Assembly: GCA_025059535.1 (NCBI GenBank)
Contig: JANXCX010000022.1
Location: 1 to 64,000 of the forward strand
DNA length: 64,000 nucleotides
Reading direction: 5' to 3'
Source of the DNA: Bacteroidia bacterium
GTDB taxonomy: Bacteria; Bacteroidota; Bacteroidia; SpSt-205
Positions 1 through 64,000 of this stretch are shown piece after piece; positions within the stretch are counted from its first letter, which is position 1, and every line of letters begins with the position of its first letter. The notes beneath the pieces were generated by a model. The model was not told the DNA's origin and did no database searches. It saw nothing but the letters and a program-made list of their open reading frames with translations. A program made the translations under genes and the position numbers.

Positions 1-1
1 G

Positions 2-355
2 GCTATTGGCTACGAGGCGAACCTTCGGGGCGTCTTTGTAGGCCTAGCGTATAGCGAGGAGGTTGGACCTGAGCTTTTCTCTCAGGTGGAAAGCCTGAGA
101 AATGATGGACAGTCCTACACGATAATAGATGTGCGGGGGCAAGATGAGGCGGCTTCCAGACCCAGTATTAGAGGGGCTCTTAACATTCCTTTAGATGAGC
201 TGCGCGAGCGCTTGGCTGAGGTACCTCGTACGCGTCCGATAATCGTACATTGCGCTGGGGGCTACCGTTCGGCTATTGGGAGTAGCCTTCTCTTGGGTGC
301 CGGCTTTTCGCCGGTCTATGATGCGGGTGAGGCTATCCAGCGACTCTTAGGCTAG
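2..355 (+). CDS. C-terminal rhodanese domain of a truncated (window-edge) protein, probably MBL-fold/rhodanese sulfurtransferase
   Basis: The reading frame is open from base 2, so the N-terminus lies outside the window. The visible 117 residues end in a complete rhodanese domain: a 'IIDVRG' strand, a 'GALNIPL' segment and the active-site loop 'HCAGGYRS', whose Cys would carry the persulfide. The preceding 'IGYEANLRGVF' segment resembles the linker and degenerate first rhodanese repeat of metallo-beta-lactamase/rhodanese fusions such as persulfide dioxygenase-type enzymes. That larger architecture is inference. The TAG stop overlaps the stop of the convergent gene in the four bases 'ctag' at 352-355. 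Confidence 0.75.
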   Translation, partial: AIGYEANLRGVFVGLAYSEEVGPELFSQVESLRNDGQSYTIIDVRGQDEAASRPSIRGALNIPLDELRERLAEVPRTRPIIVHCAGGYRSAIGSSLLLGAGFSPVYDAGEAIQRLLG

Positions 356-909
356 CGCCCGCGTATCGGCCCAAGGGGAGCCCGCTGAATAGGGGGGCGA
401 TTGACCGTCCCGCGGTTATAGGTGCAGATGCGCTCGGCTTCATGATACGTCCCATCGTGATTCATAACCACGCGCTGCTGAAGGGTCAATCGTCCCCCCT
501 CTAGCTTAGCCGTGCCTTCTATGTCGCTCATAGCCCCCTGTTGACGCGGAATGCGAAGCTCCGAATTAGAGATTACTTCGCCACGCAGCTCTTCCTCTGC
601 CGTAGAGGAGACTGAAGCGCCGGCGTTCTGAGCTTGACTCCGATAGGTGATCCGTATTAAGACGCCGCGCGCATTTTGGGGATCAGCGGAAATGGTGAGC
701 GTACTTGTTTGAGTGGCTTCCGCTTGGGAGGCCTCACTTTGAGAAACTAGATTACTTTTGATAACCCGCACTTGGCAGGTTCCGGCTTGCTGCCAAGTAC
801 CTAAGAAGGCGCTACGCGCCTCCTGGCTCCAGCTGCTCCCTACTGATAGTCCCGCAACTAATCCTATGCCGACTAACCGCATGCAACAAAGGTGCAAACT
901 TCCCTTCAA
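352..909 (-). CDS. Small secreted protein of unknown function
   Basis: The protein has 185 residues from a TTG start at 909, or 176 from ATG at 882. The TTG is preferred because a perfect TAnnTTTG element ends 4 nt before it. A hydrophobic N-terminal segment ('LVGIGLVAGLSVGSSWSQ') looks like a signal peptide. The mature part opens with 'FLGTWQQAGTC' and closes with 'ERICTYNRG', a layout shared with the EGF-type lipoprotein at 61073-61555 ('FIGRWQGRQVC' and 'LSCTYFLKRR'). This suggests a small lipocalin-like beta fold held by a terminal Cys pair, which is inference. The last 20 residues are basic and Pro-rich. No known family was recognised. Confidence 0.65.
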   Translation of the reverse strand: MKGSLHLCCMRLVGIGLVAGLSVGSSWSQEARSAFLGTWQQAGTCQVRVIKSNLVSQSEASQAEATQTSTLTISADPQNARGVLIRITYRSQAQNAGASVSSTAEEELRGEVISNSELRIPRQQGAMSDIEGTAKLEGGRLTLQQRVVMNHDGTYHEAERICTYNRGTVNRPPIQRAPLGPIRGR

Positions 910-913
910 CGAT

Positions 914-921
914 CAAACATA
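914..921 (-). promoter_or_regulatory. -7 promoter element TATGTTTG for the secreted protein at 352-909
   Basis: This is a perfect match to TAnnTTTG on the minus strand. Its last G is separated by 4 nt (atcg) from the TTG start at 909, predicting a leaderless transcript. Confidence 0.55.
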
Positions 922-950
922 ACCTTCGTATAGCAATTTGGCGAATTACT

Positions 951-1910
951 CTAAGAATAAAGCCGATGCGAGTTGGGTATGAAGGGCTTTTGAAGGAGGT
1001 AGCCGACCTCGGCACAAAATATTAATAGGAGACCTGCCCGGAGGCGCACGAAAGGGGCGAGGAACACGAGAGGAACGAAGGGAAGTCCCAACCGATACCG
1101 AAGCGCAAGCCAAAGAAGGGAGTGGGGCTCCGCTTTCAGGCCCAACCCTGCCTGTCTTACCGCCCGTAGAAAATTTTGGTAGGAAAGTCGTATAGTCCTT
1201 AGGCGAAATACTTCTGAGTTTTCCTGAGATGCCTCCGAAGGAAGAAGCCAGCTAAAAGTTTTCTCTGGAAAGGAATGGAGGTAAGGCACTTTGCCCCAAA
1301 AGCTGCGGCTAATAGGCTGATACCCCCCACAGGGCGAGGGATAAGGCGGAAAAACCACTAAAAGAAAGCCACCAGGCTGCAAAAGGCTTTCTATCCTGCT
1401 TAGCGCCAGTTCGGTATCTTCCAAATGTTCTATTACATCCCCAAAGATAGCCAAGTGAAATTAACCCTGTCAACCCGAAGGTATCTCTTGGCGTAGGATG
1501 TCTTGGGGCACAAGCCTAAGGGAGAATTGGAGGGTTAGGGCTACGGTCTGTCCAGACTCCAAGCGTAGCTGTTTGATATCCGTACCTACAGCCTCTGAGG
1601 CTCCCGTCAAAAGGAAGGCCGCTAAAACCCCAGCCTCGGCACAGCCCACCGCTATCACCCGCATCCCGAGCTGAAAGGCCCCCCTGAACTACCAGAAAAG
1701 GCCGCAAGTGAAACCCTCCTGTAGCAAACTGATGTCACCCGTACCGCCTGAGGTAAGTTGGAGCCTTGCGCGAAGCCGTTTCACCTCAGGGGATTTGGCG
1801 CGCTAAGCGCGTCGTGCCAGACACAGGCCCAGGGTCTTTATACACTAGCGGAAGTCCCTGTAGGGAGTGGTAGCTTTTCCCCGCTTGTTGAAGGTATTTA
1901 CAGAATCCAT
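951..1910 (-). pseudogene. Decayed class I SAM-dependent methyltransferase with five in-frame stops
   Basis: A single minus-strand frame runs from ATG at 1910 to the stop at 951-953. It carries five internal nonsense codons, TAG 1845-1847, TAG 1803-1805, TAG 1689-1691, TGA 1470-1472 and TAA 1461-1463, and needs no frameshift. Read through the stops, the protein keeps methyltransferase order: SAM motif I 'RVIAVGCAEAG' followed by 'VGTDI' (acidic strand-2 end), then 'LAIFGDVIEHLED' (motif IV region) and 'LLQPGGFLLVVFPPY' (motif V/VI). Motif I itself has lost its usual Asp and Gly residues, so the enzyme would be inactive even without the stops. It begins 34 nt after murI on the same strand. All five stops could come from single C-to-T or G-to-A changes. 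Confidence 0.75.
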
Positions 1911-1943
1911 TAGGCGCAGGGCGAATTTGAGGACTTTCTGGCT

Positions 1944-2720
1944 CTATGAGGGGCAAGGAAGGGGCATGGGCCGAAGGGGGCTACCCCAAAAACGACTCGC
2001 TAAGGCTATAAAGCGGGGATTGGGGTCGGATAGCCATAGGGTCAAAGAGCCCTTTTGTCCAGAATCGGTGAGTGGGCTACAGATGGCTTCCGCTAAGAGG
2101 CGCGCCGTGCTGATTATCTTTACATCCTGACCGCGCCTTAGGTAGTAGCGGCGAATAAGCGGGACTAGAAGGGGATAGTGTGTACAGGCTAAAACTAGCG
2201 TCCGCACTTCTCCTAGTTCGGTTAGATAGGTACGCAGAGCGGCACGGGTAGCGGGGTGCTTAGTCCATCCCTCCTCAATTAGCGGTACCAGAAGAGGGGT
2301 AGCCAGTTCTTTTACCGTATAGCCCATTTGGCTTAGGGCTCGGCCGTAAAGGTGCGAGCGAATGGTAGTGTAAGTACCGATGACACCGACCGGTTCGGGT
2401 AGGCGATGTGCGCGAAAGTAGGCTAGCGTAGGCTGGATGGCATCCCAAACGGGGAGGCCAGCCGCTACTTCCTGGGCTACATCCACCGCTACCGCTGAGG
2501 CTGTATTGCAGGCTATTCCGATGCCTTCCGCCCCAGCGGCTATAAGGAAACGCACAATTTCGCGCACATACCCCCGCAGTTGGGCGGGGGATTTATCCCC
2601 ATAGGGCAGGTGGGCCGTATCGCCATAGTAGAGCAAATCCACCTTGGGCCGGCGCATCCACACCCAGCGCGCCGTAATAAGCCCGCCCAAACCCGAGTCA
2701 AATAAACCAATGCGCCTCAT
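1944..2720 (-). CDS. murI: Glutamate racemase
   Basis: This enzyme interconverts L- and D-glutamate to supply D-Glu for peptidoglycan and acts in the cytoplasm. The 258 residues are normal length. Visible family marks are the N-terminal 'IGLFDSGLGG', the 'DTAHLPYG' loop, and the two catalytic cysteines at about C71 ('ACNTAS') and C179 ('ACTHYPLL'). Its ATG overlaps the stop of the upstream OmpH-like gene in ATGA (2717-2720), so the two are translationally coupled. It is the last intact gene of the envelope operon; the order porG-uppS-bamA-ompH-ompH-murI is a known Bacteroidota arrangement. Confidence 0.95.
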   Translation of the reverse strand: MRRIGLFDSGLGGLITARWVWMRRPKVDLLYYGDTAHLPYGDKSPAQLRGYVREIVRFLIAAGAEGIGIACNTASAVAVDVAQEVAAGLPVWDAIQPTLAYFRAHRLPEPVGVIGTYTTIRSHLYGRALSQMGYTVKELATPLLVPLIEEGWTKHPATRAALRTYLTELGEVRTLVLACTHYPLLVPLIRRYYLRRGQDVKIISTARLLAEAICSPLTDSGQKGSLTLWLSDPNPRFIALASRFWGSPLRPMPLPCPS

Positions 2721-3355
2721 CGGCGCGGTAAGCCCGGACCCGGCGTAGCCCCCGTACTTGGTAAGGCCTTCAGCGTATCCCCCGAAGGACGCTGAATTCT
2801 CGTCGTATCTATCCCCAAACGCCGCAGAAGCCGATCCGTAACATCATCCGCCTTAGGTCCATGAAGAATAAAAGCCACCCCCGTAGCGTTGGAATTATTC
2901 AGAATGTAGTCATAGCCTTCCGCTGTGGCTAATTCCGTTATAGCCTTTTGAAGCTTTTCAATAATAGGCTGCAGAAGCTCCGCTTTTTTCTTGAGGTAGC
3001 TTTGCTCAGACTCTTCTTGGAAGCGCTTGATTTCTTCATCCAGCTTCATGATTTCCTTGCGCCTTTCTTCCTCTTGGGCGGCGGTCAGTTTGCCCTGCTG
3101 CTTGAGTTCAGTATATTCCTCCACTTTAGTTTGGAGGTAGCTCTGCTTGATATTGAGCTGCTCAATTACTTTGCGCTCATAGCTACGCAGCTGCTGCTCC
3201 ACCTGCTGGGCTTCGGGCATATAGCTAAGTACGAGTTCCAAATTTGTATAGCCTATGCGGAGCGGTTTAGGCGTAGGCTGAGCCGGCGAAACGGAAGGTT
3301 GGCTACAGGAAAGGAGGATAGCTATGCCGGCTAAGCGTAGGCGTATTGGCCACAT
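2717..3355 (-). CDS. OmpH/Skp-family periplasmic chaperone, second copy
   Basis: The protein has 212 residues. An N-terminal hydrophobic segment ends in 'ILLSCSQ', so Cys17 may be a lipobox cysteine and the protein a lipoprotein. 'IGYTNLELVLSYMPEA' is the typical first strand of the OmpH family. A long charged coiled coil follows (roughly residues 45-130), the tentacle of Skp, and then 'EGYDYILNN' and 'DDVTDRLLRRLG' close the body domain. Skp proteins hold unfolded outer-membrane proteins for BamA, encoded two genes upstream. The C-terminal tail of about 30 residues is Pro/Thr-rich and likely disordered. It is a tandem paralogue of the gene at 3376-3885, 20 nt away. Confidence 0.88.
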   Translation of the reverse strand: MWPIRLRLAGIAILLSCSQPSVSPAQPTPKPLRIGYTNLELVLSYMPEAQQVEQQLRSYERKVIEQLNIKQSYLQTKVEEYTELKQQGKLTAAQEEERRKEIMKLDEEIKRFQEESEQSYLKKKAELLQPIIEKLQKAITELATAEGYDYILNNSNATGVAFILHGPKADDVTDRLLRRLGIDTTRIQRPSGDTLKALPSTGATPGPGLPRR

Positions 3356-3375
3356 CAGCCAAAGGTAGGAATTTC

Positions 3376-3885
3376 TCAGCGTGCGCCAAGTCTATTAGCC
3401 ACGGCATCGGTCACATCGTAGGCCGCTTCTCCGTAGAGCAGTACGCCGCCCGCACTGCGATCCAAAATGATAGAGAAGCGACGCTCCTGGGCTACGGCTT
3501 GAATAGCCTGTTGGAGACGGTCCAAAATGGGCTTCATTTTTTCCTCGCGCTGCTTGAAGAGGTCGCCGTTTGGACCGAAGCGCCGACGCTGCAGCTCACG
3601 GACCTTACGCTCTTCGGCCTCTATCTCTTCCTGCTTGCGGCGCTTCATTTCGGGCGACATGAGCGGCTCTTGCTCCCGATACTGCTGGAAAAGCTGCTCT
3701 ATGCGCGCATACTGATCCTCAATTTCCTTCTGCCACTGCTGCGTAAGCCGCTCAATCTCCTGCTCGGCCGCCTTGTACTCAGGTAGTTTTTCTAAAATAG
3801 CTTGGCTATCCACAAAGCCTACTTTTTGCGCCAAAAGCCCCCCCGTAAAGAGGAGGATGAGCCCTAAACCTATGCCCTTCTTCAT
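3376..3885 (-). CDS. OmpH/Skp-family periplasmic chaperone, first copy
   Basis: The 169-residue protein has a cleavable signal peptide ('GLGLILLFTGGLLAQ'). The mature part starts 'KVGFVDSQAILEKLPEY', the hallmark first strand and helix of OmpH/Skp. A Gln/Glu/Arg-rich coiled coil (about residues 40-120) precedes the C-terminal body segment 'RRFSIILDRSAGGVLLYG'. It is expected in the periplasm, delivering outer-membrane proteins to the BAM complex. Its ATG overlaps the stop of bamA as ATGA (3882-3885), tying synthesis of chaperone and insertase together. The plus-strand open frames within both ompH genes are antisense shadows of the coiled-coil codons. Confidence 0.92.
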   Translation of the reverse strand: MKKGIGLGLILLFTGGLLAQKVGFVDSQAILEKLPEYKAAEQEIERLTQQWQKEIEDQYARIEQLFQQYREQEPLMSPEMKRRKQEEIEAEERKVRELQRRRFGPNGDLFKQREEKMKPILDRLQQAIQAVAQERRFSIILDRSAGGVLLYGEAAYDVTDAVANRLGAR

Positions 3886-6347
3886 AGCTGCTGACCTATC
3901 ATGAAGTGAAAGCGCCCGCCACCTAAAGGAAAGCCATTTGGATCCCGGGCGTCATCTAGGCCATACCCGTAGTCTACTCCCAGTAGGCCAAACATGGGCA
4001 GGAATATCCGGGCGCCTACACCAAAAGAGCGACGCAGCTGGAGCGGATTGACCATCCGCAGATTACCCCAAGCGTTGCCCCCTTCCGCAAAAGCATGCAC
4101 CCACAGCATAGCCGCTGGATTGAGGGAAATAGGCTGGCGCAATTCCAGAGTAAATTTAGTGAAGGCCAAAGATCCATTAGCTGGCCCAATAAAAGGCGAG
4201 GCATACCCGCGCAGGGCGATAATTTCCCGGCCGTCAATACTAAAGCCTTGAATCCCATCTCCCCCTAAGAAGAAGCGCTCGAAAGGGGAGAAAGGTAAGG
4301 CTGGATTGTAGCGTCCTAGGAGGCCGAGGCGAAAGCGCGGCGCCAAAACCATGTTCCCTACCACCCGCACGAAAAACTGGGCATCCATGCGCCATTTGTG
4401 GAACTCCAAGAGGCGCAGGGCATCGCGCTGGGGCACATAACCGCTGCGCAGAATATAGGACCACGGGGGAGTAGCCTCCACCGACAGAATAACCGAAGAG
4501 CCCGAGCGTGGGTATATGGGCGCATCTATACTCGTGCGCTCTATCGCTTGCCGAAGGGCGAAGATATTGACATAGGCTTGGCCTCGATCGCCTAAAAGCG
4601 TGAAGGCATTGCGAGCGGTGTAGTAACGGTAAGCCACTGTAAGATAGCTTCGGAAAAAGTCATCCGGAAAACGAAGCCGCCGCCCCAAATCTACCGACAA
4701 GCCCAAAATAGATAGGTGAAAATCCGATAGGATGCCCGTTTGAATTGAGTAGTAGGCCGAAACTCCGAAGGAATTGGGTTTGCGCCCGCCGAACCAGGGG
4801 TCTAAGAAGTTGATGGCGTAGTTTTGGAAGTTGCGGCCATTTAGCTGGACTTGGAGGCCGAGCTGCTGCCCATCCCCGGTGGGCAAAGGACGCCAAGCCC
4901 GCTTGTAGGGGATCCGACTGAAGGAGAAGTTATTGAAGCGCAGGCCAAGGGTAAGGATGAGCCCACCGCCGATTACATTTCCATAGGCATCCCGGATGCG
5001 CCCTCCCCAGCCACCCTGTAGGAAGACTTGATCCGAAGGCCGCTCTTCTAAGACATACTTGAGGTCCACCACTCCCTCACTGGGGTCTGGCAGGGGAAGG
5101 ATTTGGGTCTTTTCTTGATCAAAATAGCCTAAGGCTAAAAGCTCGCGCTGGGAGCGAATAAGGGCACTGCGACTGAATTTATCGCCAGGAAGGGTGCGCA
5201 CCTCCCGTAAAATTACCCGATCGCGCGTACGGTCATTACCCTCCGTAAGCAGCCGACGAATTGTAGCCTGCGGCCCCTCAAAAATCCGAATCACCACATC
5301 CACGGAATCTTCTCCTACGACCCGCTCCACAGGCTCCGCCCGAAAGAAAAGATACCCATCATCTAAGTAGAGCGAAGCGACATCATTGCCGTTAGGGTCC
5401 ATACTTAGGCGCCGTTCTAGGAGGGTGGGATTATACACCTCGCCGCGCCGGATACCCAGAATACGGCTAAGGGTAGTAGAGTCATGGAGGCTATTCCCTT
5501 CCCAATAGATATGGCGGAAGTAGTAGCGCCGGCCCTGATAGAGCTGGATATGCACGCGCAGGCGTTTAGGGGACACAAGCCAGACGCTATCGGATAAAAT
5601 GCGCGCATCGCGATAGCCGCGCTCGTGTAAGGCGCGCGTAAGCCGCTCCAAATCCTCTTCAAACTCTTTGCGCTGGAAGCGCGAGCGCTTCCAAAAGCGG
5701 TAAAAACGCCGCTCTTTAGTTTCCTTGAGCTTGCGTTTGGCCCAGCCGGCCGAAAGGTCCTGAAGCCCCTCTAAGGTGATCCGCTCAATTTTGACGCGGG
5801 GCCCACGCTCTACCCGAAAGGTTACCTTGACCGTATTCTTGCCCGTATCCGGCTCAATGTCGGTGGTAAGGCGCGCTTGATAGTAACCTTTGCTTTGCAG
5901 GTAGTTTAAGATGATACGCTGGGCATTCAAGCGCTGGGTCTCGGTAAAGATAGTGCCGCGCACCAGCCCGATCTTTTCCGAGATTTCCTTAGCCTGACTT
6001 TTATTCACGCCGCGTAGAACAAAGCGGCTAAGGCGCGGGCGCTCCTCTACGCGGATAGCCAGCCATATTTTACCCTCCTTGACACTGTCAGCTAAAATTT
6101 GGACATCTCCAAAAATTCCTTGCCGCCACAATTTCTGGACAGCGGCGGCCAAATCGTCCCCTGGCACACGTACCTTTTGACTTAGATAGAGCCCGCTGGT
6201 AATCAGAATCGCCTGCGCATCTATGTACTGGTTCCCTTCTACGCGCAGGCCTGCGATAGTTAGGGTACTTGGTTCCAGCGTACCCTGGGCATAGACTAAG
6301 AGGAAAGCACTTGGCCAAAACGCCGCTCGCGCCGCTGATATTCCCAT
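3882..6347 (-). CDS. bamA: Outer-membrane protein assembly factor BamA
   Basis: BamA is the Omp85 barrel that inserts outer-membrane proteins. Successive POTRA repeats are visible in the N-terminal half ('LTIAGLRVEGNQYIDAQA', 'LSRFVLRGVNKSQAKEIS', 'VKIERITLEGLQDL', then 'YFRHIYWEGNSLHDS' and 'ATIRRLLTEGNDRT'). A barrel follows with the Omp85 'PFERFFLGGDGIQGF' region and a closing 'GGGRFHFMIGQQL' strand. The ATG at 6347 was chosen because it is followed by a short signal peptide ('AAFWPSAFLLVYAQG'); the frame stays open to 6428, deep in uppS. From 6347 the protein has 821 residues and overlaps the uppS end by 52 bp. Confidence 0.93.
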   Translation of the reverse strand: MGISAARAAFWPSAFLLVYAQGTLEPSTLTIAGLRVEGNQYIDAQAILITSGLYLSQKVRVPGDDLAAAVQKLWRQGIFGDVQILADSVKEGKIWLAIRVEERPRLSRFVLRGVNKSQAKEISEKIGLVRGTIFTETQRLNAQRIILNYLQSKGYYQARLTTDIEPDTGKNTVKVTFRVERGPRVKIERITLEGLQDLSAGWAKRKLKETKERRFYRFWKRSRFQRKEFEEDLERLTRALHERGYRDARILSDSVWLVSPKRLRVHIQLYQGRRYYFRHIYWEGNSLHDSTTLSRILGIRRGEVYNPTLLERRLSMDPNGNDVASLYLDDGYLFFRAEPVERVVGEDSVDVVIRIFEGPQATIRRLLTEGNDRTRDRVILREVRTLPGDKFSRSALIRSQRELLALGYFDQEKTQILPLPDPSEGVVDLKYVLEERPSDQVFLQGGWGGRIRDAYGNVIGGGLILTLGLRFNNFSFSRIPYKRAWRPLPTGDGQQLGLQVQLNGRNFQNYAINFLDPWFGGRKPNSFGVSAYYSIQTGILSDFHLSILGLSVDLGRRLRFPDDFFRSYLTVAYRYYTARNAFTLLGDRGQAYVNIFALRQAIERTSIDAPIYPRSGSSVILSVEATPPWSYILRSGYVPQRDALRLLEFHKWRMDAQFFVRVVGNMVLAPRFRLGLLGRYNPALPFSPFERFFLGGDGIQGFSIDGREIIALRGYASPFIGPANGSLAFTKFTLELRQPISLNPAAMLWVHAFAEGGNAWGNLRMVNPLQLRRSFGVGARIFLPMFGLLGVDYGYGLDDARDPNGFPLGGGRFHFMIGQQL

Positions 6348-7036
6348 AGGGCTTGATAGAAATGCTCTCGCCGAAAATCGGGCCAGAATATAGGAAGGAA
6401 AACGAATTCGGTGTAGGCGCACTCCCACAGGAGAAAGTTGCTTAGGCGATACTCGCCGCTGGTACGGATAAGTAGCTCGGGGTCTGGCAGATCAGCGGTC
6501 CAGAGAAAGCGCCGGAAGAGGGTTTCGGTGATGGCCTCGGGGGGGAATTCGCCCTCCCTTACGGCTTGGGCGATGCGGCGGACCGCCTGTAGGATATCTT
6601 GACGCCCCCCGTAGCTGAGGGCTAGGGTGAGTATGAGGCGCTGGCCGTAACGCGTACGCTGCTGCGCTAAAGCCAAGCGCTTCCGCACGGCAGGGGGCAG
6701 GTCCTCCAGAGAGCCAATTACCTTCAGAGTTACTTCTTTTTGGATAAGGTTGGCTTCTTCATGCACCAGGACTTCTTCCAAGAGCTGCATAAGGGCCTGG
6801 ACTTCCTCAGGGGGCCGCTGCCAATTTTCGGTGGAGAAAGCATACAGGGTCAGGTAGCGTAGGCCTAATTCCGCGGCCGTTTCTACGGCCTCGCGCACGG
6901 CGGTGAGGGCCGCCCGGTGCCCTTCTATGCGCCGCTTACCCCGCTTTTGCGCCCAACGCCCATTCCCATCCATGATAATCGCCACATGCTGGGGTAGGCG
7001 CGTCGGGTCAAGCTGATGAGGGTATATCGCCTCCAC
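6296..7036 (-). CDS. uppS: Isoprenyl transferase (undecaprenyl diphosphate synthase)
   Basis: This cis-prenyltransferase makes the C55 lipid carrier for cell-wall precursors. The signature 'HVAIIMDGNGRWA' holds the catalytic Asp (about residue 23 from the chosen start); 'LYAFSTENWQRP' and 'LLIRTSGEYRLSNFLLWE' are the other conserved blocks. The GTG at 7036 is chosen because it overlaps the porG stop (TAGTG) and gives 246 residues, normal for the family. A longer frame to 7108 would overlap porG by 73 bp and adds residues not seen in relatives. The gene lies between porG and bamA in the envelope operon. Confidence 0.94.
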   Translation of the reverse strand: MEAIYPHQLDPTRLPQHVAIIMDGNGRWAQKRGKRRIEGHRAALTAVREAVETAAELGLRYLTLYAFSTENWQRPPEEVQALMQLLEEVLVHEEANLIQKEVTLKVIGSLEDLPPAVRKRLALAQQRTRYGQRLILTLALSYGGRQDILQAVRRIAQAVREGEFPPEAITETLFRRFLWTADLPDPELLIRTSGEYRLSNFLLWECAYTEFVFLPIFWPDFRREHFYQALWEYQRRERRFGQVLSS

Positions 7037-7878
7037 TAGCGAAACTTTGGACAACGCTCGCCCGGGTCTATAATGTAAAGCAGGGTGAAGCCCGTATAGA
7101 CGTACCAATCTTTCTGGTTGGCGAAACCTCGTATATCGTTAGCGGCGAAGCCACTGCTTCCTTGGTCTCGGTAGCCGCTGCGATCCGAAAGGGCGGCGGC
7201 TATCGGCCCCATTTGGGCTAGCATTAGGTCGGGGGGCGGATAACGGTCGCTCACGTCATCCAGATAGTCCGTAAAGGTTTTGCGCAGCCCAATTTCAAAG
7301 AGGAGATCCCACCGCGTAGAAAGCCGCCAGCGCGCCCCAATCCCCATCGGAATGCATATCTGCGTGAGTGCGTAAGGCTTAGGGTAATCGCGCGTAGGGT
7401 CATTCAGGTACTGACCCTCTGTACCTAAAGGCTGCAGGCGATACCAACGCCCATCGGGGCCTTTGGCCCGTGGATCAAAATTGAAGACACCTATGCCCGC
7501 AAAAATAAAAGGAGTGAAGGCCGGACGAAAGCGATAAATACGCGGCGAGGCAAAGAAATCATAGGTAAGCTGAAGGCTAAATTCCGTAATGTGGGATCTA
7601 AAATGGAGGTTTCGCCATTTGCGAAACCGATTGGTGCTCATGGAGTCGGCGGCCCCAATCCAGCCCTGCGTGAAGGTAAGGCGTACGCGCAGGTGGGGAT
7701 GGAAGTTATAGAAAAGGTTGATGCCAAAGCCTGGCCGCGTAAACTTGATAGTGAAGTCATCGTCTAGATCGCCTTTATAGTTGGTGATGCCTACCGAAGG
7801 GCCAGCACTCAAGTAGCTTCGGTAAGCTCGCTGTGCTGCCCCCAGGCCTACCAAAAGGCCAATCACCCATGCACGCAT
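7036..7878 (-). CDS. porG: PorG-like outer-membrane barrel (DUF6089 family), type IX secretion
   Basis: From ATG 7878 the protein has 280 residues and a signal peptide ('WVIGLLVGLGAAQ'). The mature start 'LSAGPSVGITNYKGDLDDD' matches the early strand of the DUF6089/PorG family, followed by alternating beta-barrel strands such as 'PAFTPFIFAGIGVFNFDP' and 'WDLLFEIGLRKTFTDYLDD'. PorG works with the T9SS ring components PorK/N in Porphyromonas. Position directly before uppS-bamA-ompH is the usual Bacteroidota location. The frame also opens at a TTG at 7905, but the ATG gives a clean signal peptide and sits 4 nt after a near-consensus -7 element. Confidence 0.8.
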   Translation of the reverse strand: MRAWVIGLLVGLGAAQRAYRSYLSAGPSVGITNYKGDLDDDFTIKFTRPGFGINLFYNFHPHLRVRLTFTQGWIGAADSMSTNRFRKWRNLHFRSHITEFSLQLTYDFFASPRIYRFRPAFTPFIFAGIGVFNFDPRAKGPDGRWYRLQPLGTEGQYLNDPTRDYPKPYALTQICIPMGIGARWRLSTRWDLLFEIGLRKTFTDYLDDVSDRYPPPDLMLAQMGPIAAALSDRSGYRDQGSSGFAANDIRGFANQKDWYVYTGFTLLYIIDPGERCPKFR

Positions 7879-7882
7879 AGGG

Positions 7883-7890
7883 CAAAGTAA
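7883..7890 (-). promoter_or_regulatory. Probable -7 element TTACTTTG (one mismatch) for porG
   Basis: TTACTTTG differs from TAnnTTTG at one base. It ends 4 nt before the porG ATG at 7878, the spacing seen at other promoters in this window. Confidence 0.35.
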
Positions 7891-7901
7891 AAAAATGTAG
7901 T

Positions 7902-8591
7902 TCAAATTATCCGCAGGGCGTTCAGTCCTCCATCTACGAAAAGCACTTGGCCGGTAATCCAGCTGCTATGGGGCGAGAGGAGAAAGGCGATGGCCGCAGC
8001 GATATCCTGGGGGGTCCCTATGCGACGGAGGGGATGGCGCTGAGCGGCTTGTTGGAGCCGTTCAGGGGTCTGGAGGAGCTTAGCGGCTAAAGGGGTCTGG
8101 GTAAGAGAGGGCGCTACGGCATTGACGCGGATGGAGGGGGCCCATTCCGCCGCCAGGCTCCGAACAAGCCCTTCCAAGGCCCCTTTGGCCGCCGCAATAC
8201 TGGCATGAAAGGCCATCCCCACCTGTACCGCTACCGTACTTACCAGCACCACACTAACCCCCTCGGTCGTTTCACGCAGCACTTTGTAGGCGTGCTGTAG
8301 GGCCCGGATAGCCCCACCGCAATTGATATGCCAATCGGCCAAAAAATCCGCCTCACGCAGCTGATGAAAAGGCCGCAGCGTAATACTACCAGGCAAATAA
8401 ACCAGCCCATGCAGGGGTGGCTGAAGCGGAGGAAGTTCATCCTTGAGAATATCCCCAGCAAAATACTGCACCGTAGGCGGCAGATCCCCGCGCGTGCGGG
8501 CAAAAACTATTACCTCATGACCTTCTTGGAGGAGAAGGTCGACCAAACTGCGGCCGATGCCGTGACTTCCGCCAATAAGCCAGTAACGCAT
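7902..8591 (-). CDS. Short-chain dehydrogenase/reductase-like protein with altered catalytic site
   Basis: The Rossmann fold is clear: 'YWLIGGSHGIGRSL' is the nucleotide loop, then 'HGLVYLPGSITLRPF', the Ser motif 'VVLVSTVAVQVGMAF', and the C-terminal 'SSWITGQVLFVDGG'. In the catalytic YxxxK position the sequence is 'HASIAAAKGALEG', so the usual Tyr is Ile while Lys is kept. From memory, a Bacteroidota SDR subfamily shares this 'FHASxAAAKGA' pattern, so it is probably a subfamily trait and not damage. ATG 8591 gives 229 residues; an upstream in-frame extension to 8660 crosses into pepA. The substrate is unknown. Confidence 0.75.
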   Translation of the reverse strand: MRYWLIGGSHGIGRSLVDLLLQEGHEVIVFARTRGDLPPTVQYFAGDILKDELPPLQPPLHGLVYLPGSITLRPFHQLREADFLADWHINCGGAIRALQHAYKVLRETTEGVSVVLVSTVAVQVGMAFHASIAAAKGALEGLVRSLAAEWAPSIRVNAVAPSLTQTPLAAKLLQTPERLQQAAQRHPLRRIGTPQDIAAAIAFLLSPHSSWITGQVLFVDGGLNALRII

Positions 8592-8630
8592 GTCCTTTCC
8601 AACAAAAACGGCTACTACCTTGTAACCCTC

Positions 8631-8638
8631 TAATTTTG
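8631..8638 (+). promoter_or_regulatory. -7 promoter element TAATTTTG for pepA
   Basis: A perfect TAnnTTTG match ending 5 nt before the pepA ATG at 8644. Confidence 0.55.
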
Positions 8639-8643
8639 CTCTC

Positions 8644-10104
8644 ATGAAGGCAAGTTGCACGCAAGCCCTTCAGCCTGAAATACCCATCCTGTGGGTGATA
8701 TCCCCTGGCGCAACGCAGGCGTGGGCCCAGGCCTTAAGCTTGTGGGGGCTCAGCCCAGCGCAGTTTCCGCTGAGGGAAAAACTAAGCTTCTACAATGATG
8801 GTACGCGTCAAGGCCTTCAGGTTCAACTCCCCCAGGGTAGCTTAGACCATTTGCGGCGGGGAGTTTATTACAGTCTGCGTAAGGCGGAAGAGGTAGGTTG
8901 GACGAAGGTTCAACTTGTATGGGTGCATGAAGGCGAAAGCGATTGGCCCAGCTACTACCGCGCCATCGGCGAGATGGCGCACATGAGCCTGTATCGCTTC
9001 CTCAAATATGCCGTAGAGCCCCCTACCTCGGTGGAGGAGATTCTCGTATATGTGCCTTCCGCCGAAGCGGCTCGGGCCGTAGAGGAGGGCTTCATAATCG
9101 GTGAGAGCGTAAATATGGCGCGCGATTGGGTGAATGAACCGCCCAATATCCTTACGGCGGAAGAGCTGGCGCACCGTATCCAAGAAGTAGGCGCAGCCGC
9201 AGGCTTTCGCGTCCAAGTGCTCCACAAAGCCCAAATAGAACAAGAAAAAATGGGCGGGCTTTTAGCTGTTAATCGGGGTAGCCTTTTACCGCCCACCTTT
9301 ACCATCGCCGAGTACCGCCCAGAAGCCCCTATAAATAAGCAGCCTATTGTTCTGGTAGGTAAGGGGCTAGTTTTTGACACGGGTGGTCTGAGTCTCAAGC
9401 CCACTACAGATAGCATGGACTACATGAAGTGCGATATGGCCGGGGCTGCCGCCGTAATCGGCGCGCTCCGAGCCATCGCCCTTCTCAAGCTGCCCTTTCA
9501 TGTGATAGCCTTAGTCCCAGCTACGGATAACCGCCCCGGCGAGAATGCCTATACCCCTAACGATATCATTTACATCTCAGATGGCACGCCGGTGGAAATT
9601 CGCAATACCGATGCGGAAGGGCGCTTGATTTTGGCCGATGCGTTAGTGTATGCCCGCCGCTATAACCCCGCCTTTGTACTGGATTTTGCCACGCTGACTG
9701 GCGCCGCCGCGATGGCCGTAGGCCATTATGCTTCAGTCCTATTCACGAATGCCTCAACGGCTATTCGAGATGCCCTAATAGAAGCAGGCTGGCACACATA
9801 TGAACGGCTGGTAGAGTTTCCTCTCTGGGAGGAGTACGGGCATATGATTCGCAGCGACATTGCCGCCATTAAGAATTCGGCTGGGCGAGAAGCCGGGGCT
9901 ATTACGGCGGCTAAGTTCTTGGAGTACTTTGTGCGCTATCCTTGGGCGCATATAGATATCGCAGGGACGGCTTACTTGAACAAGCCTACGGCGCCAGAGC
10001 GGGGCTTTCCGCGCCACTACCAAGTCAAGTACGCCTCAGGGGTGGGGGTACGCCTCACCGTAGCCTTCCTTATGCGGCATGGCGAACGACTCTTCGGTAA
10101 CTAA
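8644..10104 (+). CDS. pepA: Leucyl aminopeptidase (M17 family)
   Basis: This cytosolic two-metal exopeptidase removes N-terminal residues. The 486 residues are typical. The catalytic C-terminal half shows 'VGKGLVFDTGGLSLKP' (about residue 236, with metal-ligand Lys and Asp), 'DMAGAAAVIGA', and the family signature 'NTDAEGRL' near residue 321. The N-terminal third is divergent, as in many M17 proteins. It starts a three-gene plus-strand run with pdxA (26 bp overlap) and an unknown gene. Confidence 0.94.
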   Translation: MKASCTQALQPEIPILWVISPGATQAWAQALSLWGLSPAQFPLREKLSFYNDGTRQGLQVQLPQGSLDHLRRGVYYSLRKAEEVGWTKVQLVWVHEGESDWPSYYRAIGEMAHMSLYRFLKYAVEPPTSVEEILVYVPSAEAARAVEEGFIIGESVNMARDWVNEPPNILTAEELAHRIQEVGAAAGFRVQVLHKAQIEQEKMGGLLAVNRGSLLPPTFTIAEYRPEAPINKQPIVLVGKGLVFDTGGLSLKPTTDSMDYMKCDMAGAAAVIGALRAIALLKLPFHVIALVPATDNRPGENAYTPNDIIYISDGTPVEIRNTDAEGRLILADALVYARRYNPAFVLDFATLTGAAAMAVGHYASVLFTNASTAIRDALIEAGWHTYERLVEFPLWEEYGHMIRSDIAAIKNSAGREAGAITAAKFLEYFVRYPWAHIDIAGTAYLNKPTAPERGFPRHYQVKYASGVGVRLTVAFLMRHGERLFGN

Positions 10105-11107
10105 TCCACGGGTAGGCTTTAGCTTGGGCGAACCGGGCGGGATTGGCCCTCAGTTACTTCTTAGTTTTTTAGGGAATGAGGCCTGGCAGGAGAGTTTTAT
10201 TCCGATTGTATTCGGGCCGCGGCGCGCCATTGAAAAATGGCGAGCCTACTTAAATCTGCGCACTCTGCGTTATCACGCTATTCAGCATCCTACCGAAGCT
10301 CGCCCCCAACAAATCAATCTGATTGAATGCGGCGAGTTAGGGGACTTTACCATCGGAAAGCCTTCCGAAGCAGGGGGAAAAGCGGCACGTTTAGCCTTTA
10401 AAGCGAGCGTCGCCGAAGCGGCGGCCGGCCACTTAGACCTCCTTGTAACGCTCCCCGTAGATAAATCTACCTTTTACGACCCTACGCACTTCCCCTATCG
10501 CGGTCATACGGAGTACTTACGGGCAGCCTTTCCTGAGCATTTTCTCCTAATGGTCATGGTGGAGGAAAGGCTGCGCGTGGCGCTTCTTACGGAGCACCTA
10601 CCGCTTCGCCAAGTGGCGGAGACGCTGACCCAAGACCTTTTACGCCGCGGTCTTGCTACCCTCCACCAGGCCTTGCGTCAGGACTTTGCCCTGCCTGCCC
10701 CGCGAATCGCCGTCTTAGGTCTCAACCCGCACGCCGGCGATGGAGGTATCATCGGACAGGAAGAAATCCATCTCCTTCCCGTCCTCCACGAAGCCTGGGA
10801 AAAAGGCATTCTGGTAAGCGGTTTCTTCTCCAGCGATGGCTTTTTTGCGGCAGGCAAGTATCGGAATGTAGAAGCGGTACTAGCCCTATACCACGACCAA
10901 GGTCTTATTCCATTCAAGTTATTGGCCGGCTGGGAGGGGTTTCAGTATACCGCGGGGTTACCTTTCGTACGCACGGCGCCAGACCATGGGGTAGCTTACG
11001 ATAAAGCGGGCAAAGAAGAGGTGGATCTGAGTAGCCTTTCGGCGGCGGTTTGGGAGGGTTTAGGTATCTGGCGACGCCGGCAAGCCGCCCAGCTATCCGC
11101 CACCTAA
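10079..11107 (+). CDS. pdxA: 4-hydroxythreonine-4-phosphate dehydrogenase
   Basis: PdxA oxidises 4-phosphohydroxy-L-threonine in the DXP-dependent pyridoxal 5'-phosphate pathway. The 342-residue protein begins with 'VGFSLGEPGGIGPQ' and keeps the metal-binding blocks 'FPYRGHTEYL', 'LGLNPHAGDGG' and 'ALYHDQGLIPFKL', followed by 'RTAPDHGVAYD'. The ATG at 10079 lies inside the pepA end. The TAA stop shares its last base with the next ATG (TAATG at 11105-11109). Confidence 0.94.
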   Translation: MANDSSVTNPRVGFSLGEPGGIGPQLLLSFLGNEAWQESFIPIVFGPRRAIEKWRAYLNLRTLRYHAIQHPTEARPQQINLIECGELGDFTIGKPSEAGGKAARLAFKASVAEAAAGHLDLLVTLPVDKSTFYDPTHFPYRGHTEYLRAAFPEHFLLMVMVEERLRVALLTEHLPLRQVAETLTQDLLRRGLATLHQALRQDFALPAPRIAVLGLNPHAGDGGIIGQEEIHLLPVLHEAWEKGILVSGFFSSDGFFAAGKYRNVEAVLALYHDQGLIPFKLLAGWEGFQYTAGLPFVRTAPDHGVAYDKAGKEEVDLSSLSAAVWEGLGIWRRRQAAQLSAT

Positions 11108-11976
11108 TGGAAGGGCTAGTGTGGCTTCTGCCCGCCGCCGAAGCAACCCACTTAGACCCCTTAGGCGAACTCTATGACTCGATTCTTCGGACCCTCTCGC
11201 AGCGGATACCCGTATGGGGCCTAGCTTGGAACCCTCATTTCCCCGTATCGAAAAAAACCTATGCGCTCACGGCATGGAATGCTCACGGCCGCTTTATAGG
11301 GTTTCGCGGGGCATGGCCTACTAAGGCTCTACAAAAGGAAGTGGAGCAGCTATGGCGCTGGGAAAATTTCCAGCCTCGGTGGCTTCTACTGGGGCGGGCG
11401 CGCTGGATGTTGGCTTTAGGGCGGCGCTGGCGGCGGCAATACGCCTTGACCCTACTGCCCCCCCTGCCCCTAAGTGAAGCGCAGCCCCTCTATCTCCCTT
11501 ACTCTGGCCTTCCTATGGAGCGGTCCGAAACCACGCGCCAAGTAACCCTCCTCGTAAGCCCCTCTCAGGTTGAGGAAGCGGCTTTTTTAGCTGAACTTTT
11601 AGCCCTGAGCCAATGGCAGGTATACGTAGTAGGGACGCCTGCGCCCATAACGCCGCTCCGCCAAGCAGCTAATCGCTTCCGTCATCGCCTCCATCTATGG
11701 GTGGGTCCCTCTTGGCTAGAGGCAGAACTGGCGCTAGCCGCAAGCTGGGCGTGCATTACGCTGAGCCGCCAACCTACCGAGGAGGTGCTCGTCCGCCTTG
11801 GAGCCCCATGGGTATGTCCTAAGGCCCATCCCCTGGCGGCCTATGCCCAAGCCGTCTATACCCACCCCACGGAGCTACCTCGGATTTTACCTACCCTCAC
11901 GCCACCCCCCGCCCTCACCCCCGAAAGATTCGTACAAAACTTACTTTCCCATCTCAAAATCTCCTCACCCGCGTAG
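11107..11976 (+). CDS. Protein of unknown function downstream of pdxA
   Basis: The ATG at 11107 overlaps the pdxA stop (TAATG), giving 289 residues; the frame also opens at 11050 inside pdxA. No signal peptide or transmembrane segment is evident. The second half has alternating hydrophobic strands and helices ('QVTLLVSPSQVEEAAFLAEL', 'WQVYVVGTPAP', 'HRLHLWVGPSWLEAELALAA', 'EVLVRLGAPWVCPKAHPL'), like a Rossmann or GT-B C-terminal half. I cannot name a family. Translational coupling suggests co-expression with pepA-pdxA, but no functional link is evident. Confidence 0.6.
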   Translation: MEGLVWLLPAAEATHLDPLGELYDSILRTLSQRIPVWGLAWNPHFPVSKKTYALTAWNAHGRFIGFRGAWPTKALQKEVEQLWRWENFQPRWLLLGRARWMLALGRRWRRQYALTLLPPLPLSEAQPLYLPYSGLPMERSETTRQVTLLVSPSQVEEAAFLAELLALSQWQVYVVGTPAPITPLRQAANRFRHRLHLWVGPSWLEAELALAASWACITLSRQPTEEVLVRLGAPWVCPKAHPLAAYAQAVYTHPTELPRILPTLTPPPALTPERFVQNLLSHLKISSPA

Positions 11977-11987
11977 AACTTTCTGCT

Positions 11988-11995
11988 TAGCTTTG
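11988..11995 (+). promoter_or_regulatory. -7 promoter element TAGCTTTG for pckA
   Basis: A perfect TAnnTTTG match in the 23-bp gap, ending 4 nt before the pckA ATG. Confidence 0.55.
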
Positions 11996-11999
11996 CCGT

Positions 12000-13592
12000 A
12001 TGTTTCCTATCATCTCTGAGCCGCGCCGCAGTAATCTCACTAACGAGGTATATGTCAATCTTCCCGTTTCCGAACTTATTGAGCATACCCTGCGGGCGGG
12101 ATTAGGCGCTTTGGCCGATAATGGGGCCCTCGTCGTCTCCACAGGCGAATTCACCGGTCGGGCGCCGCGCGACAAATTCGTCGTACGCGATAGTTTCACC
12201 GAAAGCCTTATCTGGTGGGGCGAAGTAAACAATCCGTTGCCAGCAGAGAAGTTTGAAGTGCTCTACCAGCGCGTGCGCGCCTACCTTCAGAATCGGCGCC
12301 TTTACCTGCGGGATGTTTATGCCTCCGCCCGGCCCAGCTACCGCATCCGCCTGCGAATTGTAAATGAGTTGCCATGGCATAATCTTTTCGTCCGCAATCT
12401 CTTTATAGAGCCTACGCCACAAGAGTTAGAAACCTTTGAGCCGGACTACCTTATGATTGCGGTGCCAGGGTTTCGGGCTGAGCCGGCCATTGACGGCACC
12501 CGCCAACATAACTTCACTATTCTCAACCTGAGCAAACGCCTTATCCTCATTGGCGGCTCCGCCTATGCTGGCGAAATGAAGAAAAGCGTCTTTACGCTCC
12601 TCAATTTCCTTCTGCCTCAACGGGGAATTATGCCCATGCATTGCTCCGCCAACATAGGCAAGGATGGGGATGTAGCGCTCTTTTTCGGCCTCTCTGGCAC
12701 CGGCAAGACGACCCTCTCGGCGGACCCAGAGCGCTACCTTATCGGCGACGACGAACACGGCTGGGACGATGAAGGAATCTTCAACTTTGAAGGCGGCTGC
12801 TACGCTAAGTGCATCAATCTCTCCAAGGAAAAAGAACCACAGATTTGGGAGGCTATCCGTTACGGCACTGTAGTGGAAAATGTAACCTTTTACCCCCGCA
12901 CGCGCACTATCAATTTTGATGATGCCAGCATTACGGAAAATACGCGGGCGGCTTACCCGCTGAGCTACATTCCAGGGGCGGTCTATCCTTCGGTAGGCCC
13001 TCATCCGAGGCATATTTTCTTGCTTACGGCGGATGCTTTTGGGATTCTGCCGCCTATTGCCCGCCTGACAAAGGCCCAAACGATGTATCACTTCCTCTCG
13101 GGCTATACGGCCAAGGTCGCTGGAACCGAAACGGGCATTAAGGAGCCTCAGGCGACCTTCTCGGCCTGTTTTGGCCAGGCCTTCTTACCCTTACATCCCA
13201 CGCGCTATGCGGAGCTTTTCGGTCAGCGGATTGAGCGGCACAAGGTAGCGGTATGGCTTATCAATACGGGCTGGACGGGCGGGCCCTACGGAGTAGGTCG
13301 GCGGATTCCTCTGCCCTACACGCGCGCAATGGTGCGGGCCGCCCTTAGCGGCGCTCTAGAAAAGGTGAGCTATACCACTGAGCCTATATTTGGTCTGAGC
13401 ATACCGACAGAGGTCCCCGGCGTGCCCTCTGAGTACCTTTTTCCGCGCGCTACCTGGCCCGATCCTACCCAATATGACCGGCAAGCGGCCCACTTAGCCC
13501 GCCTTTTTCGCGAAAACTTCGCCAAGTACGAAAGCTTTGCTTCCGAGGAGATTCGGAGTGCCCAGCCTAACCCGCTAGCCGTAGTCGCATGA
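12000..13592 (+). CDS. pckA: Phosphoenolpyruvate carboxykinase (ATP)
   Basis: PckA converts oxaloacetate and ATP to phosphoenolpyruvate and CO2, the entry to gluconeogenesis. The 530 residues match the ATP-type family. Landmarks are 'STGEFTGRAPRDKF' near the N-terminus, 'SAYAGEMKKSVFT' (metal and substrate site), the kinase-1a P-loop 'FFGLSGTGKTTLSADP' near residue 229, 'LIGDDEHGWDDEGIFNFEGG' (metal site), and 'YPLSYIPGA'. It heads a plus-strand operon with the UvrA paralogue (4-bp overlap). A minus-strand open frame of 221 codons lies inside it and is rejected as a shadow. Confidence 0.96.
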   Translation: MFPIISEPRRSNLTNEVYVNLPVSELIEHTLRAGLGALADNGALVVSTGEFTGRAPRDKFVVRDSFTESLIWWGEVNNPLPAEKFEVLYQRVRAYLQNRRLYLRDVYASARPSYRIRLRIVNELPWHNLFVRNLFIEPTPQELETFEPDYLMIAVPGFRAEPAIDGTRQHNFTILNLSKRLILIGGSAYAGEMKKSVFTLLNFLLPQRGIMPMHCSANIGKDGDVALFFGLSGTGKTTLSADPERYLIGDDEHGWDDEGIFNFEGGCYAKCINLSKEKEPQIWEAIRYGTVVENVTFYPRTRTINFDDASITENTRAAYPLSYIPGAVYPSVGPHPRHIFLLTADAFGILPPIARLTKAQTMYHFLSGYTAKVAGTETGIKEPQATFSACFGQAFLPLHPTRYAELFGQRIERHKVAVWLINTGWTGGPYGVGRRIPLPYTRAMVRAALSGALEKVSYTTEPIFGLSIPTEVPGVPSEYLFPRATWPDPTQYDRQAAHLARLFRENFAKYESFASEEIRSAQPNPLAVVA

Positions 13593-16390
13593 CCGAAGTC
13601 CTGCCCCCCACCATCCGCATCATCGGCGCGCGCCAGCATACGCTCAAGAATATCACCGTAGAGATTCCCCGCCACCAGCTCACGGTGCTCTGCGGCTGGA
13701 GCGGCTCAGGCAAAACGACCCTTGCCTTTGATACATTGTATGCGGAAGGCTTCAGCGCGTATGTAGAAAGCCTGAGTACCTATGTGCGGCAATTTTTACC
13801 CCGCCTTCCTCGCCCGGCCGTAGACCGCATAGAAGGCTTAGCGCCGGCCATCGCCCTCCAGCAGAACCGCTTCACGGGCGGCTTCCGCTCCACCGTCTTC
13901 AGCCTCAGCGAACTGTATCCCTATGTGCGCCTCCTTTTTGCGCGTGTCAGCCAGCTCCACTCGCCCCTGACTGGCGAACCGGTAGAACGCTACACCCTGA
14001 ATGAAGTAGTAGAATTTCTCCTTCAACAGCCAGCGGGTAGCTGCGTATGGATTCTCAAGCCGCCGCCGCGCCGCTCAGATTCTCTCCAGGCTACAGCCGA
14101 AGCCTTAGCCGCCGAAGGGTACGACCGCTTCTACTGGAATGGTCAAACCTACGAATGGCCCGACCTTCCCCCCGTAACCGCCGAAGAGGAGTGGTTCGTA
14201 GTGGTAGATAGGGTCTTTATAGACTCCAAAGAGGTAGAGCTGCGGGCGCGGCTCATGGAAAGCTTAGAGGAGGTGTGGTATGCCCATGACCAGCAGGTTT
14301 GGGTAGGTATTTCGGGCAAAGGGGAATTCCACTTCTCAGGTAAGGTACGAACGGCGGAATATAGCCTGCGCGAGCCAGTGCCCGAGCTTTTCAACTACTT
14401 TAGTGCGTATGGCGCCTGTCCCATCTGCCAGGGACGGGGCGTAAGTGTGGGATTAAGCCCTCAGCTAGTCCTTCCTGACCCGCGCCGTAGTCTGGCAGAT
14501 GGATTAGTAGCCCTATGGGAGCGTATTCCCCAACTTGCGCCGTACAAGGAGCGGTTTATCGCCGAGGCTGCCCATGAGATACCTCCTGACCTTCCCTACT
14601 ATCGTTATACGGCCGCGCAGCGGCGCTTACTCTGGTGGGGCGACCCCCTACGTCGCCTGCCTGGGATTGCCGAAAGCTATCTCTATGCCCAAAAACAGGG
14701 TATTAGCCGAACCTTTCTTCTCTACTCTTTCCAGGGGGAGGGCCCCTGCCTAGCCTGCGAAGGCAGCCGCCTCCACCCCGACACGCGCTGGTTCCGCCTA
14801 CAAGGCAAAAGCCTTGCTGATCTCTTCGCTATGACCATAGGCGAGTTTGCCGCATGGCTGCGTGGCTTAGACCTACCCGAACCTAAACGCACAATCGCCG
14901 AGCCGCTTTTGAATGAATTGCGCTATCGCACCGCCCTCCTAGAAGAAGTCGGGCTTGGCTACTTACCCTTAGATCGGCCCGGCGAAAGCCTCTCCGGCGG
15001 CGAAAGCCAGCGCCTGCAGCTAGCCATCGTACTGGGCAGTCAGCTTACCGGGGCCATTTACGTCTTAGATGAGCCTACCATCGGCCTGCACCCGCGCGAT
15101 ACGCACCGGCTCCTCGGTACTATCCAGAAGCTGCGTTCGGCACCCAACACGGTCGTAGTGGTAGAGCACGACGAGCTTTTCATTCGGGCGGCGGATTACC
15201 TTATTGAGATGGGGCCGAAGGCAGGCGCTGCGGGGGGCGAGGTGATTTTTGCTGGTACCCTTTCCGAACTCCTTCAGCAGAATACCCCAACGGCGCGCTA
15301 CCTCCGCCAGCCTCCGCCCCCCCTTCCCAAATCCACCTTTACCCCCAAAGGCTTTCTTACCCTTAAGGGGGCCTGCCTCCATAACCTCAAAAACATTACC
15401 GTCCAATTTCCTGCCCAAAGCCTTACCGTAGTTACGGGGGTAAGTGGCTCCGGTAAGACTACCCTGGTACTTCATTTGCTGGGCCGCATCCTCAGCGAAA
15501 GCCAATGGAACACGGAAGGCGATTCGGTCGCCTTCCACCATCCCGGGCGAGGCCAAACCTTTTTGGAACTGCGGGCAAAACCCAAATTTTTTGAAGCCGT
15601 TGAGATACTCTCTCCCCAGAGCCTTACGCGTAATCGCCGCTCCATTATCGCCACCGTTAGCGAAGCCTATGAGGAAATTCGGCAGGCTTTTGCGCAAGCA
15701 AGCCGAGAAGAAATCCCCCCTTCCTACTTTTCCTTCAATACGCCGGGTGGGCGCTGCGAAACCTGCCAAGGCGAAGGCGTCCTCATCAAATCCATGCAGT
15801 TTCTGGCGGACATTCGGCTGCCCTGCCCCAGCTGTAATGGCCGGCGCTTTCAGCCCTTTATCTTAGAGGTGCGTCTGAACGGGAAAAACATCGCCGAGGT
15901 GCTGGACCTTACGGTAGAGGAAGCCATAGACTTTTTTGCGCAGGCGTCCGAGATATCCCCTAAACTGGCCGAAAATATCGTCAGAAGCCTCAAGCCGCTT
16001 CTTACGGTGGGTCTAGGCTATCTGCGCTTAGGTCAATCTACCGTGGAACTTTCTGGCGGGGAAGCCACCCGTCTCAAGCTCCTGCCTTACCTCCAGCCTA
16101 AGGCCGCCCCGACCCTCTTCCTGATAGATGAGCCTACTACAGGCCTGCATTTTGACGATGTGGTCCGCCTCCTTCAGGCTTTCCGCCGCCTTGTGCAGCA
16201 GGGCCACACCCTCATTGTAATTGAGCATAACTTAGACTTCATTGTGCAGGCGGATTGGATCATAGACTTAGGGCCTGAAGGCGGTGAAGCGGGCGGCGAG
16301 GTCCTCTACCAAGGGCCCCTAAGGGGGATTCTCCAGCATCCCCATAGCTACACGGCGCAGGCTCTTCGTCAGAAATTCAAATGCAAATAG
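13589..16390 (+). CDS. UvrA-family ABC ATPase, divergent paralogue with partly lost zinc sites
   Basis: This 933-residue protein has the full UvrA two-ATPase layout: Walker A 'GWSGSGKTTLAFDTLYAEG' (about residue 35) and 'GVSGSGKTTLVLHLLG' (about 615), signatures 'SLSGGESQRLQLA' and 'ELSGGEATRLKLL', and Walker B 'LDEPTIGLHPRD' and 'LIDEPTTGLHFDD'. The C-terminal zinc module is intact (CETC...CPSC). In the first zinc module the leading Cys pair is replaced ('GEFHFSGKV'), and the usual CPxCG after the signature-I helix is 'HSPLTGEPV'. It therefore resembles the extra UvrA copies seen beside a canonical UvrA in many bacteria. A DNA-repair role is plausible, but canonical UvrAB activity should not be assumed. 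Confidence 0.8.
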   Translation: MTEVLPPTIRIIGARQHTLKNITVEIPRHQLTVLCGWSGSGKTTLAFDTLYAEGFSAYVESLSTYVRQFLPRLPRPAVDRIEGLAPAIALQQNRFTGGFRSTVFSLSELYPYVRLLFARVSQLHSPLTGEPVERYTLNEVVEFLLQQPAGSCVWILKPPPRRSDSLQATAEALAAEGYDRFYWNGQTYEWPDLPPVTAEEEWFVVVDRVFIDSKEVELRARLMESLEEVWYAHDQQVWVGISGKGEFHFSGKVRTAEYSLREPVPELFNYFSAYGACPICQGRGVSVGLSPQLVLPDPRRSLADGLVALWERIPQLAPYKERFIAEAAHEIPPDLPYYRYTAAQRRLLWWGDPLRRLPGIAESYLYAQKQGISRTFLLYSFQGEGPCLACEGSRLHPDTRWFRLQGKSLADLFAMTIGEFAAWLRGLDLPEPKRTIAEPLLNELRYRTALLEEVGLGYLPLDRPGESLSGGESQRLQLAIVLGSQLTGAIYVLDEPTIGLHPRDTHRLLGTIQKLRSAPNTVVVVEHDELFIRAADYLIEMGPKAGAAGGEVIFAGTLSELLQQNTPTARYLRQPPPPLPKSTFTPKGFLTLKGACLHNLKNITVQFPAQSLTVVTGVSGSGKTTLVLHLLGRILSESQWNTEGDSVAFHHPGRGQTFLELRAKPKFFEAVEILSPQSLTRNRRSIIATVSEAYEEIRQAFAQASREEIPPSYFSFNTPGGRCETCQGEGVLIKSMQFLADIRLPCPSCNGRRFQPFILEVRLNGKNIAEVLDLTVEEAIDFFAQASEISPKLAENIVRSLKPLLTVGLGYLRLGQSTVELSGGEATRLKLLPYLQPKAAPTLFLIDEPTTGLHFDDVVRLLQAFRRLVQQGHTLIVIEHNLDFIVQADWIIDLGPEGGEAGGEVLYQGPLRGILQHPHSYTAQALRQKFKCK

Positions 16391-17592
16391 CTTTCTTTGA
16401 AGACGACGGGTGGGTGGAGCTGCTGCCTTTTACGCGCCTGCGGCCTATATGGGCCATCTGGTGGGGCACGAGCACCCTAGCCGAAAAATGGTCAGCCTAC
16501 TACGGCTGGCACGCCACTGGTCAGCTGCCGGCCCAGAAAAAACTCTGGCGACTTTTCCCCCCTATTTTCCCTGAGGGCGACACGGTATGGGTCAACGCGC
16601 GCCTTCTGCCCCTTAGCGCCGAATTTAACCGATGGCTTCACGATTTAGGGCCAGATCGGCTTTATGTTACAAGCACTGGGGAAGCCGTAGCCCTGCGCAC
16701 ACGCCGCTTGCCTTGTAAGGACCCTGAGAAGCCTCAAACATTTGGTCAGCCTTTCCCTACCGCCGAGGTGCCCTCTGACCTTCCCCTGATGTGGCTTAGA
16801 ACGCCTACGCAGCTTTTTACAGAGACTGAGGCGATTTTACTAGCGGACTGGCAGGCGCTTCAGGCCCCTTCGGCTACTCCCCCTCCAACCGCCCAGGTAC
16901 TTGGCCGGGACAATCTCTACCTTCACCCCAGCGCCCGCATAGGATTGGCTTTCTTAGATGCCACTACGGGTCCCCTCTGGATAGGCCCAGGCGTTGAAAT
17001 TCAACATGGGGCCATTATTTATGGGCCTGGAGCCATAGGCCCCCACACTACCATCATGGCTAAAGCCAACATCCGCACGCACAATAGCTTCGGCCCCTGG
17101 TGCAAAATCGGCGGCGAAGTAGCCGTAAGCACCTTTTTAGGCTATTCCAACAAATCCCATGACGGCTTTTTAGGGCATTCGGTTATCGGTGCGTGGTGTA
17201 ATATCGGCGCCGGCTCCAATACCTCCAACCTCAAAAATACTTATGGGCCTGTCCGTCTCTACCACCCAGCCTCGGGGGAGCTACGTCCCACGGGGCTTCA
17301 GTTCTGCGGCCTTCTCATGGGCGACTACGCGCGCTGCGGTATTCAAACCCCCTTTACCACAGGCTGCGTGGTAGATATTTTTGCGAATATCGTCGGCCAG
17401 AGCTTCACACCGAAGTATGTTCCGCCCTTTTACTGGGCGGAGGGGGCGGTATGGCAGTTGGCCCAAGCTTTAGAAACCGCCCGCCGCATGAAGGCGCGCC
17501 GAGGTCAAACCCTCAGCGAAGCCGAAGCCGAAGTTCTAACCCTTCTTTACCACGAGCTTACGCCTATTCCTAAGGCCGAAAGCTCCGCCTGA
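16381..17592 (+). CDS. GlmU-like putative sugar nucleotidyltransferase/acyltransferase
   Basis: This Bacteroidota-type GlmU relative of 403 residues starts 'IAFFEDDGWVELLPFTRLRP', the usual opening of the family annotated as putative sugar nucleotidyltransferase. The C-terminal part is a left-handed beta helix of hexapeptide repeats ('IGPGVEIQHGAIIYGPGAIG', 'IGAWCNIGAGSNTSNL'). The N-terminal domain lacks an obvious pyrophosphorylase G-x-G-T-R loop, so nucleotidyl transfer is uncertain. Its start overlaps the UvrA-like gene by 10 bp. Its end overlaps the convergent aminotransferase gene by 46 bp. Confidence 0.8.
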   Translation: MQIAFFEDDGWVELLPFTRLRPIWAIWWGTSTLAEKWSAYYGWHATGQLPAQKKLWRLFPPIFPEGDTVWVNARLLPLSAEFNRWLHDLGPDRLYVTSTGEAVALRTRRLPCKDPEKPQTFGQPFPTAEVPSDLPLMWLRTPTQLFTETEAILLADWQALQAPSATPPPTAQVLGRDNLYLHPSARIGLAFLDATTGPLWIGPGVEIQHGAIIYGPGAIGPHTTIMAKANIRTHNSFGPWCKIGGEVAVSTFLGYSNKSHDGFLGHSVIGAWCNIGAGSNTSNLKNTYGPVRLYHPASGELRPTGLQFCGLLMGDYARCGIQTPFTTGCVVDIFANIVGQSFTPKYVPPFYWAEGAVWQLAQALETARRMKARRGQTLSEAEAEVLTLLYHELTPIPKAESSA

Positions 17593-18389
17593 AGCTGGGC
17601 CGCTAAGTAGGCTGCCAGCGTGCCTTCACCGGTGGGGTAAGTATAATCTTCCAGCTGCGCCACGGGCGCAATCCCCTGTATCACATTCGTAGTGAAAACC
17701 TCCTGCGCCCTCCAAAGAGCCTCTAAGGGGTAGAGGCCTTCTTCTACTTTCAGACCGAGCTTACTGGCTAGCGCTAGTAGGACAGTGCGTAGGACGCCTT
17801 TCACACAGCCGGTCTCCAAAGCGGGCGTATAAAGGCGGACCCCGTCATAAAAGAATAGGTTGGCGCGACTGGTCTCGGCTATCGCCCCTGAGGTGGCCAG
17901 TAGAAGGGCATCGTCGGCCCTACGGCGCTGGGCATAGGCCGCGGCCTGCACATAAGCCATAGCGCTAAGCGTCTTAAAGGCCTGCCACGGTGCAGGATAC
18001 ACGCACACCGTGGGAAAAACCACTAGCCTTTGCCCTGGCCCTAAAGGAAAAGGCCAAGCTGGCCGAGGAAAAATGCCTAAATAGAGGCCAGCGGTCGTCG
18101 TAGGCGGGGCATAGGCACCCTCCCCTTGGCGAAACACTACAACTTTTACGCGCGCCGCTTCGTAAGTCTCACCATATCGCCTTATAGTCTGAAAAATAGC
18201 CTCTACTGAAAGAGGCAGGCTTAGCTCCAAAACCCTAAGGGCGTGCTCAAAGCGGGCCTGATGCAGATGGGCAAAAAGTACATGGCCACCTCGCAGGTGA
18301 AGCGTCTCAAAAAACCCATCCCCAAAAAGCAGCCCGCGGTTAGGTGGGGGGGCTTCCTGCCAGGAGTTTTCGGCAAAATGGCGCCACAT
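17547..18389 (-). CDS. Class IV (fold IV) PLP-dependent aminotransferase or lyase
   Basis: The 280-residue fold-IV enzyme has the opening 'GLLFGDGFFETLHLRGG', the PLP lysine in 'AFKTLSAMAYVQAAA', and the cofactor and specificity blocks 'GAIAETSRANLFF' and 'GCVKGVLRTVLL' followed by 'AQEVFTTNVIQGIAPV'. These features fit either 4-amino-4-deoxychorismate lyase (PabC) or a branched-chain/D-amino-acid aminotransferase; the sequence alone does not decide. Its start overlaps mqnB by 50 bp, so it is the last gene of the 22004-17547 operon. Confidence 0.85.
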   Translation of the reverse strand: MWRHFAENSWQEAPPPNRGLLFGDGFFETLHLRGGHVLFAHLHQARFEHALRVLELSLPLSVEAIFQTIRRYGETYEAARVKVVVFRQGEGAYAPPTTTAGLYLGIFPRPAWPFPLGPGQRLVVFPTVCVYPAPWQAFKTLSAMAYVQAAAYAQRRRADDALLLATSGAIAETSRANLFFYDGVRLYTPALETGCVKGVLRTVLLALASKLGLKVEEGLYPLEALWRAQEVFTTNVIQGIAPVAQLEDYTYPTGEGTLAAYLAAQLQAELSALGIGVSSW

Positions 18390-18981
18390 AGGTCTGGGCT
18401 AATTCGTGCAGCTGGGCCAAGGCCAACGCTTTCTCCCAGCGGCGCGCGCCGGCAAAATTGGAAATTACTCGCAAGGCATAAAGAGGAATGCCCTGCGCTT
18501 GGGCAAAAATGAAATAGGCCACATTCTCCTGCGTCTCTATTTGCGCCGTGGGAAATTGACGCCGCCAAAAGCGGGCCTCCCGTCGACTACCGCTCACGGT
18601 GTGGAGGGTAAGGCCTTCTACGCAGGGAAAGGGCCATTCTGGGGGTGGAGGGCTGCTTTCGTAGTAGAGCGGAAAACGGTGGCGCAGGGCTTCGGGGGTA
18701 GGCTCAAACCGACGGCCGTACCGCTTGCCTACGTCGCCCCATCGCTCGCGCTGGACATAAACCGGCTTGGACGGCGCCAGACGCCTATCATAACTCCCCG
18801 CAATCCCCAGCACTACTAAGGCGACTGGCTGAGCCTCAGCGGTGACCCAGGCCTGCCATAGCGCCTGTAGCGAAGCCAGCGCCCCTACGCCCGTAACTAA
18901 TAGGCGTAAAGGCGTTATCCCCTGAAGAGTCGTCTCTACCGCCTCCGCCTCTAGCCGGCTAGGTAGCCCTACCCAGACCAA
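18340..18981 (-). CDS. mqnB: Futalosine hydrolase-like nucleosidase
   Basis: This nucleoside-phosphorylase-fold protein of 213 residues has the family blocks 'RLLVTGVGALASL', 'LVVLGIAGSYDRRL', 'IETQENVAYFIFAQAQGIPL' (the acidic residues act in hydrolysis) and 'RVISNFAGARRWEKAL'. The pattern fits MqnB, which releases hypoxanthine from futalosine in the alternative menaquinone pathway, better than MTA/SAH nucleosidase. No other mqn gene is in the window. It overlaps the upstream phosphatase gene by 23 bp, which puts a respiratory-quinone gene under the same transcript as two redox-type PAS phosphatases. Confidence 0.75.
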   Translation of the reverse strand: MVWVGLPSRLEAEAVETTLQGITPLRLLVTGVGALASLQALWQAWVTAEAQPVALVVLGIAGSYDRRLAPSKPVYVQRERWGDVGKRYGRRFEPTPEALRHRFPLYYESSPPPPEWPFPCVEGLTLHTVSGSRREARFWRRQFPTAQIETQENVAYFIFAQAQGIPLYALRVISNFAGARRWEKALALAQLHELAQTYVAPFCRKLLAGSPPT

Positions 18982-20239
18982 TATCCGCTATCTCTAAGGC
19001 TATCACCAGGCGATCGTCAGTGGGTGGCGCGCTCCCCTGCCACTCCGCCACCGAAGCCCGCAGAACCTCCTTCTGCTCGGGCAAAGGGAGGGATTGCACA
19101 GAGGTCAGAATCTCCTGAAGGCGTCGCACGCCTAATCGCTTGCCTTCAGGGTTAAGCTGATTAGCCAGCCCATCGCTGAATAGGTACAGGCGATCACCCG
19201 GCTCAAGCGTGATGGTCCGCTCCACCACCGCCTCACCCAAGTGCTCCCCAAAACTAAAAGGATAGCGTTCTAATATCTCTACCTTGCCCGCTCGGGCAAA
19301 AAAGATTTTATTCTGAAGGGCCACATAGTTCATTTTGAGCCGGGTGCGGTCAATCACGATAATGCTTCCATCTATAGTGATGGGGTGGGCAAGGCGGTGG
19401 CGGAAGAGACGGCCTAGCCGTTCATCCAGCTCCTCTGCCAGCCGCTCAGCCCCCCATACACCTCGATCCAGCACTTGATGGCGAATCTCCTGTAGGAATA
19501 GCGCACTCACCAGCCCGCCCGTAACCCCATGCCCCACACAATCCCCAATAAAGATTAGCAGGCGGCCTTTATCCTCATGGATCCAGTAGAAGTCGCCGCT
19601 CACCATCTGAAGGGGCTCCCACAAAACGAAGTGGGAATAGCCCTGTAGGGCTGAAACGCTGTCTGACTCGCCTAGCGAGAGAAGGGCCTGCTGCAAATCC
19701 CGCGCCATTTCCAGATTCTCCAGTAGGTCCTTCTCCAAAAGGTGCCGCTCGGTACGCAGCTGCTCCTCCAGCGCTTTCTGCCGCGTAATGTCCACGCGGA
19801 TAGAGACATACCGGTACGGCCTGCCCTCCTTATCCAGTAGAGGGCCTACGGTGGCTAACACCCAATAGGCCGAGCCATCCTTACGCCGGTTCTTAATCTC
19901 GCCTTGCCAGATTTTACCCGCTTTTATAGTTTCCCACAGCGCGCGGAAGGTCTCCTTAGGCATGTCGGGATGACGCACAATATTATGGGGTTTGCCTAAA
20001 AGCTCTTCCACCAAGTAGCCCGACACCTCACAAAACTTGGGGTTAGCGTAGGTGATAATGCCTCGGGTATCGGTTTCACTGATGAGCGCAAACCGGTCTA
20101 AAATATTTTTGAGGTCCCGCTGCTCATTCTCAAGGAGGGCCGTCCTCTCCCGAAGTGAGGCTTCTTCGGCCTCGTAGTTAGCTAACTTAATGGCTAAAGT
20201 TTGGAGCAGGGCAGCAATTTCACGCTTTTCGGTTTCCAT
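18959..20239 (-). CDS. Aer-type PAS sensor fused to SpoIIE/RsbU-type PP2C phosphatase (copy 2 of tandem)
   Basis: From ATG 20239 the protein has 426 residues: an N-terminal coiled coil (about 1-50), one PAS domain (about 50-165), a linker helix, and a PPM/SpoIIE domain (about 200-425). The PAS run 'PHNIVRHPDMPKE' with 'KNRRKDGSAYWVLATVGP' closely matches the FAD-binding PAS of aerotaxis receptor Aer, so redox or oxygen sensing is inferred. Phosphatase metal residues are present in 'VSGDFYW', 'FIGDCVGHG', 'YLFSDGLANQ' and 'PTDDRLVIA'. It likely dephosphorylates a Ser on a STAS protein. No transmembrane segment is seen. It is a duplicate of its neighbour at 20269-21534. Confidence 0.9.
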   Translation of the reverse strand: METEKREIAALLQTLAIKLANYEAEEASLRERTALLENEQRDLKNILDRFALISETDTRGIITYANPKFCEVSGYLVEELLGKPHNIVRHPDMPKETFRALWETIKAGKIWQGEIKNRRKDGSAYWVLATVGPLLDKEGRPYRYVSIRVDITRQKALEEQLRTERHLLEKDLLENLEMARDLQQALLSLGESDSVSALQGYSHFVLWEPLQMVSGDFYWIHEDKGRLLIFIGDCVGHGVTGGLVSALFLQEIRHQVLDRGVWGAERLAEELDERLGRLFRHRLAHPITIDGSIIVIDRTRLKMNYVALQNKIFFARAGKVEILERYPFSFGEHLGEAVVERTITLEPGDRLYLFSDGLANQLNPEGKRLGVRRLQEILTSVQSLPLPEQKEVLRASVAEWQGSAPPTDDRLVIALEIADIGLGRAT

Positions 20240-20268
20240 AGACAATGCTCACGCAGTTTTCATGGAAA

Positions 20269-21534
20269 TTAGGGTTTTTGGGCAGGAATTTCCAGCCCAA
20301 CTACGAGGATATCATCAGACTGAGCCAGGTCGCCTTGCCAGGCGCGGAGGGTTTCGGCCAGGGTTTCGTGCTGAGCTGAGAGGGGGAGGTTTTGCAGGTC
20401 GCGCAGGTACTCTAGCCAGGCTCGGTTGCCCCAGCGTTTGCCTTGGGGGCCGCCGACCTGGTCGGCTACGCCGTCCGTGTAGAAATAGAGCCTATCGCCT
20501 GGCTCCAGGTCAACCACTACCTCCGTAGTGGCTTTTCCAAGAAGCTCGCCAAAGCTGAAGGGGTAGCTATCCAGCCGTAGGAGCGTACCCCCGCGGGCTA
20601 GCGCCGCGCGCCCACGCAGGGCCAGGTAGTATAACCGGTAGCGCGGAAGGTCCAAAAGGGCCACGACTCCATCCACAGTGATAGGCATACCCAACCGACG
20701 CCCAAAGAGCTGACCCAACCGCAAGTCTAACTCCTCGGCTAAGCGCTCGGGCGCCGTAAGCCCCTGATCCACTACTAAATGACGCAATTCTTGGATAAAT
20801 AGGGCAGAGATTAGAGCTCCCACTACCCCATGCCCCATGCTATCACCAACAAAGAGGACTAAGCGTCCGCGCGTTTCATGAAGCCAGAAAAAGTCCCCGC
20901 TGACCTCGTGAAGGGGCCGCCAAAAGACAAAATAGGGCACTAACGCCGCTTGGGGATCACTGGGCGGCTTCATAGGCGGCAGCAGAGCTCGCTGAAGGGT
21001 AGCGGCTAAGTGCAGATTTTCCTGAAGCTCAAGGGCCAGCCTATTCCGCTCCTCTCTCAGCTGAGCCTCCAAGGTTTTTAGCCGCGTAATATCTATCCGC
21101 ATAGAGACATAGCGGTAAGGACGGCCCTCCGCATCTAGTAAAGGCCCTACCGTCGCCAGTACCCAATAAGCCGAGCCGTCCTTCCGCCGATTCTTTACCT
21201 CTCCTTGCCAGATTTTGCCAGCCTTGATAGTGTCCCACAATTCCTTGAAAACTTCTTTAGGCATATCGGGATGACGTATGATATTATGCGGCCGCCCTAT
21301 AAGCTCTTCTAAGGAGTAGCCCGAGACTTCGCAGAACTTGGGATTAGCATAGGTAATAACCCCGCGCGTATCCGTCTCGCTAATGATAGCAAATTGGTCC
21401 AGAATGGCCTTGCGATCCCGAAGCTCACGCTCTAAGGCCGCTATCCGCTCCTGAAGCTCCTCGTACTGGGAGAGATTTTGCGAAAGCTGGTGAAGAAGCT
21501 GAATCAGGTCAGAGGTGGTAGCTTGCTGCATCAT
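20269..21534 (-). CDS. Aer-type PAS sensor fused to SpoIIE/RsbU-type PP2C phosphatase (copy 1 of tandem)
   Basis: The 421-residue protein has the same architecture as the next gene: coiled coil, Aer-like PAS ('PHNIIRHPDMPKE', 'KNRRKDGSAYWVLATVGP') and a SpoIIE phosphatase with metal residues in 'VSGDFFWLH', 'FVGDSMGHG', 'YFYTDGVADQ' and 'QSDDILVVG'. The PAS and linker are much more alike between the two copies than the phosphatase surfaces, which suggests one shared signal with two outputs or thresholds. It starts 8 nt after the PurE-like gene and lies 29 nt before the second copy, with no promoter element seen between them. Confidence 0.9.
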   Translation of the reverse strand: MMQQATTSDLIQLLHQLSQNLSQYEELQERIAALERELRDRKAILDQFAIISETDTRGVITYANPKFCEVSGYSLEELIGRPHNIIRHPDMPKEVFKELWDTIKAGKIWQGEVKNRRKDGSAYWVLATVGPLLDAEGRPYRYVSMRIDITRLKTLEAQLREERNRLALELQENLHLAATLQRALLPPMKPPSDPQAALVPYFVFWRPLHEVSGDFFWLHETRGRLVLFVGDSMGHGVVGALISALFIQELRHLVVDQGLTAPERLAEELDLRLGQLFGRRLGMPITVDGVVALLDLPRYRLYYLALRGRAALARGGTLLRLDSYPFSFGELLGKATTEVVVDLEPGDRLYFYTDGVADQVGGPQGKRWGNRAWLEYLRDLQNLPLSAQHETLAETLRAWQGDLAQSDDILVVGLEIPAQKP

Positions 21535-21542
21535 ATCTAACC

Positions 21543-22004
21543 CTACGAGCTAAGCTGCATAGCCCGCTTCTGGAGAAAAGCCGAAAGTAGGTCGGCGTAG
21601 CTAGGATGGCGAGCCGCCAAGGCATGAACGGCTAAAAGGATAGCCCCCTGCGCATCCCACGGACGCGTGAAAGCCACGGGATAACCACGCAAAAGGTCCA
21701 GAAGTGGCTCTAAGGCCGAGGCGGGAAAAGTCTCTGAAGGGCAGGGCGTGATAATCAGGGGGTACGCCAGGCTGCCCGAAGCCACCACGAGCGGTAAAAG
21801 GTAGGCGCTGCGCCCCGCCGCCCACACACAGACGCTTGAGCCTATGCGCTCCAGAAGCTGGCGCAAAGCCCCTAAGCCCATCGCACTGGGCAAATCCTCC
21901 TCCCGAAAGGAAATCCCCATCTGCCGAAGGCTTTCGCGCGCGGTCTCCAACGCCGCACTCTCCGCCGCCGTCTCGTAAATCAGTACCACCTCCGTTCTAC
22001 TCAC
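21543..22004 (-). CDS. PurE-like protein lacking the canonical active-site motifs
   Basis: The 153-residue protein has the size and topology of PurE (N5-CAIR mutase). 'AAGRSAYLLPLVVASGSLAYPLI' region and 'LLRGYPVAFTRPWDAQGAILLAVHALA' region match the PurE core around AGxAAHLPGVVA and the LLS-MP-G-PVA...NAALLA helix. The PurE motifs for substrate binding are absent: the N-terminal GSxSD is 'YETAAESAALE' and SAHR is 'PSAMG'. The GTG start at 22004 lies 4 nt after TAACTTTG. It leads the operon with two PAS/SpoIIE phosphatases, so a binding or sensory role is a possibility, but this is inference. Confidence 0.6.
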   Translation of the reverse strand: MSRTEVVLIYETAAESAALETARESLRQMGISFREEDLPSAMGLGALRQLLERIGSSVCVWAAGRSAYLLPLVVASGSLAYPLIITPCPSETFPASALEPLLDLLRGYPVAFTRPWDAQGAILLAVHALAARHPSYADLLSAFLQKRAMQLSS

Positions 22005-22008
22005 ATAG

Positions 22009-22016
22009 CAAAGTTA
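22009..22016 (-). promoter_or_regulatory. -7 promoter element TAACTTTG for the PurE-like/PAS-phosphatase operon
   Basis: A perfect TAnnTTTG match on the minus strand ending 4 nt before the GTG at 22004. A TTTG lies 22 nt upstream and may be the -33 element. Confidence 0.6.
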
Positions 22017-22059
22017 GCAAAATACCTTTGATTCCCTACAAAGGAGACCAGCCGCTTTT

Positions 22060-22067
22060 TATCTTTG
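22060..22067 (+). promoter_or_regulatory. -7 promoter element TATCTTTG for the giant secreted protein
   Basis: A perfect TAnnTTTG match ending 7 nt before the ATG at 22075. It is divergent from the minus promoter at 22009-22016. Confidence 0.55.
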
Positions 22068-22074
22068 TGTGGTT

Positions 22075-25000
22075 ATGTACTTAGGCCCTAAAGGTTATAG
22101 GCTTGCGGGCTTTCTTACTTTGGCTTTGGCGCAATCGGGCGGCGTATGGCGCTGGCACCACTACAGCCAGGCGGGACAAGCTTCCCCCACGGTAGGTTGG
22201 TCTCCCAGCTCTAGTCACTCGCCCCGAATCCTGCCCGGAAAGGTAGTAGCACAAGATAACCGCGTCTATATCCTCGGTACTATTGCGCACCAAAACGGAG
22301 GTGATGGCGTAGTGCTACCCAATACGCTGGTATCCCTGACGGGCGTCAATGGTGGCGATACCTCGGCTTACGTAGCCGCCTATGATGTAGACGGAAATTG
22401 GCTATGGGCCATGCACTTCCGCAGCGCCTCTGGCAGCATCACCGTGCGCGGCATAGACCTCGTCGTAGATAGAAATCACCGAGTATATGTCCTTCTGCAT
22501 GCGCGCCGCTCAGGTAGATTAGGAGCACGCTTCTACCGCTCTGGGAGTCAAGCCGATATTACTCTATCGCCCGACGAGACCTATAATTACAACAGCAGCT
22601 TTGTCATCCGCTTTCGGGTAGATGGGGCTAATCCCACCGACTGGGCCGTTCAGCGCTTCGCCTGCGCTAGCCTTCTTCCAAGCGCATGTGACAACAATGC
22701 CTTCCAAGCCAACCTCTTCCACCTCCTCCTTCAGGGGGATAATCTATGGGTCAGCGGTACTGTTGTTACCACCCAATTCCCAGGGGTTAATAATTTCCTC
22801 ACAGCTACACTCACCTCTATTACCGCACCCATTCTCCAGTTACTTTTTAGTTTAGGCAATCCGCTAAATCCCCTTGAGGTTATTCAGGCTACCCTTCTCC
22901 GCCTTGATGTAACCGATCTCCGCCTTACAGGAATTGCCACGATGCGGCGTACTCCTAATTCCTCAGTGCCCTGCTTTGGCCGGATACCTTTCTGGGATAG
23001 AGACCCCAACCCCATAGGCTGGTTCGTAGCTAAGCGCGAGGCGGGTGAAGTAGAATACAGAAAATATATCACCTCTGACGCCAATATCTCTGCTACCACC
23101 TACAATGGACTGCCCCCAAGCCTGCAAATCTTCTTTATAGACCCCCACAACCTCACCTTGATTGATAATTTAGAATTTGCCCAATTTGCGCCTAATTCAA
23201 ACGATCCGCCAGGGTTTTATCATGCAGCAGCGGTTTTCAACTCAGCTAATTCCTCTACGACGCTTTTCTGGGCCACGGTGGACACGGCCGCTTATACTTT
23301 TTCCACGACGCAGGGTAATGTAAGCCTAAGCCAAACCTCCGAGCCGCGCCTTATCCTCACCAGAGCTGAGATAGCAAGGAGCGGCCCCCTTCAGATTCAG
23401 ATTCAGCCGCCCTTAGTCTCTAGACCTGTACGCGGGCTCTACCTCAGCGCCCTAGCCTACGACCCTCTGAGCAGAGGCTGCTTAGTCAGTGGTACCCTAG
23501 AGGGTAGCACCTGGCAGCTAGAGGACCTAAGTAACGGAAGCCTTAGAACCCTGCCAGCCGCGCCTGCCCCTAATGGTGTAGGTACTTTTCTCCTGGGCGT
23601 GCGCCAGCCGCCTTCGGCTCCCTGGCGGCTGGTAGGATATAAGTTTCTCCATGGGGTGGGAAGGGTAGCGCCGCGTCAGCAGGTGCTCTCGGGCGGCCTG
23701 GCTATCATAGGTCATAATAACGCGCGGGCCTATCTCTATGGCTGGGCGCTGGATAGCCTCCTGGTAGAGCCGCGCTGGCCCGAGGGCGATAGCGCGCTTG
23801 TCCGACCCGCCCCCAATCCTACTGACCCGCCCCGCCTCTGGGTGGGCGCCTTAGACCTGTATCGCCTGTTTCCACTGCGTCCATCAGTTCATCACGTCTG
23901 CGTGCCGGATACGGTGCTTACGGGTGAGGATTTTATACTCTATGCCCCTTTGCCGGCTGAGAAAGAGGCTGAGCTGGTGTGGGTGCCTGCAGAGCCTGAG
24001 CGGCGCTTCCGAGCGAAAAATGGCTGGGCCGCCGCCACAGCCGCTCGGCTCACGCACAATCAATTAAGTAACCAACAATATCAATTCATACAACTTTCCT
24101 TAGTCGTTCCTGGGCGCCTGCCGCCGGGAGAGTACTTTCTGGCTCTGCGCGCGCCAGCCCCGATGGGGGACTATTTCGCCGATATCGTAGATACGCTCAA
24201 AATTCGGGTATTAGGCACGACGACGCCGGCCCTTCAGCGGGCTGGCTCCCTACGCTGGCGACGCGCCGTGGTCCTTTTAGCTGGCGCTCCAAGCGACCAT
24301 CCAGCCGCAAGCACAGCCCCGCTCGGCACCGACTTTTACCGCAAAGCCCGCCACTTTGCGGCTATAGAGCGGATCGCCTACCTGCCTTGGAGGGCCGCCG
24401 AGGAGGGTAAAGAGCTCCTCTATCTCTTAGAGCGTACTACCGATCCAGTCTCTGGGGATTTCTACCACCTGTATCGCTTGGATTTTAGTACAGGCCAGAT
24501 TAGGCGCCTGCGGCAGTGGCCGGCTTCCTCCAACCATCCCGACTACCGCGGCCGTAACCTTATTGCGGATCCCGTACGCGGTGAGCTCTGGACCCAAGGG
24601 GAGCGCGTCCTGTGGCGGCTCCATCCCACCGATCCCACACGCGACGAGCCCATCGTGCTCCACACGGGCACAGATCCAGCCAGCTTTTCCCCTACAGGTT
24701 ACCCGCTCCGCCATCCTGAAAGGTGGACTCATGTAGGCCTTCTCAAGTTCATAGTTACAGAAAATGGGGATTTAGTGGGTCTTGTCGGGGTAGTGGGTAC
24801 TCGCATCCGACTGGTGCGTATTGATCCCCTGCGCGACAGCGCACTCTTCGTAGCCGGAGGAGGTACTGCTACCTTATGCCCTGACGACGGTCAAGGCACT
24901 CAGGCGACTTTTACCGTATATTCACTTAGTAACCCGCCCGTAAGTGAGGGGGACACAATTTACTGGTTTGAAAGGGCTACATGTGGTACTCAAACTACCT

Positions 25001-26727
25001 GGTGGCTGCGCCGCGCCTGGCCCAATTCCCCCGACCGCAAAACCTATACGGTTCAAACCCTACAATCCTTTCCTAACAGGCCAGACTACAGGGTTTTAGC
25101 CTTTGGCCGCGTGCCTCGCCGCGGGCTTTACATAGCCACTAGTTTGACGAGCAGTACTCCTCTTTTTTATGGTATCCTCTGGTTTGACCTGGTAGAGCAG
25201 CGTCTAGATACCATCATAGGTTGTCTGGAGACACCCTGCTGCACTTATGAGCTAAGTGACTGGGTGAACGAATTTGCAATCCCTTCTTCTGGCGCCGTCC
25301 TGCGCAGTGGGGTGCTAGTATATAGTTCCACCTCTTCCTTTATTAAGGCGGCGTTGCCCGTTCAGCTAGAAAGCCAGTCTGACACGCTTGTGGCCGAAGC
25401 CCATATACTCCAGGCCTCTGCGGGAAGTTTCCAGCATGATACCCTTTTTCTCTCTCCGGCCGATTCCATGTGGCTGCGCGTGCATACCTGCGCCACGGGT
25501 CCAACCCAAGGTAAGCCTTTCTGGTACGGCCGCCTGCGCTTCCCTAATCTGACTCTCCGTCTAGTCTTTCCCTCTCAGGTATGCGAGGGGATGGTCTTTA
25601 GCGGCTTCGGCGCGCTTCAAGGTGGCCCTCTACCCCAAGAGGGTTCGTGTGAAATAGGAGGTGAGCTTATCCGCAGGATTTTTGCACAAATCCTCAGGCA
25701 GCATAATAGGGTCCGACCGCTATTAGGAGGGCTCATCCTACCCCATTACCTCTACTGGCTGAAAGCATGGGCGGCTGGACCGGAAGTTATCACGGTCGGT
25801 GGCTCCCTTGGGGCTAAGTGGGGCTGGCTTGTACCGAATGCGCCGGCTTCGGCTGAGATTTCTATCCGCCGCGGGTATCGCCTGCGTCTGCGCACCGCCC
25901 TCCAAGGCCCATGGGCCGCTCACCCGGGTTCGCTGCGCTGGATGCACCCTCATCCCTTCTTCCACCGCCTCACCTTAGGCCGCTACAATCAAGCCTCTCC
26001 CCCTTCAATTCCTCCTGACTCCCTCTGGCGCCTTCCACGCTACCCCAGCGACTCTCTAATACAGCTATGGGGACTATTACAACAACCACCGCCCCAAGAT
26101 TGCAGCTGGCCCAATTTCTTCTGCGATCCCATTTGGACTAACCTGGCGCGCGTAGAGGTGTATGAGACCAATGGTCAGCGGGTGGATAGCGCCTATGCGC
26201 TTATAGATACCCTTGGCCGCCTCTATCTTTACCGCGCGCCGGTACTTGATATCTCAGACTTTCTTGGAAATGGAGATACCCTCCACTTCTGCCAGTGCGA
26301 TCCTCATACCCCAAAGTATTTCGTCCTCCGCACGCCTAATCACCTTCCTCTTTACAGCCGCCAGCTTACCTTCCCTGCCCGGGGCGTGGGGGAGGCAGAT
26401 GTGCTAGACCTCACTGACCCCAGTTTCTTAGAAGGCCTACCTGGTCAGCACTATGCCCTCTTGGGAGATACTACAGGGCCTAGCCTCCAGATGCGCGCGG
26501 GCGCCTGGGCGGGTAACTGCGCCGACCTCTTTCAGAACTTCCTCCCCGGACCCCACCACGATAGCGGCGTAATCAATGCCGCCGATCTGGAGTTCCTCCT
26601 GCTGCGCAATGGCGTCACCACAGGCTTCTCGTGGGCTGACCTGGATGCTGATGGCCAGGTAACCGCTAACGATGCCGTTATTCTTCTAGAGAACCAGAAC
26701 CTCCTGCGCCAGAGCTACGGACCTTAG
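22075..26727 (+). CDS. Giant secreted beta-propeller-like protein with dockerin-like C-terminus
   Basis: The protein has 1550 residues from ATG 22075 (an in-frame GTG lies at 22069). The N-terminus has a signal peptide ('GFLTLALAQSGG'). The first third holds SBBP-like strands ('VYILGTIAHQNGGDGVV', 'AYVAAYDVDGNWLWAMHF'), suggesting a beta propeller. The middle has an adhesin-like segment ('VCVPDTVLTGEDFILYAPL') and a second propeller-like stretch. The C-terminus carries two Ca-binding-loop motifs, 'HDSGVINAADLEFLL' and 'DLDADGQVTANDAVILL', resembling a type I dockerin. No T9SS sorting domain is recognisable, so the surface or export route is unclear. Cys residues are scattered through the middle region. 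Confidence 0.75.
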   Translation: MYLGPKGYRLAGFLTLALAQSGGVWRWHHYSQAGQASPTVGWSPSSSHSPRILPGKVVAQDNRVYILGTIAHQNGGDGVVLPNTLVSLTGVNGGDTSAYVAAYDVDGNWLWAMHFRSASGSITVRGIDLVVDRNHRVYVLLHARRSGRLGARFYRSGSQADITLSPDETYNYNSSFVIRFRVDGANPTDWAVQRFACASLLPSACDNNAFQANLFHLLLQGDNLWVSGTVVTTQFPGVNNFLTATLTSITAPILQLLFSLGNPLNPLEVIQATLLRLDVTDLRLTGIATMRRTPNSSVPCFGRIPFWDRDPNPIGWFVAKREAGEVEYRKYITSDANISATTYNGLPPSLQIFFIDPHNLTLIDNLEFAQFAPNSNDPPGFYHAAAVFNSANSSTTLFWATVDTAAYTFSTTQGNVSLSQTSEPRLILTRAEIARSGPLQIQIQPPLVSRPVRGLYLSALAYDPLSRGCLVSGTLEGSTWQLEDLSNGSLRTLPAAPAPNGVGTFLLGVRQPPSAPWRLVGYKFLHGVGRVAPRQQVLSGGLAIIGHNNARAYLYGWALDSLLVEPRWPEGDSALVRPAPNPTDPPRLWVGALDLYRLFPLRPSVHHVCVPDTVLTGEDFILYAPLPAEKEAELVWVPAEPERRFRAKNGWAAATAARLTHNQLSNQQYQFIQLSLVVPGRLPPGEYFLALRAPAPMGDYFADIVDTLKIRVLGTTTPALQRAGSLRWRRAVVLLAGAPSDHPAASTAPLGTDFYRKARHFAAIERIAYLPWRAAEEGKELLYLLERTTDPVSGDFYHLYRLDFSTGQIRRLRQWPASSNHPDYRGRNLIADPVRGELWTQGERVLWRLHPTDPTRDEPIVLHTGTDPASFSPTGYPLRHPERWTHVGLLKFIVTENGDLVGLVGVVGTRIRLVRIDPLRDSALFVAGGGTATLCPDDGQGTQATFTVYSLSNPPVSEGDTIYWFERATCGTQTTWWLRRAWPNSPDRKTYTVQTLQSFPNRPDYRVLAFGRVPRRGLYIATSLTSSTPLFYGILWFDLVEQRLDTIIGCLETPCCTYELSDWVNEFAIPSSGAVLRSGVLVYSSTSSFIKAALPVQLESQSDTLVAEAHILQASAGSFQHDTLFLSPADSMWLRVHTCATGPTQGKPFWYGRLRFPNLTLRLVFPSQVCEGMVFSGFGALQGGPLPQEGSCEIGGELIRRIFAQILRQHNRVRPLLGGLILPHYLYWLKAWAAGPEVITVGGSLGAKWGWLVPNAPASAEISIRRGYRLRLRTALQGPWAAHPGSLRWMHPHPFFHRLTLGRYNQASPPSIPPDSLWRLPRYPSDSLIQLWGLLQQPPPQDCSWPNFFCDPIWTNLARVEVYETNGQRVDSAYALIDTLGRLYLYRAPVLDISDFLGNGDTLHFCQCDPHTPKYFVLRTPNHLPLYSRQLTFPARGVGEADVLDLTDPSFLEGLPGQHYALLGDTTGPSLQMRAGAWAGNCADLFQNFLPGPHHDSGVINAADLEFLLLRNGVTTGFSWADLDADGQVTANDAVILLENQNLLRQSYGP

Positions 26728-26728
26728 G

Positions 26729-28387
26729 CTAGCTTCCCACAGCCCGCAGGCGGCGGTAAAGGTGCTTAGGCGGCGGTCGTTTGACTAGGCGCGGCCGCCA
26801 TATCTGCTCATAGTCACTCCAACTTCCCTCCACAAAAAATACCCCCTCGCCCGGCTCAAAAGCTAAAATATGCGTGGCTACACGATCCAGAAACCACCTA
26901 TCATGCGAAATAATCAGCGCAGAACCTGTGAAAATCTCCAAAGCCTCTTCCAAAGCTCGTATAGTATGCACGTCTAAATTATTCGTCGGCTCATCTAGGA
27001 GGAGGAGGTTAGCGCCCTGCTGGAGGCTATAGGCGAGATGAAAGCGCATTTTTTCGCCGCCGGAGAGCTCGCCGAGGCGTTTTTCCTGATCGGCTCCGGT
27101 AAAGCCAAAGCGGGCTAAGTAGGCCCGCACGGGAAGGCTTCGGCCTCCAATTGTAAGATGCTCGGCCCCTCCTGATAGCTGCTCCAGCAGCTTCTTCTGA
27201 GGGTCTAAGGCCTTATGTTCCTGATCCACATAGGCTATCACGGCCTTGGGTGAAAGAGTTAGCTTCCCCGCTGTGGGTGTAAGCTCACCGACTATGAGGC
27301 GGAAAAGGGAAGTTTTACCGGCGCCATTAGGTCCGATAATTCCTACGATGGCCCCGCGCGGTACAGCAAAGGAAAGGTTTTCAAAAAGCGTGCGGTCCCC
27401 TAAGCGGAGGGTGAGATTTTCTACTTTCAAGGCCCATTCGCCTAAGGGTGGGGCAGGAGCGATAAAAATTTCCCGCCCTTCGGCGGAGGGACGCTCGTAG
27501 GAGGCTAACCGGGCTTTGCGCTGGGCTTCTCGGTCCTTCGGCGTCATTTGAATCCAATCCAGCTCGCGCCGCACGGCTTTTTGGCGCTCCGGCGCAGCGC
27601 CTTCTTGCTTGAGCTGGGCTTCCTTCTGTCGCAGCCAGCTGGAGTAATTCCCTTTCCAAGGCACCCCCCGCCCATGATCTAATTCTAAAATCCACTCGGC
27701 CACCTTTTCCAGAAAGTAGCGGTCATGCGTAACGGCTATCACGGTACCCTGGTATTGCTGAAGATGGGCTTCCAACCAGGCTACCGATTCGGCGTCTAAG
27801 TGATTGGTAGGCTCATCCAGAAGCAGGATGTCTGGCTCTTGAATAAGTAGGCGCGCTAGGGCTAAGCGGCGCTTTTCGCCCCCCGAGAGCACCGCTACGG
27901 GCGCATCGGGCGGTGGGCAGTGAAGGGCCTCCATAGCCTGCTGAATGTAGGTATCTATATTCCAGCCATCCACCGCCTCAATCTGCTCTTGCAGCTTAGC
28001 CTGCTCCTCTAACAGGGCATTCATCTCCGTTTCGGAGAGGGGCTCGGCAAATCGCAGGCTCAGCGCTTCGTAGCGCGCCAGAAGGTCATACACCTCCTGA
28101 GCCCCTTCTCGGACGATTTCTATCGCCGTCTTAGTTTCATCTAAATAGGGCTCCTGGGGCAGATAGCCTAAAGAATAGCCTGGGGAGAGCTTGGCCTCGC
28201 CCTGAAAGTCCTTATCTACCCCTGCCATGATGCGCAAAAGCGTACTTTTACCCGAGCCATTAGGGCCAACTACGCCAATTTTGGCCCCATAGAAATAAGA
28301 CAGCGATAGGTCACGCAGAATATAGCGGCCAGGGGGTACGATTTTAGCCACGCGCACCATGGTGTAGATGATTTTTTCGCCGGCCAT
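26729..28387 (-). CDS. ettA: Energy-dependent translational throttle protein EttA (ABC-F ATPase)
   Basis: This soluble ABC-F protein of 552 residues has two ATPase domains: Walker A '[19 protein letters not shown]' and '[19 protein letters not shown]', signatures '[13 protein letters not shown]' and '[13 protein letters not shown]', and Walker B '[14 protein letters not shown]' and '[14 protein letters not shown]'. The arm domain sits at about residues 95-140 and the linker carries many charged residues. This layout is that of EttA, which binds the ribosomal E site and gates the first elongation step according to ATP level. Its stop lies 1 nt from the stop of the convergent giant gene. A weak promoter-like TACCTTCG lies 4 nt before the ATG. 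Confidence 0.92.
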
Positions 28388-28410
28388 GTAGCGAAGGTAC
28401 GGCGTTATAG

Positions 28411-29115
28411 TTAGGGCAGGTGCATAAGTGAGGGGGCTGGAGGGGGGGTACGCAGCACGAAGCCCTCCCCAAATGTTACCCCTATGAAATGGCCCATTTC
28501 GCGCGCCCGCGCCTCCAAATGGGGAAAAAAGTCCGCGCGCGTAAGGTAGGTCGGTGGATCCGTATCCCCAGGCTCATGGAAAAACTGGCTTTTATAGGCC
28601 CGCACTAGGGCGAGCTTCATCTCCCAGTAAGGCGTAATATCTACTACGAGTGAGGGCCGCATCCAGCGGTCCTGGATAGCGAAGAAGAGCCAGCGGGGGC
28701 GATAGGGCGGGTAAGCGGTACGCAGGCGGCTAAGGCCACTGAGAAAGGCCGCCCGCTCCACTAAATGCGCGGCTCGGCTATGGTCGGGATGGCGATCGGA
28801 CAGGGCATTTGTGATAAGTAGGTGGGGGCGAAACTGGCGAATGACGTCTATGAGGCAGTGGAGGGTTTCGGGGGTCTCGGCGAAAAAGCCATCTTCCCAC
28901 CCCAAGCATAGCCGTGCGCGCGGCTGAAGAAGGCGCGCAGCGGCCTGTGCCTCCTTATACCGCTGGGCCGGTGTGCCGCGCGTGCCGAGCTGGCCCGCCG
29001 TAAGGTCTACCAGGACTATGTCCGCCCCCTCGGCACGCCAGCGTAGAAGACTTCCCCCGCAGCTTAGCTCGGCATCATCCGGATGGGCCATAATCGTCAT
29101 TACTACCCGCCGCAT
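28411..29115 (-). CDS. bshB1: Bacillithiol biosynthesis deacetylase BshB1
   Basis: This PIG-L/LmbE-fold zinc enzyme of 234 residues would remove acetate from GlcNAc-malate, the second step of bacillithiol synthesis. Zinc and catalytic motif '[15 protein letters not shown]' is followed by '[12 protein letters not shown]', '[19 protein letters not shown]' and '[11 protein letters not shown]', the specific pattern of BshB1 and not of mycothiol deacetylases. The ATG at 29115 lies 5 nt after a TAGCTTTG element. The gene is 23 nt upstream of ettA and probably co-transcribed with it. Confidence 0.88.
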
Positions 29116-29120
29116 TCCCG

Positions 29121-29128
29121 CAAAGCTA
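29121..29128 (-). promoter_or_regulatory. -7 promoter element TAGCTTTG for bshB1 (minus)
   Basis: A perfect TAnnTTTG match ending 5 nt before the bshB1 ATG. It forms the left arm of the 29121-29142 palindrome. Confidence 0.6.
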
Positions 29129-29134
29129 CTGGTG

Positions 29135-29142
29135 TAGCTTTG
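29135..29142 (+). promoter_or_regulatory. -7 promoter element TAGCTTTG for the PKD protein (plus)
   Basis: A perfect TAnnTTTG match ending 4 nt before the ATG at 29147. It forms the right arm of the palindrome. Confidence 0.6.
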
Positions 29143-29146
29143 CGGT

Positions 29147-30595
29147 ATGGCTTACGCTGGTGTCCTCCTACCCCTCTTGATTTTAGCGCAGAGTTACACC
29201 CTTATTCGGGAAAGGCATTTTTTCGCGGGTACGGCCCTGCACGAAACGCCCACCTGTTCGGCCTATGATGAGGAGGGGCGCCTTTTCATAGGTGGGTATG
29301 CGCTACCTACCGCCGCCGATCTCCCGGATGGTTGGCTGGTAAGCCTTTCTGTGCAGGGGAAGGTACTCTGGCGCCTAACCCTAGGCGGGCTTGGCCCTGA
29401 ACGAATTACCGACCTTGCCCTGGATGATTCGGTAGTGTATTTCTGCGGCAGCAGCGGTTCGGCCCTAAACCACCCCGAGGAATTGCCCTTAGAGCGACGT
29501 TCAGATTACTGGGTAGGGGCCGTGCATAAGCAAACGGGGCATTTACTCTGGCAGGCGCGCTGGGGCAGCCCCCTACTGGATGAAGCCCTAAGCCTCTGCC
29601 TTACTGCTTACCACGGCCTACTGGTGGTAGGCTATACATGGGGTGTGCCAGAGAGCACGATGCAGGCCACCATTTTCCTCCTAAATACCGTTACGGGCGA
29701 GGTGCGCGAACGCCGCGTGTGGGGCCCCACCCCAAGCCTACTGCGCAAAATTCGGCCTATTTCGGGCACAGGTCTCTATGCCTGCATTGGCGAGCAGGGT
29801 TATAAGCCCGTTATCGGTGCCCTAGACTACACTGGCCAGATTATTTGGCGTACGGTACTGCAGCGCTATCCGCTACCTTCAGCGCTGTATGCCCTGCATG
29901 GCAGTACAGAGGGGCAGATATGGGTAGGTGGACGGTACGGTACCCGCTGGTGCCTGCTGGCCTTAGAACCTACAGCCGGCCGGGTAATACGAGAATACAT
30001 CTGGCCAGAAAGTAGCCCTGCAGGGGCCCTTTTAGCCCTCAACGAAGGGGCCGAAGGCGTGCTTTTCGCCATAGGTTGGATTTTCAGTACAACGCTCCAG
30101 TCACCCGAGCAAAAAGGCGGCGAAGATATCTGGCTTGTGGCCTTTGCTAAGGAAGGCAAGGTGCTTTGGGAACGCGGCTTCGGCGGGCCGCAGGATGAAC
30201 GGGGAGTAGCCCTTCTGGCCTTACCCTCGGGCTTAGGGCTGATAGCCGCTAAGGCGAATCGCTTCTCCGAGCACCCCGCCAATGCCGACAGTTGGGTACT
30301 TCTTCTCAAGCAGGTACCCTGTAGTGAGATTCCTCTGACTCTCCGCACGGACGCACCTTCCTTTCGGGAAAAGGCCGGAAAACCCATTCGCTTCTGGGTG
30401 GAAGTTCCCGCAGAGTATTCGCTGAGTAAAGTAGTGTGGGATTTTGGGGATGGAAGCACGGCGGAGGGGCTTGAGGTTTCTCATATCTATGGAATGACGG
30501 GCACCTATACCGTACGCCCCACCTGCTACATCCCTTATGGGTGCCCTGGGGGGATAGACCTACCCCCTATTCTTTTGCGCATTACCCGCCCTTAG
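29147..30595 (+). CDS. Secreted propeller-like protein with C-terminal PKD domain
   Basis: The 482-residue protein has a short signal peptide ('GVLLPLLILAQ'). Repeated strands such as 'GWLVSLSVQGKVLWRLTLGG', 'DYWVGAVHKQTGHLLWQARW' and 'DIWLVAFAKEGKVLWERGFG' resemble the WQ/PQQ-type or SBBP repeats of a beta propeller. The C-terminus is a PKD domain ('SKVVWDFGDGSTAEG', 'YGMTGTYTV'). Such proteins are usually extracellular in Bacteroidota. No T9SS sorting tail is present after the PKD. The last 14 bp overlap the convergent PorV-like gene. Confidence 0.8.
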   Translation: MAYAGVLLPLLILAQSYTLIRERHFFAGTALHETPTCSAYDEEGRLFIGGYALPTAADLPDGWLVSLSVQGKVLWRLTLGGLGPERITDLALDDSVVYFCGSSGSALNHPEELPLERRSDYWVGAVHKQTGHLLWQARWGSPLLDEALSLCLTAYHGLLVVGYTWGVPESTMQATIFLLNTVTGEVRERRVWGPTPSLLRKIRPISGTGLYACIGEQGYKPVIGALDYTGQIIWRTVLQRYPLPSALYALHGSTEGQIWVGGRYGTRWCLLALEPTAGRVIREYIWPESSPAGALLALNEGAEGVLFAIGWIFSTTLQSPEQKGGEDIWLVAFAKEGKVLWERGFGGPQDERGVALLALPSGLGLIAAKANRFSEHPANADSWVLLLKQVPCSEIPLTLRTDAPSFREKAGKPIRFWVEVPAEYSLSKVVWDFGDGSTAEGLEVSHIYGMTGTYTVRPTCYIPYGCPGGIDLPPILLRITRP

Positions 30596-30602
30596 CGGGT
30601 AA
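30582..30602. terminator. Short hairpin at the convergent gene ends, possible bidirectional terminator
   Basis: TTACCCGC (30582-30589) and GCGGGTAA (30595-30602) form a perfect 8-bp stem with a 5-nt loop across both stop codons. There is no T-run on either side, so intrinsic termination is doubtful. Confidence 0.3.
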
Positions 30603-31670
30603 AAGGCGCCGAGTAAGGCTCGGGTGAAAGTCCAAACGCAGCGAAATGAGGTGGGAGTAGAGGCCTTGACTGAAGCCGGTAAAGTTGGCTAAGGCATAGT
30701 CTAGGCCGAAGTGCCAAATCCGAACTCCCACGCCCGTGGTAGGATAAAAGGTAAAAGTCCTTTGGCCGCTGGCCGTAACGGCCCGTTGGAAGTTAGTGAG
30801 GCCAAGGCGGAGGGCGGCCCATTGCTTGTAGCTAACCTCTAAGCCTACGCTTAGGTCGGCGCTCAGCGGCCGCCCTACCAGCAAGGCATTGCGCGGGCCA
30901 TCGGTAAAAACTACCACATCCGCCATAGGCCAAAGGGAAAGCGGCCGATGAGCCAGAAGCTTATACGCCACGCCCACTCGTAGGCTGGGACGCGTCCATT
31001 CTATGGAGTTTTGGGGGATAGCATTCCCCGTAAGAAGGAAAGCGGTTTCAAAGGCTTCCGTATTGAAGGTCCAAGCGTTGAAGGTAGAGGTGCCATCGTA
31101 TAACACTAAGCCTGCGCGCCAAGGGCCGCGCCGGTAGAATAGGCCGGCATCTAACCCAAACCCCCATGCCGTAGCAAAAGGGCCTAAGAGGCGATGGATA
31201 ACTTTTACCGAACCGCCTATCGCCAGCGCAGTATCCCGCAGCCACTGGGCATACGAGAGGTAAGCCGCCATGTCGGCTACGGAAAAGCGCGTAATTCGGC
31301 CAAAATCGTAGCTGATACCATCGTAAAAGCGGAGCGTATTGGGGATGTCATCTATGCCTAGGCGGATAAAACTGAGGGCAAGGCGCCGGTTTTCTGGCAG
31401 GCTCAGCGCTAAGGTGCCATAATCGTATTTAGCCACGCTGGCAAAATATTCACTGTGCATGAGCACGAGCTGGGGATAGTTGGGCGTTTCTACCAGTGCG
31501 GCAGGATTCCAGTAGGCGGCCGTAGCATCCACGGCCGCCGCTACCTGAGCGTTGCCTAGGCCAGCGGCCCGCGCGCCTACCCCAATCTTGAGAAATTCAT
31601 TACTGTACTTCACCTGCGCAGTTAGAAGTCCAGTGGCTATCAGCCCGTATAGCGCACGCCAATAAGGCAT
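30582..31670 (-). CDS. PorV/PorQ-family outer-membrane barrel
   Basis: The protein has 362 residues, with signal peptide 'ALYGLIATGLLTAQ' and then the family opening 'YSNEFLKIGVGARAAGLGNA' and 'ATAAYWNPAALVE', characteristic of the PorV/PorQ group of FadL-like barrels. PorV shuttles T9SS cargo to the sortase PorU; PorQ serves the attachment complex. Which role applies cannot be told from one gene. It is the last gene of the long minus-strand chain and overlaps the TPR/SpoIIE gene by 31 bp. Confidence 0.82.
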   Translation of the reverse strand: MPYWRALYGLIATGLLTAQVKYSNEFLKIGVGARAAGLGNAQVAAAVDATAAYWNPAALVETPNYPQLVLMHSEYFASVAKYDYGTLALSLPENRRLALSFIRLGIDDIPNTLRFYDGISYDFGRITRFSVADMAAYLSYAQWLRDTALAIGGSVKVIHRLLGPFATAWGFGLDAGLFYRRGPWRAGLVLYDGTSTFNAWTFNTEAFETAFLLTGNAIPQNSIEWTRPSLRVGVAYKLLAHRPLSLWPMADVVVFTDGPRNALLVGRPLSADLSVGLEVSYKQWAALRLGLTNFQRAVTASGQRTFTFYPTTGVGVRIWHFGLDYALANFTGFSQGLYSHLISLRLDFHPSLTRRLLPAKGG

Positions 31671-34441
31671 ATATCATCCATCTGTTCAATATTACCCCGC
31701 CAGGCCAGAATGGTTTCTTCAATTATCTGCCTTTGTTGCTGGGGCGGGTACCCATGCACCCGGGCAAGGATTTCTCGCAGGCGTTTGGGTAGGAATTTTG
31801 ACCGGTGCAGAGTTCCATCGGGCCTTTTTTCAAATCCCTGCTGATCCACTATGCCATCGGAGAAAAGGTAAAAGCTTAGGTTAGGACGCAGGGGTATGAG
31901 GTGGGACTCAAACGCACTATGCTGCAGAAGCTGATCTCCGCCGATACTTCGGCGCGAGCCTTTGATTTCTATGAATTCTCCTTCCGGCGTAAAGAGGAAG
32001 AGAGGCCGGCGCGCGCCAGCAAAGTGGAGCTCACGCCGCTGAAGGTCAATATAACAGAGCGCAATGTCCATCCCATCTTTGACTTGTCCCTCACTAAGGG
32101 TTTGGTGTAAGGTATAGCGCAGCTCCTCATCCAGCCGTTCTAAGAGCAGAGAGGGGTTTTTAGGTCCCTCTTCTTGAGCCAGCCGATTGAGAAGGGTAGT
32201 ACCTATCATGCTCATAAAGGCGCCCGGCACGCCATGGCCCGTGCAATCCGCCACCGCCAATAGACTCTCGGTAGGAGAGAGAGGATAGAAGTAGTAAAAG
32301 TCGCCACTCACTACATCTTTCGGTAGATAGAGCACGAATGATTCGGGAAAGCGGTTGTAAAAAGGCGTAAGGTCAGGTAAAATAGCCATCTGAATACGCC
32401 GCGCATACAGGATGCTTTCTTCTATATCTTGCTTGGCTTTGGCCAGGGCTTCGTTCTTTTCTTCTAAGAGATTCTTTTGCTCTTCTATGAGCCGATTGCG
32501 CTCAGCCAACTGGGCATTAATCTCCCGCTCGCGCCTGTTGGCTCGGTAAAGTACCACTAGGACTATGGCGGCAGCCCCAATAAGGAGAAAAGCGCTGAGG
32601 ACGATTATCCAGGTAACTTGGCGCGCTTTTTCGGCTCGTAGGCGCTCGGCCTCTATGCGGCGCTCTTGCATATCTTTCTCCTTCTGGTGCAAGTAATTCA
32701 GCTCCATGCTGGTAAGCGCGCGTACATTCTCTTCGTTAGATACACGCTGAAGCGCATGGATAAGTGGCTGAATGTAACGGTAGCCTTGCGCATGGGCGCG
32801 CGTTTCGCCATAAAGAATAATCAGCTTGTCGTACACTTCGGCTAGCTCACTGTAAGCCTCTAAGGGTTCTAAAATCTCACGGGCTTCTTCATACTGGGCG
32901 ATAGCCATTTTGGGTTGCTTTTTGCGCCAGAATAGATCGCCTTTATTCATGAGTACGTGGGCTAAGGCAAAGTCGGATCGGCTGCGTTTAGCGTAGCGCA
33001 AGGCTATCTCTAAGTGGTGGGCCGCCGAATCCAACTGAGCCTGCTCCATTTCTAGCCGAGCCAGGTTTATGCTAGCTTCAGCCGCGGAACCCCAATCTTC
33101 GCTTTCCTCGGCCAATATGCGCGATTCACGGAAGAGATTGCGGGCTGCCTCTATATTCCCTTTTTTAGCCTGAGCTACCGCTAAATTCGTAGCGACCTTG
33201 AAGGGAAAGGTAGGATTGGGGGCGAGATTAGCGTAGTCGGCTGCATAGCTAAAAAGCTCCAAGGCTTTGTCCCATTCCTCTTGATTGTAGTAGATTTCGC
33301 CGATGGCGTTGAGCACCATGGGAAGGAGGGTAGAGTCGTTGCGCAGCTCACACAAGCGCCGCGCCCTAAGAAGCCGCTCCATAGCCTGCGGGTAAAGAGC
33401 CTGACGCGTGTAGAGATTACCCAAGTTCAAAAGCACCTGCACGGCTAGAGTGGTATCACCGTGGGCTTCAGCCAGTTCTAAGGCCTTTTGGTAGAGGTCC
33501 TTAGCTCGGGCCAGACTGCCAGTCTGATAGAAGCCCTCGGCAGCTACCCAATTGTAAAGACGCGCCCGACTGATGGGGTCCTGAATCTCCCTTTCGGCAG
33601 CCTGCAGCAGGGTATCGGCTTGGGGTAGCTTGGCGCGGGCGGCTTCACACAGGGCAAAGCCATAGGCATCCCAGAGCCACGCCTGAATCCCACTCTGACG
33701 CGCCAGCGCCAAAATGCGCGCCTGTACGGCCAGCGCCTCCTCCACCCGCCCCTCCGCCAAATGCAAAAGGAATAGCTCCTTAAGCGCATTCCGCAGGTAC
33801 TCCGCTTCCTTGGCTTTTTCGGCCTGGGTGATAGCCTGCATAAGCTGCTCCTCGGCCAGCTCGTAGAGCCGCTGCTTGCGGTAAAGGCCCCCCATGTTGA
33901 TACGCGTCATGATCTCTAAAGGAGAATTACGAATGCTTTGAGCTAAAGTCAAAGAACGCTCATAAAATCCCTGCGCCGCCAAAAGGTCTCCCATGCTTTC
34001 GGCCAGAGCTGCTTGAAGATTGAGCATCTGTACTAAAATGCCTGTATCGGCTGGAATAGCTCGGAAAAGGGTATCAGCCCGTCCAAGGAGTCGTGTAGCC
34101 TGCTCGTAAGAGGCCGCATAGTACAGAGCAGAGGCCTGGTAATATAGGCTCAGAAGCTCCCGCCGCTTATCCCCCAGCCGGCGTGCCAAAGGTTCCGCCC
34201 GCCGCGCATAATCCAGGGCCCGCCACTCGTTGATATTTAGGTAAAGTTTAGACAGGGTAATATAGGTAGCAAGGGCTACGGAGTCGGGTATGCGCTGGCG
34301 GCGTAAAAGCTGCTCCAAAGAGTCTATCTGCTGGAGTACCTGCGCCTCCAGCCTGCCCACTCCCAAAAAGGTTAGTACGCCTATCCACACCCACCGCACT
34401 TCCTCTGGCGAAGGTAAGGATTTTAGGAGGTTGTAGGCCAA
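31640..34441 (-). CDS. TPR-repeat, membrane-anchored SpoIIE/RsbU-type PP2C phosphatase
   Basis: This 933-residue protein has a signal peptide ('WVWIGVLTFLGVGRLEAQ'), about ten tetratricopeptide repeats (roughly residues 35-580), one transmembrane helix ('WIIVLSAFLLIGAAAIVLVV', about 630), a coiled coil, and a cytoplasmic SpoIIE domain. Metal residues lie in 'VSGDFYYFYP', 'AVADCTGHGVPGA', 'YLFSDGIVDQ' and 'QMDDICLIG'. The TPR part would face the periplasm and sense a protein ligand, while the phosphatase acts inside, probably on a STAS protein. The architecture is common in Bacteroidota. It overlaps maf by 19 bp and the PorV-like gene by 31 bp. Confidence 0.92.
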   Translation of the reverse strand: MAYNLLKSLPSPEEVRWVWIGVLTFLGVGRLEAQVLQQIDSLEQLLRRQRIPDSVALATYITLSKLYLNINEWRALDYARRAEPLARRLGDKRRELLSLYYQASALYYAASYEQATRLLGRADTLFRAIPADTGILVQMLNLQAALAESMGDLLAAQGFYERSLTLAQSIRNSPLEIMTRINMGGLYRKQRLYELAEEQLMQAITQAEKAKEAEYLRNALKELFLLHLAEGRVEEALAVQARILALARQSGIQAWLWDAYGFALCEAARAKLPQADTLLQAAEREIQDPISRARLYNWVAAEGFYQTGSLARAKDLYQKALELAEAHGDTTLAVQVLLNLGNLYTRQALYPQAMERLLRARRLCELRNDSTLLPMVLNAIGEIYYNQEEWDKALELFSYAADYANLAPNPTFPFKVATNLAVAQAKKGNIEAARNLFRESRILAEESEDWGSAAEASINLARLEMEQAQLDSAAHHLEIALRYAKRSRSDFALAHVLMNKGDLFWRKKQPKMAIAQYEEAREILEPLEAYSELAEVYDKLIILYGETRAHAQGYRYIQPLIHALQRVSNEENVRALTSMELNYLHQKEKDMQERRIEAERLRAEKARQVTWIIVLSAFLLIGAAAIVLVVLYRANRREREINAQLAERNRLIEEQKNLLEEKNEALAKAKQDIEESILYARRIQMAILPDLTPFYNRFPESFVLYLPKDVVSGDFYYFYPLSPTESLLAVADCTGHGVPGAFMSMIGTTLLNRLAQEEGPKNPSLLLERLDEELRYTLHQTLSEGQVKDGMDIALCYIDLQRRELHFAGARRPLFLFTPEGEFIEIKGSRRSIGGDQLLQHSAFESHLIPLRPNLSFYLFSDGIVDQQGFEKRPDGTLHRSKFLPKRLREILARVHGYPPQQQRQIIEETILAWRGNIEQMDDICLIGVRYTG

Positions 34442-35007
34442 TAGTGACCAAAGGTTCTATACCAGAATTGCAGGAGTCGCTGAACCGGCAGGCCCATCAC
34501 GTTGTAGAAGTCCCCGTGAATCTCCGCAATCCCCGCTAGCCCAATAAAATCCTGCGCCCCATAGGCCCCAGCTTTATCTAAGGGTGGCGTATTGGCTAAA
34601 TACCACTCGATCCACTCGGGGAGGAGCTTATGAAAGCGCACGGCGGTAGATTCATAGAAAAGCCAGAGCTGCGACGCCGTAGCTACCGCAACCCCTGTAA
34701 AAACCGTGTGCCAATCTCCAGAGAGCCTTTGGAGAAAGTGGCGCGCCTCCGCCAGATCAGCGGGCTTACCCAAAATAGTGCCCTGATGTACCACTAATGT
34801 ATCGGCCGCTAGGACAACGCTGTCAGGCCCTATCATTTCCAAAAGGGCCATAGCCTTCCGAGCGGCTAAATACATAGCCTGCTCCGCAGGGGGGAGGCCA
34901 GGCTGCAGGACTTCAGGCACATCCACCGGCCGTACGTCTATCCTCCACCCCAGCGCTTCAAGAAGCGCGCGCCGGCGCGGCGAAGCGGAGGCCAAAATCA
35001 CCCTCAT
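34423..35007 (-). CDS. maf: Maf-like nucleotide pyrophosphatase
   Basis: The protein has 194 residues from ATG 35007; the frame opens further upstream, but Maf proteins start at 'MRVILASASPRRRALLE' as here. Other family blocks are 'YLAARKAMALL', 'VLAADTLVV', 'ILGKPADLAEARHFL' and 'GLAGIAEIHGDFYNVMGLP'. Maf enzymes hydrolyse non-canonical or pyrimidine nucleoside triphosphates (dTTP/UTP type YhdE). It overlaps the DUF1015 gene by about 50 bp. Confidence 0.92.
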   Translation of the reverse strand: MRVILASASPRRRALLEALGWRIDVRPVDVPEVLQPGLPPAEQAMYLAARKAMALLEMIGPDSVVLAADTLVVHQGTILGKPADLAEARHFLQRLSGDWHTVFTGVAVATASQLWLFYESTAVRFHKLLPEWIEWYLANTPPLDKAGAYGAQDFIGLAGIAEIHGDFYNVMGLPVQRLLQFWYRTFGHYWPTTS

Positions 35008-36100
35008 AGTAAAAGCACAAGCCACTCACTACCTTAGGATAAAAATAGGTAGTTTTGGGCGGTAGTAGGCGCTGCTGAGCCGCGGCGCGGCGCACATAGC
35101 TAAAGGAAAAAGGCGGAAAAATAACCCCCCAGCCGGCGCCCCGCATAGCTGATTCCACGATGTAGGCCGGTTCTCGGCTATATTCTACTACCGCCTCAGC
35201 AAGCCTACTTAGTACCCAGCGATGGAAACAGGCGGAAAGCGGTTCAGCCTCGGCTTCCGCCCAGAGGGCCGGCCGTAGCTTGGCTAAGAAACTTTCCCCG
35301 CGCGGGGAAACTAGCCCAAGGCTATACCGAATCCCCTGAACTTCCTGCCACAAGGGCAGCCGACTGCGCGAGCGCTGGACGCTAAAATAAGGCTCAATAG
35401 CCTCTAAAAAGACCTCATCCACACCCCGCAAAAGCCGATGAATCGGTGCCAGAAGCGGCGAAGCATTCCCTAAGGGAATAATATACACTAAGATATACGC
35501 CAGCCCAGCCATACGCAGGGCTGCCCAACGGTGATGCCCATCAGCCAGTAAAAAGGGTCCTGTACCTAGCCACCGACGCAACTGCGCTTGATGCCCATAA
35601 TGATGAATAGGCGTCCAGCGATGCGTTACCCCCTCCTCCCCACTTACCGAAAAAAGGGGACAGCTCAAGTACTCCCTAATTAGCCCCTCCACGGGCGCTG
35701 TAGGAAGGTCCACAAAAAGCTGAATGGGAGTAGTCTGAAGGGGGAAGCGTCGGAAACGCTCGGCTAGTTCCTGAACGCGCCCAGGCAGAGTACCCTCATG
35801 CGGTAAGATAGAGGCTGAGGCAGGCAAAAGGCCGATAAGGCCCCACTGCTGGCGAAAAGTAGGCCCATAAAAAGCCTGGCTATAGGCGTAAAAGGCGGGT
35901 AAAGGCTCGGGTATTACTACTTGGGCCTCCTGCCAAAGCTGCCAGCGGGCTTCCAGGTTTTCCTCTTGAGGAAAGGCGAAGTGGAGCGATTGCCACGGGT
36001 CCTGCCTTAGATGGCGTTCTAAGTTGGGATTGAGGGCGTCGCGCACTGGCGCAATCCGCGGCTCGCGCCGATAGATCCACCCAGCCACCCCTTGGAGCAT
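34958..36100 (-). CDS. DUF1015 family protein
   Basis: The 380-residue protein has the DUF1015 marks 'RIAPVRDALNPNLERHL' near the N-terminus, 'ILPHEGTLPGRVQ' and 'GPFLLADGHHRWAALRM' in the middle. The ADGHHR motif resembles the DGHHR motif of ParB/Srx-fold serine kinases, so a small-molecule kinase role is a guess from the motif; DUF1015 genes often lie beside serine biosynthesis genes in Bacteroidota, but not here. The ATG overlaps the stop of the SDR gene by one base (TGATG). Confidence 0.85.
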   Translation of the reverse strand: MLQGVAGWIYRREPRIAPVRDALNPNLERHLRQDPWQSLHFAFPQEENLEARWQLWQEAQVVIPEPLPAFYAYSQAFYGPTFRQQWGLIGLLPASASILPHEGTLPGRVQELAERFRRFPLQTTPIQLFVDLPTAPVEGLIREYLSCPLFSVSGEEGVTHRWTPIHHYGHQAQLRRWLGTGPFLLADGHHRWAALRMAGLAYILVYIIPLGNASPLLAPIHRLLRGVDEVFLEAIEPYFSVQRSRSRLPLWQEVQGIRYSLGLVSPRGESFLAKLRPALWAEAEAEPLSACFHRWVLSRLAEAVVEYSREPAYIVESAMRGAGWGVIFPPFSFSYVRRAAAQQRLLPPKTTYFYPKVVSGLCFYYEGDFGLRFAAPARAS

Positions 36101-36954
36101 CAGCCTACCTGAGGGCGCTCAGGGGCCTCACAATGGTGCGGGATAAACTGTAGCTCCGGGAAACTACGCAGCGGCGCATACTTCTGCCAAATCTGCTGCG
36201 CCTCGTCCCCTACTATAAGGTGCTTAGGGGCCCAATTCGCCTCTACACAACGCAGCAGAAGTCGCCCGATATGATAGGGATCGCCTGGCTGCCGACCATC
36301 CATTTCCGCATAGCGCTGAGCCATGAGGGCATGCAGCTCATAGTAAGGACTCTGAGGGTCTAGGCTAGCCAAGCTGGGCGCTTTCTCTAACGAACGACCA
36401 GCCCAATCCGTACGATAAGGCCCCGGCGCCACGCTACATACCCATATGCCCCAGGGCGCCACTTCCTGAGCCAAAGCCTCACTAAGCCCCACCAACCCAA
36501 ACTTCGTAGCATTATACAGGGAAGCGCCCTTGAAGCCATAATAACCCGCTATCGAGGAGATATTAAAGATAAAGCCTTGGCGCTGGGCGCGCAGGTAAGG
36601 TAATACGGCTTGACAGAGCCATATACAGCCGAGTAGATTTGTTTCCACTTGGCGCACAACCGCCTCTTCGGGAAGCTCCTCTAAAGCACCTACGAGCCCA
36701 TAGCCGGCATTATTCACCAGTACGGTAGGCACGAATCCCTGGGCCACTGCGGCCTGGACTACGGCAAATGCTTGACTGCGATACCGCACATCTAAAGGGA
36801 AGGCTAAGGCCCGCCCTTCTGCTACCCTGACTAGATCATCCAGTTCAAGAGGCCGGCGCGCTGTAAGAATAGCCCTATGCCCCGCCGCCAGCACCACCTC
36901 GGCTACAGCCCGACCAATACCCCTATTGGCCCCTGTAATCAGCCACGTCGCCAT
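36100..36954 (-). CDS. Classical short-chain dehydrogenase/reductase
   Basis: The protein has 284 residues from ATG 36954, which lies 1 nt after the Usp stop. All classical SDR motifs are present: 'WLITGANRGIGRAVAEV' (TGxxxGIG), 'VLVNNAGYG' (NNAG), 'IFNISSIAGYYG' (catalytic Ser) and 'YNATKFGLVGLSEAL' (YxxxK). 'SVAPGPYRTDW' is typical of the extended-substrate group. The substrate is unknown. It is a tight member of the 39643-30582 chain. Confidence 0.9.
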   Translation of the reverse strand: MATWLITGANRGIGRAVAEVVLAAGHRAILTARRPLELDDLVRVAEGRALAFPLDVRYRSQAFAVVQAAVAQGFVPTVLVNNAGYGLVGALEELPEEAVVRQVETNLLGCIWLCQAVLPYLRAQRQGFIFNISSIAGYYGFKGASLYNATKFGLVGLSEALAQEVAPWGIWVCSVAPGPYRTDWAGRSLEKAPSLASLDPQSPYYELHALMAQRYAEMDGRQPGDPYHIGRLLLRCVEANWAPKHLIVGDEAQQIWQKYAPLRSFPELQFIPHHCEAPERPQVG

Positions 36955-36955
36955 A

Positions 36956-37816
36956 CTAGCGTAGAAAGAGGAGCGGAAGCCCCTGCTCCATAAACGCATC
37001 CACTATCTTAGCTTCCACCTCTGCGCCATGGAGGGCTACTATATCCATCATAAAATCCTGAGCCGCATGGAGAATGCCTTCAGAGAGGTTTTTATCCGCA
37101 TACAAGAGACACTCCTCGGGCACAAACTCCGGGTCCACATGCTCAATGATATAATCACACAGGTCTAAAACATGCCTTTGGAAACCGCGATGGGTTTGGA
37201 AACGATAAGGCGTATTCACGCGCACGCAATATAAGGTCGCATTCCACTGGCGGATAAGGGGTATAAGCGTATGGAGAATTCGGTATTCTTCTGGCTTTAG
37301 TTCGGTGGCCCATAGGATACGACGTGGAGGCAAAGTAAGGGGGTTAGGTACCAGCAGAAGCGGTACGGGGGCTTTTTCCAAGAGGTCCCACAAGGTAGTG
37401 GTACCGAAGAAACGCTCCCACTTTTTGCGGTGCTTGAAGGTAGTTACCATAAGCGTGAAGGCCTCACGCTGAAGGTAAGCCACGATTTCATCGGCCGGGT
37501 CTGCCACCTCTTGGCTTTCCACCCATATATCTACCTGAGCTGAGGCCGGCAAGCGTTCCCGCAGGAGCGCCACGTACTGCTGAAGCTTAGTTTCGGCAGC
37601 TGCCCGCAACAATTCTATTTGCTGTAGGAAACTCCCTTCCCGGCTCCAGCTGAGCCGCAGACTTTCCGGCCGAAGGGCATGATACAACCGAAAGTGCACT
37701 GGGCCCTTTATCCCGCGCACAAGATACCCTAAGCTCGCTAGCACCTCTTCCTCACCCGCCGACTCAAGGGCGAGTGGCACGAGCACCCGAAAATCCTTTT
37801 CGCCAATCTGGGACAT
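36956..37816 (-). CDS. Tandem universal stress protein (UspA-fold)
   Basis: The 286-residue protein has two Usp-like halves, 'FRVLVPLALESAGEEEVLAS' and 'RRILWATELKPEEYRILHTL'. The first half closes with 'APVPLLLVPNP' as Usp domains do and the second with 'GLPLLFLR'. The ATP-binding G-2x-G-9x-G(S/T) loop is not clear; 'TTFKHRKKWERFFGTTTLWD' occupies that place, with 'FFGTTT' as the possible remnant. The protein probably acts in stress response by binding a ligand or partner. Its start overlaps the thioredoxin-fold gene by 53 bp. Confidence 0.8.
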   Translation of the reverse strand: MSQIGEKDFRVLVPLALESAGEEEVLASLGYLVRGIKGPVHFRLYHALRPESLRLSWSREGSFLQQIELLRAAAETKLQQYVALLRERLPASAQVDIWVESQEVADPADEIVAYLQREAFTLMVTTFKHRKKWERFFGTTTLWDLLEKAPVPLLLVPNPLTLPPRRILWATELKPEEYRILHTLIPLIRQWNATLYCVRVNTPYRFQTHRGFQRHVLDLCDYIIEHVDPEFVPEECLLYADKNLSEGILHAAQDFMMDIVALHGAEVEAKIVDAFMEQGLPLLFLR

Positions 37817-38309
37817 CGCTTAAGCTATTTGCGTAATAGCACCAAACTAATTGACCCTCGTGAAAAAGAAAGGAGGCATGTAGGAGAAGGGGGTCGGCTT
37901 TCGGCCGTTCATTAAGCAGGCCTTGGCGCACCAGCTTTACGGCTTCCCACAGATCGCGCCAATTCAAATCCCAAAATCCTCTCAAACGCCGCACCTTAAA
38001 TAGCCGATAGAGCCGCTGCTGAGAGTCCGCAATATGCACCGCTCCCGGATAAAACCGCTGAAAGAATAAACGCCCCTCCTCCAGCGTATTTGGATGTACA
38101 AAGACCAGAAAAGGCCGAATAGAGTCCTGCCAACTCTCCAAAAAGGCCCGAATATCCTTTACAAGACCTTTGCAGTACATGCAGCCTAGGTGCCGCAAAA
38201 ATTGTAGCCATACATACGAGTGACTACGCAGGAGGGTGGGTAGATCCTGGGCAGGTAGATTTTCACCCTCCAAGGGATAGGTAAACCGCCAGAACTCTAT
38301 TTCACTCAT
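37764..38309 (-). CDS. AhpC/TSA-like thioredoxin-fold protein
   Basis: ATG 38309 overlaps the upstream phosphatase stop as ATGA, giving 181 residues. The fold is marked by 'YVWLQFLRHLGCMYCKGLV', a CxxC-like pair in the position of the peroxidatic Cys of the AhpC/TSA_2 (SelL-like) family, then 'IRPFLVFVHPNTLEEGRLFF' and 'HIADSQQRLYRLFKVRRL'. Thiol peroxidase or reductase activity is inferred. The context next to a Usp and a sensor phosphatase suggests oxidative-stress defence. Confidence 0.75.
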   Translation of the reverse strand: MSEIEFWRFTYPLEGENLPAQDLPTLLRSHSYVWLQFLRHLGCMYCKGLVKDIRAFLESWQDSIRPFLVFVHPNTLEEGRLFFQRFYPGAVHIADSQQRLYRLFKVRRLRGFWDLNWRDLWEAVKLVRQGLLNERPKADPLLLHASFLFHEGQLVWCYYANSLSDVPDWRKGFSGARATRP

Positions 38310-39643
38310 AAAATCCGGCACGCTAAGAGGCTCATGTCGTCCTGAAGCTCTTTAGTTTGACGGTATTCATCTATAATCTTGCGCACCCGGGCCAGCAGTT
38401 CATCCGATGACACCGAACCCAAGTTAGATAAGTAGCGCTCTAGCCGCTCTAAGCCTAAATCTTCTCCTGTCGGACTGGGCTGCTCTATCAGACCATCCGT
38501 ATAGGCAAAGAGGATATCGCCGGGTTGAAGGCCTGTGAGATTCTGCGGTGAGGTGGCCTCTAACCGATGCTCGTGCCCAGGGATATGAATTCCTATAGGG
38601 GTAAGGTTAGCCGGCAAAGGGATTAGGCCGCGCTGCGCACTAATTAGAAAGGCAGGTGGGTGGCCTGCATTATAGTATTCTAATTGGACTTCGCCGTTCT
38701 CCTCTAGCGTAAGTTTGGCCAAGAACAGGGTTACAAAGCCTGAGTCCTCCTCCCTCCCATAAATTTGGAGGAGGCGACGATGAAGCTGGGCAAGCATCTT
38801 AGGAAGAGATAGTCCCAGCTCAGCTAAGGTCCGAATGTGCCCCTGCAAATTAGACATTACTAAAGCGGCCGAAATCCCTTTACCCGATACATCCCCCATA
38901 TAAAAGAGCACTTCCCTATCCGAGACCCGAATAAAATCAAATAGGTCACCTCCCACACCCTTATAGGCCACATGAAACGTAGCGATATCTAGACGGGGAT
39001 GCACCCCTGGCGTCGTAGCTGAGAGGATGCGGCGCTGAATGCGTGAGGCCAGCCTAATCTCTTGCTCATAGGCCTGCTGCTGAAGACGCAAAATCTCGGC
39101 CTGGCGCTGCTGCTCCTGAAAAAAGGCATTTTCCAAATACACCGTAATGATGCTACCGATGATCTCCAGATAGATAAGATCGCTTTTCTCCTCTTCCTCC
39201 GTTTCAGCAAAAGATCCTAAAAGCCACCAAGCCTGGGGCTCCACAATGCGCACGCGCGCCGAGGGCCCCACAAAGCGACCTAAAGGCATTATAATCTCCA
39301 CTCCCATGTGAGCCAGAAAGCTGTCTGGCTCAGGCACACTCGTGATAGTATACTTCAAACACTCGCGAATAGCATCCTGAGATATGCTAGGAAAATTGTG
39401 AAAATAGGCCAAACGGGGCCGCCGATTCGGCGTAAAAGTATGAATGTAGGCCAGCTTTTCCACCCCGAAACAGCTCCTCAGAATGGAAGCTACTGAGATA
39501 AGGAGAGGTGTATCGCCAGTTTTAGGCGCTAAAAGACGGACTACCTCTTGGACAGCTTCTAGCTCGCTACGGCGCAGTTCAATGCGCTGTAGGAGCTGCT
39601 GAGCCGTAAGACCGCCCGAAGCCTCAAAAGGTAGCTCCGTCAT
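38306..39643 (-). CDS. GAF-like sensor fused to SpoIIE/RsbU-type PP2C phosphatase
   Basis: The protein has 445 residues. The N-terminal 190 residues have GAF-like pattern ('LLISVASILRSCFGVEKLAY', 'MPLGRFVGPSARVR') followed by a coiled coil ('LRLQQQAYEQEIRLASRIQR'). The C-terminal SpoIIE domain keeps 'VGGDLFDFIRV', 'YMGDVSGKGISAALV', 'YTDGLIEQ' and 'LQDDMSLLACRIL'. This subtype, with GDVSGKG, is the RsbU/P-like class. It lies 25 nt downstream of the permease gene with no -7 element seen between, and its stop overlaps the next start. Confidence 0.9.
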   Translation of the reverse strand: MTELPFEASGGLTAQQLLQRIELRRSELEAVQEVVRLLAPKTGDTPLLISVASILRSCFGVEKLAYIHTFTPNRRPRLAYFHNFPSISQDAIRECLKYTITSVPEPDSFLAHMGVEIIMPLGRFVGPSARVRIVEPQAWWLLGSFAETEEEEKSDLIYLEIIGSIITVYLENAFFQEQQRQAEILRLQQQAYEQEIRLASRIQRRILSATTPGVHPRLDIATFHVAYKGVGGDLFDFIRVSDREVLFYMGDVSGKGISAALVMSNLQGHIRTLAELGLSLPKMLAQLHRRLLQIYGREEDSGFVTLFLAKLTLEENGEVQLEYYNAGHPPAFLISAQRGLIPLPANLTPIGIHIPGHEHRLEATSPQNLTGLQPGDILFAYTDGLIEQPSPTGEDLGLERLERYLSNLGSVSSDELLARVRKIIDEYRQTKELQDDMSLLACRIL

Positions 39644-39668
39644 ACCCAGCCAATGAATATACGAGAAA

Positions 39669-40322
39669 TCATTCTATTGAGTTGCGCTTCATTCGGATAG
39701 CCCAATAGGAGGCAAATACCGTGCCACACAGCAGCAGGGCTGCTAAACCGCCTTGAAGCTGCCCTTGGGGGAGCGTAAGCCAGCCTAGCGCTTCAAAAAG
39801 CAGCGCCCCTAAGCTTGCATACGGCGGCCCCAACCCTAAGCCTACAAACCCTAGCCCGGCTTCCACAAAAACCGCCGTTGCAAAACTCTGTAAAAATTGC
39901 GTCTGGAGAAGGGGCATGAGGTTGGGCAGGAGGTGACGCTTCACTATACTCAGAAAGGGCAGCCCTAAACTGCGTGCGGCATCCATATAAGGCATGTGCC
40001 ACAGGCGACGGCTCTCTACCCGCACCAGACGCGCCGTATCGGTCCACGTGCTGAGAATTATCGCCCCCACCACCCCTATAAACGATTTGCCCAGTACGAA
40101 GGCTAGTGCCGTAGCCCATAGCACCGCCGGTATAACCCAGAGGCTCTGAACAAGAAGGAGAATAAACTCTTCCACCCATTTGGGTGCGCTACTGGCCACA
40201 AGGCCGAGAACAGTACCTAAGAGCAAGGCCCCGCCGCCCGCGCCCAAACCCACTACAAGACTAAGTCCCCACCCCCGTAAAAGACGCACCGCTATGTTGC
40301 GTCCTAAGGGATCAGTGCCCAA
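39669..40322 (-). CDS. ABC transporter permease, dipeptide/oligopeptide (DppC/OppC) type
   Basis: The visible 217 residues from TTG 40322 include 'GTDPLGRNIAVRLL' (family entry motif), several membrane helices, and the EAA loop 'DAARSLGLPFLSIVKRHLL'. The true start is unclear: the frame stays open upstream to TAG 40473-40475 and the stretch 40437-40323 codes for a convincing first membrane helix ('LGLILLGLIVGAYFLPVE') but contains no ATG, GTG or TTG; only ATC 40439 or CTG 40403 could start it. The product would otherwise lack helix 1. No partner permease, ATPase or binding protein is in the window. Confidence 0.75.
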   Translation of the reverse strand: MGTDPLGRNIAVRLLRGWGLSLVVGLGAGGGALLLGTVLGLVASSAPKWVEEFILLLVQSLWVIPAVLWATALAFVLGKSFIGVVGAIILSTWTDTARLVRVESRRLWHMPYMDAARSLGLPFLSIVKRHLLPNLMPLLQTQFLQSFATAVFVEAGLGFVGLGLGPPYASLGALLFEALGWLTLPQGQLQGGLAALLLCGTVFASYWAIRMKRNSIE

Positions 40323-40440
40323 CCAGTAAGCCTTTGCACTGGGGGCACAGAGGTAGCACGAGGTTTCTACGGGTAAAAAATAAGCTCCTACTATTAGCCC
40401 CAGAAGGATTAGCCCAAGCGCTCTTCCCTTCCAGTCGATG

Positions 40441-40788
40441 TGGAGGTGGCGGGAATCGAACCCGCGTCCAGTCTAAGGTACCTGGGACGGTTCTACATGC
40501 TTAGCCTTCGGTGAGGTGTCGGAGAAGGCCCTCCGAAGGCCAGGTGCCTTTCTCCCCAGCGCCGCCAGTGTCGGAAGGAGCCGGCGCCCTCTCCTTCCCA
40601 AGCCTGATTTTCCCTTCGGGAAGGAGCCGCCTCAGGCCTGGCTTCCCCTCCCCAGCCGCCTAAGTGCTATTAGGCAGCGAGCGCGTAAGAGGTTTCGGCA
40701 CTTCTTGTGCCTCTGCCCTTTTGAGAGGAGGGCAGGAACCTCGCATGCACCGCCACCGTTCCCCTAGCTGTCAAGCCCAATCACCCCC
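40441..40788 (-). ncRNA. ssrA: Transfer-messenger RNA (tmRNA)
   Basis: The tmRNA rescues stalled ribosomes. The 5' end GGGGGUG (40788-40782) pairs with CACCUCC near the 3' end (discriminator A at 40441), and 'GGGCTTGACAGC' and 'GGTGCATGCGAGG' follow as in other tmRNAs. The T arm is GCGGG-TTCGATT-CCCGC. The tag frame starts at GCC 40699-40697 and reads AETSYALAA then TAA 40672-40670, comparable to GENNYALAA of Bacteroidota. The 3' CCA is not encoded (A is followed by CAT), so it must be added. The one-piece form and the alanine-type acceptor fit the bacterial standard. Confidence 0.93.
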
Positions 40789-40796
40789 AGGGAAGA

Positions 40797-40804
40797 CAAA
40801 GATA
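40797..40804 (-). promoter_or_regulatory. -7 promoter element TATCTTTG for tmRNA
   Basis: A perfect TAnnTTTG match on the minus strand. The mature 5' G at 40788 lies 8 nt after it, so only a few nucleotides of leader need RNase P trimming. Confidence 0.65.
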
Positions 40805-40817
40805 AAAAAAAATTCCC

Positions 40818-40825
40818 TATCTTTG
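40818..40825 (+). promoter_or_regulatory. -7 promoter element TATCTTTG for the T9SS type B protein
   Basis: A perfect TAnnTTTG match ending 1 nt before ATG 40827 and 4 nt before ATG 40830. It is back-to-back with the tmRNA promoter 13 nt away. Confidence 0.6.
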
Positions 40826-40826
40826 G

Positions 40827-42239
40827 ATGATGCTCCCAAGGGGTATAGGACCGCTCTGGCTCAGCGCCGCCCTACTCTGCTTGAAAGCTCAGACACCGCC
40901 TCTGGCGGTAAATACCGGCACGGTCTTAGCTTTAGAACCTGGCGGTATTGTATGGTGCGCTGGAGGCTGGCAAAATAATCCGGGCGGTAGCTTTATCAAT
41001 CAGGGTACAGTATATATCACGGGTGATATTCGGAATGACGACCCCAATGGGTTCTTCGCCCCAAGCGCTTCCCCTGGTACCCTCGTCTTGAATGGCCTTA
41101 TCCAGACCCTCTCGGGCCAGGCCCCTATCCGTACCGATACCTTGCGTCTTTTGGGGAGGGAGCCGAAGATTTTAGCTACGACGCTTTACATAGATCAAGT
41201 TCTGGATTTAGGCGAGGCGGAGCTGCGTACTCAAGCTCATACGGCTTCGGTGCGCAATCCCGATCCGGCTGCCATTCGCCGTCAGAGTGGTTTCGTTTCC
41301 AGTGAAGCGGGCGGGGCCTTAGAGCGTCGCACAGACCGCAGCGCCATTTACCTTTTCCCGGTAGGTGGCCATACCCCTTTACGTTACCGCCCCGTAGAGA
41401 TTACACCCACCAGCGCGGCGCCACATCGCTTTGCCGTACGGCTAGCCAATGTGGATCCAAATGCTGAAGGTCGCCCCCGCGACCAACTCCATCCTGACCT
41501 CTGCCAAATCAATTCTCTTTATCATCACTACGTTAACCGTATAGAAGGCACCAGTGCCGCTGAACTGCGCTTTTATTATGAGCCAGGAGACCCTGTAATT
41601 GGTCCTATCGCTCAATGGAAAACCGTTCTATGGACCCCCACGTCCGCTACCGATATTCCAAACGGCTGGCGCCTCGTGGGATGGAACGACTTCCAAGACC
41701 CCTATTTCGCCTTTTCAGAGCGACGATTACGGCTAAGTCTCACAGCCTCGCGCGAGACGATAGAAGTAGGAGCACCAGTGACCCTCACGGCTTCAAGCCA
41801 GCCATCCTCTGCTACCTATCAGTGGGACTTTGGAGATGGTACTACCCTAACAGGCAGTGGCACGCAGAATTATACCTATACTACCCCTGGTATCTACACC
41901 GTTCAAGTGAGTGCCCCTCCCTGCAGCGACACCGCCCGCCGCCAAATCGTAGTCCGCTCTCCCAGCCAAATTCTCATACCTACCGCCTTTACGCCTAATG
42001 GCGATGGCATCAATGAGTTTTGGCAGCCTTTGGTACAAGGAGAGGTGCGCCGGCTTCAATGGTGGATTTATGACCGCTGGGGTACCACTGTAGCCCAAGG
42101 CGAGGGGCGCACCACCCGCTGGGATGGCCGAAAGAACGGCCAACCTTGCCCCGAAGGCGTGTATGTGTACGTAGTAGAAGCCATTCTCCTTGATGGGGAG
42201 ACCTTCCGGCGCAGCGGCACCCTTACCCTACTGCGCTAA
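40827..42239 (+). CDS. Secreted protein with PKD domain and T9SS type B (CHU_C) sorting domain
   Basis: The protein has 470 residues; ATG 40830 is an equally likely start because of the promoter spacing. Signal peptide 'GPLWLSAALLCLKAQ' is followed by a beta-rich passenger ('GGSFINQGTVYITGDI'), a PKD domain ('ATYQWDFGDGTTLTGSG', 'TPGIYTVQV') and a C-terminal gliding-motility-type domain ('IPTAFTPNGDGINEFWQPL', 'QWWIYDRWGTTVAQGEG', 'GVYVYVVEAILLDGETF'). The last is the type B signal that directs export by T9SS and surface attachment. It is divergent from tmRNA. Confidence 0.9.
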   Translation: MMLPRGIGPLWLSAALLCLKAQTPPLAVNTGTVLALEPGGIVWCAGGWQNNPGGSFINQGTVYITGDIRNDDPNGFFAPSASPGTLVLNGLIQTLSGQAPIRTDTLRLLGREPKILATTLYIDQVLDLGEAELRTQAHTASVRNPDPAAIRRQSGFVSSEAGGALERRTDRSAIYLFPVGGHTPLRYRPVEITPTSAAPHRFAVRLANVDPNAEGRPRDQLHPDLCQINSLYHHYVNRIEGTSAAELRFYYEPGDPVIGPIAQWKTVLWTPTSATDIPNGWRLVGWNDFQDPYFAFSERRLRLSLTASRETIEVGAPVTLTASSQPSSATYQWDFGDGTTLTGSGTQNYTYTTPGIYTVQVSAPPCSDTARRQIVVRSPSQILIPTAFTPNGDGINEFWQPLVQGEVRRLQWWIYDRWGTTVAQGEGRTTRWDGRKNGQPCPEGVYVYVVEAILLDGETFRRSGTLTLLR

Positions 42240-42247
42240 GTAAGCTT

Positions 42248-42255
42248 TATCTTTG
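42248..42255 (+). promoter_or_regulatory. -7 promoter element TATCTTTG for pruA
   Basis: A perfect TAnnTTTG match ending 3 nt before the GTG at 42259. Confidence 0.55.
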
Positions 42256-42258
42256 TAG

Positions 42259-43872
42259 GTGTCATTCGCATTTCCCCTTCCCGCTAATGAGCCCACGCAC
42301 TCGTATGCACCGGGTAGTCCAGAAAGGCAGTCATTAGAAAAGGCCTTAGCCCAAGCCTATAGCCAAGTCGCTGAAGTGCGTAGCTACATCGGAGGGCATT
42401 TCGTGGAGGGGGAACCTTTCCCCCTCATGCCCCCTCACCGTAAATCCCATATTGTAGGTACAGCTTGGCGCATAGGCCGCGAAGAAGTACACACCGCCAT
42501 AGAAGCCGCCTTGCAGGCGCACCGCTTCTGGTCCCAGTGGCCTTTTGAGCGGCGCGCCGAAATCTTCCTCAAAGCCGCTGACCTCCTCGCTCACAAATAC
42601 CGCTTCTACGCTAACGCCGCCTGCATGATAGGCCAATCCAAAACTATCTTCCAATCCGAAATAGACATCATAGCCGAATTATGCGACTTTTGGCGCTTCA
42701 ATGTCCATTATGCCGAATGGCTAATGCGCTGGCAGCCTGCTAGCCCCTCCCTTACGCGAAATGTGCTAGAGTACCGCCCGTTAGAAGGGTTTATATTAGC
42801 CATTACCCCCTTCAACTTCGCCTCAATAGCGGGTAACCTCCCTACAGCCCCCGCCCTCATGGGTAATGTAGTGGTATGGAAGCCAGCCGAAACGCAGCTT
42901 TACTCGGCCCGAGTCATCTTAGAGGTACTTTTAGAGGCAGGGCTGCCTGAAGGCGTTATTAATCTCGTAGTAGCTGATGGCCCTACAGTTTCAGAGGTGG
43001 CCCTTTCGCACCCTTACTTCGCTGGGCTGCACTTCACAGGCTCCTCCGCTACCTTCCAATGGCTTTGGCGCCGGATTTCCGACAATCTCCATCTTTTTCG
43101 GAATTACCCCCGGATTGTAGGCGAGACTGGCGGAAAAGATTTTGTATGGGTACATAGTTCTGCGGATCCGCAGGGTGTAGCCGTAGCTCTGGCGCGCGGT
43201 GCTTATGAGTACCAAGGTCAAAAATGCTCGGCCGCTTCCCGCGCCTACTTGCCTGCCTCGCTAGCAGAGGATATTCTCCATCGGCTGGTAAGTATGATGA
43301 AGGATTTTCGGATTGGGCCGCCAGAAGATTTTCGCAACTTTATCACAGCCGTAATAGATAAAAAGGCCTTTGATAAGATAGTGGGCTATATTGAGATGGG
43401 TAAGGCTGATCCCACTATCACGCTTGTAGAAGGTGGCAGCTATGACGAAAGTGTAGGCTACTTTATTACCCCTACGCTCTTTCTGTCCAAGGACCCTTTC
43501 CACCGTCTTATGCAGGAGGAGATATTTGGGCCTGTCCTGACCGTGTATGTGTATCCTGATGCGCAGTGGGAGGCCTCCTTGGAAATGGTAGATAAGACTT
43601 CACCCTATGGGCTAACGGGCGCTATATGGGCCCGCGACCGGCAGGTTATCGCCCTGGCTTTGGAAAAGCTACGGTATGCCGCAGGAAATATCTACATCAA
43701 CGACAAGCCTACGGGCGCCGTGGTCAATCAGCAGCCCTTTGGTGGCGCTAGAGCTTCTGGCACTAACGACAAGGCGGGCTCACCTTGGAACCTCCTCCGC
43801 TGGGTAAGCCCCCGGGCCATCAAAGAGAACTTCCTTCCGCCCTCCGACTACCGCTACCCGTTTATGGGTTAG
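42259..43872 (+). CDS. pruA: L-glutamate gamma-semialdehyde (1-pyrroline-5-carboxylate) dehydrogenase
   Basis: This aldehyde dehydrogenase family member of 537 residues oxidises glutamate semialdehyde from proline breakdown. The NAD site is 'ILAITPFNFASIAGNLPTAP', the general base region 'PRIVGETGGKDFVWV', and the catalytic Cys is in 'YEYQGQKCSAASRAYLP'. The N-terminal 'YIGGHFVEGEPFPLMPPHR' fits the 12-type P5CDH of Bacteroidota. The GTG start at 42259 is supported by the promoter 3 nt upstream. Its 3' end overlaps queG on the opposite strand by 93 bp. Confidence 0.94.
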   Translation: MSFAFPLPANEPTHSYAPGSPERQSLEKALAQAYSQVAEVRSYIGGHFVEGEPFPLMPPHRKSHIVGTAWRIGREEVHTAIEAALQAHRFWSQWPFERRAEIFLKAADLLAHKYRFYANAACMIGQSKTIFQSEIDIIAELCDFWRFNVHYAEWLMRWQPASPSLTRNVLEYRPLEGFILAITPFNFASIAGNLPTAPALMGNVVVWKPAETQLYSARVILEVLLEAGLPEGVINLVVADGPTVSEVALSHPYFAGLHFTGSSATFQWLWRRISDNLHLFRNYPRIVGETGGKDFVWVHSSADPQGVAVALARGAYEYQGQKCSAASRAYLPASLAEDILHRLVSMMKDFRIGPPEDFRNFITAVIDKKAFDKIVGYIEMGKADPTITLVEGGSYDESVGYFITPTLFLSKDPFHRLMQEEIFGPVLTVYVYPDAQWEASLEMVDKTSPYGLTGAIWARDRQVIALALEKLRYAAGNIYINDKPTGAVVNQQPFGGARASGTNDKAGSPWNLLRWVSPRAIKENFLPPSDYRYPFMG

Positions 43873-44775
43873 GGCGGCTTGGGCTAGCCGCTGAAGTTTT
43901 AGGGGACGCGTCCGACGTAAAGCCGAGCCTTGCTGAAGGCGCTTCACCTGACTAGGCGAGAGACTAGCCCACTCCTGCAGCGAGTAGAATGCAGCGGCCT
44001 GAGGTTGGAATTCCCCCTGCGGCCGGGCAAAGCGATTCCACGGACAAACTATCTGACAAATATCGCAGCCAAAAATCCATCCGTGGGTCGGCTGTAGCTC
44101 CTCAGGTAAGGTCGGCGCCTCTATGGTCCAGTAGGCGATACAACGGGTAGCATCCAGCACATAAGGGCTCAGCGCCCCTGTAGGACAAGCCTCAATGCAG
44201 CGCTGACAGCTGCCGCAGAAATCCTCCAGAAAAGGTTCATCAGGATAGAGCGGCGCCGTGGTAAGTACCCCACCTATGAAGGTAAAACTACCCAGACGCC
44301 TACTAATCAGAAGGGTATTCTTCCCTATCCAGCCTAAGCCCGCCTCAACCGCCCATGCTTTTTCCAGAATGGGGGCCGTATCTACAAAGGGCCGCGCGGC
44401 AAAGCCCTGCCGAATAAGGTAATCCGCTAGGATTTGAAGCCTTCGGCGCATCTGGATGTGGTAGTCTTTGCCCCAGGCATACTGGGCGATAGATGAGCAA
44501 AAGCGGCGCGTGTGAAAGTAGCTCTGGAGTACGACCACCATACTGCGGGCTTCGGGAAGGACGGTTTGGGGATTGGCGCGCAGTTCGGCCGTAGCGCTTA
44601 GGTAGGTCATGTCGGCCTGTTTGCCGCTACCGAGCCAGTTTAGAAAGTTTCGGTAGGCCTGTGCCGCTGGCCTATCGGCACGGCTGCGCAGATCATATAC
44701 CGAAGCGATACCGCAAGCGTCAAACCCCAAGCCCTGCGCTAAGGCGCGCACGGCTTGCGTAAGCGCCAGGTTCAT
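43780..44775 (-). CDS. queG: Epoxyqueuosine reductase
   Basis: QueG uses cobalamin and two 4Fe-4S clusters to reduce epoxyqueuosine to queuosine in tRNA. The sequence has 'GFDACGIASVYDLR', 'YFHTRRFCSSIAQYAWGKDY', 'EAGLGWIGKNTLLI', and the two cluster motifs 'CGSCQRCIEACP' and 'CDICQIVCPWN'. At 331 residues it is longer than typical. The final 31 residues ('HKRVAVVGGRKEV' onward) are read from the strand opposite pruA codons, which suggests a lost stop that extended the tail. Its start overlaps ruvB as ATGA. Confidence 0.93.
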   Translation of the reverse strand: MNLALTQAVRALAQGLGFDACGIASVYDLRSRADRPAAQAYRNFLNWLGSGKQADMTYLSATAELRANPQTVLPEARSMVVVLQSYFHTRRFCSSIAQYAWGKDYHIQMRRRLQILADYLIRQGFAARPFVDTAPILEKAWAVEAGLGWIGKNTLLISRRLGSFTFIGGVLTTAPLYPDEPFLEDFCGSCQRCIEACPTGALSPYVLDATRCIAYWTIEAPTLPEELQPTHGWIFGCDICQIVCPWNRFARPQGEFQPQAAAFYSLQEWASLSPSQVKRLQQGSALRRTRPLKLQRLAQAALTHKRVAVVGGRKEVLFDGPGAYPAEEVPR

Positions 44776-45755
44776 CCGAAAAGCGAGGACTGAACCCCCC
44801 GAAGAGGCCGGCCTAAATGGACATAGGCCCGCGGCAGAGCCCTACGGCCGCGCGGCGTGCGCTCCAGAAAGCCTTCCATAATCAAGTAGGGCTCATATAC
44901 CTCTTCCAGCGTCTCGCTCTCCTCGCCTACGGCTACGGCTAAAGTCTGCAGGCCTGTAGGTCCCCCCCCAAACCGATCTATGAGGATAAGCAGAAGCTTT
45001 TTATCAATCTCCTCTAGGCCAGCGGGGTCAATCTGAAGGTGCGTAAGCACCTTTTCGGCAAATTCGCCCGTAATTACCTTGACGCCTTCCACTTGGGCAA
45101 AATCGCGTATGCGGCGCAGAAGGCGGTTAGCTGTACGCGGGGTGCCGCGGCTACGGCGCGCAATCGCCTCCGCCCCCGCCTCGGTCAGATTAATCCCTAA
45201 AATTCGGCTGGAGCGTAAAGCTATCTGTTGCAGCTCTTCTTGGGTGTAGTACTCCACGTGAATTGTAATCCCAAACCGCGCTACGAGGGGCGCTGTGAGA
45301 AGACCTAAGCGGGTAGTGGCTCCCACGAGGGTGAAAGGGCGTAGCGGCAGCTGGAGGGTGCGTGCATGCGGACCACTATCCAGTACGATATCCAACCGAT
45401 AGTCCTCCATCGCCGTATAGAGATACTCTTCCACCGAGGGATGTAGGCGGTGAATCTCGTCAATGAAAAGCACATCCCCATGGTCAAGCTGGGTAAGAAG
45501 ACCGGCCAAATCCGCTGGGCGCTGGAGGGCTGGCCCGCTCGCCGTAAAGAGGCGCCGACCCATCTCTTGGGCGATGATATTAGCCAGAGTAGTTTTACCT
45601 AGTCCAGGAGGGCCGTAAAAAAGCGTATGATCTAAAGGCTCGCCCCTCTGCCGCGCCGCCTCCAAAAAAACCCTAAGATTGCGTAAGAACGGCCGATCCC
45701 CAATAAACTCCTCTAGCCGCCGAGGTCGAAGCGCTTTCTCCTCGGGATCTAACAT
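44772..45755 (-). CDS. ruvB: Holliday junction branch-migration ATPase RuvB
   Basis: RuvB, the AAA+ motor of the RuvABC complex, has 327 residues here. It shows 'LRPRRLEEFIGDRPFLRNL', Walker A 'LFYGPPGLGKTTLANIIAQE', Walker B 'DVLFIDEIHRLHPSVEEYLY', sensor 'TLVGATTRLGLL', arginine finger region 'ARFGITIHVEYY' and the C-terminal winged helix 'FLERTPRGRRALPRAYVHLG'. It overlaps the RsbW-like gene upstream by 7 bp, so a DNA-repair gene is translated from the same transcript as the partner-switching pair. Confidence 0.96.
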   Translation of the reverse strand: MLDPEEKALRPRRLEEFIGDRPFLRNLRVFLEAARQRGEPLDHTLFYGPPGLGKTTLANIIAQEMGRRLFTASGPALQRPADLAGLLTQLDHGDVLFIDEIHRLHPSVEEYLYTAMEDYRLDIVLDSGPHARTLQLPLRPFTLVGATTRLGLLTAPLVARFGITIHVEYYTQEELQQIALRSSRILGINLTEAGAEAIARRSRGTPRTANRLLRRIRDFAQVEGVKVITGEFAEKVLTHLQIDPAGLEEIDKKLLLILIDRFGGGPTGLQTLAVAVGEESETLEEVYEPYLIMEGFLERTPRGRRALPRAYVHLGRPLRGVQSSLFG

Positions 45756-46183
45756 CCCTCTGAGGCCGAGCTCAACCGCTTGACCAGATGGTAGAGGGAG
45801 CTACCGCCTTTGCGCCGGCGAACCCGTATCTCATCTATAAAGCGCCGCAATAGGTAAATTCCAAAGCCCCCCGGCCGAGTCGTACCAGCTCGTAAAAGAC
45901 GCGGCTCCTGCGGATAACTATGGATATCATACGGCGGCGCAGGGTCATACAAATACGCATGGACTTCCCCTCCTTGCACCGAAAGCTCTAAACGCAGTTC
46001 CTTCTGGGCATCCTCCTTGTTACCGTGTAAAATGGAATTTGCACAAAGCTCCTCAATAGCCACTGTTATCTGGTTGAGCTCTAAAGAATTTGAAACTACT
46101 TTGCTTAAATGCGTACGGACAAAATGTCTAATAATAGGAAGATTTTCAGCTGTAGCGCCAAACTGGAGAGCCATTTTAGGCAT
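45749..46183 (-). CDS. RsbW/SpoIIAB-like anti-sigma-type HATPase (serine kinase)
   Basis: This GHKL ATPase of 144 residues has the anti-sigma-factor kinase layout: N-box 'ITVAIEELCANSILHGN' (Glu and Asn bind ATP-Mg), G1-like 'YDPAPPYDIH' and G2 'RPGGFGIYLLRRFIDEIRVR'. In partner switching it phosphorylates a Ser on a STAS antagonist and holds a target when the antagonist is phosphorylated. G1 has Ala where Gly is usual (D-x-A-x-P-Y-D), so kinase activity needs care. It overlaps the STAS gene upstream by 8 bp. Confidence 0.82.
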   Translation of the reverse strand: MPKMALQFGATAENLPIIRHFVRTHLSKVVSNSLELNQITVAIEELCANSILHGNKEDAQKELRLELSVQGGEVHAYLYDPAPPYDIHSYPQEPRLLRAGTTRPGGFGIYLLRRFIDEIRVRRRKGGSSLYHLVKRLSSASEGC

Positions 46184-46496
46184 GATTAATCGGAATAAGT
46201 TTGGTAAGCCCTAAAAGATCCAGAATATTATAAACCTCAGGTTGTACTTGGGTAAGTTCCAGCATTATACCTTTAGGACTGAAATTATCTACGCACATAA
46301 GCAGAATCCCAGCACCTGCACTGGAGAGGTAAGTAAGCCTTTGACAGGAGAGAATAATTTTCTTCAAGTTAGGGGTCTGTTGGACAAGTTGGGTAAGCCT
46401 TTCATAGAGCTTAGGGGCCGTCAGAGCATCCAACTCCCCGTCTAAGCTTACCTGCACCTGCCCCGCTGCCGATACGGGTTGTACTTCTATCTGCAT
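46176..46496 (-). CDS. RsbV/SpoIIAA-like STAS anti-sigma antagonist
   Basis: The 106-residue STAS protein opens 'QVQVSLDGELDALTAPKLYE' as RsbV-type antagonists do. The phosphorylatable serine lies in 'YLSSAGAGILLMCV' (canonical DSSGLG; the Asp is Leu here). Kinase RsbW-like phosphorylates it and SpoIIE phosphatases would reverse this, giving a switch. The ATG is 5 nt after TATTTTTG, and TTG lies 20 nt upstream of that element as a -33 box. It is the first gene of the transcript that continues through the RsbW-like kinase to ruvB and queG. Confidence 0.85.
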   Translation of the reverse strand: MQIEVQPVSAAGQVQVSLDGELDALTAPKLYERLTQLVQQTPNLKKIILSCQRLTYLSSAGAGILLMCVDNFSPKGIMLELTQVQPEVYNILDLLGLTKLIPINHA

Positions 46497-46501
46497 GGAA
46501 A

Positions 46502-46509
46502 CAAAAATA
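46502..46509 (-). promoter_or_regulatory. -7 promoter element TATTTTTG with -33 TTG for the STAS-kinase operon
   Basis: A perfect TAnnTTTG match. TTG at 46532-46530 lies 20 nt upstream, the best -33/-7 pair found in the window. The -33 TTG sits in the loop of the terminator hairpin. Confidence 0.65.
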
Positions 46510-46512
46510 CAA

Positions 46513-46546
46513 CTCCTGGGCCGCTCCTACAAGAATGGCCCAGGAG
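46513..46546 (-). terminator. Rho-independent terminator of the T9SS type A gene
   Basis: CTCCTGGGCC (46513-46522) and GGCCCAGGAG (46537-46546) form a perfect 10-bp stem with a 14-nt loop. On the minus strand it is followed by TTGTATTTTTG; on the plus strand by ACTTTTT, so it could act both ways. Confidence 0.7.
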
Positions 46547-46559
46547 ACTTTTTAGCCCT

Positions 46560-47552
46560 CTACTCTACTATCAGAAGCTTTTGAGGAGGCAGCAAAGTCC
46601 CATCTAGGGTAAGCTGGACGAGATAGACGCCACTGGAGAGAGCAAGCGGCACCGTATAGGAACCCGGCCGGAGGTTACCCAGCCAATGATGAAGTACGCG
46701 CTGGCCCAAAAGGGTACTTACCTCAACTTCTACACTGGCGGCATAGAGAAGGTCAAAGCGAAGCTCTGCTCTACCCCAGGCGGGATTAGGAGATAGCGTT
46801 AGGGTACCAAGCGCTGCATGCAAGGAGCTAGAAGAAGAAGCGGCACGCACTTCCACGGGATAGCCCGTCCATGTATCACGCCAAGCACTAAATCCTTGGA
46901 TGGTGGGCATAAGGTTGGTAGTATCTTTATTATCGCCATCGGTGGCAGTTATAGGAGGATTATTTAGAGGGCTGAACTGAACGGTAGCCGGATCTACAAA
47001 GCCCCGAAGGTAAATCAGGAGCGTGTCAGGCTGGTTTTGGGGCGTGGGGTTTACACCGCGTACGCAGGCTCGCACACACCCACGCGGCGGCGTAGGATTT
47101 TGGGGCGAACCGCCGCCTGGATTTTGGTAAACTACCACATTTGCATAGCGATCGGGGGAGCTTTCTACCTGCTTGTAGCGGTGCGCCTGGTCAAAGTGCA
47201 AAGCCCCCGCCGATGGATTAGCGGCATTATACCCAACCGCCACATTAGGCTGGCCACGAAGCGCCACATACTGGGTACCCCCTTTCATCCGAAGGCTATC
47301 TACAAAAGCGGCAAAATTCGGATAAAGGTCTACACTGAAAGTTTGGCCACCGAATTCAAGGGACACGCGTACAGTTTCTGGCAGGGCAAATTGGATAACC
47401 ACTTCGGTATCGCGCCCAGCAGTAAGTACTAAAAGTGGCGGGTCAAAGCTTCGTGGGGCTAAGGAGTTACTGGCAGTACAGTTACTACATCCACTTTGGG
47501 CATACAGTCTCAGCAAGCTACCCAGTAGGCCTGCATAAGCTACCCAACGCAT
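46560..47552 (-). CDS. Secreted protein with T9SS type A C-terminal sorting domain
   Basis: From ATG 47552 the 330-residue protein (TTG 47561 is in frame upstream) has a signal peptide ('WVAYAGLLGSLLRLYAQ') and a beta-rich middle. The C-terminal 75 residues are the type A domain: 'TLSPNPAWGRAELRFDL', 'VEVSTLLGQRV', 'SSGVYLVQLTLDG' and final 'PPQKLLIVE'. It would be exported by T9SS and anchored or released by PorU. The -7 element TATATTTG lies 6 nt before the ATG. Confidence 0.88.
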   Translation of the reverse strand: MRWVAYAGLLGSLLRLYAQSGCSNCTASNSLAPRSFDPPLLVLTAGRDTEVVIQFALPETVRVSLEFGGQTFSVDLYPNFAAFVDSLRMKGGTQYVALRGQPNVAVGYNAANPSAGALHFDQAHRYKQVESSPDRYANVVVYQNPGGGSPQNPTPPRGCVRACVRGVNPTPQNQPDTLLIYLRGFVDPATVQFSPLNNPPITATDGDNKDTTNLMPTIQGFSAWRDTWTGYPVEVRAASSSSSLHAALGTLTLSPNPAWGRAELRFDLLYAASVEVEVSTLLGQRVLHHWLGNLRPGSYTVPLALSSGVYLVQLTLDGTLLPPQKLLIVE

Positions 47553-47558
47553 ACGAGA

Positions 47559-47566
47559 CAAATATA
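47559..47566 (-). promoter_or_regulatory. -7 promoter element TATATTTG for the T9SS type A protein
   Basis: A perfect TAnnTTTG match ending 6 nt before ATG 47552. Confidence 0.6.
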
Positions 47567-47592
47567 AGTACTCTAGCTCGTAGCAGAGAGGG

Positions 47593-48630
47593 CTAGACGG
47601 GATGCAAAATGATTTTTCCCATTTGGTCGCCTCGCCAGAGCCGAGCGAGGGCCTGCGGCAGGGCGGTTAGAGGATAAGTATGCTCTATTAGAGGTCGGAT
47701 TTGGTGCTGCGTAAGGAAATGCAAGAGGTCGCTGAAATTGCGTGGGCTTCCCATGGTAGAACCAATAATTCGGTTCTGCCGCCAGAAAAGCCGGCGCAAA
47801 TCAAAAGAGGGGGGATTGCCGCGCGTGGCGCCATATATAACCACACGGCCCGCCGGCGCTAGCAGGAGTTGATAGGCTGAGAACACCTCCCCGCCCACCC
47901 CATCTACGATGAGGTCAAACGAACCCGCACGCTGGAGGAGGTTCTCGGCCCAGTTTTTTTCCGTGTAAAGGATACCGCCTTTAGCGCCTAAGCGGTGGGC
48001 CGTTTCAATTTTTTCGGGCCGGCTTGAGGCCACCCATACTTCAGCGCCCGCGGCTACGGCTAATTGCAAGGCCCACACGGCTACCCCGCCCCCAATGCCC
48101 GGGATAAGTACCTTTTCTCCCGGCTGAAGCCCACCCTGAACAAAAACGGCCCGATAGGCGGTAAGCCCAGCTAAAGGTATGGCGGCAGCCTCCACTGGAC
48201 TGAGATAAGCGGGCATGGGATATAAGTTTTCCGCTGGTACATCTACGTATTCCGCCAGCGTGCCCCAAGAAGGCATCCCTAGGATATGGTAGCGTTCCCC
48301 TTGGACGCGCTCATCCTGCCCCCAATTTAGACTCGGGTTTAGGAGAACGCGCTGGCCTAGCCACTCGGAGGGTACCCCTGAGCCTATCGCCACCACTTCG
48401 CCACAGCCATCCGAGCCAAGAATAGCGGGGTATTGTATGCCAGGGTAAAGGCCTAGCGTTATCCACAGGTCACGCCGATTAAGCGCCGCCGCTAAGAGAC
48501 GCACCCGCGCCCACCCCTCTGGAAGCTTGGGTAGTTCTACTTCTTCCCAGCGAAGCACTTTAAGCCAGTCAGCCGCTTCCAAACTAGTCGCCGTACGCGG
48601 TAAAGAGGCATGCAACCGCCAAGCCCACAT
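47593..48630 (-). CDS. Medium-chain dehydrogenase/reductase (zinc-independent type)
   Basis: The 345-residue MDR protein has a GroES-like N-terminal domain ('ALNRRDLWITLGLYPGIQYP', 'ILGSDGCGEVVAIG') and Rossmann domain ('VLIPGIGGGVAVWALQLAVA', 'DLIVDGVGGEVFSAY'). The usual catalytic-zinc Cys-His pair is not evident in the first part ('NRRD' replaces CHTD) and no four-Cys structural lobe is present, which points to a quinone-oxidoreductase/crotonyl-CoA-like member. The substrate is unknown. The ATG at 48630 is separated from the T9SS gene by 40 bp and from divergent pheS by 27 bp. Confidence 0.85.
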   Translation of the reverse strand: MWAWRLHASLPRTATSLEAADWLKVLRWEEVELPKLPEGWARVRLLAAALNRRDLWITLGLYPGIQYPAILGSDGCGEVVAIGSGVPSEWLGQRVLLNPSLNWGQDERVQGERYHILGMPSWGTLAEYVDVPAENLYPMPAYLSPVEAAAIPLAGLTAYRAVFVQGGLQPGEKVLIPGIGGGVAVWALQLAVAAGAEVWVASSRPEKIETAHRLGAKGGILYTEKNWAENLLQRAGSFDLIVDGVGGEVFSAYQLLLAPAGRVVIYGATRGNPPSFDLRRLFWRQNRIIGSTMGSPRNFSDLLHFLTQHQIRPLIEHTYPLTALPQALARLWRGDQMGKIILHPV

Positions 48631-48643
48631 GGGTTAAAATTGG

Positions 48644-48651
48644 TATTTTTG
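48644..48651 (+). promoter_or_regulatory. -7 promoter element TATTTTTG for pheS
   Basis: A perfect TAnnTTTG match ending 6 nt before the pheS ATG at 48658. Confidence 0.55.
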
Positions 48652-48657
48652 TACCAC

Positions 48658-49683
48658 ATGGACCTTGCGGTGTTAGAGGAAGAGGTGCGGAATTATGATT
48701 TAAGTACGGCGGAAGGGCGAGCTTCTTTTCGTCAGCGCTTCTTACGGAAGGGGGGTATTTTGGATAGGCTTTTGTCGGAGCTACCTACTCTCCCGCTGGA
48801 GGAGCGCCGCCTGCGCGGACAGCGGCTGAATGCCCTGCGTCAGCTAGCCCAGCAGCGCTTAGCTCAGGCTGAATCCCATTCCTCCTCTCCCTCTCTCTCC
48901 CCTTTAGCTTTTGCGGATCTGACCTTTCCCCTTGTAGGTCTTCAGCCCGGTGCGCGACACCCCCTCAGCCTGATAGAGCAGCGCGTCCTAACGCTATTTC
49001 AACGGCTGGGCTATACCTTAGCCGATGGTCCTGAAATAGAAGATGACTGGCATAACTTTACGGCGCTCAACTTTGAACCCGACCACCCGGCGCGCGACAT
49101 GCAGGATACGTTCTTTATAGACCCCAGCCAGGGTAAGCTCCTTCGCACTCATACCTCCACGGTGCAGATTCGCGTGATGGAGCGACAGGCCCCACCTTTG
49201 CGGATTTTAGCCCCGGGGCGCGTGTACCGACATGAAACAATCTCCGCCCGTGCCCATGTGTATTTTCATCAGATTGAAGGGCTCTGTGTGGATGAGGGCA
49301 TAAGTGCTGCTGATCTACGGGCTACCTTAGAGTATTTTCTAACTCAATTTTTTGGAAGCGGTACGCGCTTACGCTGGCGCGCCTCCTACTTCCCCTTTAC
49401 CGAAATGAGCGCCGAAGTAGATATAGCCTGCCGCATTTGCCAAGGGAAAGGCTGCCCTGTGTGTAAATTCACTGGCTGGGTGGAAGTTTTAGGCTGTGGC
49501 ATGGTAGACCCTAACGTGCTAGCCGCTTGTGGCATTGATCCCGACCGCTACACAGGCTTTGCATTTGGTCTAGGGGTAGAACGGCTGGCGCAGCTTTTCT
49601 TCCAGATACCTGATCTGCGTCTTTTTAGCGAAAATAATTACCGGTTCCTTCAGAGTTTTGCCACCTATGCCCATCTCGCCTGA
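48658..49683 (+). CDS. pheS: Phenylalanine-tRNA ligase alpha subunit
   Basis: PheS pairs with PheT to charge tRNA-Phe. From ATG 48658 (promoter 6 nt upstream) it has 341 residues with an N-terminal coiled coil and class II core: motif 2 'RILAPGRVYRHETISARA', 'FTALNFEPDHPARDMQDTFF', and motif 3 'GFAFGLGVERLAQLFFQI'. A CRIC...CPVC four-Cys cluster before 'VLGCGMVDPNVL' is a known feature of some PheS forms and may bind zinc. pheT is not adjacent. The frame opens earlier at 48610, which is rejected. Confidence 0.94.
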   Translation: MDLAVLEEEVRNYDLSTAEGRASFRQRFLRKGGILDRLLSELPTLPLEERRLRGQRLNALRQLAQQRLAQAESHSSSPSLSPLAFADLTFPLVGLQPGARHPLSLIEQRVLTLFQRLGYTLADGPEIEDDWHNFTALNFEPDHPARDMQDTFFIDPSQGKLLRTHTSTVQIRVMERQAPPLRILAPGRVYRHETISARAHVYFHQIEGLCVDEGISAADLRATLEYFLTQFFGSGTRLRWRASYFPFTEMSAEVDIACRICQGKGCPVCKFTGWVEVLGCGMVDPNVLAACGIDPDRYTGFAFGLGVERLAQLFFQIPDLRLFSENNYRFLQSFATYAHLA

Positions 49684-50941
49684 ACAGGTTCTCCCTACGC
49701 CGCTTTGGGAGAGGGTTCAGCAGTTTTATCCTCACCTTACCCCTACTTCCGAAAATCTACCCCTTATAGAGGCCTTAGATCAGTTTTATCGTGAATACCA
49801 CCCCGAGCTAATGATTGTAGAGACGGATCCCTCGGGGATTATTACGTATGTGAATGAAGCTTTTGCCCAGGCTAGCGGCTACGAGCCAGCCGAGCTACTT
49901 GGCCAAAATATCAACATCCTGCGCAGCGATAAAAATGAACCCGGCTATTTCCGCCATCTCTGGCGTACTATCAGTCAGGGCCAGCCCTGGCGCGGGAAGA
50001 TAAATAATCGCAGTAAAGACTACGAGCTGTATCAGATTGATCTACTGATTATCCCTATTTTTGTTCCAAATAGCCGCGAGATATACCGCTACTTAGGGTT
50101 AGCCTATAACACGTCGCACCGATTAGCGGCGGAGATAGCCTTAGAGCAGCTGCGCGAGGATATGCGCGAGGGCCTGCAGTACGCTCGACGCATTCAACGC
50201 GCCATTTTTCCCACGAAAGTAAATGCCCTCCAAAAGTTTTTTCCCGAAAGTTTTCTCCTCACAAATAGCCGAGATATTGTAAGTGGTGACTTTTGCTGGG
50301 TAGCCCGCACCCCTATGAGTAATCGCACCTTTTTAGCCGTAGCGGATTGCACGGGTCATGGCGTCTCCGGCGGCCTTCTCACGATGATTGGCTACAACCT
50401 CCTCAATCAGATCGTACTCTACCGCGGGATTAGCGTACCCCACCAGATCTTGGCCGAGCTCCATAAAGGCCTGCGCGCCTATTTCCTCCAAGAAGAATCT
50501 GAAGAAAATAAGTTTATAAAGGATGGCATGGATATTATTCTATGCAGTTTTGATTATGGTATGACTGAGCTGCAGTTTGCTGGAGCCAATCGGCCGCTCT
50601 GGCTCATCCGAGAGGGCGAACTGAGAGAGTACAAAACCGATAAGCAGACGATTGGGGGAGAGCGGCTGTCGGAAGATATTGAATTCCAGCTTTTTACGGT
50701 GGAGCTTCAGCCAGAGGATCGGATTTACCTTTTCACGGATGGAATAACCGATCAATTTGGGGGGCCCCAAGACAAGCGGTTCGGTACGCCGCGCCTGCGC
50801 CAAACCCTGCTTGAGATTCATCGCGAGCCAAGCATGGTGAAGCAACGGGCCCTCTTCAACAATGTCTGGAAGCGCGAGTGGATGGGCGATATGCCACCCA
50901 CCGATGATGCGACGCTGGTGGGTATTCGGATTGTGGAGTAA
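49667..50941 (+). CDS. PAS-domain SpoIIE/RsbU-type PP2C phosphatase (fifth in window)
   Basis: From ATG 49667 the protein has 424 residues: an N-terminal helix, a PAS domain ('IVETDPSGIITYVNEAFAQA', 'LLGQNINILRSDKNEPG'), a linker and SpoIIE domain with 'IVSGDFCWVA', 'AVADCTGHGVSGG', 'YLFTDGITDQFG' and 'PTDDATLVG'. The PAS differs from the Aer-like ones at 18959-21534: 'RHPDMP' is 'LRSDKNE'. The phosphatase with ADCTGHG is closest to the TPR protein at 31640. It overlaps pheS by 17 bp and the following secreted protein gene by 38 bp. Confidence 0.9.
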   Translation: MPISPEQVLPTPLWERVQQFYPHLTPTSENLPLIEALDQFYREYHPELMIVETDPSGIITYVNEAFAQASGYEPAELLGQNINILRSDKNEPGYFRHLWRTISQGQPWRGKINNRSKDYELYQIDLLIIPIFVPNSREIYRYLGLAYNTSHRLAAEIALEQLREDMREGLQYARRIQRAIFPTKVNALQKFFPESFLLTNSRDIVSGDFCWVARTPMSNRTFLAVADCTGHGVSGGLLTMIGYNLLNQIVLYRGISVPHQILAELHKGLRAYFLQEESEENKFIKDGMDIILCSFDYGMTELQFAGANRPLWLIREGELREYKTDKQTIGGERLSEDIEFQLFTVELQPEDRIYLFTDGITDQFGGPQDKRFGTPRLRQTLLEIHREPSMVKQRALFNNVWKREWMGDMPPTDDATLVGIRIVE

Positions 50942-51557
50942 ACTGCTATGGGGCCAGAGCAGCGCCTTCCAGGCCCCAGCTCCTTATTTTGAGGGCGTTA
51001 TTTCCTATAAGGTCAAAATAAGTGGGCCTCAGGCTGAAATTCTGCGCGAAAACGCACCCAATACGGAAATGCATATTTACATCCAGGGTAATCGCTTTCT
51101 GGTGAATGAGACAGGGGGGGGGTTTCCTGTAAGCCGACTTTATGAGCCAGACTCTGACTGGGTATATGTCTTAGACCCACGCAATAAGCGTGCCTTTCGC
51201 TACGAAAAGTACCGCAAGAAAGCCCAAAACTACCCCGCCCAGTATATAGGCGATAGCCTTCAAGTGGCAGGCGTATGGTGCTACGGCTTCAAAGTAAAAA
51301 AGCCCTATGAAGAAATTATCTACTATGCCAGCCCCAAATACCGCGTGAATACCGCCCTTTTTGCTGGCAAGAAGCGCGCCCAAGCTTTCTTTTTGAATGA
51401 AGGATTGTATGGCGCTATCCCCCTCAAAATTATTCGTAAGAGGGAAGGTCTTACCATAGAAACTACGGCGGTGCAGGTGCGCGCCATGCGGTTGGATTCA
51501 GCTAGTATGCGCCTACCAAAGGATTATCAGATCTGGGGCTACGACTATCGGCGCTGA
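50904..51557 (+). CDS. Secreted protein of unknown function
   Basis: ATG 50904 (or 50907) is chosen because it opens a signal peptide ('MRRWWVFGLWSKLLWGQ'); the open frame begins at 50862 inside the phosphatase gene. The 217-residue product has a mature start 'PYFEGVISYKVKISGPQ', then 'HIYIQGNRFLVNE', 'VYVLDPRNKRAFRYEKY', and 'GLYGAIPLKIIRKREGLTIE', a pattern of long beta strands like LolA/DUF4412-type envelope proteins. No lipobox is seen. It shares its transcript with pheS and the phosphatase. Confidence 0.65.
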   Translation: MMRRWWVFGLWSKLLWGQSSAFQAPAPYFEGVISYKVKISGPQAEILRENAPNTEMHIYIQGNRFLVNETGGGFPVSRLYEPDSDWVYVLDPRNKRAFRYEKYRKKAQNYPAQYIGDSLQVAGVWCYGFKVKKPYEEIIYYASPKYRVNTALFAGKKRAQAFFLNEGLYGAIPLKIIRKREGLTIETTAVQVRAMRLDSASMRLPKDYQIWGYDYRR

Positions 51558-52702
51558 TAGAGAGCAGGGGGGCGCGCACCTGGCGCTACGCGCTGGTAAG
51601 AAGCGGTAAAGTAAGGGAGATAATAGCGCACCTCAGCCCAATTTCCCTCTGGATCCCATACAAAGGAAGGTCCTTGCCACAGGCGTGCCAAAAGGAGCCA
51701 GTTCTGGTGTTTTTGAATTTCCTGCCACACAAAGGGGCTAGAGAGGGCACACCCGCTACGGCCCTCTAACCGTACGTAGCAGGGGGGAGTGCCTAAGATA
51801 CAGCTGCCGGCAGGCAGTTCTACAGTGCAGGAGGGCCGACTCGCAATCGCCTGCCCTACTTCATAGCCACGCAGAGCTAAAAATAAAAGGCCCACATAAC
51901 GCAGAGGGGAAAGTCCTTCCCACTCCCGCAGAAAGCTGCTCCAGAGGGCAGCGCTCGCTGGAAGGGGAAGGGAAACTATCGCCGTCCATAGCCTATCCCG
52001 ATACCCTAAGCGTTCCCGATAAGGCCGATACATATAAAACTGGCCAGCAGTCAAAAGAATCAGTAAAAGCCCTATATCTGCATAGGAGGGTAGAGAGGTG
52101 AGGCTTAGATGAAGGGTAAAAAGCCAGTAATTCTGCCAGTAGCCTGGAAGGAGGCCGAGGGCTTTGAGCAGGGCTGCGCTGGCCAGCAGCCCCCAACCAA
52201 GCCCTCCAGCGAGCAAGCCGAGGGCATGTGGGCGCCGCTCCTCCACACGCCTATAGACAACCCAAAGAAGGCCCAGGAGGACTAGAGGAAATACACTAAT
52301 TCCGATGGCCCAGAGGACACCTTGTCTAAACGACGCATGGGCCGAACGGCTCAGAAGGAGGAGGGTCCAGAGGGCTGGTTCACCCAGCTCCAAAGGCGAG
52401 GCCCAAGGATATAAAGCACTGGCCACCAGAGACAAAGCCATTAGGGGTAAGAGCGTATCAGGACGCGGCTCACGGGGCCGGCTTTGCCAGAGAAATAGAA
52501 GAAGGGCTAAAATACCCCAAACCTTCCAAAGACGAAGCCCCCATTGAAAGGTCTCCGCCCCGGGCAAAGCAAGCAGCGCAAACAGTGGATCCGCCGGGAA
52601 TGGATGAGCGGCGTAATAGTCGCCTAAGGAGCCAAAACGGGCAAATTCATAGGCTACTTCTACCCCTGGTAAGACGGGGGGCAGCCATACCGCCCCTATC
52701 AA
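51545..52702 (-). CDS. Polytopic membrane protein of unknown function
   Basis: The 385-residue protein has about ten hydrophobic segments between residues 40 and 290 ('VWGILALLLFLW', 'LWAIGISVFPLVLLGLLWVV', 'IGLLLILLTAG') and a soluble C-terminal segment with four Cys ('SCTVELPAGSCILGTPPCYV'). It resembles DUF2029/GT87-type membrane mannosyltransferases, but the catalytic Asp near the first loop is not clear. The start is doubtful: TTG 52702 is the only standard start, while codons back to the ppiD stop (52735-52737) encode 'AIVGIGLIGAVW', so helix 1 may begin at CTG 52732. Convergent with the preceding secreted protein gene (13-bp overlap). Confidence 0.6.
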   Translation of the reverse strand: MIGAVWLPPVLPGVEVAYEFARFGSLGDYYAAHPFPADPLFALLALPGAETFQWGLRLWKVWGILALLLFLWQSRPREPRPDTLLPLMALSLVASALYPWASPLELGEPALWTLLLLSRSAHASFRQGVLWAIGISVFPLVLLGLLWVVYRRVEERRPHALGLLAGGLGWGLLASAALLKALGLLPGYWQNYWLFTLHLSLTSLPSYADIGLLLILLTAGQFYMYRPYRERLGYRDRLWTAIVSLPLPASAALWSSFLREWEGLSPLRYVGLLFLALRGYEVGQAIASRPSCTVELPAGSCILGTPPCYVRLEGRSGCALSSPFVWQEIQKHQNWLLLARLWQGPSFVWDPEGNWAEVRYYLPYFTASYQRVAPGARPPALYQRR

Positions 52703-52734
52703 ACCTATTCCTACAATCGCTAGCGCCGCTTGCC

Positions 52735-54816
52735 TCAGAAGCCAAACCGATACCGCAAATCCTCTACCTTCAGGCGTTCTTGAAGAGCCTCTGAGAAGCG
52801 ATACTGAAGAAGGGCCGTTTGCGAAAGTAGGCGCCCTCGGGCCTGTGGGCGGTCGGGAAAGTGCGGCTTTGGGGCTTCCTTTTGCGTCAGCTGAAGCACA
52901 AAAACCCCGCTATTTCCTTCTATTGGGGCACTTAGTTGCTGAGGCGCCAGCGCCGCCGCTACACCAAGCAATACAGGCTCCTCTCGACTGAACCGATGAG
53001 GTGAAGTCCCCCCATACATGAGCCGTTCCACCTGTTCAATGTAGGCCCCCGGTCCATAGTTAGCTTGCAGGGCTTCTAAAGAAGTATTGGGCTGGAGGCG
53101 TAGGCGCTTCCGAATGTAGGCTGCTTTCTGTTGGTTGAGCGCTTTCGGCCTAATCGTATCCCGTACACTCTCCAGCGGCTTATAGGGTGGATCCGCCGCT
53201 TCCACTAGCTGGGCTACCACGAAAGCGTTCTGGGTCTCTATTACGCCCGAAAGCTGCCCGACCCGGCTAGAGAAGGCCCAGCGAACAAGGTTTTGGGTCC
53301 CGCTCAAAACGGGAAGGGAGGGATTAGAGGGACGTAGGGGGGGAATGGTTACGCGTACATTTAAGCCCATTTGTTGGGCCGCCGCATCAAAGCCTTTTTC
53401 CGCCAGACGCGCAAATTGCTGGGCCTTTTGCCGAAGCTGGGCTAAGGTACGGCTGCCAGGCGTGATTTCCTTCACAATAGTAGCCAGCCGCACCCGCCGA
53501 TCCTCTTTCTCCTGGACCTCTACAATGTGGTAGCCTATTTCTGAAGTAATAACGCCGTAGGGCTTGCCTATAGGCAGCTTACTCAGGGCTTCGTAGAAAG
53601 CCTTGCCAAAGCGGCCATCCGGGCCATACCAGCCCAGCTCACCACTGGCGTACTTGCTTTGGAAATCGTCCGAGTACTGATTGGCTAGCTCCGCAAACCT
53701 GTCTCGCCGGAAGGTGCGCCATAAGCTGTCAGCCTTTCGCCGAGCCGCTACCGTATCCAGACCCTTGCTTATCATGATATGTCGTAGGCGATATATCGGC
53801 TGACTGTCCCGCACTATGGTATCTACTTTAGTCAAAGCATACCCCTGGTCTATACGATAGGGCCCGATTACCTGCCCCACCGTTTTAATAGAGTCCTGCA
53901 CTTCTTTCATTACTTCTGGCCAGCGTACAAAGGAAAAGGGCTGAGGAATGTCAGAGTTGCTGGCGGCAAATAGCGAATCTTCGGTGGCTCGGGCAAAAGG
54001 CTCCCGCAATTCCATCAGACGCCGATAGGTAAGCGCGGAGTCCTCCGCAGACGGGTCTTTGAAAAACACTACATAATGAAGCCTGCGTTCTGGCTCACGC
54101 AGCTGATACTCTGCCTTATGCGCCTCGTAATAACGGCGAAGATCTGCTTCTGAAATTGGCACCAGACTATCAGCCACGGCACTGTAGCTAATAACTAGAC
54201 ACCTAAGACTTACCGTAATGCTATCCAGCGCATTCTTGTAGGCTACCAAAGTAGAGGGAAGGTAGTCACCTGTGCGTATGAGGGCGTCGTACTTTTCCCT
54301 CAGGCGGGTTTCCACTAAATAGTCTTCAAATTCGCGCAATTGAGCCGCTAGGTTTGGATCATTTGCCGCACGCGCCAGAACCTGCTGCATCTTGTTTTTG
54401 TCGTAAGTCTGATTTTCCCGCGTAAAGAGTTGAAGTACTACAGGATGAGGATTGTCAGACACAAACATTTCGTAAAGCTCTTCGGGCGTTACGGTGAGGC
54501 TAGCGCGCGTAGCTTCATATTCATACAGGCGGCGGGTCAAAAACCGCTGCCAAATAGCCGCACGCATCTGGTCCTCGGCAAAAGGATTGTCGGGCGTGCT
54601 GCCGCGCATCTCCCGCTCATACACGCGCTGATATTCATTGTAAGATATGGTTTCGCCTCCAATGCGCGCCACCACATCGCTCCGCCCAAATAGCACCTCC
54701 TGAATAAAGGCACTGCTCTGCAGAAGGTCTGTAAGAATAAATATGAGGAGTGAGAGCCCTATTAGAATTACCACGAGCCCCGCCTTGTCCCGAATGCGCT
54801 GGATAACCCCGGCCAT
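52735..54816 (-). CDS. PpiD/SurA-like membrane-anchored peptidyl-prolyl isomerase
   Basis: The 693-residue protein has one N-terminal transmembrane anchor ('GLVVILIGLSLLIFILTDLL'), a SurA-N-like chaperone part, a parvulin domain at about residues 335-440 ('YRLRHIMISKGLDTVAARRK', 'GELGWYGPDGRFGKAFYEAL', 'ITSEIGYHIVEVQEKE'), and a second long C-terminal domain ('RWAFSSRVGQLSGVIETQNA'). It assists folding in the periplasm at the inner membrane. The gene is divergent from the ECF sigma factor and has its own TAAGTTTG element 8 nt upstream. Confidence 0.9.
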   Translation of the reverse strand: MAGVIQRIRDKAGLVVILIGLSLLIFILTDLLQSSAFIQEVLFGRSDVVARIGGETISYNEYQRVYEREMRGSTPDNPFAEDQMRAAIWQRFLTRRLYEYEATRASLTVTPEELYEMFVSDNPHPVVLQLFTRENQTYDKNKMQQVLARAANDPNLAAQLREFEDYLVETRLREKYDALIRTGDYLPSTLVAYKNALDSITVSLRCLVISYSAVADSLVPISEADLRRYYEAHKAEYQLREPERRLHYVVFFKDPSAEDSALTYRRLMELREPFARATEDSLFAASNSDIPQPFSFVRWPEVMKEVQDSIKTVGQVIGPYRIDQGYALTKVDTIVRDSQPIYRLRHIMISKGLDTVAARRKADSLWRTFRRDRFAELANQYSDDFQSKYASGELGWYGPDGRFGKAFYEALSKLPIGKPYGVITSEIGYHIVEVQEKEDRRVRLATIVKEITPGSRTLAQLRQKAQQFARLAEKGFDAAAQQMGLNVRVTIPPLRPSNPSLPVLSGTQNLVRWAFSSRVGQLSGVIETQNAFVVAQLVEAADPPYKPLESVRDTIRPKALNQQKAAYIRKRLRLQPNTSLEALQANYGPGAYIEQVERLMYGGTSPHRFSREEPVLLGVAAALAPQQLSAPIEGNSGVFVLQLTQKEAPKPHFPDRPQARGRLLSQTALLQYRFSEALQERLKVEDLRYRFGF

Positions 54817-54824
54817 GAGCGGGG

Positions 54825-54832
54825 CAAACTTA
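54825..54832 (-). promoter_or_regulatory. -7 promoter element TAAGTTTG for ppiD-like gene
   Basis: A perfect TAnnTTTG match ending 8 nt before ATG 54816. Confidence 0.55.
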
Positions 54833-54865
54833 AGCGTTTTCAGAACTTGGACTTGCGTAATGTGT

Positions 54866-54873
54866 TATATTTG
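54866..54873 (+). promoter_or_regulatory. -7 promoter element TATATTTG for ECF sigma factor
   Basis: A perfect TAnnTTTG match ending 5 nt before ATG 54879. It is divergent from the ppiD-like promoter. Confidence 0.55.
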
Positions 54874-54878
54874 ATGAC

Positions 54879-55490
54879 ATGGAAATCCGAACCCGAGGGC
54901 GCAAGCCCAAGAAGATGCCCGAGATGACCCCCGATCAAAAGGCGGCCTACGACGCGCTCTTTGAGCGGGAGGTGATGCCCCATGCATCTTCTATCTATCA
55001 TTTCGCCTTGCGCCTTGTAAATGACCGAGAGGTAGCGCGCGATCTTATGCAGGAAACCCTCTTCCGAGCCTATCGCTTCCTTTACCGCTACAAACCCTCC
55101 ACAAATGCTAAGGCCTGGCTCTTCCGCATTCTCCGTAATACCTTCATAAATCACTATCGTAAAGCCAGTAAGCAACCTTATTCGCTAGAAGAGCACAACG
55201 AAAATAGCCTCTATGATGCAGAGGACATCTACGCCTACCACAACTACCAAGACCCTGTAGAGGGCCTTTTTGGTGATGAAGTTACGAATGCGCTCCACCA
55301 GCTGCCTGAGGATTTCCGCACCATTGTCATCCTCGCAGATGTAGAAGGGCTTTCGTATAAGGAGATCAGCCAAGTGCTACGCATACCTGTGGGTACTATA
55401 CGCTCGCGCCTACATAGAGCCCGGAAAATTCTACGCGAACTTCTTACAGACTATGCGGCCTCACACGGTTATGAGCTGCCGGAAGACTAA
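54879..55490 (+). CDS. ECF-type RNA polymerase sigma factor
   Basis: The 203-residue protein has sigma-2 ('ALRLVNDREVARDLMQETLF', 'AWLFRILRNTFINHYRK') and sigma-4 ('QLPEDFRTIVILADVEGLSY', 'IPVGTIRSRLHRARKILREL') regions, and no sigma-3 or sigma-1.1. It starts with a basic 20-residue tail. A small zinc-finger-type protein follows 4 nt later and is likely its anti-sigma. The divergent ppiD-like gene is a plausible target of envelope-stress control, which is inference. Confidence 0.92.
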   Translation: MEIRTRGRKPKKMPEMTPDQKAAYDALFEREVMPHASSIYHFALRLVNDREVARDLMQETLFRAYRFLYRYKPSTNAKAWLFRILRNTFINHYRKASKQPYSLEEHNENSLYDAEDIYAYHNYQDPVEGLFGDEVTNALHQLPEDFRTIVILADVEGLSYKEISQVLRIPVGTIRSRLHRARKILRELLTDYAASHGYELPED

Positions 55491-55494
55491 GAAG

Positions 55495-55767
55495 ATGGGG
55501 GTTTATAGGCCAGATTCCCCCTACTCCCAAGCGGAGTGTGAATCCATAATTCAAAAGCTGGAGCTCTTTTTGGATGGTCAACTCCATGGCAAAGCGCGTG
55601 CGGAAGTAGAAAGACTCATAGCGGACTGCGAATACTGTGCCGAGCAGTACAAGCTGGAGAAACGCTTGCGTCAGCTTTTGGCTCGCCGCTGGCACAACCT
55701 CCATCAAGAGGCCCAGGAAATCGCCCAAAGTGTTTGGCAGCGCCTGCGTAAAAGTTTCTCTGGCTAA
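55495..55767 (+). CDS. Anti-sigma factor-like zinc-finger protein (ZAS motif altered)
   Basis: The ATG at 55495 lies 4 nt after the sigma stop and gives 90 residues; an in-frame ATG at 55471 overlaps the sigma gene. The protein follows the anti-sigma pattern: 'AECESIIQKLELFLDGQL', 'ARAEVERLIADCEYCAEQYK' with a CxxC, and a basic tail. The His normally three residues before the first Cys is Leu/Ile here, so the zinc site is altered. No transmembrane helix is seen, so it would be a cytoplasmic regulator. murB overlaps its 3' end. Confidence 0.75.
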   Translation: MGVYRPDSPYSQAECESIIQKLELFLDGQLHGKARAEVERLIADCEYCAEQYKLEKRLRQLLARRWHNLHQEAQEIAQSVWQRLRKSFSG

Positions 55768-56728
55768 TTACCACACCTTTGGCCTACAAGTATATGCAGC
55801 ACGCCTGCTCTTTCCCCAAAATGAGGCAGAAGTACCCACCTTAGCCGAGCAAGCCACTTATGTCATCGGCGAAGGAAGCAATATCTTACCCACGGGCAAC
55901 CTTCCAGCACTCCTTACCACGCGTGGGTTATTGGGCTTTCAGATTCTGCGCGAAAGTCATACCGAAGTAGAAGTAGAAGTAGCGGCAGGGGAAAATTGGG
56001 ACGGATGGGTGCGCTATGCCCTTCACAGGGGTTGGTACGGATTGGAAAATTTAGCCGCTATTCCAGGTTCCGTAGGTGCTGCCGCTGTGCAAAACATTGG
56101 CGCCTATGGGGTAGAGCTGGCACCGTTTCTGGTTAGCGTCTATGGCTGGCACAAAGAACGCAAGGCCTGGCTTACCCTGCCTGCTGAAGCCTGCGCCTTA
56201 GGCTATCGCACAAGTATCTTCCAAACCCCTGAATGGCGCGACCAATTCATAATTACCCGCTTAAGGCTGCGCCTGCAGCGCCGCTTTGTGCCCGTCTTAG
56301 ATTACCCCGATGTGGCCGCACGCATAAATCCCAAGAAACAGCATGACCCCTGGCACCTTTACCAAACGGTACGGCGGATACGTTCGGAGAAGCTCCCTAA
56401 TAAGGGAAACGCCGGCAGTTTCTTCAAGAATCCCCTTCTTGGCCAGACGGAATTGGCGCGCCTGCGTCAGAAAGCCCCCGATGTGCCCGCCTTCCCTTAT
56501 GGGGCTGAAAGCTACAAGGTACCAGCAGCCTGGTTGATAGATAAACTGGGCCTCAAAGGCTACCGCATCGGGGGCGCCATGGTGCACCCGCGCCAGCCCC
56601 TCGTACTGGTAAATACCGGCACCGCTACCCCCCAGGACGTCTTAGCCCTTGCCACTTACATTCAGGCGCGCGTGCAGGAGGCTTGGGGCATCCAATTAGA
56701 GCCCGAGGTACGCCTACTTCATCCCTAA
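55730..56728 (+). CDS. murB: UDP-N-acetylenolpyruvoylglucosamine reductase
   Basis: MurB is the FAD enzyme that makes UDP-MurNAc. GTG 55730 is the best start (332 residues); the body begins at 'LANYHTFGLQVYAARLL'. FAD motifs are 'YVIGEGSNILPTG' and 'LAAIPGSVGAAAVQNIGAYG'. The catalytic Ser is in 'GNAGSFFKNPLL' and the Glu in the final 'EPEVRLLHP'. It overlaps the anti-sigma gene by 38 bp, which puts a wall-synthesis gene in the sigma/anti-sigma transcript. Confidence 0.93.
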   Translation: MFGSACVKVSLANYHTFGLQVYAARLLFPQNEAEVPTLAEQATYVIGEGSNILPTGNLPALLTTRGLLGFQILRESHTEVEVEVAAGENWDGWVRYALHRGWYGLENLAAIPGSVGAAAVQNIGAYGVELAPFLVSVYGWHKERKAWLTLPAEACALGYRTSIFQTPEWRDQFIITRLRLRLQRRFVPVLDYPDVAARINPKKQHDPWHLYQTVRRIRSEKLPNKGNAGSFFKNPLLGQTELARLRQKAPDVPAFPYGAESYKVPAAWLIDKLGLKGYRIGGAMVHPRQPLVLVNTGTATPQDVLALATYIQARVQEAWGIQLEPEVRLLHP

Positions 56729-56761
56729 TCTACCCTTTACACCTACTTTATACCCATCGTC

Positions 56762-56769
56762 TATCTTTG
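56762..56769 (+). promoter_or_regulatory. -7 promoter element TATCTTTG for the lipoprotein/TonB receptor pair
   Basis: A perfect TAnnTTTG match ending 5 nt before ATG 56775. Confidence 0.6.
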
Positions 56770-56774
56770 GCGAA

Positions 56775-58178
56775 ATGCGTCGCTTAGGGCTTGCCCTGCT
56801 GTGCTTACCCTTAGCTTGTCAGAAGAAGGACAGCCCCCGTCCTAAACAGCCGCCCCTCGTACGCTTTTTTCTGGATAGTATTGGGCTAGAGGGGGAAAGC
56901 CGCCTGCCCTCTCGTTTCACCCTGCGGTGGTATGGCGATGACCCAGATGGCTACATCGTAGGCTATGAAGTACGCCTTAGCCCGCAAGATTGGCGCTTTA
57001 CCACCCAGCAGGAAAGTACGTTTGTAGTGCCTTTCACCGCGGGGGAGCAGTATAAGGACGTGGTGGTAGAGGTGCGGGCCGTAGATAACGATGGGCTGCG
57101 CACTACCCCCCCCGCTCGTCTGCGCGTGCCTCTACGCAACTCGCCTCCGCTCTGCAAGCTCCAACCCCAGCTAGCTCCACCAGATACTACCCTACCTGCG
57201 ATAACCCTTAGTTTCACCTTAGAGGACCCTGATGGGAGTGAAACCTTGGACAGCCTTTACCTACGCATAGGGAATGGGCCGTGGTTCGCCCTTTCCCCGC
57301 GCCATCGTCTCCTAACCCTCGTACCCGTGGATCCTACAGCCCCCTCCCCTACCTACATTTTCGCGGGTACCAGCCTCACGCCTATCGCTACTCTTCCTAC
57401 TCCTCTCCCCCTAGACGACACCGTCCGAATAGCCCTGCGCGTGAAAGACCAAGGCGGCCTTTTCTCTGAGATAGAAACTACCCAACCCATCTACATACGC
57501 CGTAAGACGGCCGATTGGCTTTTTTTAGACAGTTGGAATAACGACGAAGCCTACACCGCCTTAGAGGCTGATTTGCGTAGCAGCTGGGGGGCTTATGATT
57601 ATTGGAATCTTCGGCTGAACACCCATAGGCCCCCCGCCCTTATTCCCACCTGGCTTCACATCTGGCGCCTTTATCCGCGCATCTTCTGGATAGGCAGCTC
57701 CATCACCATAGAAGATTTAGAGGCAGCGGAAGTCCTAATAGAAAAATATCTCCAGCAAGGTGGACGTCTCTGTGTGAATTTCCCCCTTCCCGCTCGCCTG
57801 GATACAACTTCCGCCATTTTCCGCTGGAGTCCCATGGATAGTCTGTCGCGTCAAGAGCAAGATGGCCTTCTACCGCCTAATAGTCCCGTCCAGGCTCAGG
57901 TAAGTGGTTTTCCTAACCTCACTAACGGACTTCCTTTCTTCCTCAGTGGCATCAATCCGCCTTATCCGAAAGGCACGGCTCAAGTCCTATACGAAATGCC
58001 TGGGCTGATTAGAGGGAATGGCCAGCCGTGGCCCAGCGGTCTCCCGCGCACCGCCGCCATAGGTTTTCCCACCGCTTCCGGTAAGTTCCTCCAAATCTAT
58101 CTCATCTTACCCCTCCACCAGCTGGGTGGCCCGCGCACCGATTTTCTTACTGCCTTGCAAAATGCCTTTCTCCCATGA
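56775..58178 (+). CDS. Lipoprotein with Fn3-like N-terminal domain
   Basis: The 467-residue protein has a lipobox ('LLCLPLACQKK', acylated Cys15). The first 120 residues look like a fibronectin-type or Ig-like fold ('FTLRWYGDDPDGYIVGYEVR', 'VVVEVRAVDNDGLRTTPPA'), followed by a second beta domain and a C-terminal alpha/beta part ('DWLFLDSWNNDEAYTALEAD', 'PRIFWIGSSITIEDLEAAEV', 'YLQQGGRLCVNFPLPA'). That part resembles GATase1-like surface proteins. Its stop overlaps the TonB receptor start (ATGA at 58175-58178), so it is probably the receptor's surface-exposed partner lipoprotein; it is not SusD-like. Confidence 0.75.
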   Translation: MRRLGLALLCLPLACQKKDSPRPKQPPLVRFFLDSIGLEGESRLPSRFTLRWYGDDPDGYIVGYEVRLSPQDWRFTTQQESTFVVPFTAGEQYKDVVVEVRAVDNDGLRTTPPARLRVPLRNSPPLCKLQPQLAPPDTTLPAITLSFTLEDPDGSETLDSLYLRIGNGPWFALSPRHRLLTLVPVDPTAPSPTYIFAGTSLTPIATLPTPLPLDDTVRIALRVKDQGGLFSEIETTQPIYIRRKTADWLFLDSWNNDEAYTALEADLRSSWGAYDYWNLRLNTHRPPALIPTWLHIWRLYPRIFWIGSSITIEDLEAAEVLIEKYLQQGGRLCVNFPLPARLDTTSAIFRWSPMDSLSRQEQDGLLPPNSPVQAQVSGFPNLTNGLPFFLSGINPPYPKGTAQVLYEMPGLIRGNGQPWPSGLPRTAAIGFPTASGKFLQIYLILPLHQLGGPRTDFLTALQNAFLP

Positions 58179-61063
58179 AACGCTTAGCCTTGCTAAGCCT
58201 ATTCAGTGTCGCCCTAGCCCAAAAAGGCCGAATAACAGGCACTGTCCTGGATAAATCTACCGGTGACCCTCTCATAGGAGCCACCGTGGCCCTCGTAGGC
58301 ACCTATAAGGGAGCCTATACCGATGAAAATGGCCGCTTTACTTTGGAGGACATAACGCCTGGCACCTACACCCTGCGAGCGACCTACGTGGGCTATAACG
58401 AGCTCTTCCTTACTAATCTCAAGGTGGAAGCGGGTCAGACCTTAGCCCTAAACCTCCGACTTACCCCCACGGGTACTACGCTCCAAACCGTTGAGATTAT
58501 TGGTGAGCGCCCTACGCTCAACTTAGAATCGGGTAAATCTGACCTCAAGATTACGGGGGAAGATATTAGCCAAACTACAGCGGTAGATGTGCAAACTATG
58601 GCGGCGCTTCTCCCCGGCGTAGCTCAGACGCTGGATGGCCTCCAACTGCGCGGCGGAAGGGTATATGAGACGCAATATGTCGTGGAAGGCATCAACGCCC
58701 AAGATCCCTTGGCTGGAACAGGTTTCGGTGTGGATATTTCTCAAGTAGCCATAGAGGAGATGGAGGTAATCACCGGCGGCATGGATGCGGAATATGGCGA
58801 CGGTACCTCTGGGGTTATAGCCGTACGCCTTAAGGAAGGCGGTAGCCGCTGGCACCTTAACGGACGCTACATGAAGGATGGCCTAGGCGGGCTTGTACGT
58901 CCCTGGGGATGGAATACCGATATATTCAACCTTGCTTTGGGTGGGCCGCTCTGGCGTGATAGCCTAGGCAAGCCGCGCCTTACCTTTTTTGGCAGTACGG
59001 ACCTCCGCCTTACGGATGAGTATTTCGGTGTACGCGCCCAGCAGCTGCGCAGTAGCCTCCTTGAAGAGAGCCCAAGCCCCGACCTTGCCTTCCAGCTTCT
59101 TCAGCGCCTTACCCGAACCCCCAACAAAAGCGCTTTCTTTGCCCCTCGGCAGGATAACCGCTGGTCCGGCACCCTCAAAACCGTCTATTTCTTAGACGCC
59201 CGCACACGCCTCTCCCTCTCTCTCCAACAAAGCCTAACTATCAATCAGAATACCCGCTCCCTTCAAATCATAGGCAGTGATCAGGTGATGGTACCCGGCT
59301 TTCAGTACCTTTTTGCCCTTCAGCCAGATAACGCTAACACCTACACCCATCGCTCTAACCTAACCGTCCTCAAGTTCAACCGAATTCTTTCGCGCGTATG
59401 GACTACGGAAGTTACAATAGGGCGCCTTTTCGTCAATTTGCGCACCGATGCAAATGGCCGCCCCTTTCGCGACTCTGTAATACGCCAGCTGTACGACCCT
59501 GCCTCTATTATTACCCTCCCCCTCTCGCTCTTCAACCCTAACGATACAATCATTTATGTAAATGCCCCTTCAGGCCTGTATAATAATGGCGGGATTGCTA
59601 CGCTTTGGCATGACCACTTTGCGGAGGAATACACCTTCAAGGCCAAATTTACCTTCCAGCCTAAGAGCCTGGCGCATTTTTGGGTCTTTGGGGTGGAGCA
59701 CCGGGAGCAGCATTACCAGTGGATAGATGTTACGCGGCCTTGGGTCGGCGCACCAATTCGGCTGGAGGATGGGCAGGTTTTCGCCTCCAACCGAATCGGA
59801 AGTAGCTGTGACATCTGGCGCGTGCGACCAGCTACTGGCGGCCTTTTCGTAGAGGACCGCATTCGTTATAAGGGCATCGTAGCTAGCTTAGGGGTGCGGC
59901 TGGGCTACTGGGCGCCGGGCCGCTATGTGGATGAGGCCATAGAAGACCCTACCGCCCCGATTTTGGAAACCGTGCGGGCCGCCTACCGCCGCCAGAGCGT
60001 CGCTCTCTTAGGCCGGCGCTTCAAAATGCGCCTCCTCCCGCGCCTGCGCGTGTCCTTCCCCGTAACCGACAACCACGTGCTTTTCTTCAATTACACTCAT
60101 GCCATGCGGCTGCCTCACCCACGCTTTGTGTATGCAGGCCTAGATCCGGTGTACCAAGATCGTTCCTTCCTCGCTAACCTCGGCAACCCTAACCTCAATC
60201 CCGAAGTAAATGTCGGCTACGAGGTAGGCCTTAAATCCAACCTTGGGCGTGGCTGGAGCCTCCAAGTCGTTGCCTTCTACAACGACAAGTTCGACTTTAT
60301 CGTCAATCGCCTCATTACAATTCGGGATCGCACGGGCCGCTTTACCGAACGCACCTTCGCCGTTAATCTGGACTATGCACGCATCCGCGGTTTAGACGTA
60401 TTCATTCAAAAGCAAATCGGGAAATGGGCAAAGCTAGCCACCTCCATTACCTACCAGGTAGCTACGGGCAAATCCAACTCGGCCTTAGAATCGCTTTTAC
60501 AAATTCGCCAGACGGGCCGCAATGAAGCCATTCAGGAGTTTTTCTTGGCTTGGGATCGGCCTTGGGACATTAAGCTGTGGGGTATCCTTCAATCGCCCCC
60601 TGAATGGCAAAAAAGCCTTTTCGCCGACTGGACGGTATTTCTTTCCTTCACCTGGAAGTCGGGCCTACGCTATACGCCCTATAGGTTAGTTGGGCAGGAT
60701 GACTTTAGCGGCCGGCCGATTTATGAGCGTGTCCCTGGCCCACCGAATACCGCTATAGGAAGCCCGTGGCGCTGGGTGGATATACGCATTACCCGCTCTT
60801 TCTGGAGGAAGCGTCTCGCCTTATTCATAGAAGGGCGCAATATTTTCAGCTGGAAAAATTCAGCTATCATTAATCCCGTCACGGGTCGGGCCTATGAATA
60901 TCCGGATGATGTCCCCTTTAGCTGGCGCGATCCTAAATATCCCAATCCTTTGGATTCAGGCCCACCGCCTACAGACCCGGCCCGCTACCTTCCACCGCGG
61001 CAGATTTTCATCGGTCTCAACTGGAACTTCGGAGCGCCTCTTAGAAAGGACAAGCATCCTTAA
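58175..61063 (+). CDS. TonB-dependent receptor with carboxypeptidase-regulatory-like domain
   Basis: The 962-residue protein has a signal peptide ('LALLSLFSVALAQ'), an N-terminal carboxypeptidase D-like domain ('GRITGTVLDKSTGDPLIGAT', 'YTDENGRFTLEDITPGTYTL'), a plug domain (about 110-230; 'VQTMAALLPGVAQTLDGLQL', 'QYVVEGINAQDPL') and a long beta barrel with 'NPNLNPEVNVGYEVGLK' near the middle. The last strand region 'RQIFIGLNWNF' closes the barrel. It is a nutrient uptake system, but the substrate is not evident. It is coupled to the lipoprotein before it. Confidence 0.93.
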   Translation: MKRLALLSLFSVALAQKGRITGTVLDKSTGDPLIGATVALVGTYKGAYTDENGRFTLEDITPGTYTLRATYVGYNELFLTNLKVEAGQTLALNLRLTPTGTTLQTVEIIGERPTLNLESGKSDLKITGEDISQTTAVDVQTMAALLPGVAQTLDGLQLRGGRVYETQYVVEGINAQDPLAGTGFGVDISQVAIEEMEVITGGMDAEYGDGTSGVIAVRLKEGGSRWHLNGRYMKDGLGGLVRPWGWNTDIFNLALGGPLWRDSLGKPRLTFFGSTDLRLTDEYFGVRAQQLRSSLLEESPSPDLAFQLLQRLTRTPNKSAFFAPRQDNRWSGTLKTVYFLDARTRLSLSLQQSLTINQNTRSLQIIGSDQVMVPGFQYLFALQPDNANTYTHRSNLTVLKFNRILSRVWTTEVTIGRLFVNLRTDANGRPFRDSVIRQLYDPASIITLPLSLFNPNDTIIYVNAPSGLYNNGGIATLWHDHFAEEYTFKAKFTFQPKSLAHFWVFGVEHREQHYQWIDVTRPWVGAPIRLEDGQVFASNRIGSSCDIWRVRPATGGLFVEDRIRYKGIVASLGVRLGYWAPGRYVDEAIEDPTAPILETVRAAYRRQSVALLGRRFKMRLLPRLRVSFPVTDNHVLFFNYTHAMRLPHPRFVYAGLDPVYQDRSFLANLGNPNLNPEVNVGYEVGLKSNLGRGWSLQVVAFYNDKFDFIVNRLITIRDRTGRFTERTFAVNLDYARIRGLDVFIQKQIGKWAKLATSITYQVATGKSNSALESLLQIRQTGRNEAIQEFFLAWDRPWDIKLWGILQSPPEWQKSLFADWTVFLSFTWKSGLRYTPYRLVGQDDFSGRPIYERVPGPPNTAIGSPWRWVDIRITRSFWRKRLALFIEGRNIFSWKNSAIINPVTGRAYEYPDDVPFSWRDPKYPNPLDSGPPPTDPARYLPPRQIFIGLNWNFGAPLRKDKHP

Positions 61064-61068
61064 CTTTG
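61061..61068 (+). promoter_or_regulatory. -7 promoter element TAACTTTG overlapping the TonB receptor stop codon
   Basis: TAACTTTG starts with the TAA stop of the receptor (61061-61063). Its G ends 4 nt before GTG 61073. Confidence 0.55.
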
Positions 61069-61072
61069 AGGG

Positions 61073-61555
61073 GTGCGCTGGGGGGTTTGGGGACTGCTGC
61101 TTTTTGGGCTGATAGGGTGCGAGCGCCCGCCGCGCCCCTGTAACCCTCCCTGCCGCTATAATATGCCTTGCGTGGAAGGGGTCTGTCAATGCAGCCTGCC
61201 CTATGAAGGCCCCACCTGCGAAACTGATGCCCGAGATAAGTTTATAGGCCGCTGGCAGGGCCGTCAAGTATGCGAAACTGGACGCAGTGGCCTAGACTTT
61301 GTAAGCTGGAAAGATACCCTAAGCACTTTCCTTTACCTAGCTGGCCCTTTCGTAGCGGATTACCAGGACACGCTGCAATTACGCCTTGTGGAAAGTTACC
61401 GCGTGCTTTGTACGCCTCAAACCCTGCGCGATACCGCCGTCCTCGTAGAAGGCTCTGGCGAACAGCGCTGGGATAGCCTCATCCTGCACTTTTACCTTCG
61501 TTCCACTCAGAGTCCCGTGCGCCTCTCCTGTACCTATTTCCTCAAGCGGCGCTAA
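61073..61555 (+). CDS. Lipoprotein with EGF-like motif
   Basis: From GTG 61073 the 160-residue protein has a lipobox ('LLLFGLIGCERPP', Cys16) and then a six-Cys EGF-like block 'CNPPCRYNMPCVEGVCQCS' followed by 'PYEGPTC'. The remaining 105 residues, 'FIGRWQGRQVC' to 'LSCTYFLKRR', form a lipocalin-like beta domain shared in outline with the protein at 352-909. Such EGF lipoproteins occur in Bacteroidota. It is downstream of the TonB receptor but has its own promoter. It is convergent with the DciA-like gene, overlapping by 14 bp. Confidence 0.75.
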   Translation: MRWGVWGLLLFGLIGCERPPRPCNPPCRYNMPCVEGVCQCSLPYEGPTCETDARDKFIGRWQGRQVCETGRSGLDFVSWKDTLSTFLYLAGPFVADYQDTLQLRLVESYRVLCTPQTLRDTAVLVEGSGEQRWDSLILHFYLRSTQSPVRLSCTYFLKRR

Positions 61556-61829
61556 AGCGCACTTCTATCCGATCTATCTGGCTCAGCCCTTTCTCTTGAA
61601 GGGCGCGGAGGAGGTTAGGCCCCTGAAAGGTTAGCGCTTCTCGCACTAGAGCATCTTCAACATAAACTATGAGCGTTCGCTTACGCACCCGTAGCGCGCG
61701 GGTAGCCTGCGCAGCGGCCTGCCCCACTAACGTAGGCCACACCTCCTGAAGCCTAGCCTCAAGTAAGGGCTTATCCGCTAGCTGATTTGCTAAGAAGGCC
61801 TGTAGAAGCTCCCCTAACCGCTCAGCCAT
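61542..61829 (-). CDS. DUF721/DciA-like protein
   Basis: From ATG 61829 the protein has 95 residues; the open frame extends to 61859 inside uvrC. It has the DUF721 layout: helix 'LGELLQAFLANQLADKPLLE', 'VWPTLVGQAAAQATRALRVR', the core strand 'LIVYVEDALVREALTFQGPN' and 'LRALQEKGLSQIDRIEVRF'. DciA-like proteins help load DnaB helicase in many bacteria; here this is a family-based guess. It overlaps uvrC by 8 bp and is co-transcribed. Confidence 0.8.
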   Translation of the reverse strand: MAERLGELLQAFLANQLADKPLLEARLQEVWPTLVGQAAAQATRALRVRKRTLIVYVEDALVREALTFQGPNLLRALQEKGLSQIDRIEVRFSAA

Positions 61830-63621
61830 CGTGGAGGTGATGGTAAAGGCGTGCTGCACGGGCTTTACCGATAACCTTAGCTAGCTCATCCAGCGAGGCG
61901 GCGCGCAGGGCCTCCAAAGAACCGTAGGCCTCCAGAAGGCGTTCGGCCAGCTTGGGCCCTATGCCAGGAAACTGCGTGAGGGTCGTATGAAGCACTGCCG
62001 TATCGCGCCGCTGCCGGTGGAGACTTACCGCCGCCTTATGCGCCTCATCCCGAATCTGCTGAAGAAGCTGAAGGACCGCGCTGCGCGTATCTATATATAC
62101 TGGCTCGCTGTGCCCGGGAAGAAAGATTTCTTCCTTCTTCTTAGCCAGAGCAGCTACAGGAAAGTCTGTGCCAAGCTCCTGCAAGGCTGCGAGGGCGGCA
62201 GCCAGCTGAGGCTTCCCCCCATCTACTAAGAGAAGGTCGGGAAGGGGTAGGCCCTCCTGCAGCCGTTTGGCATAACGCCGACGGATCACCGCTTGCATAG
62301 CCGCAAAGTCATCGCCTGTATCCAATTCCGTATGAACATAGCGGCGGTATTCGCTGCGGCGCGGCTTTCCCCCCACAAACACCACCACCGCTGAAACCAT
62401 ATGACTGCCCTGAAAATGCGAATTATCCACGCATTCTATCCTATAGGGTAGGCGCGGTAGCGACAGTACCTTTTGAAGCTCGTGAAGTATCACTGATTTC
62501 TTTGATACCTTGTCGGCTAGGAAGGCGTCTTTTTCTTCAGCGATATTTTGAGCAGTTTTACGCGCAAGGGCGGCTATCGCCTCTAATTCAGGCCGCTCGG
62601 GGAAAAGAAAGCTTAGCTCATCGCTTTCGGGTAGAGGCGCAGCGGCCGGCCAGCCATCTAAAAGCACTTGGAGAGCGAGAACCTGCTGTTCTTGAGCCAA
62701 ATGAGCTAAAATTCGCTCTAAAACCTCGGTAGGGCGTTCTACCCAATCACTCAGGAGAAAACGCCAGGTGTGGCTGGCTACCACACGCCCACCTTGGACA
62801 CGCAGGTGATGGGCGATCGTAGTGCGCACGCCAGCCGCAAAACTTATAACTTCCATATCGCCTAAACCCGCATCGGCTACGATACTGCGCTGTTGGTAAG
62901 CCCGAAGCTGTTCTAGGCGCTTACGCAGTTCATGCGCCCGCTCAAATTCCCACTGTTGTACGGCAATCTGGCGCTGCTGCTCTAGGGCGCTCAAGACTAA
63001 ATCCCAGCGCCCCTCTAAAAGATGCTGCACCTCTTCCACCGCCGCGCGATATTCGGCTAAGGATTGCTTTCCGATACAGGGAGCCGCGCAATTGCCAATA
63101 TAATACTTCACACAGGCCCGAAAGCGGCCGGCCTTCACGGCTTCCTCTGTTAGCCGAAGGTCGCAATCACGCAGTTTGTACAGCTCACGCAGGAGCGCCA
63201 GAAGCTGCCGCAGCATGCCCCCGCCCGGAAAAGGACCGTAGTAGCGGGCATTCGTATAAACCTTCTGCCGCACGAAAAGGAGCCGTGGGTAAGGCTCTTC
63301 CGTAATGCACAAGTAAGGATAGGTCTTGCCATCCTTGAGTAGGACATTGAAGCGGGGATTGTAATGCTTGATAAGGTTATTCTCTAAAAGAAGCGCATCC
63401 CACTCCGTGTCGGTGATTATCCATTCTATCCCAGCGATATGACGCACGAGTAGGCGCGTCTTGTGGTCGCAGGTTGGCTCTTCTGCGCGCGTGAAGTAGC
63501 TCAGCACCCGCCGGCGCAAATTCCGCGCCTTGCCCACATAAATCACCTGACCCCGAGCATTCAGAAACTTATATACGCCCGGCAGCTCGGGTAAGTACGC
63601 CAGGGCCTGCTGAGCTTCCAC
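61822..63621 (-). CDS. uvrC: Excinuclease ABC subunit C
   Basis: UvrC makes the dual incision in nucleotide excision repair. From GTG 63621 (promoter 6 nt upstream; TTG 63630 also in frame) it has 599 residues: GIY-YIG nuclease ('LPGVYKFLNARGQVIYVGKA'), a UVR/UvrB-binding motif ('VQQWEFERAHELRKRLEQL'), the RNase H-like C-terminal nuclease ('IECVDNSHFQGSHMVSAVVV', 'DLLLVDGGKPQLAAAL') and helix-hairpin-helix ('FPGIGPKLAERLLEAYGSL'). The Cys cluster 'CVKYYIGNCAAPCIGK' is present, which may hold an FeS or Zn site. No uvrA or uvrB partner is adjacent. Confidence 0.95.
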   Translation of the reverse strand: MEAQQALAYLPELPGVYKFLNARGQVIYVGKARNLRRRVLSYFTRAEEPTCDHKTRLLVRHIAGIEWIITDTEWDALLLENNLIKHYNPRFNVLLKDGKTYPYLCITEEPYPRLLFVRQKVYTNARYYGPFPGGGMLRQLLALLRELYKLRDCDLRLTEEAVKAGRFRACVKYYIGNCAAPCIGKQSLAEYRAAVEEVQHLLEGRWDLVLSALEQQRQIAVQQWEFERAHELRKRLEQLRAYQQRSIVADAGLGDMEVISFAAGVRTTIAHHLRVQGGRVVASHTWRFLLSDWVERPTEVLERILAHLAQEQQVLALQVLLDGWPAAAPLPESDELSFLFPERPELEAIAALARKTAQNIAEEKDAFLADKVSKKSVILHELQKVLSLPRLPYRIECVDNSHFQGSHMVSAVVVFVGGKPRRSEYRRYVHTELDTGDDFAAMQAVIRRRYAKRLQEGLPLPDLLLVDGGKPQLAAALAALQELGTDFPVAALAKKKEEIFLPGHSEPVYIDTRSAVLQLLQQIRDEAHKAAVSLHRQRRDTAVLHTTLTQFPGIGPKLAERLLEAYGSLEALRAASLDELAKVIGKARAARLYHHLHDG

Positions 63622-63627
63622 TGCAAC

Positions 63628-63635
63628 CAAAAGTA
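63628..63635 (-). promoter_or_regulatory. -7 promoter element TACTTTTG for uvrC
   Basis: A perfect TAnnTTTG match on the minus strand ending 6 nt before GTG 63621. Confidence 0.55.
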
Positions 63636-63887
63636 AAACATGCAGCGTATATGGCTCACTAGCCGAGACAGAAAGAGTTACTTTGCCTTCCTGACAAGTC
63701 TCAGGCTAAACTCATTCCTCCTCATGGCCTTGTATTTAGGTTGAGATAGTCTAACCGTCTAATTTCGCATACATCTCTGTGCGGCTTACAAGCCTGCATA
63801 GGCCTACTTATGTTTCTTAAGTTATTGAAGCACAGAGCATTTGGCTAAAAGTCTCAAAATGGCACATAATTTGCTTCCTGCACCATC
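63636..63887. other. Longest gene-free stretch of the window (about 250 bp)
   Basis: No coding frame or RNA gene was recognised. A short GGCTT-AC-AAGCC inverted repeat lies near 63786-63797. A near match to the -7 element (TAATTTG, one base short of TAnnTTTG, at 63867-63873) lies 14 nt before the ATG at 63888. Confidence 0.4.
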
Positions 63888-64000
63888 ATGCTGTCCCGTT
63901 TAGTCCTAATAGGCTTGCTAGGTGGCTGGCTTTCAGCCCAAATACCCTGGACTCGGTGGAATATCTACCGCGACTCCACTGGAAGTGGCGTAGACCCTGT
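63888..64000 (+). CDS. N-terminus of a secreted protein (runs off the window)
   Basis: The first 37 codons are visible. They encode a signal peptide ('LVLIGLLGGWLSAQ') and a mature start 'IPWTRWNIYRDSTGSG'. No family can be assigned from this fragment. Confidence 0.6.
   Translation, partial: MLSRLVLIGLLGGWLSAQIPWTRWNIYRDSTGSGVDP

Follow-up and report, generated by a model that had tools for sequence, protein, structure and literature searches.

The window, i.e., the whole 64-kb stretch of DNA that was analysed, carries on its reverse strand a predicted operon led by a gene for a PurE-like protein (Table 1). An 8 bp gap separates this gene from the first of two consecutive PAS-SpoIIE phosphatase genes, which are followed by a futalosine-hydrolase-like gene and a pabC-like gene. 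A sequence-only reading of this DNA had placed the PurE-like gene at the head of two sensor phosphatases, and this position was confirmed; the last two operon members were absent from that reading. The futalosine-hydrolase-like protein has ETQE at the position where its family usually has ETME, and may be a diverged MqnB.

Table 1. Features of the PurE-like operon (positions in the window).
Feature	Coordinates	Strand	Basis
PurE-like paralog, catalytic motifs lost, first gene of the operon (153 aa, GTG start)	21543..22004	-	PF00731, ortholog alignment, PurE-fold model
PAS-SpoIIE phosphatase 1, 421 aa	20269..21534	-	PF08447, PF07228
PAS-SpoIIE phosphatase 2, 428 aa	18959..20245	-	PF08447, PF07228
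Futalosine-hydrolase-like (MqnB-like) protein, 213 aa	18340..18981	-	PF01048; TIGR03664 68 bits, below cut-off 124.7
Class IV aminotransferase, closest to aminodeoxychorismate lyase PabC, 280 aa	17547..18389	-	PF01063 153 bits; TIGR03461 125 bits, below cut-off 176.85
Bacteroidota -7 promoter element TAACTTTG	22009..22016	-	starts 12 nt before the GTG start codon

All 11 PurE-like orthologs have the -7 element TAnnTTTG, 12–13 nt ahead of the start codon. In Flavobacterium this element covers positions -12 to -5 counted from the transcription start (PMC6847099), and transcription of the PurE-like gene is hence predicted to start at its start codon, giving a leaderless message. None of the four downstream operon genes in the window is preceded by a -7 motif, and the presence of the motif on the first gene only fits a single transcription unit led by the PurE-like gene. 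On a broader scale, TAnnTTTG at offset 12 accounted for 24 of 68 strict motifs in the loci of eight relatives (L026-L033), vs 4 of 89 in other Bacteroidia loci. This suggests that leaderless messages are widespread in the genus of the window genome, in contrast to Flavobacterium johnsoniae, where 87% have leaders of more than 10 nt (PMC6847099).

The PurE-like protein matches the AIR carboxylase family AIRC (PF00731) over residues 6-147 (E 2e-7), and its score of 31.1 bits lies just above the curated cut-off of 30 bits. The same family was matched independently by each of the 11 orthologs, with E up to 0.01, and the alignment gave an MSR-type start at a position common to the window protein and its relatives. 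The PurE equivalog model TIGR01162 scored 29.6 bits for the window protein, under its cut-off of 149.6. Judged on its sequence, the product is a relative of class I PurE. The structural model agrees with this assignment. AlphaFold2, run without templates on single chains with an alignment of 11 sequences, gave a model with a pLDDT of 80 and a pTM of 0.76, and the best 50 PDB matches to this model were all PurE, with a TM of 0.68-0.76 normalised to the query. As a control, the canonical PurE of the same genome modelled in the same way gave a pLDDT of 79 and a TM of 0.79-0.87. Both share the fold, and the lower TM of the paralog reflects either genuine divergence or a model of lower certainty. 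A PurE fold is thus supported by the modelling, as the sequence-only reading had proposed from the size and core of the protein.

That reading had also noted the loss of substrate motifs, and the comparison of motif columns between 31 canonical PurEs and the 11 PurE-like orthologs bore this out and extended it. No variation occurs in SxSD, SAHR or the HLPG loop among the 31 canonical PurEs. The substrate motifs SxSD, SAHR and GGAAHLPG are missing from the window protein: S, D, S, A, H and R of the first two, together with H, P and G of the HLPG loop, are absent from it and from 10 or more of the 11 orthologs. The catalytic His, present in all canonical sequences of the comparison, is found in 1/11 orthologs, there within a different LPxxP context; the S and the D of SxSD are each kept in 1/11, and the Arg of SAHR in 0/11. 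Class I and class II PurE universally carry this His, and enzymes mutated in it are inactive (PMC9376930). Many residues that are invariant in the canonical PurE core are also lost. New in the PurE-like family are a conserved helix motif at the C-terminus, RHPSYxDLLxAF, and the segment AFTRPxDAQ. The alignment of orthologs holds 26 invariant columns, P39, L70, P89, F112, T113, R132, H133, S135, Y136 and D138 being invariant in the family.

The search for a canonical purE elsewhere in the genome was positive. It lies on another contig (G000:C13:98235-98678, 214.6 bits), and purK was also found (G000:C25, 322.6 bits). Hence, the window gene is a second copy; a role of the paralog as a substitute for a missing PurK was rejected, purK being present. 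One canonical PurE occurs in each of the 11 genomes carrying the PurE-like gene, on a different contig or far from it. Within the genus, 9 of the 10 other genomes contain an ortholog of the PurE-like gene (54-63% identity), and G011, from a second genus of the same family, has one as well (37-38% identity). In the tenth genome of the genus (G001), an 81%-complete assembly, neither PurE copy was found. Nine of the relatives are Bacteroidia metagenome assemblies, and from the isolate series we read their origin as probably hot springs. No viral relatives of the protein were found. The median pS of the PurE-like gene was 0.79 vs a median pN of 0.30. Its dN/dS was about 0.12 (13 pairs with computable dS) vs 0.06 for canonical purE; the former value is only approximate, since synonymous sites are saturated. 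These substitution patterns indicate that the gene is under purifying selection and evolves about twice as fast as purE.

Then, the neighbourhoods of the PurE-like gene were compared in the 11 genomes. It adjoins a PAS-SpoIIE gene, in the same direction, in the window genome (G000) and in G003, G005, G007 and G011, i.e., in two genera, so that the pair is not confined to the window genome. Both genes are present but apart in G002, G004, G009 and G010, so that adjacency holds in 5/9 genomes with both. In G002 and G010 the gene downstream of the PurE-like gene is convergent, and the latter therefore appears to be a single-gene unit there. It precedes an enoyl-CoA-hydratase-like gene in G004, heads the mqnB/pabC genes without a phosphatase in G009, and precedes mqnB/pabC in G008; in G006 the contig ends after it. 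No close PAS-SpoIIE ortholog was found in G006 (92% complete) or G008 (83% complete), which both keep the PurE-like gene. In G002, G004 and G010, the PAS-SpoIIE genes adjoin the mqnB-like gene instead. A head-to-head ftsX-uppP-truB-ribF cluster, present in 9/9 relatives of the genus, is a more constant neighbour than the phosphatases; it is absent beside the PurE-like gene in the window genome and in G011. In the window, a 1552-aa frame (22069-26727) in which no Pfam domain was found stands head-to-head with the PurE-like gene in place of this cluster, and the rightward TACCTTTG motif found at 22023-22030 may have been left over from a former divergent promoter. Given adjacency in two genera and separation in four genomes, the arrangement with the phosphatases probably dates far back in the family, but it can be dispensed with.

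The possible origin of the paralog was addressed by a search with the family profile, which recovered four less degenerate PurE copies in Bacteroidia, two of them in one family (G545 and G432) and the others in G458 and in G012, the last from the same order as the window genome. These four intermediates retain the catalytic His, while the Ser of SAHR is replaced by E or D and the Arg by K or H; H133 and Y136 are common to all of them and to all PurE-like orthologs. At the level of loci, half-degenerate copies were located at L075:6313-6840, L076:6523-7041, L078:5941-6465, L046:1423-1941 and L082:6307-6816; the catalytic His is kept in four of these five, and the S and R of SAHR are lost. From their sequences, it is possible that they are evolutionary intermediates. 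The copy in G012 (L046) is the sole AIRC protein found in a 77%-complete assembly of the same order that contains purK. Hence, it may not be a second copy: it may be the only PurE of that genome, or the assembly may lack the canonical one. Other Bacteroidota genomes gave second AIRC matches of 50-65 bits in frames of 240-320 aa, which were set aside for their LarB-like size.

In a tree with class II PurE as the outgroup (the letters of PDB entry 3rg8), the PurE-like family and the intermediates formed one clade with a support of 97/99.8. A degenerate copy from G059, too long-branched to place, was left out of this last tree; an earlier tree that contained it and lacked class II gave the joint clade a support of 90/73. 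Alignment of profiles with hhalign pointed in the same direction, the PurE-like family matching the intermediates with E 4e-13, class I with 1e-9 and class II with 3e-4. Since the stem branch of the PurE-like family is very long (5.5-7.3 changes per site), the details of this placement are uncertain and the point of origin could reflect long-branch attraction. An origin from class II PurE had been suggested by an AGRS stretch. It was rejected, the joint clade with class II being disfavoured (AU p 0.038) and the profile similarity lower; from the tree and the profile comparison, the AGRS stretch is probably convergent. The joining of the PurE-like family to half-degenerate paralogs of three other Bacteroidia families suggests that the decay was stepwise and is old. 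No neighbourhood common to the intermediates and the window operon was found, except for truB about 1.3 kb away in one of them.

The PurE-fold model, the lost catalytic residues, the purifying selection and the presence of canonical purE and purK elsewhere support the reuse of the PurE fold. We thus consider it fairly probable that the product is a class I PurE paralog that has been neofunctionalised and acts as a stand-alone protein, without CAIR synthesis. According to this scenario, a purE copy would have been duplicated early in this part of Bacteroidia and would first have lost the contacts to phosphate and ribose (the Ser and the Arg of SAHR), with the catalytic His still in place. Later, in the hot-spring family, the His would have gone too, together with the SxSD loop, the Gly-rich HLPG loop and some 25 residues at the C-terminus, the tail being shorter by this length than in the intermediate paralogs, and the RHPSYxDLLxAF helix motif and the AFTRPxDAQ segment would have been gained. 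The present protein would still oligomerise like PurE and would not make CAIR; it may bind a different small molecule or another protein through its remodelled pocket and new C-terminal face. Co-transcription with the PAS-SpoIIE, mqnB-like and pabC-like genes would be secondary and not needed for conservation of the PurE-like gene. In our ranking, such a stand-alone non-catalytic or ligand-binding oligomer stands ahead of a new enzyme, followed by a subunit of PurE and then by a partner of the phosphatases.

A new enzyme, with R132, H133, Y136 and D138 or the AFTRPxDAQ segment as its active site, is rather unlikely but has a precedent in LarB, in which a PurE-type domain carboxylates a different nucleotide (PMC11796402). 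The invariance of R132, H133, S135, Y136, D138 and T113, found only in the family or in the family and the intermediates, would fit this reading, as would the metabolic mqnB-like and pabC-like genes beside it in several genomes. However, the conserved residues map to the C-terminal helix and not to the two substrate-holding loops of PurE; no motif for a metal or a cofactor was recognised, and the gene neighbours vary. The paralog could instead be a non-catalytic subunit of mixed octamers with canonical PurE, regulating or stabilising CAIR synthesis. PurE is indeed a homo-octamer with closely spaced sites (PMC11451730), and Methanobacteria have a divergent second domain, PurE', on which complementation depends and for which a structural role was suggested (PMC3261824). 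Such a role is nevertheless unlikely: canonical PurE co-occurs in all 11 genomes, but purE is a housekeeping gene and its co-occurrence says little, the two genes are far apart or on different contigs, and the paralog is heavily changed, having lost the C-terminal tail and many of the invariant core residues.

The sequence-only reading had favoured a purine-enzyme fold reused as a ligand-binding or scaffold partner of a signalling phosphatase. Of this idea, the reuse of the fold was retained, and a dedicated partnership was not supported, the genes being apart in four of the nine genomes with both and the PurE-like gene seemingly monocistronic in two (G002, G010). A dedicated partner of this kind would bind a metabolite or a protein and tune the dephosphorylation of a STAS anti-anti-sigma factor by the PAS-SpoIIE phosphatases. 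The co-directional pairs in five genomes of two genera, the promoter motif found in the window operon only at the PurE-like gene, and the STAS/HATPase pair and three further SpoIIE proteins within the window would be consistent with it. Yet an obligate partner is expected to be adjacent, and this was the case in only 5/9 genomes; moreover, G006 and G008 keep the gene with no close PAS-SpoIIE ortholog found, and the phosphatases stay with the mqnB-like gene in G002, G004 and G010. We therefore regard a dedicated phosphatase partner as quite improbable. As for a decaying purE pseudogene, the lost catalytic motifs and a dN about twice that of canonical purE would be expected, but all 11 orthologs keep an open frame despite a synonymous divergence that is saturated, 26 columns are invariant and the promoter element keeps a fixed position in 11/11; this reading was rejected at the level of the family and has hardly any probability left.

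The 64-kb window also contains five SpoIIE phosphatases and one STAS/HATPase_c_2 pair (18959-21534, 31640-34441, 38306-39643, 49658-50941 and 45749-46496), which can be read as a rich partner-switching system.

Compared with class I PurE, from which it appears to derive, the favoured neofunctionalised paralog shares the fold, the length, the AIRC Pfam family and the order of secondary structures, and differs by the loss of SxSD, SAHR and GGAAHLPG with the universal catalytic His, by a shorter C-terminus with the new RHPSYxDLLxAF motif, and by the separate purE and purK of its genome. With class II PurE or AIR carboxylase (Treponema denticola PurE, the AIRc domain of PAICS), it has in common AGRS where class I has AGGAA, but it lacks SAHK and the SN of AGRSNGL and its profile similarity is far below that to class I. 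The half-degenerate Bacteroidia copies (L075, L076, L078 and L046), of which no description was found in the open-access literature searched, belong to the same clade and share H133, Y136, usually HPSYxDL, and the loss of the S and R of SAHR; unlike the PurE-like family, they keep the catalytic His, mostly the HLPG loop and the full C-terminus, in different neighbourhoods. LarB, involved in the synthesis of the nickel-pincer cofactor, likewise reuses the PurE fold for another reaction. It is a protein of about 250 aa with an extra N-terminal domain and a PurE-like C-terminal domain, and is set apart by this description from the 153-aa protein and its single AIRC domain. The PurE' domain of Methanobacteria is also a divergent PurE copy with a possibly structural role (PMC3261824), but it forms a fusion with PurE and is required for AIR carboxylation in a pathway that has no purK, whereas the PurE-like gene stands separately in a genome with purK. 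The open-access text searched, in which "PurE" is a difficult search term, gave no report of a bacterial stand-alone degenerate PurE or PurE pseudoenzyme; only the archaeal PurE' and PurE-like cases were retrieved.

It is conceivable, if doubtful, that the PurE-fold protein of these hot-spring Bacteroidia works outside purine synthesis, sensing a ligand or regulating as an oligomer, perhaps with input into a PAS-SpoIIE/STAS partner switch, and that the intermediates in related families trace the path from enzyme to non-enzyme. Few single-step enzymes of purine synthesis are as conserved as PurE. The sequence and conservation of the PurE-like protein suggest that it has probably taken on a new job. 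The normal enzyme, the half-degenerate copies and the fully converted copy would then form a stepwise series for testing how a catalytic fold is emptied and refitted.
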